Assembly (NCBI GenBank): GCA_030748805.1
Contig: JASMLG010000092.1
Location: 1 to 21,393 of the forward strand
Source: Phycisphaerales bacterium
GTDB taxonomy: Bacteria; Planctomycetota; Phycisphaerae; Phycisphaerales; SM1A02
Direction: 5' to 3'
Length of the DNA: 21,393 bases
The notes below the pieces were generated by a model. The model was not told the origin of the DNA. It made no database searches and saw only the letters and a program-made list of their open reading frames with translations. The translations under genes and the position numbers were made by a program. Positions 1-21,393 of this stretch are shown here, one piece after another. Within the stretch, counting starts at the first letter, position 1. The number at the start of each line of letters is the position of its first letter.

Positions 1-275
1 TCACCAATTCGGCGAATGTTTTCTGTTCGATCTTCTGGTGAGAATCCTAGGTTCTTATTCAAACCCATTCGGATGTTATCACCATCAAGACGGTAAGCGT
101 GGTGCCCACGGCTTAGAAGTACTTGTTCAACTGCAACTGCAATTGTACTTTTGCCAGAACCAGAGAGACCTGTGAACCAAAGGGTTGCACCTTTTTGTCC
201 CATGTTCTGTAATCGTTCTTCTGGTGTGACGGTACCTTCGTGAAAGGTGATGTTTGTTGCTACTTGTTCAGCCAT
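1..275 (-). CDS. cysC: Adenylylsulfate (APS) kinase, partial (C-terminus beyond left edge)
   Basis: Cytoplasmic enzyme that phosphorylates APS to PAPS, the donor used by sulfotransferases. The gene reads leftward from an ATG at 275; 91 codons are present and the rest lies outside the window. The visible protein has the P-loop GLSGSGKST at about residues 37-45, followed by the APS-kinase signatures [12 protein letters not shown] and [17 protein letters not shown]. The start is supported by AAGGA about 8 nt upstream. It lies 35 bp downstream of sat on the same strand, so the two probably form one transcript catalysing sulfate to APS to PAPS. Because only the N-terminus is seen, a fusion at the C-terminus cannot be excluded. 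The family assignment is secure. Confidence 0.95.
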
Positions 276-310
276 TGTAATTTCCTTTTTAGGATGAGTT
301 AATAATTAAA

Positions 311-1486
311 TTATGCGGTTACAGTTGAAGTTGCCCATTCGATGAGTACATCTGCAACTTCTGGTCTTGAGAATTCGGCAGGTGGTCGTTCGCCCTGCTC
401 AAGTAATGCGCGAACTTTTGTGCCTGACAAGAAGATTTGATCGCCTTCAAGTTTCGGGAATGTTTTTGAACTCACCATACCTTGTGCTTTGATTGAATAC
501 GCAGCATGTTCAAATTTAAGTGGAACGATGCCGATTTCTTCTGCAGAGAAGTTATCGAAGATGTTTTGTGCGTCATAAGTTCCGTAGTAATCGCCAACAC
601 CTGCGTGGTCTCGACCGACGATAAAGTGTGTTACGCCATAGTTTTTACGGATAAGTGCGTGCAAAATTGCTTCGCGTGGACCAGCGTATCGCATTGCTCC
701 GGGCATTACAGAGAGCGCTGTGTAATCACGAACGAAGTAATTATCAATAATTGTGTTGTAACAATCCATACGAACATCTGCTGGAATATCGCCTTCTTTT
801 GTTTCACCAACAAGTGGATGAATCAAAAGACCGTCACAAATTTCTTGTGCACATTTGCAAAGGTATTCGTGTGCTCGGTGAATTGGGTTGCGGGTTTGGA
901 ATGCAGCAACTGTGCTCCAACCATTTGTTTTAAACAACTCACGAGTATCTTTCGGTGGCAAGCGGTATTCAGTGAATTGTTCGCCTGGTTCAACTTCAGG
1001 AGTTACGGTTGCAACGTGGATGTCACCACCGATTAGCCACTGGCCTTCGTCCATAACTTGCTTTGCACCTGGGTGTGCATCATCTTCTGTTCCAAATACA
1101 TTTGGAATTTCTAGTGCTTTATCGTGGGCGTAAATTTCATCACAATCGATGATTGCCATGAAAGTACCATCTGCGTGGTAAAGGGCCGCTTTGCCACCTT
1201 CGGTCAAAGTGTTTTTCACATCTTCGTCTACGGCGAGAGTTATTGGAATTGGCCAAACTGTTCCATCAGCGAGACGCATGTCTTTGCAGATTGACTCAAA
1301 GTCTGCCTTTTTGCAGAAGCCGGTGAGTGGGCTGAATGCGCCGATTGCAATCATCTCAAGATCACACGCTTGCTTAGATGAGAGGGTAATGGATGGAAGA
1401 TTTGCTGCTTCTTCGGCAAGGTTGCCGCCAGTAAATCTGTTAACCAAGGTTCCGCCGTGAGGGGCGATGAGGCTTCCTGTTGACAT
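311..1486 (-). CDS. sat: Sulfate adenylyltransferase (ATP sulfurylase, Sat type)
   Basis: Makes APS from sulfate and ATP. The 391-residue protein has the length and layout of the single-chain Sat/MET3-type enzyme (PUA-like N-domain, then the catalytic nucleotidyltransferase domain), not the CysD/CysN pair. Seen in the sequence: QTRNPIHRAHEYL at residues 197-209, holding the nucleotide-binding QxRNP and HxxH motifs; a GRDHAGVGDYYG loop; and the C-terminal SGTKVRALLEQGERPP segment typical of the family. The ATG at 1486 is preceded by GGAG about 10 nt upstream. With cysC 35 bp downstream it forms a PAPS-making unit. Sat can serve assimilation or dissimilation. The neighbouring kinase and two sulfotransferases in the window suggest that supplying PAPS for polysaccharide sulfation is at least one of its jobs (inference). 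Confidence 0.96.
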   Translation of the reverse strand: MSTGSLIAPHGGTLVNRFTGGNLAEEAANLPSITLSSKQACDLEMIAIGAFSPLTGFCKKADFESICKDMRLADGTVWPIPITLAVDEDVKNTLTEGGKAALYHADGTFMAIIDCDEIYAHDKALEIPNVFGTEDDAHPGAKQVMDEGQWLIGGDIHVATVTPEVEPGEQFTEYRLPPKDTRELFKTNGWSTVAAFQTRNPIHRAHEYLCKCAQEICDGLLIHPLVGETKEGDIPADVRMDCYNTIIDNYFVRDYTALSVMPGAMRYAGPREAILHALIRKNYGVTHFIVGRDHAGVGDYYGTYDAQNIFDNFSAEEIGIVPLKFEHAAYSIKAQGMVSSKTFPKLEGDQIFLSGTKVRALLEQGERPPAEFSRPEVADVLIEWATSTVTA

Positions 1487-1589
1487 TGTTTGTAAACTCC
1501 GTTCTAGTTGGGAAAAGGTGGAAAAAAGGGTACGATTCTGTTTCGGCCGACAAGGGCTAGATTTGACATAAAATGTATCGAAACGACCG

Positions 1590-1618
1590 ATAGTACTCGC
1601 TCAGCGACCCTAAATCAA
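1590..1618 (-). promoter_or_regulatory. Possible sat-cysC promoter
   Basis: Read on the minus strand, a -35-like TTGATT (plus 1613-1618) is followed by exactly 17 bp and a -10-like TACTAT (plus 1590-1595). Each hexamer matches the sigma-70 consensus at 4 of 6 positions. It would give a leader of about 95 nt before the sat ATG at 1486. A perfect TTGACA on the opposite strand (1563-1568) faces toward the glycosyltransferase at 1656 but has no convincing -10 at the right spacing. Divergent, overlapping promoters are therefore possible but unproven. Confidence 0.35.
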
Positions 1619-1655
1619 GACCTTTATCGATAATTCACAAGAACACTTGAAAACC

Positions 1656-2795
1656 ATGAAAATACTCCATTATTGTGCCCGTTTACGCCTCATAGATGGG
1701 GGTGTTGTACGAGCAGTTTTGGACTTAACTTCTTCACTTTCTCAGTGTGGTAAAACAGTAACTTTGATGGTGACAGAGGGTGATGACTTTCCAGGAGAAG
1801 ATTCTGGTGTCCAAACAATGAGAACGGGTGACTTTGATCGACCCCCTATCCGCTTTTCAACGGCTCGACTAGCATCTTTGAAACAATATATTGCCGATGC
1901 AGATGTTCTCCACCTTCATACTCCGTGGGAACCGGCAAATATTCAACTTGCCAAAATCGCACGCGATGTTGGAACACCATACGTTGTTTCAGTGCACGGA
2001 ATGCTCGATAACTGGGTGATGAAAACAAGCACTCTAAAAAAACGAATATTCCTTCGTCTTGGTGGTCGCAAGATGTTTCATAAAGCCGCTTGTGTACACT
2101 GCACAGCTCGTGCAGAAGCAGATCAAGCAAGGAGATGGATTCCAAAATCTAACATCGTTGTAGTTCCTCTTGTCTTTGACCCAAGTCTTTATCTTACTCC
2201 GCCACCAACTTCTGATCCTGACAAATATTGGCCACAACGGGAATCAAAAAAACCCATAGTCTTGTTTTTATCTCGAGTTCATCCAAAAAAAGGTGTTGAT
2301 CGGTTACTTCAAGCCGCTGCTGATGTTCTCAAAAAAAATAAGGTTAGATTCATCATTGCAGGAAGCGGAGAACCATCATACGAAAGGCAGTTACAAAAAC
2401 TTGCGGTTGAATTAAATATTGATTCACAAATTGAATTTGTAGGTTTTGTCGATGGAGATCGTAAAGTTGCATTGTTGCGAGCAGCTGACTTGTTCGTACT
2501 TCCAACAAGCCAAGAAAATTTCGGGTTGGTATTTCCTGAAGCAATGGCTTGCGGATTACCTGTTATCACAACCAAAGGTGTAGATATTTGGCCGGAGTTG
2601 GAAGAATCTGGTGGTGCAATAATTATCTCAGAAGACCCAAAATCAATAGCAACTGCAATTAACCAACTCCTCACTAACGGAGATACATGCAAGAAAATGG
2701 GTGAAGCAGCAAGAACGTGGGTTGATTCAACATTTTCTGGAGACTCGGTAGCCAATCAATACATTGGTCTATACAGAACTGCTATTAACGGATAA
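1656..2795 (+). CDS. Glycosyltransferase family 4 (GT-B) protein
   Basis: Cytoplasmic or membrane-associated retaining glycosyltransferase that probably adds one sugar during repeat-unit assembly of a surface polysaccharide. With the ATG at 1656 it is 379 residues; a TTG three codons earlier is also open, but MKILHYCARLR is the usual N-terminal strand of the family. The N-domain shows HLHTPWEP and VHGMLDNW. The C-domain begins at FLSRVHPKKGVDRLL (the common LSRxxxxKG motif), then GSGEPSYE, FVGFVDG and the donor-site EX7E in ENFGLVFPEAMACGLPV (E287 and E295). No clear ribosome-binding site is seen. It is divergent from sat and its stop overlaps that of the next gene, which faces it, by 11 bp. 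Donor and acceptor sugars cannot be told from sequence. Confidence 0.92.
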   Translation: MKILHYCARLRLIDGGVVRAVLDLTSSLSQCGKTVTLMVTEGDDFPGEDSGVQTMRTGDFDRPPIRFSTARLASLKQYIADADVLHLHTPWEPANIQLAKIARDVGTPYVVSVHGMLDNWVMKTSTLKKRIFLRLGGRKMFHKAACVHCTARAEADQARRWIPKSNIVVVPLVFDPSLYLTPPPTSDPDKYWPQRESKKPIVLFLSRVHPKKGVDRLLQAAADVLKKNKVRFIIAGSGEPSYERQLQKLAVELNIDSQIEFVGFVDGDRKVALLRAADLFVLPTSQENFGLVFPEAMACGLPVITTKGVDIWPELEESGGAIIISEDPKSIATAINQLLTNGDTCKKMGEAARTWVDSTFSGDSVANQYIGLYRTAING

Positions 2796-3942
2796 CTTTT
2801 TCGTATGCCTCAATCAACTCTTCAGCGTAGTTATCCCAGTTCCAACGTGCAGCAATATCCTCTTTAGCAGCACGACCCATTTCAGCCGCTTTTTCCAAGT
2901 CAGATAGAATCTCATCAAGAGCAGTTGTCGTAGCTTCTACATCTCCCAAAGGAACTAATAATCCAGTTTCTCCTTCAACAATGAACTCTGGGTTAGACCG
3001 TTGATTTGAAGCAATAACAGGAATACCAGCAGCAAGGGTCTCAGCAATTACAAGTTGTGGATCAATACTCATCTTCCGAATCGGCATCACAACACAAATC
3101 GATTCGAGAAGAAGTTTCGGTAATGTAATACCTTCTTCGTATGGAAAATGATAGAGATGTATATTGTTGTGATTCTCGGCAATCTTATCAATACCTTTGA
3201 TTGGTTCCCAATGTTGCCGAACAGCAAAATCAAAATTAATCTCTGGATACTTAGGCGCTAACTTTTCGTATGCTTCAATCACAACATCTGCACCATTATC
3301 AATGGTTAAGTCTCTCCAAAAAAGTACTCGATGCGGAGCCCCAAGTTCGGGTCCTTCGTACTCATCATTAATATGTCTAATCACTCCATGGGTAATCTGT
3401 GTAGTTGGAATCCCCTCTTTTTCCAAATTTCGTTTTACAAATGAAGTTGCTGTGACAACTGCGTCTATTCGTTTCCATAATCGTTTCGTCAAAAACGAAA
3501 GTCGTTCAGGGAAAAAAGTTCCAAAGATGGTTACGACCACCGGTGTCTTCAAACCCAAAAGTTTTAACCCACCTGCAAGGTGAGCCGTTCTATTAAAACC
3601 AAACAAATGAAGAACATCGAACTTTTGCTCTTTACATATTTTCTTAATTTCTTTTACTTGTTTTAAGAGTTGAAGAATCCTTACTCCAGATCCTTGATTA
3701 CCTGTGCGTTCAAGAATTCCTCCTCTGTTGCGAGAATCTGTCACAAGGTGAACCTTCAAATCATCTGCAAGACAAAATGGTAGGGAACGGTCTTCTCCAA
3801 ACTCATTTGTAATCAGGTGTACATCGTGTCCAGCTTTTCTAAACTCCTCAATACCATTGAGGGGAACTTGAATGTGTCCCGAGACATTGCTCTCGAACCC
3901 TTTTTGCCCAGCAACAACTGAAACAAACACTCCTATTTTCAT
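2785..3942 (-). CDS. Glycosyltransferase family 4-like protein
   Basis: A second GT-B fold glycosyltransferase of 385 residues, likely acting on the same polysaccharide. The N-domain opens with MKIGVFVSVV and has a basic substrate-side loop; the C-domain contains VVIEAYEKLAPKYPEINF and the donor-site segment IAETLAAGIPVIASN (E301), then EGETGLLVPLGD. The first glutamate expected in EX7E is an isoleucine (I293), so the motif is degenerate; this also occurs in active GT4 members and does not by itself imply inactivity. Its ATG lies 3 nt after the stop of the upstream sulfotransferase, which implies co-transcription and probably translational coupling. Its 3' end overlaps the convergent GT gene by 11 bp. 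Confidence 0.9.
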   Translation of the reverse strand: MKIGVFVSVVAGQKGFESNVSGHIQVPLNGIEEFRKAGHDVHLITNEFGEDRSLPFCLADDLKVHLVTDSRNRGGILERTGNQGSGVRILQLLKQVKEIKKICKEQKFDVLHLFGFNRTAHLAGGLKLLGLKTPVVVTIFGTFFPERLSFLTKRLWKRIDAVVTATSFVKRNLEKEGIPTTQITHGVIRHINDEYEGPELGAPHRVLFWRDLTIDNGADVVIEAYEKLAPKYPEINFDFAVRQHWEPIKGIDKIAENHNNIHLYHFPYEEGITLPKLLLESICVVMPIRKMSIDPQLVIAETLAAGIPVIASNQRSNPEFIVEGETGLLVPLGDVEATTTALDEILSDLEKAAEMGRAAKEDIAARWNWDNYAEELIEAYEKVIR

Positions 3943-3945
3943 CAG

Positions 3946-4764
3946 TTAACTCACATTCCAACTAGAAACGTCTCGTTCCAAAAATTTCGACAATCTGCTG
4001 TTATATGGGGCAAAATGTTTTTGCAATCGTTGCTTTGTCTCTTTTTTCATTGGTTGATACGCTCGCCCTTTATTTTTTCGGCTTCTGCGAATTTTATCTC
4101 CAACCCAAGATTGGCTCATCATATTCACTAGAGATTTTAATCCAAGTTGATGCAACATCTTCTTAAGGTTTGGAAACATTGCAGCGTTTTTTCTCTGGCC
4201 TATGAGTTTTGACTCCTCACTTGATTCGACGCCTATAAAATCAAGTATTGTTTTTAAGAACATTTTGTCATCATTATGAAGATCATCATACAAAAGGAAT
4301 AACATTTGTTCTCTGTCATAATGTTTTAAGAGACCTTCAATTTGGTCCATATACTGACCTCGAATAAGTAAATCTTGATCCGATTCTATTGCTTGTTCAA
4401 AACTATTCCATCCGGATTCAATTTTCCTTGATTGGTAGTTGCTATAAGCACGATCGATAGGATTTCGCATCACCATAATTAATTTTACATCTGGAAAATG
4501 CTTTGCCAAAAGACCCGACGCCTCAGGCAAACAATATCCTGTTGCAACTTCTCCAATCGCAAGATGATGAGATTCCACTCCTCTAAATCGTTCCATAAAC
4601 CAATCAATTCCTTTGTCGTAATAACGATCAAAGAAATAGGATTGTTTTTTTTGTGGAAGGAAAACTTCGGAATGACCTCGCAACGCAGCATCCACCCAAG
4701 TTGTGCCACACCGCTGGCAACCCACGACAAAAAAGGTGAGAACAGAGGTGTCCTGAGAAATCAT
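3946..4764 (-). CDS. PAPS-dependent sulfotransferase (Sulfotransfer_1-like)
   Basis: Predicted to move a sulfuryl group from PAPS to a carbohydrate hydroxyl or amine. The 272-residue protein has the 5'-phosphosulfate-binding loop right after the first strand, FFVVGCQRCGTTW (residues 11-23). A lysine-rich LPQKKQSYFFD follows (K39/K40 near the position of the catalytic lysine in heparan-type enzymes), then GEVATGYC, and the 3'-phosphate-binding motif MVMRNPIDRAYSNYQSR (R100, S108). This order matches the glycosaminoglycan sulfotransferase group (NDST and HS-O-ST-like). No signal peptide or membrane helix is visible, so it should act in the cytoplasm where PAPS is made. It is first in a two-gene unit with the GT4 gene 3 nt downstream. 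No good ribosome-binding site is seen at 4764. The acceptor is unknown. Confidence 0.9.
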   Translation of the reverse strand: MISQDTSVLTFFVVGCQRCGTTWVDAALRGHSEVFLPQKKQSYFFDRYYDKGIDWFMERFRGVESHHLAIGEVATGYCLPEASGLLAKHFPDVKLIMVMRNPIDRAYSNYQSRKIESGWNSFEQAIESDQDLLIRGQYMDQIEGLLKHYDREQMLFLLYDDLHNDDKMFLKTILDFIGVESSEESKLIGQRKNAAMFPNLKKMLHQLGLKSLVNMMSQSWVGDKIRRSRKNKGRAYQPMKKETKQRLQKHFAPYNSRLSKFLERDVSSWNVS

Positions 4765-4856
4765 GCGAGGAATATAACAGAGTTCATTGAAGGATAGTTG
4801 GGTGTAGAGTTGGCGATGTTTCTATGGAAAAGATGGTGGTCTGAGTTGTCTAGGAG

Positions 4857-6260
4857 TCAAAGAGGTAGAACGCACTCTCCCCATAACGAGATGAGATCAA
4901 CGATATCTAATGCGTTAACAGTACCATTTCCATCTACGTCTCCTAAACAACATTGATCTATGCAGTCGCCCCAATTCGTAATCAGAATAACAAGATCTCC
5001 AACAGCAACCGAACCGTCCCCGTCTAAATCACCATAACACTGTGGACATCCCAATTGGTCGACTTCGTTCAAATGGATGCTTGTATAACCGCCATCATTT
5101 GTATCCGCAGTCAGTATATCTGGTCTTCCATCAGCGTTCATATCTGCAGTAATGACATGGGCTGGCGCCTTTAAGGAAAGCAATTCAAAAATGTTTGCTA
5201 TTAAAGCCTGCCCATTATTTTCATAAATATACACAAATTTTTCTTGTTCAATACCCCCCACATGGGAAACTATCACGTCTGGTTTACAATCTCCGTTGAT
5301 GTCATCAATCGTATTGGAGTGTGGGAGTTGATGCGTTGGATATATCCCAATCTCTGAAAAAACCATACCACCATAATTTTTCAAAATCCATAGAGTGTTA
5401 GTATCTTTATGGATGACTGCTAAATCACCTAAGCCATCTTGGTCGAGGTCTCCAATGGCGACATATCTCGGTTGCAAATCAACAGAAATACTCGCTGCAT
5501 TAACAAAAGTTCCTGCACCTGTGTTTTCGATGATTGTCAGTGTATCATCACCGAGGTTTGATACAGCGATATCAAGATCACCATCCGAATCAAGATCTCC
5601 AACATCAATACCACGCGGTTTATTTCCAGATGAAACATCAACGCCAGAAAAGGACGCGTGCCCATTATTCAGTAGAATAGTTGTGATCGACGGTGATGCT
5701 CCCGGATTTTTTGCTTCAGCATCCCAATGAGGCAAGATTAAATCTGAATCACCATCTCCATCAATATCTGAAACAGCGATACAACTTGATCGAAGATAGA
5801 ATATCTCATCGAATACCGTTAGGTTACCGAAACCATCATTCAATAAAATAGAGACAGAACCGCCATCATATCCACCCTCTACGGCCCCAGCTTCCCAGTT
5901 TGCAGTTGCAGCGTCGATATCTCCATCGTTATCAAAATCGCCTGCGACGACGTACCGTGGGATTGAACCAGAACTAAGTGTGACTGTTGAATTAAGCGAA
6001 AGATTCCCTAAGCCATCCCCCACGAATATCATCACCTCGTCGGTTAGCCGGTTTGAAACAGCAACATCAAGAAGACCATCGCCATTAAAGTCTGCAGCTT
6101 CAACTCCAGTTGTTTCCGCCGGAAATTCATTGCACGGGCTCGTGTCGTACTGATTCTGTGGCGCAAAATTCCATTGGCATTGAAAAGCATTTGCCGATGA
6201 ACAAATAACAAATGAAATCGCCAAAGCACTAGAACTACGCTGTAGGTGCATACGTACCAT
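4857..6260 (-). CDS. Secreted FG-GAP/VCBS-repeat beta-propeller protein with C-terminal dockerin-like repeats
   Basis: Extracellular or periplasmic protein of 467 residues. A signal peptide is visible (hydrophobic stretch about residues 11-25, probable cleavage after SANA). The ATG at 6251 (fourth codon) is an equally possible start. Seven calcium-loop repeats of the DxDxDGxxD type begin near residues 57, 108, 165, 222, 271, 319 and 373, spaced 48-57 residues, as expected for a seven-bladed integrin-alpha-like propeller. The sixth reads DINGDCKPD, with Cys for the usual Gly. The C-terminus (408-462) carries two EF-hand-like dockerin units, GDLDGDGSVAVGDLVILI and GDVDGNGTVNALDIVDLI, each ending in WG(D/E)C. 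In Phycisphaerae such tails are common on secreted proteins. A structural or binding role is more likely than catalysis. Its link to the polysaccharide genes is by position only. Confidence 0.88.
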   Translation of the reverse strand: MVRMHLQRSSSALAISFVICSSANAFQCQWNFAPQNQYDTSPCNEFPAETTGVEAADFNGDGLLDVAVSNRLTDEVMIFVGDGLGNLSLNSTVTLSSGSIPRYVVAGDFDNDGDIDAATANWEAGAVEGGYDGGSVSILLNDGFGNLTVFDEIFYLRSSCIAVSDIDGDGDSDLILPHWDAEAKNPGASPSITTILLNNGHASFSGVDVSSGNKPRGIDVGDLDSDGDLDIAVSNLGDDTLTIIENTGAGTFVNAASISVDLQPRYVAIGDLDQDGLGDLAVIHKDTNTLWILKNYGGMVFSEIGIYPTHQLPHSNTIDDINGDCKPDVIVSHVGGIEQEKFVYIYENNGQALIANIFELLSLKAPAHVITADMNADGRPDILTADTNDGGYTSIHLNEVDQLGCPQCYGDLDGDGSVAVGDLVILITNWGDCIDQCCLGDVDGNGTVNALDIVDLISLWGECVLPL

Positions 6261-6327
6261 ACCTAACTCTAGACTATAATATGAAGAAATGCAATTCCAA
6301 AAATTACATCAAGACGAAAATTGCTAT

Positions 6328-6345
6328 TTATACCACTTATACCAC
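6328..6345. repeat. Tandem 9-bp direct repeat upstream of the flippase gene
   Basis: TTATACCAC occurs twice in perfect tandem (6328-6336 and 6337-6345) in the 102-bp divergent spacer between the propeller gene and the flippase gene. It lies about 18 bp before the flippase ATG. It could be a regulator half-site pair, but nothing shows binding. Confidence 0.6.
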
Positions 6346-6350
6346 ATTAA

Positions 6351-6361
6351 ACCGGTCCGGT
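6351..6361. promoter_or_regulatory. Short inverted repeat abutting the flippase start codon
   Basis: ACCGG-T-CCGGT is a perfect inverted repeat ending one base before the ATG at 6363, where a ribosome-binding site would normally lie. No Shine-Dalgarno sequence is present. It could be an operator or influence translation; function is inferred only from position. Confidence 0.35.
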
Positions 6362-6362
6362 A

Positions 6363-7970
6363 ATGAGTGATAAGCTGATTTCTACTCCTTCAGAGAAGTT
6401 AAAAGGGCTTCATCGCATTGGCACGAATTATGGCCGACTCATTGCAACAATGGCAATGGGAATTGCAACTGTCCCACTGCAATTCAAATGGCTTGGGATG
6501 GATGGATTTGGTCTTATTAGTCTAGTTGGCTCGTCTATTGGAATTGGGGGAATGTTACAAGACATGATGCGAAGTTCGATGGTCAGAGAACTTGGCGACG
6601 CTTGGCATCGAAGAGAAGATGGTAAATTTCAAGAAAGTTTCGCAGCTGCATTCCTCGTCAGCGCGTATGTCACAATCCTCACAGCACTGATTTTCGCAGG
6701 AATCATATTCTTACTTTTACCAGTTCTAGATATTCCTTCCAACTGGCTCGGCTCTGCTCAATGGATTACCGCCTGTTCTGGGATTTCAACTTGTTTGGTT
6801 GTTTTACTTGCCCCGACGATTAACATGCTCGTAGTTCGAGAACATTTTTTCTGGCATAACTTATGGACGGTTTCTTCTAGAAGTGCTTTCTTGATCGCAA
6901 CAATTATCCCCTTTCTCATTTTTAATGTAACTGACATACCCCAAGGGCTTACCCTATTTGGATACATCATCATGATAGTCGGTGTTGCTAGTACTCTCCT
7001 TCTTATCGGTGGATTCGTTATAGTCGATCGTCGAATGTTTCCAACTTACAGAGGTTCGACCCGCGAAGCGATGAAAAAAGTTGCGGGCACATTTGGTTGG
7101 AATAGCGGCGTGGTCGGTGCAATGAATCTTCACGAGCGAGTTGCTAATTACATTATGAATTATTTCTTTGGGTTGTGGGGAAACGCAGTATTTACTCTCG
7201 CGCTAAGATTGGTCAGTTACATTCGAATGGCATCTCTGGGACTTACCTTTGGTCTTGATTCGGTGAGCGCACGGCTTAGTTCTACAGAAGATCACACAAC
7301 CCTCAAATCAATGTTTAGACATAGCACAAGGATGCTCGGATTTGTTTCATTCCCAGCGATGGTTGTTGTGTTTGTGATAGCAGAACCCTTACTTCGCATG
7401 TGGGTTGGGCGAAGTATTGAAAACCCAACAGAAATTCTTCCTGCATCAGAAATACTTGTCAAAATCATGGTGGTTGGTCTTGCCTGCAGAGCCGTGTCAG
7501 ATGGGTGGATGAAATTATTTTATGGAGCAGGACACATTAGAAAATATGCCCCATACGTTTTCGCAGGTGGATTATTCAATCCAATCCTGTCTGTTTTACT
7601 CATTTTTATACTGCCAACAAATATCGCATTCACAGGTGCGGCAATCGCTTACTCGGTCGTTTTCTTTGTTGTACACATGATTATCATGCCACAAGTTTCT
7701 GCTAAAAGCGTTGGACTCACACTAGGAAAAATACTCCGACCTTCCTTTCGACCCCTTGCAATTGCAATTGCTGTCGCTCCAACATTGTTGATACCAAACT
7801 ATTTTTCAGATACCGAACTTATGAAGTGGACGGGGGTCATCGGAAGTGTTTGTTGTTATGGGATTGCCTACTCAGTTACAAGTTGGTGTTTCCTTCTATC
7901 TAAACGAGAACGAGGGGGAATTCAACGCCTTATTCTGCAATTAACAAAGCGTCAAGCGGGGACTCGATAA
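6363..7970 (+). CDS. Polysaccharide flippase, Wzx/MOP superfamily
   Basis: Integral inner-membrane protein of 535 residues, predicted to flip lipid-linked oligosaccharide to the periplasmic face. A short polar N-terminus leads into a long series of hydrophobic segments (about 12-14 by eye), including stretches near residues 35-60, 95-125, 135-160, 170-190, 197-225 and several in the C-terminal half, with short basic loops between. This is the profile of RfbX/Wzx proteins of the MATE/MOP exporter group, and the size is slightly above the usual 420-500. The start ATG lacks a recognisable ribosome-binding site. The gene is divergent from the propeller gene, and its 3' end overlaps the convergent polymerase/ligase gene by 19 bp. 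Wzx next to a Wzy/WaaL-like protein indicates Wzx/Wzy-type export. The specific substrate is not deducible. Confidence 0.85.
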   Translation: MSDKLISTPSEKLKGLHRIGTNYGRLIATMAMGIATVPLQFKWLGMDGFGLISLVGSSIGIGGMLQDMMRSSMVRELGDAWHRREDGKFQESFAAAFLVSAYVTILTALIFAGIIFLLLPVLDIPSNWLGSAQWITACSGISTCLVVLLAPTINMLVVREHFFWHNLWTVSSRSAFLIATIIPFLIFNVTDIPQGLTLFGYIIMIVGVASTLLLIGGFVIVDRRMFPTYRGSTREAMKKVAGTFGWNSGVVGAMNLHERVANYIMNYFFGLWGNAVFTLALRLVSYIRMASLGLTFGLDSVSARLSSTEDHTTLKSMFRHSTRMLGFVSFPAMVVVFVIAEPLLRMWVGRSIENPTEILPASEILVKIMVVGLACRAVSDGWMKLFYGAGHIRKYAPYVFAGGLFNPILSVLLIFILPTNIAFTGAAIAYSVVFFVVHMIIMPQVSAKSVGLTLGKILRPSFRPLAIAIAVAPTLLIPNYFSDTELMKWTGVIGSVCCYGIAYSVTSWCFLLSKRERGGIQRLILQLTKRQAGTR

Positions 7971-9316
7971 TCAGTAAAATCTTCTAACTCTGCAGGTTCT
8001 TCGTCATCCAACAAATCCCACTCATCCCTAAGAACGCGTCTGACACCACTATCTCGAATGTCACTCCATAAACAGATAAAGAAACTAGCCATGACAACAT
8101 GCAAAAACGACCAAGTGTATGTAGGCCAATAAACCACTTGGTTAAAGCATCCCTGAACATACATAGCAAGAAGTAGCAGGTATGAAATACTATAAAGCAA
8201 GGGATCTCCGACAATTTGTTTTCGTTTTCTCCACACACGAAGACCTGAGTAGGATGAGTAAACTACTAAAGAAAACATTGGTACAAACAACATCAGTCCA
8301 CCGTGATACATCATGTTCATCCACGCACTATGTGGATGCATTCCAATGATAGGAGATTTGAAATAATACCCGTCATTTGTTCCAAGCAGCCCAGTCAGTG
8401 GACGACGTGAAAATTCTTCTGTGATATATCTAAGCCACAACTGTGGTCTCCCAGTATCTAAGTTAGTCATCCGTTCCATTGGAGCTATGTCAGCGCCAAT
8501 TGACATAATCCACCCTAACCCAAGAACTGCAATTGTAACACCAAGAATTGTGATGATAGGCCTCTTAGATAGAACCCAAATAATTGGAAATGATGTCATT
8601 ACAATCGCAATATTCGTTTGCCTACTTGCAGTAAGAAGAGCCATCCCTAGGGTAATCGAAAGCATGAAGATCAAGAATGGCTTATATTTTTTTGGCCATG
8701 TCATCATTGCGTACCCAAGCAGAGGAGCTGAAAGGGCAAAAAGCATTCCAATCTGATTGGAGTTTGTTCCCCATGGTTGGAATCGCCCAACTCCCTTTAA
8801 GAAAGAATCCCCAGGGAATAAAATTAGCGCAGAAATTGGTATAGCTAGAGCAACTAAACATCCAACCGTAAAAGCATTAATAATCCTCTTGAAATCAGCA
8901 TAAGTCACAACTGTGCTAATCAAGGCAAGAGCAGAAAGTGTAAAACACAACCACTGAATTCTTAACACAACCCCAACACTTGGATCTTGCACACCTAAAA
9001 TTGCGACAATCCACACCATTGCCATTGAAGGATATATCCACAAAATTCCAGGTATCTTTCTCTTTGGTCCTGGATGTGTCAATGCTGAGAACGCTACAAG
9101 TAAAAAAGCGAAACCTGAGGTTAGTTTTGCTGCTGCTGCAATTAAACTTAATTCTTGGGCACTTCCAATTTGTAACCAAGGGGCTAACAGTACGATAGAC
9201 AAAAATAACCGATGGGCTTTTGGGACAAGGAAGTAGGAGATGAATGCAAAAATAAATGGCGACAAGAGCCAAGGCTGAGTCGTAATAATTTCTAGATAAA
9301 CATCAGTGCGTTCCAT
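7952..9316 (-). CDS. O-antigen polymerase/ligase family membrane protein (Wzy/WaaL-like)
   Basis: Polytopic inner-membrane protein of 454 residues with about 10-12 hydrophobic segments. It is predicted to polymerise flipped repeat units or to ligate the chain to an acceptor on the periplasmic side. Seen: GTNSNQIGM (about 183-191) and TASRQTNI (229-236), similar to the SxSR motif of the family; TGRPQLWLRYITEEF (288-302); and a large periplasmic loop ending in GMHPHSAWMNMMYHGG (325-340), carrying the histidine (H327/H329) typical of the Wzy_C/O-antigen ligase loop. The charged C-terminal tail is probably cytoplasmic. Wzy and WaaL cannot be separated on sequence alone; proximity to the flippase favours a role in the same pathway. 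The gene is convergent with the flippase (19-bp overlap). Confidence 0.83.
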   Translation of the reverse strand: MERTDVYLEIITTQPWLLSPFIFAFISYFLVPKAHRLFLSIVLLAPWLQIGSAQELSLIAAAAKLTSGFAFLLVAFSALTHPGPKRKIPGILWIYPSMAMVWIVAILGVQDPSVGVVLRIQWLCFTLSALALISTVVTYADFKRIINAFTVGCLVALAIPISALILFPGDSFLKGVGRFQPWGTNSNQIGMLFALSAPLLGYAMMTWPKKYKPFLIFMLSITLGMALLTASRQTNIAIVMTSFPIIWVLSKRPIITILGVTIAVLGLGWIMSIGADIAPMERMTNLDTGRPQLWLRYITEEFSRRPLTGLLGTNDGYYFKSPIIGMHPHSAWMNMMYHGGLMLFVPMFSLVVYSSYSGLRVWRKRKQIVGDPLLYSISYLLLLAMYVQGCFNQVVYWPTYTWSFLHVVMASFFICLWSDIRDSGVRRVLRDEWDLLDDEEPAELEDFTDYRVPA

Positions 9317-9477
9317 TGAGGTCTTTGGGATGGTATCGGATAATTCATTACTGTGGCTCCCCCAAGAATTAGAGATCTACTATGCCTCGCGGGTAATTCG
9401 AAGGGAATACGGCAATAATTCACTCGGACAATATTTTGTTCTCAATTGACAAGACTACTAGCAACACAAATTTGCCA

Positions 9478-9483
9478 TATAAT
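9478..9483 (+). promoter_or_regulatory. Possible -10 element before the GH56-like gene
   Basis: A perfect TATAAT lies 7 bp before an in-frame GTG (9491). A perfect TTGACA occurs at 9446-9451, but the spacer is 26 bp, too long for a normal promoter. If the -10 is real, transcription would begin near 9490 and the GTG message would be nearly leaderless. Confidence 0.3.
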
Positions 9484-9490
9484 AGGTATT

Positions 9491-10570
9491 GTGATTGGTA
9501 ATAAGTTTTTGCTTGTCATATCAACGGTGTTGTGTAACAGTTTTGTTGCAGCCTCTTTTTGCGACTGGAAACCCATCATCTACAATTCGATAAAATGGAC
9601 CGCTGCTGATCAAGGGGTACTTACCATTACCTACACGACTGAACATGGAATCACTAGGGTGCCCATTGCCTATCACGGAGGTGTAGATACTAATGCTTCG
9701 GGTGAAATTACAGATAAGAATATAAGTCATTTCACAGAATGGGCTGATGAAACGCTTCCTACTAATTATTGTGGACCTGTTGTACTAGATTACGAGGAAC
9801 CTTGGTGGAAAGAATTACAAGCAAAAACAATTCTTCCAGATAGATTAAGGGAAATCCTAGGAGTGTATTCTGAAGGAATTCGAGTCGCTCATAACATACG
9901 ACCTTCTTCACAGTGGGGATACTGGGGACTTCCTCTTTTACGAAACACTAGTGAATCCTGGACTAGTCAAGGTCTATCTCTAGAACCTCTCATCAGTTCG
10001 TGTAATGCTCTCTATCCTGATGTATACAATTGCACACCTGGGCTAGATCGGTCTCGTCAAGCAGAACAACATATTTCAAATGTGCTGCAACTTGCCGCAG
10101 GAAGAATGCCCGTCTTTGTATTCGCTTCAGTGAGATATTGCGGTCCTGATGTAGGTCATTCTGATTTCGTTCCAGACGAGATTTTTCTTAAGCAAGTCAA
10201 CGCAGCTTTGCGGGCATCTTGGATCGATGAGTTTGGAAATCAACATCGAATAAAAGGAATAATCTTATGGGACAATTATGGTTTTTCTCAGGAAAGCGAA
10301 TGGGGATCACTTGATCAAAAGCACAAATACTATTTTGAGTTACTCGAGGCATTATCAGAAGCTTGGGAAAAAGCAATGAAGGGGAAAAAGGTTATTGTGG
10401 AGCCACCAAAGCCCAAAGTATGTCAGTATGGACTATCAGAGCCCGCAAATAGTGGTGAGACTATCTTCATCCGAGCAAATCGAGAGCATCCACAAGAGAT
10501 GAAAGAAGTCATCCAAGAAAACACCCGTGTCCCAAGTGGTCGTGTTGGAGGCAATAGAGTAACTGAGTAG
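9491..10570 (+). CDS. Secreted GH56 (hyaluronidase)-like putative glycoside hydrolase
   Basis: The reading frame is open from a TTG at 9446, with no in-frame ATG near the start. The GTG at 9491 is preferred because it gives a compact signal peptide (K5, then a hydrophobic stretch, then FVAAS) and is preceded by TAGG. In the 374-residue TTG-start numbering, the protein follows the order of GH56 landmarks: GPVVLDYEEPWW (110-121, with a DxE pair D115/E117 like the catalytic Asp-x-Glu of hyaluronidases), RPSSQWGYWGLP (152-163), CNALYPDVYNC (186-196), HISNVLQLA and MPVFVFASVRYC, and GIILWDNYGF (271-280, like the GVVLW strand). It would cleave or remodel a uronic-acid/hexosamine-type polymer outside the cytoplasm. 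GH56 is best known from animals and venoms, so this is a remote-homology call made by eye. Neighbours (flippase, polymerase, sulfotransferase) fit polysaccharide processing. The C-terminal 60 residues are polar and unassigned. Confidence 0.6.
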   Translation: MIGNKFLLVISTVLCNSFVAASFCDWKPIIYNSIKWTAADQGVLTITYTTEHGITRVPIAYHGGVDTNASGEITDKNISHFTEWADETLPTNYCGPVVLDYEEPWWKELQAKTILPDRLREILGVYSEGIRVAHNIRPSSQWGYWGLPLLRNTSESWTSQGLSLEPLISSCNALYPDVYNCTPGLDRSRQAEQHISNVLQLAAGRMPVFVFASVRYCGPDVGHSDFVPDEIFLKQVNAALRASWIDEFGNQHRIKGIILWDNYGFSQESEWGSLDQKHKYYFELLEALSEAWEKAMKGKKVIVEPPKPKVCQYGLSEPANSGETIFIRANREHPQEMKEVIQENTRVPSGRVGGNRVTE

Positions 10571-10622
10571 TCACTTTAACAAATCAAGAACCTCGGTGGT
10601 TTGTACACTACTACCAAATATC

Positions 10623-11516
10623 ATGTCAACTAACAACGATCTAAAACCACCTATATTTCTAATCGGAAATGTTCGCTCAGGTACCACGATGTTTCATCAC
10701 ATTTTCAATCTGCACGAGGAGGTAGAAAGTTGGTATGAGCCAAGAACAATTTGGGTGTATGGCGCGCCCAGACGACGACACGATAGGTTCACCTCGGAAG
10801 ACGCCACGAAGCGAGTTAAACGATACATTCGAAAGCGCTTTATCAAACACCAACGATCTCATGGAAATCGTAGGATTATGGAAAAAACACCTTCGAATAT
10901 TATGAGAATTCCATATGTAGAATCTATATTCCCAGAATCAAAGTACCTGTACATTATAAGGGAACCTTTCGCAAACCTAAGTTCTGCTGAGATTCGGTGG
11001 AAATTTGAAAGTAATTGGCATCATCTTTGGGTGAGATTTTTGGAATGTCCAAAAACACAAATCCCACACTATCTAAATAGGTTTCTTGTAGATCGATATC
11101 GACATTACATTCTTAGAAAAGAATACTTTTCGGTATGGGGGGTTCGATACCCCGGCATCTATGAAGACCTAAAACAAATATCACTTGAAGAACTTATTTG
11201 CAAGCAATGGGTCGAATGTTCTAAACAGGCAGAAGAAGACCTTTCAAAAATGGATCCTTCTAAAGTAATGCGAATTCGATATGAAGATTTTGTTGAAAAA
11301 CCTGTCGAAATATACCGTGAAGTAGCTAATTTTTTTGAGATTGAATTAACTAAGAAAATTGAATCACAAATCAGCGAGATGGTTGACCCTAGCCGCCAAG
11401 ACAAGTGGAAACGGCTAGACAAAGACATTTTGCGTCGATGTTTTCCTATTTTAAAAGATGAGATGCAAAGACATGGGTACAAGACAAACGAGATAGAAAA
11501 AATTCTTTCTGCTTAA
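10623..11516 (+). CDS. Sulfotransferase family protein (Sulfotransfer_3-like)
   Basis: A second PAPS-dependent sulfotransferase, 297 residues from the ATG at 10623. A GTG at 10596 would add nine residues, but neither start has a clear ribosome-binding site; the ATG places the PAPS loop at the usual distance from the N-terminus. Motifs in order: IFLIGNVRSGTTMFHHIF (11-28, 5'-phosphosulfate loop), RRIMEKTPSNIMRIPYV (the EKTP motif of this family), SKYLYIIREPFANLSSAE (106-123, 3'-phosphate site with R113 and Ser120/121), and MRIRYEDFVEKP. No membrane segment is visible. It differs clearly from the sulfotransferase at 3946-4764, suggesting a different position or acceptor. It lies 52 bp after the GH56-like gene on the same strand. 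Its 3' end overlaps the convergent next gene by 4 bp. Confidence 0.88.
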   Translation: MSTNNDLKPPIFLIGNVRSGTTMFHHIFNLHEEVESWYEPRTIWVYGAPRRRHDRFTSEDATKRVKRYIRKRFIKHQRSHGNRRIMEKTPSNIMRIPYVESIFPESKYLYIIREPFANLSSAEIRWKFESNWHHLWVRFLECPKTQIPHYLNRFLVDRYRHYILRKEYFSVWGVRYPGIYEDLKQISLEELICKQWVECSKQAEEDLSKMDPSKVMRIRYEDFVEKPVEIYREVANFFEIELTKKIESQISEMVDPSRQDKWKRLDKDILRRCFPILKDEMQRHGYKTNEIEKILSA

Positions 11517-12223
11517 TCTTTTTGTAATTGTTGCAAGCGCCTTAAAAATTTTATCCGTCGCATTGCAGTGTTCTCACCTGCGTTTAGCTGACGATTGCCA
11601 CTGTTTTTGTCACGAATTTTATTCTTTAAGTTTTCTGGACTCAAATCGCCTTCACTCATCTCATCCATTTCTTGAGCGCTTTTAGCTTTACGCTCTTCAC
11701 GCCGTTTAGTTTCTTCATCGATTTTTAGCTGATACGTTATTTGAAAATCTTTTTGTTGATCTCTTGTGAGTAATTTCCACGCACGCTCTTGATAGGTTGT
11801 AATGTCCGGAGCTAACTCCATCAATTCAATCATTCTCGCTCGAGAATCTTCAGAAGGGACTTCGTCGCTTTTCTTTACTGCATTGTGATTTTTACGAATC
11901 GAAGCAAGTTCTTTTCCGTGCGTCTTGTGAAACAATTTTTGTTCTTCTTGAAGCTCTTTCATAACCAATTCGATTTCTTCTTGTTGTGTAGAAGAAAGTT
12001 CGATGGACTTTAATGAAGAAGTCCAGATTTTCATCTGAGACCGATTATTCATCTTTTGTTTTTTGCCAGTTTCATCCAATCTTCGAGAAAGCAAATCGCT
12101 ATCGGTAACTGCTTCTCTATCGATTGCTGGTCCAGCAAGCAAATCATCTGCTGGTGGCGAAGCAATTGCCAGACTTCCAAAGAAAAGTGTTGTTGTAATA
12201 ACGAGTGTTGAGTGCATGTTCAT
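11513..12223 (-). CDS. Secreted helical Spy/LTxxQ-like hypothetical protein
   Basis: Protein of 236 residues with a clear signal peptide (MNMHSTLVITTTLFFGSLAIAS, cleavage near residue 22). The mature part is highly charged and appears mostly helical. Two short motifs resemble the LTxxQ signature of Spy/CpxP periplasmic proteins: ELSSTQQEEIELV (about 75-87) and KLLTRDQQKDF (150-160). The last 60 residues are rich in Lys, Arg, Glu and Asn. A good ribosome-binding site (AAGGA, 8 nt upstream) supports the ATG at 12223. Similar proteins are widespread in planctomycetes with unknown roles; chaperone or metal/stress functions are suggested only by analogy. It is divergent from mrp and convergent (4-bp overlap) with the sulfotransferase gene. 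Confidence 0.65.
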   Translation of the reverse strand: MNMHSTLVITTTLFFGSLAIASPPADDLLAGPAIDREAVTDSDLLSRRLDETGKKQKMNNRSQMKIWTSSLKSIELSSTQQEEIELVMKELQEEQKLFHKTHGKELASIRKNHNAVKKSDEVPSEDSRARMIELMELAPDITTYQERAWKLLTRDQQKDFQITYQLKIDEETKRREERKAKSAQEMDEMSEGDLSPENLKNKIRDKNSGNRQLNAGENTAMRRIKFLRRLQQLQKD

Positions 12224-12248
12224 TAGAGGGTTCCTTTTTGTTCGTAAG

Positions 12249-12277
12249 GGTACAACGAAGAATTCACGCTATATAAT
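12249..12277 (+). promoter_or_regulatory. Probable mrp promoter
   Basis: A perfect -10 TATAAT (12272-12277) sits 17 bp after a weak -35, GGTACA (12249-12254). Transcription would start near 12284, giving a leader of about 20 nt that contains AAAGG (12295-12299) just before the ATG at 12305. Confidence 0.5.
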
Positions 12278-12304
12278 GCCATTTTTATACGATGAAAGGT
12301 AAAA

Positions 12305-13393
12305 ATGGCCCTACAACCCTCAAATCTTCGCAATGCACTTGGCTCAATCGTCGATCCTGACTCAGGAAAGGACATTGTGACCGCTGGGATGGTAAAAGAC
12401 ATTCAAACAGATGGCGACAATATATCGTTGGAAATTGAACTTTCTTCACCTGAATCTCCATTACAAGAAAGATTGAGTGAGCAAATTGAATCTGCAATCA
12501 GATCAACAAGCCACGAGTGCAAGGAAGTTGTAGGTTCAATTCAAATCAGTTTTAGTGCAGATACTCGCAGTGCAAATGAACGTGTTCGTGAAGAAACAAA
12601 TCCTCTACCGGGAATAAAAAAAATTATTGCAGTTGGCGCTGGCAAAGGAGGCGTTGGAAAGTCAACCGTCTCAACAATTATTGCTGTAGGTCTTGCAAGG
12701 CAAGGTGCGAAAGTTGGGCTGCTTGATGGAGATATTTATGGGCCTTCTATGACAACAATGCTCGGCTTGCATCGCGAAGAATCAAAAGCGCAAGACAACT
12801 TCCTCCTTCCATTTGAAGTGCATGGAATTAAAGCAATGACAATTGGAAAACTTGTCGAACCAGACAAGGCACTAATTTGGAGAGGTCCAAGAGCACACAG
12901 TGCATTTAGCCAACTTGCATTACAAACCAAGTGGGGAGAACTTGATTACTTAATTGTTGATTTACCGCCTGGAACTGGTGATGTTCCACTTTCCCTTGCA
13001 CAACTGTTACCACTTTCCGGAGCAGTAATTGTTTGTACACCACAAGTCGTTGCACAAGACGATGCAAGACGCGCAGTTAGGATGTTCCAAGAACTCGGTA
13101 TTCCAATTTTGGGACTCGTTGAGAATATGTCGTACTTCGTAGCAGACGATGGCAAAGAATATGACATCTTTGGTCGTGGGGGTGGTGAGCAAATGGCTGC
13201 AGCAATGAATGTTGGCTTCCTTGGCGGTATTCCAATTCATCCAGACATGAGAGTTAGTGCTGACACTGGCGAACCACTTAAAAACTGGGAAATCAATGCC
13301 ACAATGTCAAAAGCATTTGACAATGTGTGCGGCAATTTTATCTCATCTGCTGAATCTACAACCCTTGACCGCCCCACCCTCTCCATCAACTAA
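12305..13393 (+). CDS. mrp: Mrp/NBP35 (ApbC) family P-loop ATPase
   Basis: Cytoplasmic ATPase of the MinD/Mrp group, commonly linked to loading or carrying Fe-S clusters. The 362-residue protein has a MIP18/DUF59-like N-domain (about residues 3-85) and an ATPase domain with the deviant Walker A GKGGVGKST (113-121), GLLDGDIYGPSM (138-149) and VDLPPGTGD (218-226), then VENMSYF (272-278). Where many ApbC proteins carry CxxC after ENMSxF, this one reads ADDGKEYDIFG, so that pair of cluster-ligand cysteines is missing; several bacterial Mrp proteins also lack it. AAAGG upstream supports the ATG. Single gene with its own promoter, divergent from the Spy-like gene and convergent with the CPBP protease gene. 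Confidence 0.93.
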   Translation: MALQPSNLRNALGSIVDPDSGKDIVTAGMVKDIQTDGDNISLEIELSSPESPLQERLSEQIESAIRSTSHECKEVVGSIQISFSADTRSANERVREETNPLPGIKKIIAVGAGKGGVGKSTVSTIIAVGLARQGAKVGLLDGDIYGPSMTTMLGLHREESKAQDNFLLPFEVHGIKAMTIGKLVEPDKALIWRGPRAHSAFSQLALQTKWGELDYLIVDLPPGTGDVPLSLAQLLPLSGAVIVCTPQVVAQDDARRAVRMFQELGIPILGLVENMSYFVADDGKEYDIFGRGGGEQMAAAMNVGFLGGIPIHPDMRVSADTGEPLKNWEINATMSKAFDNVCGNFISSAESTTLDRPTLSIN

Positions 13394-13427
13394 AAAAACG
13401 ACCCGCGGGATAGTTAATTTTCTGAAA

Positions 13428-14822
13428 TCAGCTCAAGAAAATAAGCATCATTGTTGTTACAAGCCCGTTACTCACCCCATGCACAATCATGGATGGAAGT
13501 AATGTCCCTCTCCACTCACGCAAGAGATTCATACCGATTGCAATTCCCATTAAAGCTGGAATAACAACCAATCCCTGGGGATGAATTGCTGCAAAAATAA
13601 ACGAAGTGACAAGTACGCTTACACTCACGCTAAATGCAAGTGTGACATTTTTTGATGATGAGCGAAGTTGGCGATATAACACACCTCGAAACATTGTTTC
13701 CTCAACCACTGGCGCAGCAATAGTTGCTAACACAATCAGTAACATTCTCAAATGCAGATCGCCATTTGCAATTTCCAAAACTATTGGGTGAGCCCCTCCA
13801 CTTGTTCCACCAAATGGATCGCCACCTGTTCCACCTGCCAAAGTTCCCTGAAAGAACATTAATATCATCGTGATGATTAGACCTATGCCAAGAAATGGGA
13901 GCATCATTGCGTACCCAGAAATTCCCCAAAATATTTCTTTGAAAAGTCCAGCACCTTGAGTCCATCCAATATCCCCTCGAATTTGGCTCCATGAAATACC
14001 ACGAAACCTCGCCCAAAAGAGAGCACAAAGACTCCCGAAAAAAGCCAGAAGAGAAAATGACATTTCGAGTGACGGGTTATTTTCCATAAATTGCTGGCCA
14101 ATCCACTGTGCCATGGTTATCAATGCCATAAAGAGAAAAAGCCACAATGCAAAAACTTCTGCATATATTCCATGACGAGGTTTTTCCGGCTCAAGACCTG
14201 ATTGAACTTGATGGTTGAGTGTTCGGACAAGCATAATGATTAGCCCAATAAACCCAACAACTGCTGCGAATAGTATGAATGCCATTATTACCCCTACTGT
14301 GAATACTTTTATACTCGCAACTTTCCCCATCTCACGGCGTTTCTCTTGATCCGCCTCTACCAAAACTCCAAACCAACCAAGTTGAGTTTCAAGAGATGCC
14401 GAATCAGGAATCGTTTCCCCATTTGCTCGCTGGTCAAGATATTCTTGCGTTTTCCATTGTGTTTCTGTGAGGGACCGGTGTGTTTTCTCAAGTTCAACAC
14501 GCATTCGAAGTGCTGATTGTTTCGCCGCCTCAGGGTCCCCCATAGCAATCATAAAGGCCATATACCGCTGTCTTTGCCCAACGGAGCCAGCGTCAAGAAT
14601 CCCAGCTTGTGTCGCTATTTCCTGTTTTGCGCCAAGTACTTGGGCAATTCCTAGCAAATATTCTGCCTGTAGTTGAACCAATACTAGCCCAATAGGATCA
14701 GGATCTTCCGAATTACTCTCTTTTGCCCTATCTGGGAGCGCTTGAAGGACTGCTAACCCAATAACACTCACAATTATAAGCCCCCAAGCAACTCTAACAA
14801 AGGGTGGGAGATGGTCTTTCAT
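13428..14822 (-). CDS. CPBP family intramembrane metalloprotease with long N-terminal extension
   Basis: Integral membrane protein of 464 residues. The C-terminal 110 residues hold the CPBP (CAAX protease/bacteriocin-processing, Abi) motifs: VVEETMFRGVLYRQL (372-386; EE at 374/375 and R379), SFIFAAIHPQG (407-417; H414) and SMIVHGVSNGL (444-454; H449). Together these form the presumed metal-dependent active site in the membrane. The N-terminal part has one helix near 12-29, a soluble charged region of about 140 residues outside or inside the membrane, then helices near 172-200, 222-240, 253-270 and 300-325, and a Gly-rich loop (328-344). The 140-residue soluble segment is unrecognised. Substrate and role are unknown. 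Divergent from rplM; stops 35 bp from mrp's stop in the convergent orientation. Confidence 0.87.
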   Translation of the reverse strand: MKDHLPPFVRVAWGLIIVSVIGLAVLQALPDRAKESNSEDPDPIGLVLVQLQAEYLLGIAQVLGAKQEIATQAGILDAGSVGQRQRYMAFMIAMGDPEAAKQSALRMRVELEKTHRSLTETQWKTQEYLDQRANGETIPDSASLETQLGWFGVLVEADQEKRREMGKVASIKVFTVGVIMAFILFAAVVGFIGLIIMLVRTLNHQVQSGLEPEKPRHGIYAEVFALWLFLFMALITMAQWIGQQFMENNPSLEMSFSLLAFFGSLCALFWARFRGISWSQIRGDIGWTQGAGLFKEIFWGISGYAMMLPFLGIGLIITMILMFFQGTLAGGTGGDPFGGTSGGAHPIVLEIANGDLHLRMLLIVLATIAAPVVEETMFRGVLYRQLRSSSKNVTLAFSVSVSVLVTSFIFAAIHPQGLVVIPALMGIAIGMNLLREWRGTLLPSMIVHGVSNGLVTTMMLIFLS

Positions 14823-14845
14823 AGCTCAATAATACCATCGTAGAG

Positions 14846-14874
14846 TTGACAAAATGTGCCCTTTTCGGTACATT
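14846..14874 (+). promoter_or_regulatory. rplM-rpsI promoter
   Basis: A perfect -35 TTGACA (14846-14851), a 17-bp spacer and a -10 TACATT (14869-14874, 4 of 6) form a good sigma-70-type promoter. The start would be near 14881, giving a leader of about 40 nt. The TTG of the -35 is in frame with rplM and creates a false longer reading frame. Confidence 0.72.
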
Positions 14875-14920
14875 TCCATGTTCGCCCTTTTATATCAAGG
14901 GCTCAGAAGGATATAAGATT

Positions 14921-15355
14921 ATGCCACGCCAAACAACTTTTGCAAAACAAGGTGAAGTAGAGCCTCAATGGCGACACGTCGATGCTCAAGGCCAGACTCT
15001 TGGTCGCATGGCGACAACAATCGCAACTCACCTCATGGGAAAACACCGACCCGAATGGACACCACACGTTCTCACCGGCGATTTCGTTGTTGTTACGAAT
15101 GCTGAAAAGGTTCAAATGACCGGCAAGAAATTTGAGCAAAAAACGCAACTCGTGTACAGTGGTTATCCAGGTGGTCTCAAAGCTCACAAGTACAGCGACA
15201 TGATTGAAGCAAATCCAGAGAGAATTATTGAACAAGCTGTTCGTAGGATGTTGCCAAAAACTAAACTGGGCAGAGATATGTTCCGTCGCCTAAAAGTATA
15301 CAGCGGAGACACTCATCCACATACAAATCAAAAACTCGAAGCACTCGCGTGCTGA
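14921..15355 (+). CDS. rplM: Large ribosomal subunit protein L13 (uL13)
   Basis: Component of the 50S subunit, an early assembly protein. 144 residues from the ATG at 14921, which has AAGGA 9 nt upstream; this start gives the normal family length. Typical L13 segments: WRHVDAQGQTLGRMATTIA (residues 17-35), LMGKHRPEWTPH, GDFVVVTNAEKVQMTGKK, YSGYPGGLK and AVRRMLPKTKLGRDMFRRL, then VYSGDTHPHTNQ. First gene of the conserved rplM-rpsI operon, with rpsI 72 bp downstream. Confidence 0.98.
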   Translation: MPRQTTFAKQGEVEPQWRHVDAQGQTLGRMATTIATHLMGKHRPEWTPHVLTGDFVVVTNAEKVQMTGKKFEQKTQLVYSGYPGGLKAHKYSDMIEANPERIIEQAVRRMLPKTKLGRDMFRRLKVYSGDTHPHTNQKLEALAC

Positions 15356-15364
15356 AGTAATAAC

Positions 15365-15383
15365 GTTACCGACGTTCGGTAGC
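15365..15383 (+). promoter_or_regulatory. Hairpin in the rplM-rpsI intergenic leader
   Basis: TACCGA-CGT-TCGGTA (15367-15381) is a perfect 6-bp stem with a 3-nt loop, extendable by a U-G and a G-C pair to 15365-15383. No U-run follows, so it is not a standard terminator. It starts 9 nt after the rplM stop and could be an RNA processing site or a binding site for autoregulation by a ribosomal protein (inference). Confidence 0.45.
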
Positions 15384-15427
15384 AATACAACAAGTTCTCA
15401 AGAGGAGCTCCAAGAGCTTACGAACAA

Positions 15428-15901
15428 ATGACAGAAGATCAACAAACAAACGAAGCAACCCAAAGCGTTGCAACCGAAACAAAACCAACCCCTGCTGCAA
15501 CCACATCAAAAGATGGGCACTGGTGGTGGGGAACTGGGCGCCGAAAAGCTGCTGTTGCACGTGTTCGCATCAAGCCAGGCACAGGCGTATTTAATGTAAA
15601 CAAGAAGGACCTCACTGAGTATTTTTCTGAGATTCGCGACCACCAAGATGTCTTGCGTGTTCTTGAAAAGACAAATACCAAGGGATCCCTAGATGTGTTT
15701 GTGAACACAAACGGTGGTGGCTATACGGGACAAGCAGGTGCCATTATTCTTGGTCTTGGCCGTGCTCTTGCAAAGTTAGACCCATCGCTTGATTCAACGC
15801 TTCGTTCCAATGGGTATCTTTCACGTGACCCTCGGCGTGTGGAACGAAAGAAACCTGGTCAACCTGGAGCACGTAAACGTTTCCAGTTCTCAAAGCGTTA
15901 A
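15428..15901 (+). CDS. rpsI: Small ribosomal subunit protein S9 (uS9)
   Basis: Component of the 30S head whose C-terminal tail reaches the P-site tRNA. The protein has 157 residues, about 27 more than the usual bacterial S9. The extra length is an N-terminal Thr/Ala/Gln-rich segment ahead of WWWGTGRRKAAVARVRI, where the conserved fold begins (about residue 33). Further conserved parts are NGGGYTGQAGAIILGLGRAL and RDPRRVERKKPGQPGARKR, ending in the typical FSKR. A purine-rich AGGAG is 20 nt before the ATG, too far to be ideal. Second gene of the rplM operon, followed by a strong terminator. Confidence 0.98.
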   Translation: MTEDQQTNEATQSVATETKPTPAATTSKDGHWWWGTGRRKAAVARVRIKPGTGVFNVNKKDLTEYFSEIRDHQDVLRVLEKTNTKGSLDVFVNTNGGGYTGQAGAIILGLGRALAKLDPSLDSTLRSNGYLSRDPRRVERKKPGQPGARKRFQFSKR

Positions 15902-15923
15902 ACCATTTAACTACCCAAACAAC

Positions 15924-15960
15924 AAACCCATTGGACCAATTTTGGCTCAATGGGTTTTTT
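15924..15960 (+). terminator. Intrinsic terminator of rplM-rpsI
   Basis: AAACCCATTG (15924-15933) pairs perfectly with CAATGGGTTT (15948-15957). The 14-nt loop can form a small inner CCA/TGG stem, and the helix runs into TTTTTT (15955-15960). It lies 23 nt after the rpsI stop. Confidence 0.9.
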
Positions 15961-16008
15961 ATAGTTTACCGAAGGAAGAGCAAAAACAATCCGCGGGGTT
16001 GTTTAGTC

Positions 16009-17577
16009 TTAGTGCCAAGCGCGTAACTGACGTGCAATCCAAATTGGCGATCTTCCCATTAGAGATGCTATCTCTTCAACCGTTTTGGGACTTCTAGACC
16101 ATCCGTACCTAAGTGATACTATTTGAGCTAGTTCATCTGATGTCTTCTTTGAAAGAACTGGTAAATTCTCAGTAGGTAGTAAAAATGACCACGGAACAAT
16201 TTGGTGGAAAGGGCAATGTAACTGGATTTTTATATATTTCGCAGCAGCTCTTTGAGGTTTAGAGTGTTGATCAAATAAAGACAAGTTTCTATCAAGCACG
16301 GATGCTGGTGTTTTGTGCACCATTTGTCCCTTGGAGGGATCCAACTTCGAGCAGGTTTCTCCAATAACTTGAATCATGTGTTTCAATAGGGAATCCAAAC
16401 GATCAGCTGGTAATTCTTGCAGAGGGCGACCTACATGTTGCACAGCCACTGCAAGCGAAGAATGCATTGCTCCAACTACGAGTTGTTGCTGAAGTAAAAA
16501 AGACCACCGTAAATCTGTCTCTATACGATCGAGAACTCTTAACGATGGAGAATACCCTATATCTTTAATGAGTAACTTTGCTCTCCTTCTGAGCAAGTGC
16601 ATAGCGGAAACAACCGCCGTTTCATTGTGTAGGGTTGAACTTTCATAAGGAAAATCTAATGAATCGAGTAAGAGAATTGCAGGAGTAACGTTCTGGGAAA
16701 CTTGAGAACCAAGAATTACTTCTTCAGAATCCTTTCTTGAAAAGACATCCAATTCAATGTGTGAAATATTTAGTTTTTTCAAACGAGTGGCTCTCATACG
16801 AGCTAATCTTTTTTGTATGGCCCCAGCGGTTCGTTGATATCTTCCTTCCAGTTCTTTCCAAGAAGTCCCGATACGCAATTCTTGCTCTATCTCTTTAACA
16901 TCCGTTCTGGATAACGACCTTGTTTTGCGAAATAATTGTGCTACCTCTTTCTGTTGTTGAAGTAATAGTCGAATAGTTTCATGATCTCTACCAGATTGTT
17001 TTGATATATCTACCGCAGCTTCACTCAACGACCTCATCTCTCCCTTTAAACTCATTGCAAACGAAACAATTTCTTTTTTTTCTTCATCAGAAAGTCTTGA
17101 AAAATTTGATGCTCTCTTCATTCTCTCTTCATTCTGATTTGCAAACTGCTCAAGCATTGCAGAAGAACTTCCGAGTCTCCTTCGACCATTACTCTCAAGA
17201 ACCCAATGGAAAACAAGCCCCTCACGCCGTAATCTACTTAGGGTTCGGAGTGATACATGTAATTTTTTTGCTGCTTGCTTTACATCCATCATCCCATCTG
17301 GCGATAAATCTAACGTTCTACTAACAATTGCTATCAAAGCAACAATGTCCCCAAGCAATGCGCTACCTAATAGTGTTGGCTGGTTCGCTTCATCTCCACG
17401 ATATCCTGTAATCCTGAAGACAATGTAATCATATGGATACAGCCTATTTTCTTCCAACTCTGGAAGCAATTTCTCGGCAGCTTTCATTTGTTGCACACGA
17501 ATTTTCTCTGGAGCTCTCGCAATTTCGAATGCGAAATTTCGCATTTGTTTGATAAAAAATCTCGGTGCAATTGGCAT
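16009..17577 (-). CDS. Multi-HTH DNA-binding protein with sigma-70 region-4-like C-terminus
   Basis: Putative transcription regulator or atypical sigma-like factor of 522 residues; no catalytic motif or membrane segment is visible. Four helix-turn-helix-like segments can be seen: VKQAAKKLHVSLRTLSRLRR (99-118, MerR/excisionase-like), SLSEAAVDISKQSGRDHETI (183-202), SWKELEGRYQRTAGAIQKRL (239-258), and at the C-terminus IVSLRYGW followed by KTVEEIASLMGRSPIWIARQ (about 488-518), which reads like sigma-70 region 4.2. A leucine-rich helical segment at 340-400 (DLRWSFLLQQQLVVGAMHSS and neighbours) may correspond to a core-binding part. An in-frame ATG at codon 12 is a possible alternative start, and neither start has a clear ribosome-binding site. 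It starts 4 nt after the mqnA stop, so the two are likely co-transcribed. The function is inferred from motif look-alikes only. Confidence 0.6.
   Translation of the reverse strand: MPIAPRFFIKQMRNFAFEIARAPEKIRVQQMKAAEKLLPELEENRLYPYDYIVFRITGYRGDEANQPTLLGSALLGDIVALIAIVSRTLDLSPDGMMDVKQAAKKLHVSLRTLSRLRREGLVFHWVLESNGRRRLGSSSAMLEQFANQNEERMKRASNFSRLSDEEKKEIVSFAMSLKGEMRSLSEAAVDISKQSGRDHETIRLLLQQQKEVAQLFRKTRSLSRTDVKEIEQELRIGTSWKELEGRYQRTAGAIQKRLARMRATRLKKLNISHIELDVFSRKDSEEVILGSQVSQNVTPAILLLDSLDFPYESSTLHNETAVVSAMHLLRRRAKLLIKDIGYSPSLRVLDRIETDLRWSFLLQQQLVVGAMHSSLAVAVQHVGRPLQELPADRLDSLLKHMIQVIGETCSKLDPSKGQMVHKTPASVLDRNLSLFDQHSKPQRAAAKYIKIQLHCPFHQIVPWSFLLPTENLPVLSKKTSDELAQIVSLRYGWSRSPKTVEEIASLMGRSPIWIARQLRAWH
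17528..17545. repeat. 18-bp perfect palindrome near the 5' end of the multi-HTH gene
   Basis: AATGCGAAATTTCGCATT is its own reverse complement. It overlaps the codon-12 ATG of the multi-HTH gene, which is the alternative start codon, and lies about 32 bp inside the longer frame. It could be an operator for autoregulation or simply coding sequence. Confidence 0.5.
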
Positions 17578-17581
17578 AAAA

Positions 17582-18397
17582 TCATATGCCCAATAGTTTA
17601 AGTTGTCGTACCTCTTTCAGAATCCCGCATGTTTTGGCAAGAGAATAAAACAATTGAAGAGACTCCATGTGCGCGTCTATAAACTCATATTGAATGTGCT
17701 TCGTTAGATACTGAAGTGCCAACGGTGCATCCCAACCACGACTACTTGCATGCGCTGAAACAACCTGTTCTATCCTCTGTTTATTGAATGTGAGTTGACG
17801 TTGAAGAAGCATCGAAATTTTTTGCACATGGGTCTCTGATAAATCCATTCGGCAAAACCATGCAGCAAACACAAAGGGTAATCCGGTTTGTTGCTTCCAT
17901 GCTTGACCTAAATCTAATGTGTACTCGAATTCTGATTCACACTTACTAGTAACAACTTTGTCCCCAATAATTAAAACTGTTTCTGGCCAGAGTGAATCAC
18001 AAGTATCCATTGATCGAATATCAGTGGAAATAACTTCTGGATGTATTGCATACAACTCATGTAACATTATTTGTAACAATGCAACTGAGGTGTGGCTATC
18101 AGAATCACAATGAACCTTGGTAATATTATTTAAAGGCACTCGACTACACAGTTGCACTGTGAGTGAATCTCCATCACTACTCAACACACCAACGGGTAAA
18201 ATTCCCAATTCAATTGAGGTTTGTTGATAATCAATTGATGATGCAAGTGCTACGTCTACCTCATTACCTTCTAAACTGCCTATCAAATCACTTGGAACCT
18301 TTGCTATTACTTGGATCCCATCTACGGCAGAAATACCATCAACCATAGGGGCTGCGTTCAAAAAGTTTACAACACCAATACGAATATTCTTGGTCAT
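17582..18397 (-). CDS. mqnA: Chorismate dehydratase, futalosine pathway of menaquinone synthesis
   Basis: Dehydrates chorismate to 3-enolpyruvylbenzoate, the entry step of the futalosine route to menaquinone. 271 residues from the ATG at 18397; in-frame upstream GTG (18415) and ATG (18409) starts exist, but family members begin within a few residues of RIGVVNFLNAAPM. Other family segments: VDVALASSIDYQQ, GDSLTVQLCSRVPL, SHTSVALLQIML (substrate-side Ser/Thr-rich loop), ETVLIIGDKVV and LGQAWKQQTGLPFVFAAW. This is a periplasmic-binding-protein-like fold used as an enzyme and no signal peptide is expected. The gene precedes the multi-HTH gene by 4 nt. A -10-like TATGAT (minus strand, plus 18416-18421) lies just upstream, without a good -35. 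Confidence 0.92.
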   Translation of the reverse strand: MTKNIRIGVVNFLNAAPMVDGISAVDGIQVIAKVPSDLIGSLEGNEVDVALASSIDYQQTSIELGILPVGVLSSDGDSLTVQLCSRVPLNNITKVHCDSDSHTSVALLQIMLHELYAIHPEVISTDIRSMDTCDSLWPETVLIIGDKVVTSKCESEFEYTLDLGQAWKQQTGLPFVFAAWFCRMDLSETHVQKISMLLQRQLTFNKQRIEQVVSAHASSRGWDAPLALQYLTKHIQYEFIDAHMESLQLFYSLAKTCGILKEVRQLKLLGI

Positions 18398-18488
18398 AAC
18401 TGCTGGCATCCACACATCATAGCCCCTTACTGTCGAAAAAACCCAATTAATGCTCGTTATCGGTCATAGAAGATTTTTTCTTTCTTTC

Positions 18489-18698
18489 ATGAACTTCCAC
18501 CTGTGAGTTACCGATACATAGGTGGACAGATACATGTGTTCTCGAGCCCAAGCAACGAGAGGAAATACAAGGGACCGCCTACGGGCCGACCCACTTCGCT
18601 CTTAGCGTTACTTGGGCTCGACGACACAAGTCATAAACTCTCTTCTCTTCTCTCTAAAAACGTTGTTCCCGTCACAAGTGACGGGAGCCGTTTTTTTT
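18489..18698 (+). ncRNA. Putative structured small RNA (undescribed)
   Basis: No protein gene fits the interval 18398-18718, but the + strand can form an ordered RNA fold. Closing stem P1: 18489-18496 with 18628-18634 (7 bp, one bulged A). Hairpin P2: CCACCT 18497-18502 with AGGTGG 18520-18525. Long helix P3: GTGTT 18536-18540 with 18623-18627, a C-C mismatch, TCGAGCCCAAG 18542-18552 with 18611-18621 (11 perfect pairs), a C-A mismatch, and AACG 18554-18557 with 18606-18609. An apical part follows, with GGG/CCC (18571-18573, 18590-18592) and CCG/CGG closing CCTA. A pyrimidine-rich linker then leads into the terminator at 18656-18698. The length of about 210 nt and rod shape recall 6S RNA, but no 6S, SRP, RNase P or tmRNA signature was recognised. 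No clear promoter was found. On the minus strand the same sequence would be an mqnA leader, a less favoured alternative. Confidence 0.5.
18656..18698. terminator. Bidirectional intrinsic terminator between alr and the putative small RNA
   Basis: CCCGTCAC-AA-GTGACGGG (18668-18685) is a perfect 8-bp stem, extended outward by three more pairs, a 2-nt bulge, and AAAAACG (18656-18662) pairing with CGTTTTT (18689-18695). On the + strand it ends in eight T (18691-18698). On the minus strand the A-tract gives five T, suited to ending alr, whose stop is 20 nt away. A + strand terminator here has no + strand protein gene upstream. Confidence 0.85.
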
Positions 18699-18718
18699 AA
18701 TGCTCGGGTATATATTGC

Positions 18719-19936
18719 CTACGCGTGTTTGTGGCTTCGCACTGGTGTCACAATTTCAACCGACGGTTCGATGTAAGACCGATGAACTTTAGGTGAAATA
18801 CGACTGATGATTGCGTGTGGTACAACACCTGCAACCTCTGCTAAATTCGACAACGTCGCTTTGCTTTCCCTGTCAACCGATAGCAATTCAATCCCGCACC
18901 CTATTCCTAGTTGAGTAATATTTGTTAAATCCACTGCAATTTGATCCATACAAACGCTGCCAACGACCGGCGCGTCTCCCAGTGGAATTTTAAATTGTTC
19001 GTCGTAGACCCGAACAAATGCACCTGCACGGTTTCCCTCTTCGCCAACACCAATTGGATACCCAGCTGCATATCCAACTGGAACAATTCCTATGTTTGAG
19101 TTTCGTTTTGACGTCCATTTACCAGAGTATCCAACATGTTCCCCAGCTTGAACTTGTCGAACATGCGCAAGTCGTGATCGCCAAGTAACAACTGGGGAAA
19201 TATCTTTCAGAAGTTTTACGCCAGTTGGGGCAGCGCCTGTCCAGGCGAGTCCAACGCGAACCATACTACGGTGAGACCATTTCCATTGAACAGTCGCAGC
19301 AGTATTTGCTTCGTGCAAAAAGCATTCTGGAGACAACGGCGAATTAAGTGAATCAAGCACTTTGTCGAATCTATCGTGCTGAATTCGGGTCAGTTCTTCA
19401 TCGTGAGTTGCTGAAATAAAGTGTGTTAATACTCCGGTCAAATTAAAATGATGGTTTGACCTTATAGTGTCGATTAATTTTTTTGCATCTGCCAGAACAC
19501 AGCCACCTCGATGAAGGCCAGTGTCTATTTTTACTTGAACATTTAGAGTTATTCTGTACCTACTTGCAATAGTTTCAAGTGCTCGCATGTGATTCTCGTC
19601 GTGCACCACAAGATGCACGATACCTTGGCTCAACCCTCTATAAATTGGATGAAAGCGGTCAAAAGTATGTACTGGTGCAAAAACTAGGATTGGAGTGCCT
19701 ACCCCAGAGACAAGGAGTTCTCCCGCTTCATCCGCGCTGTATACAGCGAGTAAATCAGCATGTTTTGAGAGTTCTGAGGAAACCTTGACTGCTCCCAAAC
19801 CATATCCATCAGCTTTTACAACGGCACAGAGTTGACATTGTTGTCCAATATGCTTGCGAATCACGCTACAATTACGATTTATTGCTCCAAGATTAATCTG
19901 TACAGCACTGTGTTGTATTGTTTGAAACGTATGCAT
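18719..19936 (-). CDS. alr: Alanine racemase
   Basis: PLP enzyme interconverting L- and D-alanine for peptidoglycan. 405 residues, somewhat longer than the usual 360-390. The PLP lysine lies in VVKADGYGLGA (K41), followed by KIDTGLHRGG (R143), the MVRVGLAWTGA segment replacing the common RPGxxLYG, the second-base tyrosine in HVGYSGKW (Y270), the VPVGYAAGYP loop, and SVCMDQIAVD (327-336). All key residues are present, so it should be active. The ATG at 19936 opens MHTFQTIQHSAVQINLGAI, with the family's first strand near residue 11. The gene is divergent from the RNA helicase and terminated by the bidirectional hairpin. Confidence 0.95.
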   Translation of the reverse strand: MHTFQTIQHSAVQINLGAINRNCSVIRKHIGQQCQLCAVVKADGYGLGAVKVSSELSKHADLLAVYSADEAGELLVSGVGTPILVFAPVHTFDRFHPIYRGLSQGIVHLVVHDENHMRALETIASRYRITLNVQVKIDTGLHRGGCVLADAKKLIDTIRSNHHFNLTGVLTHFISATHDEELTRIQHDRFDKVLDSLNSPLSPECFLHEANTAATVQWKWSHRSMVRVGLAWTGAAPTGVKLLKDISPVVTWRSRLAHVRQVQAGEHVGYSGKWTSKRNSNIGIVPVGYAAGYPIGVGEEGNRAGAFVRVYDEQFKIPLGDAPVVGSVCMDQIAVDLTNITQLGIGCGIELLSVDRESKATLSNLAEVAGVVPHAIISRISPKVHRSYIEPSVEIVTPVRSHKHA

Positions 19937-20040
19937 CCGTGCAATTCTTACAAAACTTTCTACCTATGTATTCAAGAACAAAAACCTTCCAAGGTACTAT
20001 CGTCCACGTAGCGATTCTACCACCAAAACAATAGAACACG

Positions 20041-21393
20041 ATGACTACACCACAAATAGACCTTGAAATCTTTGATACAGAACAAACGTTCACAAATATC
20101 GGATTAAACGAAAACCTACAAAAAGCAATTGAAAAAGCTGGGTTCAAACACCCTACTATCATTCAATCAAAACTTATACCGCTTGCCCTTTCAGGAGATG
20201 ATATCCTTGGGCAATCTAGGACTGGATCGGGAAAGACAGCAGCATTTGGACTTCCCGTTTTAAATATACTAAATGAAGAAGATGCTTACGGAGCATTAAT
20301 ACTTGTTCCAACTCGAGAGCTTGCAATTCAGGTTGCTACCGAACTTGAAGACCTCGGTCAATTTACAAACTTAAAAGCAGTGCCAATTTATGGTGGGCAA
20401 AAGATAACTACTCAGATAACCAAGCTAGAGAAACGACCTCAAATTATTGTTGGTACGCCAGGTAGAGTCATGGATTTACACCAACGCGGTCACCTTCCAT
20501 ACAACCGAATCAGCATCGCAATTCTTGACGAAGTTGACCGCATGCTCGATATAGGATTCCGTGATGATATTCGCAAAATTCTTGGTGGCTTAAAACAAAA
20601 ACATCAGACAATTTTTGTTTCTGCGACGATTTCGGATGAAATCAATCGCCTTGCGAAGAAATATATGAATGATGCAAAGCAACTCGATGTCACCTCATCT
20701 TCTGGTTCATTAACTGTTGCTCAAGTAAGTCAAGAATACTTACCAGTCGAACCATGGGACAAACAACGATTGCTCTTCCACTTACTCACCCATGAAGAAG
20801 CTGCGATGACACTAATTTTTTGTAAAACAAAAGCAACTGTCGATAAATTAACACGCTTCCTTAAAAAGAAGGAAATTGATGTCGCAGCAATTCACGGCGA
20901 CCTTCAACAAAGTAAACGAAACAGCGTTATGCAACAATTGCGAGATGGAAAACTTAGTGTGTTGATTGCTTCTGACCTAGCATCCAGAGGTATTGATGTT
21001 GAAAACATAACCCACGTAATTAACTATGACGTTCCTGAAGATCCTGAAATCTATGTTCACCGAATCGGTCGAACAGCTCGTGCAGGTCGCGGTGGTATTG
21101 CGTGGATGTTCGTCACGCCAGATCAAGGTCAACTTCTCACTCAAATTGAAGCCCTCACGAACGTAGAAATACCAATCAAGGAGTATCCTGATTTTACGCC
21201 GGGACCCGAGCCAAGAGTCGTCAAGGAACAACGCCAAAAAGAAGAGCAACGTATCGAGGCCTCTCGCGAAGGTAAAAGTCGCACAAAAGTAAATATTCCT
21301 AGCGAACAGGATGGAAAAGATGACAAAAGTTTCCCAGGTGGAATTGTGCCAAAGGGATTGCCTAGTAAACGCATGGGTGGTCGTGTTCGAACA
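20041..21393 (+). CDS. DEAD-box-type ATP-dependent RNA helicase, partial (C-terminus beyond right edge)
   Basis: RNA-dependent ATPase/helicase involved in RNA unwinding, for example ribosome assembly or mRNA turnover. The frame is open from the ATG at 20041 to the last base, 451 codons. Motifs: Q motif (F17 and TIIQSK, Q42), motif I SRTGSGKT (59-66; the usual AQ is SR), PTRELA, TPGR, motif II DEVD (163-166) instead of DEAD, SAT (194-196), then in the second RecA domain TLIFCKTKATVD, ASRGIDVENITHVINYDVP and HRIGRTARAGR. A charged, basic tail begins near residue 390 and continues beyond the window, typical of RhlE/CsdA-like proteins. No clear ribosome-binding site was seen. The subfamily is not fixed. 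Confidence 0.94.
   Translation, partial: MTTPQIDLEIFDTEQTFTNIGLNENLQKAIEKAGFKHPTIIQSKLIPLALSGDDILGQSRTGSGKTAAFGLPVLNILNEEDAYGALILVPTRELAIQVATELEDLGQFTNLKAVPIYGGQKITTQITKLEKRPQIIVGTPGRVMDLHQRGHLPYNRISIAILDEVDRMLDIGFRDDIRKILGGLKQKHQTIFVSATISDEINRLAKKYMNDAKQLDVTSSSGSLTVAQVSQEYLPVEPWDKQRLLFHLLTHEEAAMTLIFCKTKATVDKLTRFLKKKEIDVAAIHGDLQQSKRNSVMQQLRDGKLSVLIASDLASRGIDVENITHVINYDVPEDPEIYVHRIGRTARAGRGGIAWMFVTPDQGQLLTQIEALTNVEIPIKEYPDFTPGPEPRVVKEQRQKEEQRIEASREGKSRTKVNIPSEQDGKDDKSFPGGIVPKGLPSKRMGGRVRT

Follow-up and report, generated by a model that had tools for sequence, protein, structure and literature searches.

Genes at the locus

In the window, that is, the whole stretch of 21,393 nucleotides analysed here, positions 1 to 11516 hold a block of genes predicted to serve sulfate activation, glycosyl transfer, sulfation, membrane passage and cutting of a glycan (Table 1). 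Every gene named in a preliminary description of this DNA lies where it had been reported. The block was compared with 15 loci from 14 Phycisphaerales-type genomes, and these locus-bearing genomes are labelled as metagenome bins (drafts).

Table 1. Features of the block and its right flank in the window
Feature	Positions	Strand	Basis
cysC, APS kinase	3..275	-	N-terminal 91 aa, cut by window edge; PF01583 95 bits
sat, ATP sulfurylase, sopT type	311..1486	-	NF003166 508 bits and TIGR00339 431 bits, both over cut-off
GT4a, glycosyltransferase	1647..2795	+	PF00534 138 bits; likely start ATG 1656
GT4b, glycosyltransferase, usual partner of ST1	2785..3942	-	PF00534 61 bits
ST1, sulfotransferase of heparan-sulfate type	3946..4764	-	PF00685 75 bits
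FG-GAP repeat protein, variable member	4857..6260	-	PF13517 122 bits
Wzx-type flippase	6363..7970	+	PF01554 (MatE) 33 bits; PF13440 below cut-off
Wzy/WaaL-fold membrane polymerase or ligase	7952..9316	-	
GH56-like secreted glycosidase	9446..10570	+	likely start GTG 9491; motif D115-Y116-E117
ST2, second sulfotransferase	10596..11516	+	PF13469 76 bits; likely start ATG 10623
Conserved right flank: orf11513, Mrp, CPBP/CAAX protease, ribosomal L13, S9	11513..15901		
Apparently exchanged cassette: N-terminal GT4b part, ST1, FG-GAP, Wzx, Wzy, GH56-like, first ST2 part	3526..11184		identity to L004 and discordant trees

The 91 residues of CysC encoded in the window are 79-99% identical to those of locus-bearing relatives, in most of which the protein is about 204 aa long, and Sat, for which the NF003166 cut-off is 387 bits, is 75-96% identical to Sat of the same relatives. 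GT4a is 97% identical to its counterpart in locus L004 and 64-75% to those in L002 and L003, and it is missing from the sat-GT4b interval in L006, L007, L009, L012-L015 and L057. The FG-GAP protein, which occurs only in part of the relatives, has what we read as a signal-like N-terminus and dockerin-like C-terminal repeats. Roughly counted, the flippase has 8 hydrophobic stretches, and it is 39-72% identical to its counterparts in relatives. The Wzy/WaaL assignment comes from VIA-align only, a match that does not tell polymerase from ligase. Within the block, none of the genes could be recognised as coding for a priming enzyme, a co-polymerase, OPX or sugar-nucleotide synthesis, and ABC-type capsule export genes are likewise absent from the locus, which has the Wzx and the Wzy/WaaL-fold protein instead. 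A priming enzyme of the PF02397 class, the only one searched, is present in 7 of the 14 genomes, and the OPX gene lies at another locus together with an exosortase. The pair of GT4 enzymes and the sulfotransferases, of which there are one or two, are thus too few for a complete polymer pathway. The right flank is not part of the pathway and marks a fixed site.

The PAPS loops of both sulfotransferases had been likened to those of glycosaminoglycan-modifying enzymes, and a similarity to such enzymes held for ST1 but not for ST2. ST1 matches heparan-sulfate 3-O-sulfotransferase (HS 3-OST, 3e-15) and N-sulfotransferase (NDST, 4e-10), although a bacterial enzyme that is uncharacterised matches it better (3rnl, 5e-22). 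The P-loop QRxGTTW and E72 of ST1 are invariant in 11 of 11 sequences. ST2 displayed weak similarity to CurM (4e-6) and tyrosine sulfotransferases and none to glycosaminoglycan enzymes. A hydrophobic 19-mer was found in neither protein, and ST1 is probably cytosolic. Of the 13 genomes in which ST1 has a strong orthologue, 12 have GT4b next to it; one genome (G027) has an ST1 orthologue without Sat, and in another (G041) the two are about 325 kb apart. ST2 is restricted to L001-L004 among L001-L015, the contig of L010 stopping short of the place of ST2.

The protein encoded at 9446..10570 matched the fold of GH56 hyaluronidases by fold prediction, with 13-17% identity to hyaluronidases of known structure (PDB 2atm, 1fcq, 2pe4, 9jub). 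D115-Y-E117 is conserved in 41 of 41 sequences. In low-scoring segments it aligned with DWE in human Hyal-1 and PH-20, the catalytic DxE motif of GH56 hyaluronidases. As the PF01630 score of 15.4 bits falls below the cut-off of 23.2 bits, and only 2 of 67 homologues carry this domain, the protein is named GH56-like rather than GH56. It differs from GH56 hyaluronidases in this distance and also in being bacterial and encoded inside a glycan synthesis block.

Gene order and the divergent centre

The order of the block is kept in 14 of the 15 loci as far as contigs extend, with L010 rearranged, and synteny was seen in L001-L009, L011-L015, L048 and L057. Even relatives whose proteins are only about 40-55% identical keep the order, indicating that the grouping is more than chance. 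Eleven fetched clade loci contain sat and more of the block (L002, L003, L006, L007, L009, L010, L012-L015 and L057), and in 10 of them sat adjoins GT4b or is separated from it by GT4a only; in the exception, L010, sat lies beside Wzy, and ST1, GT4b and Wzx are absent. The synteny comparison proposed earlier therefore bears out that sat-cysC stay with glycan genes, and a grouping with assimilation genes instead was looked for in the relatives and not found.

The closest relative, L004, is about 92-95% identical to the window on both sides of the block's centre and about 60-70% identical between 3526 and 11184, with the left breakpoint inside GT4b and the right one inside ST2. Along the alignment, binned nucleotide identity starts at about 0.95, drops to 0.54-0.81 with a single bin at 0.92, and rises again to 0.86-0.98. 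Trees of the centre and of the flanks are strongly discordant, with rejections in AU tests, and the flank-tree pairs window and L004, L003 and L005, L002 and L012, and L001 and L009 are not paired in the centre tree. The central tree explains the distribution of ST2 with 1 change, the flank tree with 4, and ST2 goes with one cassette type. The middle of the block thus looks like an exchanged cassette of the kind found in O-antigen and capsule loci. Because the compared genomes are metagenome bins, chimeric contigs might have produced the mosaic identity with no recombination at all; this is, however, very unlikely, as the GT4b and ST2 frames remain open through both breakpoints in the window and in L004, the discordance spans several assemblies, and the single change of ST2 follows the central tree.

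Sulfate activation and reduction genes

The suggestion that APS/PAPS reductase genes be sought elsewhere in the genome was followed in the relatives. No match to PF01507 (PAPS reductase/CysD family) exceeded the cut-off in any of the 14 locus-bearing genomes, the one sub-threshold match being in G013 (20.4 against 22.5 bits), and sulfite reductase (PF01077) was also found in 0 of 14; controls were found in 14 of 14 and 11 of 14 genomes, respectively. Gaps in the drafts are an unlikely cause, since sulfotransferases (PF00685) and the OPX exporter (PF02563) were both detected in 14 of 14. In a wider survey of 201 genomes of the order, 79 had a higher-scoring Sat, of which 60 lacked both reduction families, 18 had both and 1 had PF01507 only. 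Among the 17 genomes with a lower-scoring Sat, 16 had both families and 1 had neither, and for any PF01747 Sat, 61 of 96 genomes lacked both.

The genomes with the locus thus seem unable to reduce sulfate, which leaves sulfation as the one evident use of PAPS, and Sat-CysC most likely feeds sulfation only. Each genome has 3-9 places with PF00685, so that PAPS would serve other products too. Sulfate assimilation usually starts with Sat-CysC, and 18 of the 79 genomes above also have both reduction families, as would suit ordinary sulfur-assimilation genes that neighbour a polysaccharide locus by chance; with reduction genes found in 0 of 14 locus-bearing genomes and sat kept beside glycan genes over deep divergence, this explanation is extremely improbable. 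Neither the missing reduction genes nor the exchange of the central cassette had been noticed in the preliminary description.

Proposed pathway and known systems

From the observed gene content, synteny, reduction genes missing in the drafts, predicted folds and mosaic history, we infer what each enzyme does and in which order, what is made and where, and what selects for it, as follows. Sat and CysC would convert sulfate and ATP to PAPS in the cytosol, where GT4b, with GT4a where present and initiating enzymes encoded elsewhere, would build a short lipid-linked oligosaccharide that ST1, and in some lineages also ST2, would sulfate. The Wzx-type flippase would turn the sulfated oligosaccharide to the periplasm, and there the Wzy/WaaL-fold protein would either polymerise it or join it to a carrier. 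Trimming or clearing of the product may fall to the secreted GH56-like enzyme, in the manner of hydrolases built into other polysaccharide systems. As lineages appear to swap the central cassette but to keep sat-cysC and the flanks, the type of sulfated glycan would change over time, in the way of surface antigens and phage receptors. That the block serves to make a sulfated surface glycan and brings its own sulfate-activation step, in this pathway and with cassette exchange, has in our estimate a probability of about 0.8, and the dedicated locus with its own PAPS supply proposed earlier agrees with gene content, synteny and the 0 of 14 genomes with reduction genes.

One fold is common to WaaL, Wzy and O-glycan ligases. 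Instead of making a polymer, the WaaL-fold protein might attach a short sulfated oligosaccharide to lipid A or to proteins, as in LPS or protein glycosylation; the shared fold cannot choose between these, but a polymer better fits a hyaluronidase-fold hydrolase and the OPX gene elsewhere in every genome, which makes the oligosaccharide a possible but doubtful product. Whether the glycan is glycosaminoglycan-like, as had been suggested, finds partial backing: the GH56 fold with its aligned DxE and the matches of ST1 to HS 3-OST and NDST speak for it, as do the sulfated glycosaminoglycan-like exopolymers reported for Pontiella, a PVC bacterium (PMC7356697), whereas ST2 gives no such hint. A true glycosaminoglycan-like product, with a beta-linked N-acetylhexosamine repeat, a GH56-like cut and heparan-sulfate-like sulfation, is rather unlikely, given the nearer bacterial relative of ST1, the GT4 family of the two transferases, and a GH56-like protein that shares so little identity with hyaluronidases. 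Only tentatively can the sulfated-glycan pathway be extended to a small-genome Phycisphaerales lineage that activates sulfate solely for surface glycans and wears a serotype-like, glycosaminoglycan-like coat, with the cassette, which would determine the glycan and, through one or two sulfotransferases, its sulfation pattern, swapped from species to species by recombination within GT4b and ST2, the PAPS supply fixed and a hyaluronidase-fold enzyme built in.

Marine sulfated glycans are mostly credited to algae and animals, and bacteria, above all planctomycetes, are seen as degraders. The planctomycete lineage described here appears to make such glycans, and it pays for PAPS though its own sulfur is apparently taken up in reduced form. 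If this is true, sulfate activated but not reduced, the pattern of those 60 higher-scoring-Sat genomes, would be a practical marker for bacterial sulfated-glycan makers. The exchanged cassette points to selection on the sulfation pattern, perhaps by phages or grazers, and cassettes with and without ST2 offer a direct test set for that pattern. ST1, ST2 and the GH56-like enzymes are new candidates for building or cutting glycosaminoglycan-like polymers.

Several known systems resemble the locus in part. The synechan xss cluster of Synechocystis (PMC8205485) likewise has two sulfotransferases of different subfamilies, Wzx and Wzy, but includes eight glycosyltransferases, a co-polymerase and regulators; the main text of that paper makes no mention of PAPS, nor do its passages on the cluster mention a GH56-like gene. 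The Pontiella cluster is also from marine PVC bacteria and has a sulfotransferase of glycosaminoglycan type among glycosyltransferases, but these strains carry cysDNCHIJKM and assimilate sulfate, and the main text of the paper (PMC7356697) does not contain 'PAPS' or 'adenylyl'. Rhizobia (PMC6192434) similarly have extra sulfate-activation genes for sulfated cell-surface glycans, yet these are of the NodPQ type and act with NodH, CysH and CysIJ are present, and the targets are lipo-chitooligosaccharides and LPS. Marine Group IIb archaea (PMC6864105) have CysDN and CysC with PAPS proposed for sulfotransferases, although the passage on this activation describes no glycan locus with it.

Vibrio sp. 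KMM 8419 (PMC11641403) and Cobetia marina KMM 1449 (PMC11766843) have sulfated capsules that are chemically proven and clusters that contain cysDNC and sulfotransferases, so that calling such PAPS-carrying systems little described was too strong. The Vibrio authors regard the pairing of PAPS genes with sulfotransferases as a hallmark of sulfated polysaccharide synthesis (PMC11641403), and in both, as in the window, genes for PAPS synthesis, sulfotransferases, glycosyltransferases and export lie together in a single polysaccharide cluster. They rely on CysDN-CysC (with a second copy in Vibrio) and on export of the ABC (Kps) type, and comprise about 70-80 genes including sugar-nucleotide synthesis, whereas the window has a sopT-type Sat with CysC, Wzx with a Wzy/WaaL-fold protein, about 10 genes and a GH56-like enzyme, and no sulfate reduction genes were found in the locus-bearing genomes. 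A different cluster in KMM 8420, of the same species as KMM 8419 (PMC11641403), recalls the cassette exchange seen here. Sulfated capsule clusters with their own PAPS genes are already known; the divergent centre between the conserved flanks of the block is a new observation.

Gene content and conservation of the block

The preliminary description had placed a set of sulfation and glycan genes in the first 11.5 kb of the window, and ten genes were found there, followed by an ordinary stretch downstream of the second sulfotransferase gene, ST2.

Genes and other features of the window, in order, and three features of related loci
Feature	Positions	Remarks
cysC		truncated at window edge
sat		
GT4a, GT4b		GT4 glycosyltransferases
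Left cassette border	3526	inside GT4b; two-state change-point fit
ST1		first sulfotransferase
FG-GAP protein	4857-6260	
Wzx		flippase
Patch in Wzx	7200-7600	
Wzy	7952-9316 (-)	Wzy/WaaL-like protein
GH56-like	9446-10570 (+)	secreted hyaluronidase-fold enzyme
C-terminal tail of GH56-like	~10500-10570	RVPSGR-like motifs
Right cassette border	11184	inside ST2; same fit
ST2		second sulfotransferase
Small protein		no family match; first of ordinary stretch
Mrp		after small protein
CPBP/CAAX protease	13428-14822	between Mrp and L13
L13, then S9		ribosomal proteins, after the protease
HTH protein		after S9
Menaquinone-biosynthesis protein		PF02621; after HTH protein
Alanine racemase, then DEAD-box helicase		far end of window
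L010, two extra sulfotransferases	141-2235	PF00685; far side of cysC
L062, OPX gene and neighbour	2384-5929	
L048, GH56-like gene of G199	16746-17800	one in-frame TAG

With the GH56-like protein as query, 67 homologues were obtained which, where the organism was named, came from Phycisphaerales, Phycisphaerae, Planctomycetes/Planctomycetota or the 'PVC group'. An alignment of 40 of these 67 with the window protein (A1) was used to scan genome contigs and revealed 15 loci in 14 genomes (Phycisphaerales, Phycisphaerae or Planctomycetota), from organisms which, judging from isolate names, we take to be marine. The synteny of sat-cysC, the sulfotransferases and the GH56-like gene, proposed as a check in the preliminary description, was compared using a crude ORF caller and BLAST, and 14 of the 15 loci share, up to their contig ends, the order cysC-sat-(GT4a)-GT4b-ST1-(FG-GAP)-Wzx-Wzy-GH56-(ST2)-orf-Mrp-CAAX-L13-S9. 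Wzx, Wzy and GH56 are consecutive in 12 loci (L002-L009, L012-L015; the GH56 part of L013 coming from the contig scan), and ST1 adjoins GT4b in all 12 loci covering both genes, L057 included. L010, which genome G005 carries on a second contig, is the exception to the common order: sat lies next to Wzy, with no GT4b, ST1 or Wzx, and two extra sulfotransferases are present; it represents either a rearranged version of the locus or a mixed bin. Past cysC, pilin-like genes were encountered in L006, L009, L012 and L014, in the first two of these together with a release-factor gene, and these shared neighbours indicate that the block occupies one site in the genomes showing both of its ends. The synteny in relatives rules out that sat/cysC and the glycan genes are neighbours by chance. 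As a contrast, the surroundings of Sat in L058-L061, from four further genomes of the order, showed no ST1 or GT4b match beside sat. We conclude that this is a real, conserved, sulfation-dedicated glycan locus, the sulfated product of which is putative.

By sequence, ST1 is of the heparan-sulfate type (3-OST, 3e-15; NDST, 4e-10), and its best match is the uncharacterised bacterial enzyme 3rnl (5e-22). In all 11 orthologues compared, the 5' PAPS loop is unchanged, as is E72, which aligns with the E in the 3-OST-3 stretch EKTPSYF. Among 201 genomes of the order, with up to 12 candidates scored per genome, 30 genomes matched ST1 at E<=1e-30, and only the 13 genomes with strong orthologues (E<1e-118) were taken further. 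GT4b adjoins ST1 in 12 of these 13 and lies about 6 kb off in G119. Sat is present in 12 of them: at most 20 kb from ST1 on the same contig in nine, divided over two contigs, one carrying ST1, in G007, at a contig end in G004 and about 325 kb away in G041; G027 has the ST1-GT4b pair without Sat. A wide distribution of the ST1 family was not borne out, as only four of 392 genomes across the phylum (up to six candidates scored per genome) had it at E<=1e-60, all four also being in the order sample. ST2 showed weak matches to CurM and protein-tyrosine sulfotransferases and, among L001-L015, was detected only in L001-L004, the L010 contig stopping before the place of ST2.

The GH56-like enzyme missed the Pfam cut-off for GH56 and is therefore not classed in that family. 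Members of its family, in the window and among the A1 homologues, end in a low-confidence tail whose conserved RVPSGR-like motifs, repeated in some cases, might act as a signal for processing or anchoring. Seven genomes (G003, G004, G007, G010, G012, G013, G199) possess an extra GH56-like paralogue outside the locus with a longer frame of about 460-585 aa, and the interrupted G199 gene in L048 may be decaying or mis-sequenced. The FG-GAP protein, which bears dockerin-like repeats, may be a binder or carrier of the glycan, since L047, L048, L051 and L053, from genomes further removed, also have similar proteins close to ST1. In relatives with contigs long enough to show it, the CPBP/CAAX protease adjoins the locus; its matches to exosortase/myxosortase-associated proteases lie under the cut-off.

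Search for sulfate reduction and polymer genes elsewhere in the genomes

A search for APS/PAPS reductase genes elsewhere in the genome, as the preliminary description had suggested, was run on the 14 locus-bearing genomes using PF01507, the APS/PAPS reductase family, which also includes CysD, and was accompanied by one for PF01077, the sulfite reductase family, which also covers DsrAB. PF01507 was above cut-off in none of the 14, a single weak sub-threshold match in G013 being scored as absent, and in all 14 control genomes; PF01077 was found in none of the 14 and in 11 of the 14 controls. PF00685 and PF02563 were each detected in all 14 locus-bearing genomes and Sat in 12, the locus contigs of G001 and G008 stopping short of sat. 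Draft genomes may miss genes, but the detection of PF00685 and PF02563 in every genome weighs against that here. The absence of the reductase families from genomes in which PF00685, PF02563 and Sat were detected suggests that these organisms are probably able to activate sulfate but not to reduce it, and for the genome of the window itself this is claimed by its kinship to the 14. An assimilatory role of sat-cysC is rejected, given the lack of both families in the 14 genomes, and so is dissimilatory sulfur metabolism, given the lack of PF01077 there. All 14 genomes have PF00685 at three to nine places (E<=0.001) and hence PAPS users beyond the locus; the sulfatase count (12 of 14 genomes, 0-7 places each) was uninformative.

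In a wider sample of 201 genomes from the order of G004, Sat fell into two score classes, at least 282 bits and at most 217 bits. Among 79 genomes with the higher-scoring Sat, 18 have both reduction families, one PF01507 only and 60 neither, whereas of 17 genomes with the lower-scoring Sat, 16 have both and one neither (PF01507 versus Sat class, Fisher p 8e-8, uncorrected for relatedness). The 60 genomes with neither family indicate that the sulfation-only pattern reaches beyond this locus, and the 18 with both that this kind of Sat is sometimes accompanied by reduction genes.

A complete Wzx/Wzy polymer pathway inside the block is unsupported, as the gene for the export protein OPX (PF02563) is located at another place in all 14 genomes and a PF02397 priming enzyme was found in seven of them; a Foldseek search with the Wzy model added nothing. 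Five of the 14 PF02563 places were examined (L062, L063, L064, L066, L067), with Pfam on L062 proteins only. In L062 and at matching places in the other four, the OPX gene stands beside an exosortase EpsH-DUF3485 fusion, detected in those four as BLAST counterparts, and a gene for a very large protein. An additional sulfotransferase and a GT4 gene lie about 10 kb or less from OPX in L062-L064. Together these genes suggest that a second envelope-glycan region may exist in these genomes, possibly sharing parts with the locus.

Proposed exchange of the central cassette

The centre of the locus is proposed to be a cassette exchanged between lineages. In comparison with the closest relative, L004 (L056 for sat), protein identity is 88-98% from orf11513, the first ORF of the right flank, to the racemase, 96-97% for sat and GT4a, 91% for GT4b and 52-79% from ST1 to ST2. 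Fourfold-site identity to L004 drops from 66-92% at the flanks to 30-56% from ST1 to ST2, although the N-terminal 120 residues of the DEAD-box helicase, 88% identical as protein, go against this with only 45% (55 sites). In 200-base bins, nucleotide identity to L004 is 0.94-0.97 to 3400, 0.54-0.81 (one bin 0.92) over 3600-11200, 0.86-0.98 over 11200-15900 and mostly 0.86-0.98 beyond; dips to 0.81-0.83 occur at 17600-17800 and 20000-20470. The patch in Wzx, with 0.81-0.92 identity inside the divergent cassette, is perhaps a second conversion event.

L001, distant at the flanks, is nearer to the window than L004 in Wzy (78 versus 67%) and GH56 (69 versus 61%); in ST2 the protein values are 82 versus 79%, but nucleotide and fourfold values favour L004. 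The end of the L004 ST2 gene lies past the breakpoint. The central tree (Wzy+GH56) joins the window with L001 (100/100) and L002 with L003 and L004 (100/99), whereas the flank tree (Mrp+CAAX+L13) joins the window with L004 (100/100). For groups chosen after the identity table was known, the AU test rejects window+L004 in the centre (1.8e-6) and, at the flank, window+L001 (6e-59) and L002-L004 (9e-5). These trees were built without L010 and L011, without CAAX of L009 (gene in two frames) and without GH56, Mrp and L13 of L013 (frames merged or missed by the crude ORF caller). The presence of ST2 takes one change on the central tree versus four on the flank tree (14 rows). O-antigen and capsule loci have a divergent centre between conserved flanks with discordant trees, and the cassette pattern resembles theirs.

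Comparison with known systems

What sets this locus apart is the absence of reduction genes from every tested locus-bearing genome, its hyaluronidase-fold enzyme and the apparent exchange of a sulfation cassette. The available portions of the literature on sulfotransferases in Planctomycetes, with subscription journals and preprints outside the scope, yielded no comparable locus, and those on sulfate activation with sulfotransferases no precedent for the whole gene set. The sole paper found to join the word stem Phycisphaer with sulfotransferase treats these enzymes, in the portion available, in general terms only, and a Shark Bay study with PF13469 queries, likewise available in part, reports sulfotransferase as missing from most planctomycete orders there. 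According to the accessible parts of the respective reports, Pontiella produces sulfated GAG-like exopolymers and also assimilates sulfate (PMC7356697), the synechan system combines two sulfotransferases with Wzx/Wzy (PMC8205485), and Vibrio sp. KMM 8419 (PMC11641403) and Cobetia marina KMM 1449 (PMC11766843) each have a chemically proven sulfated capsule and a cluster with cysDNC and sulfotransferases.
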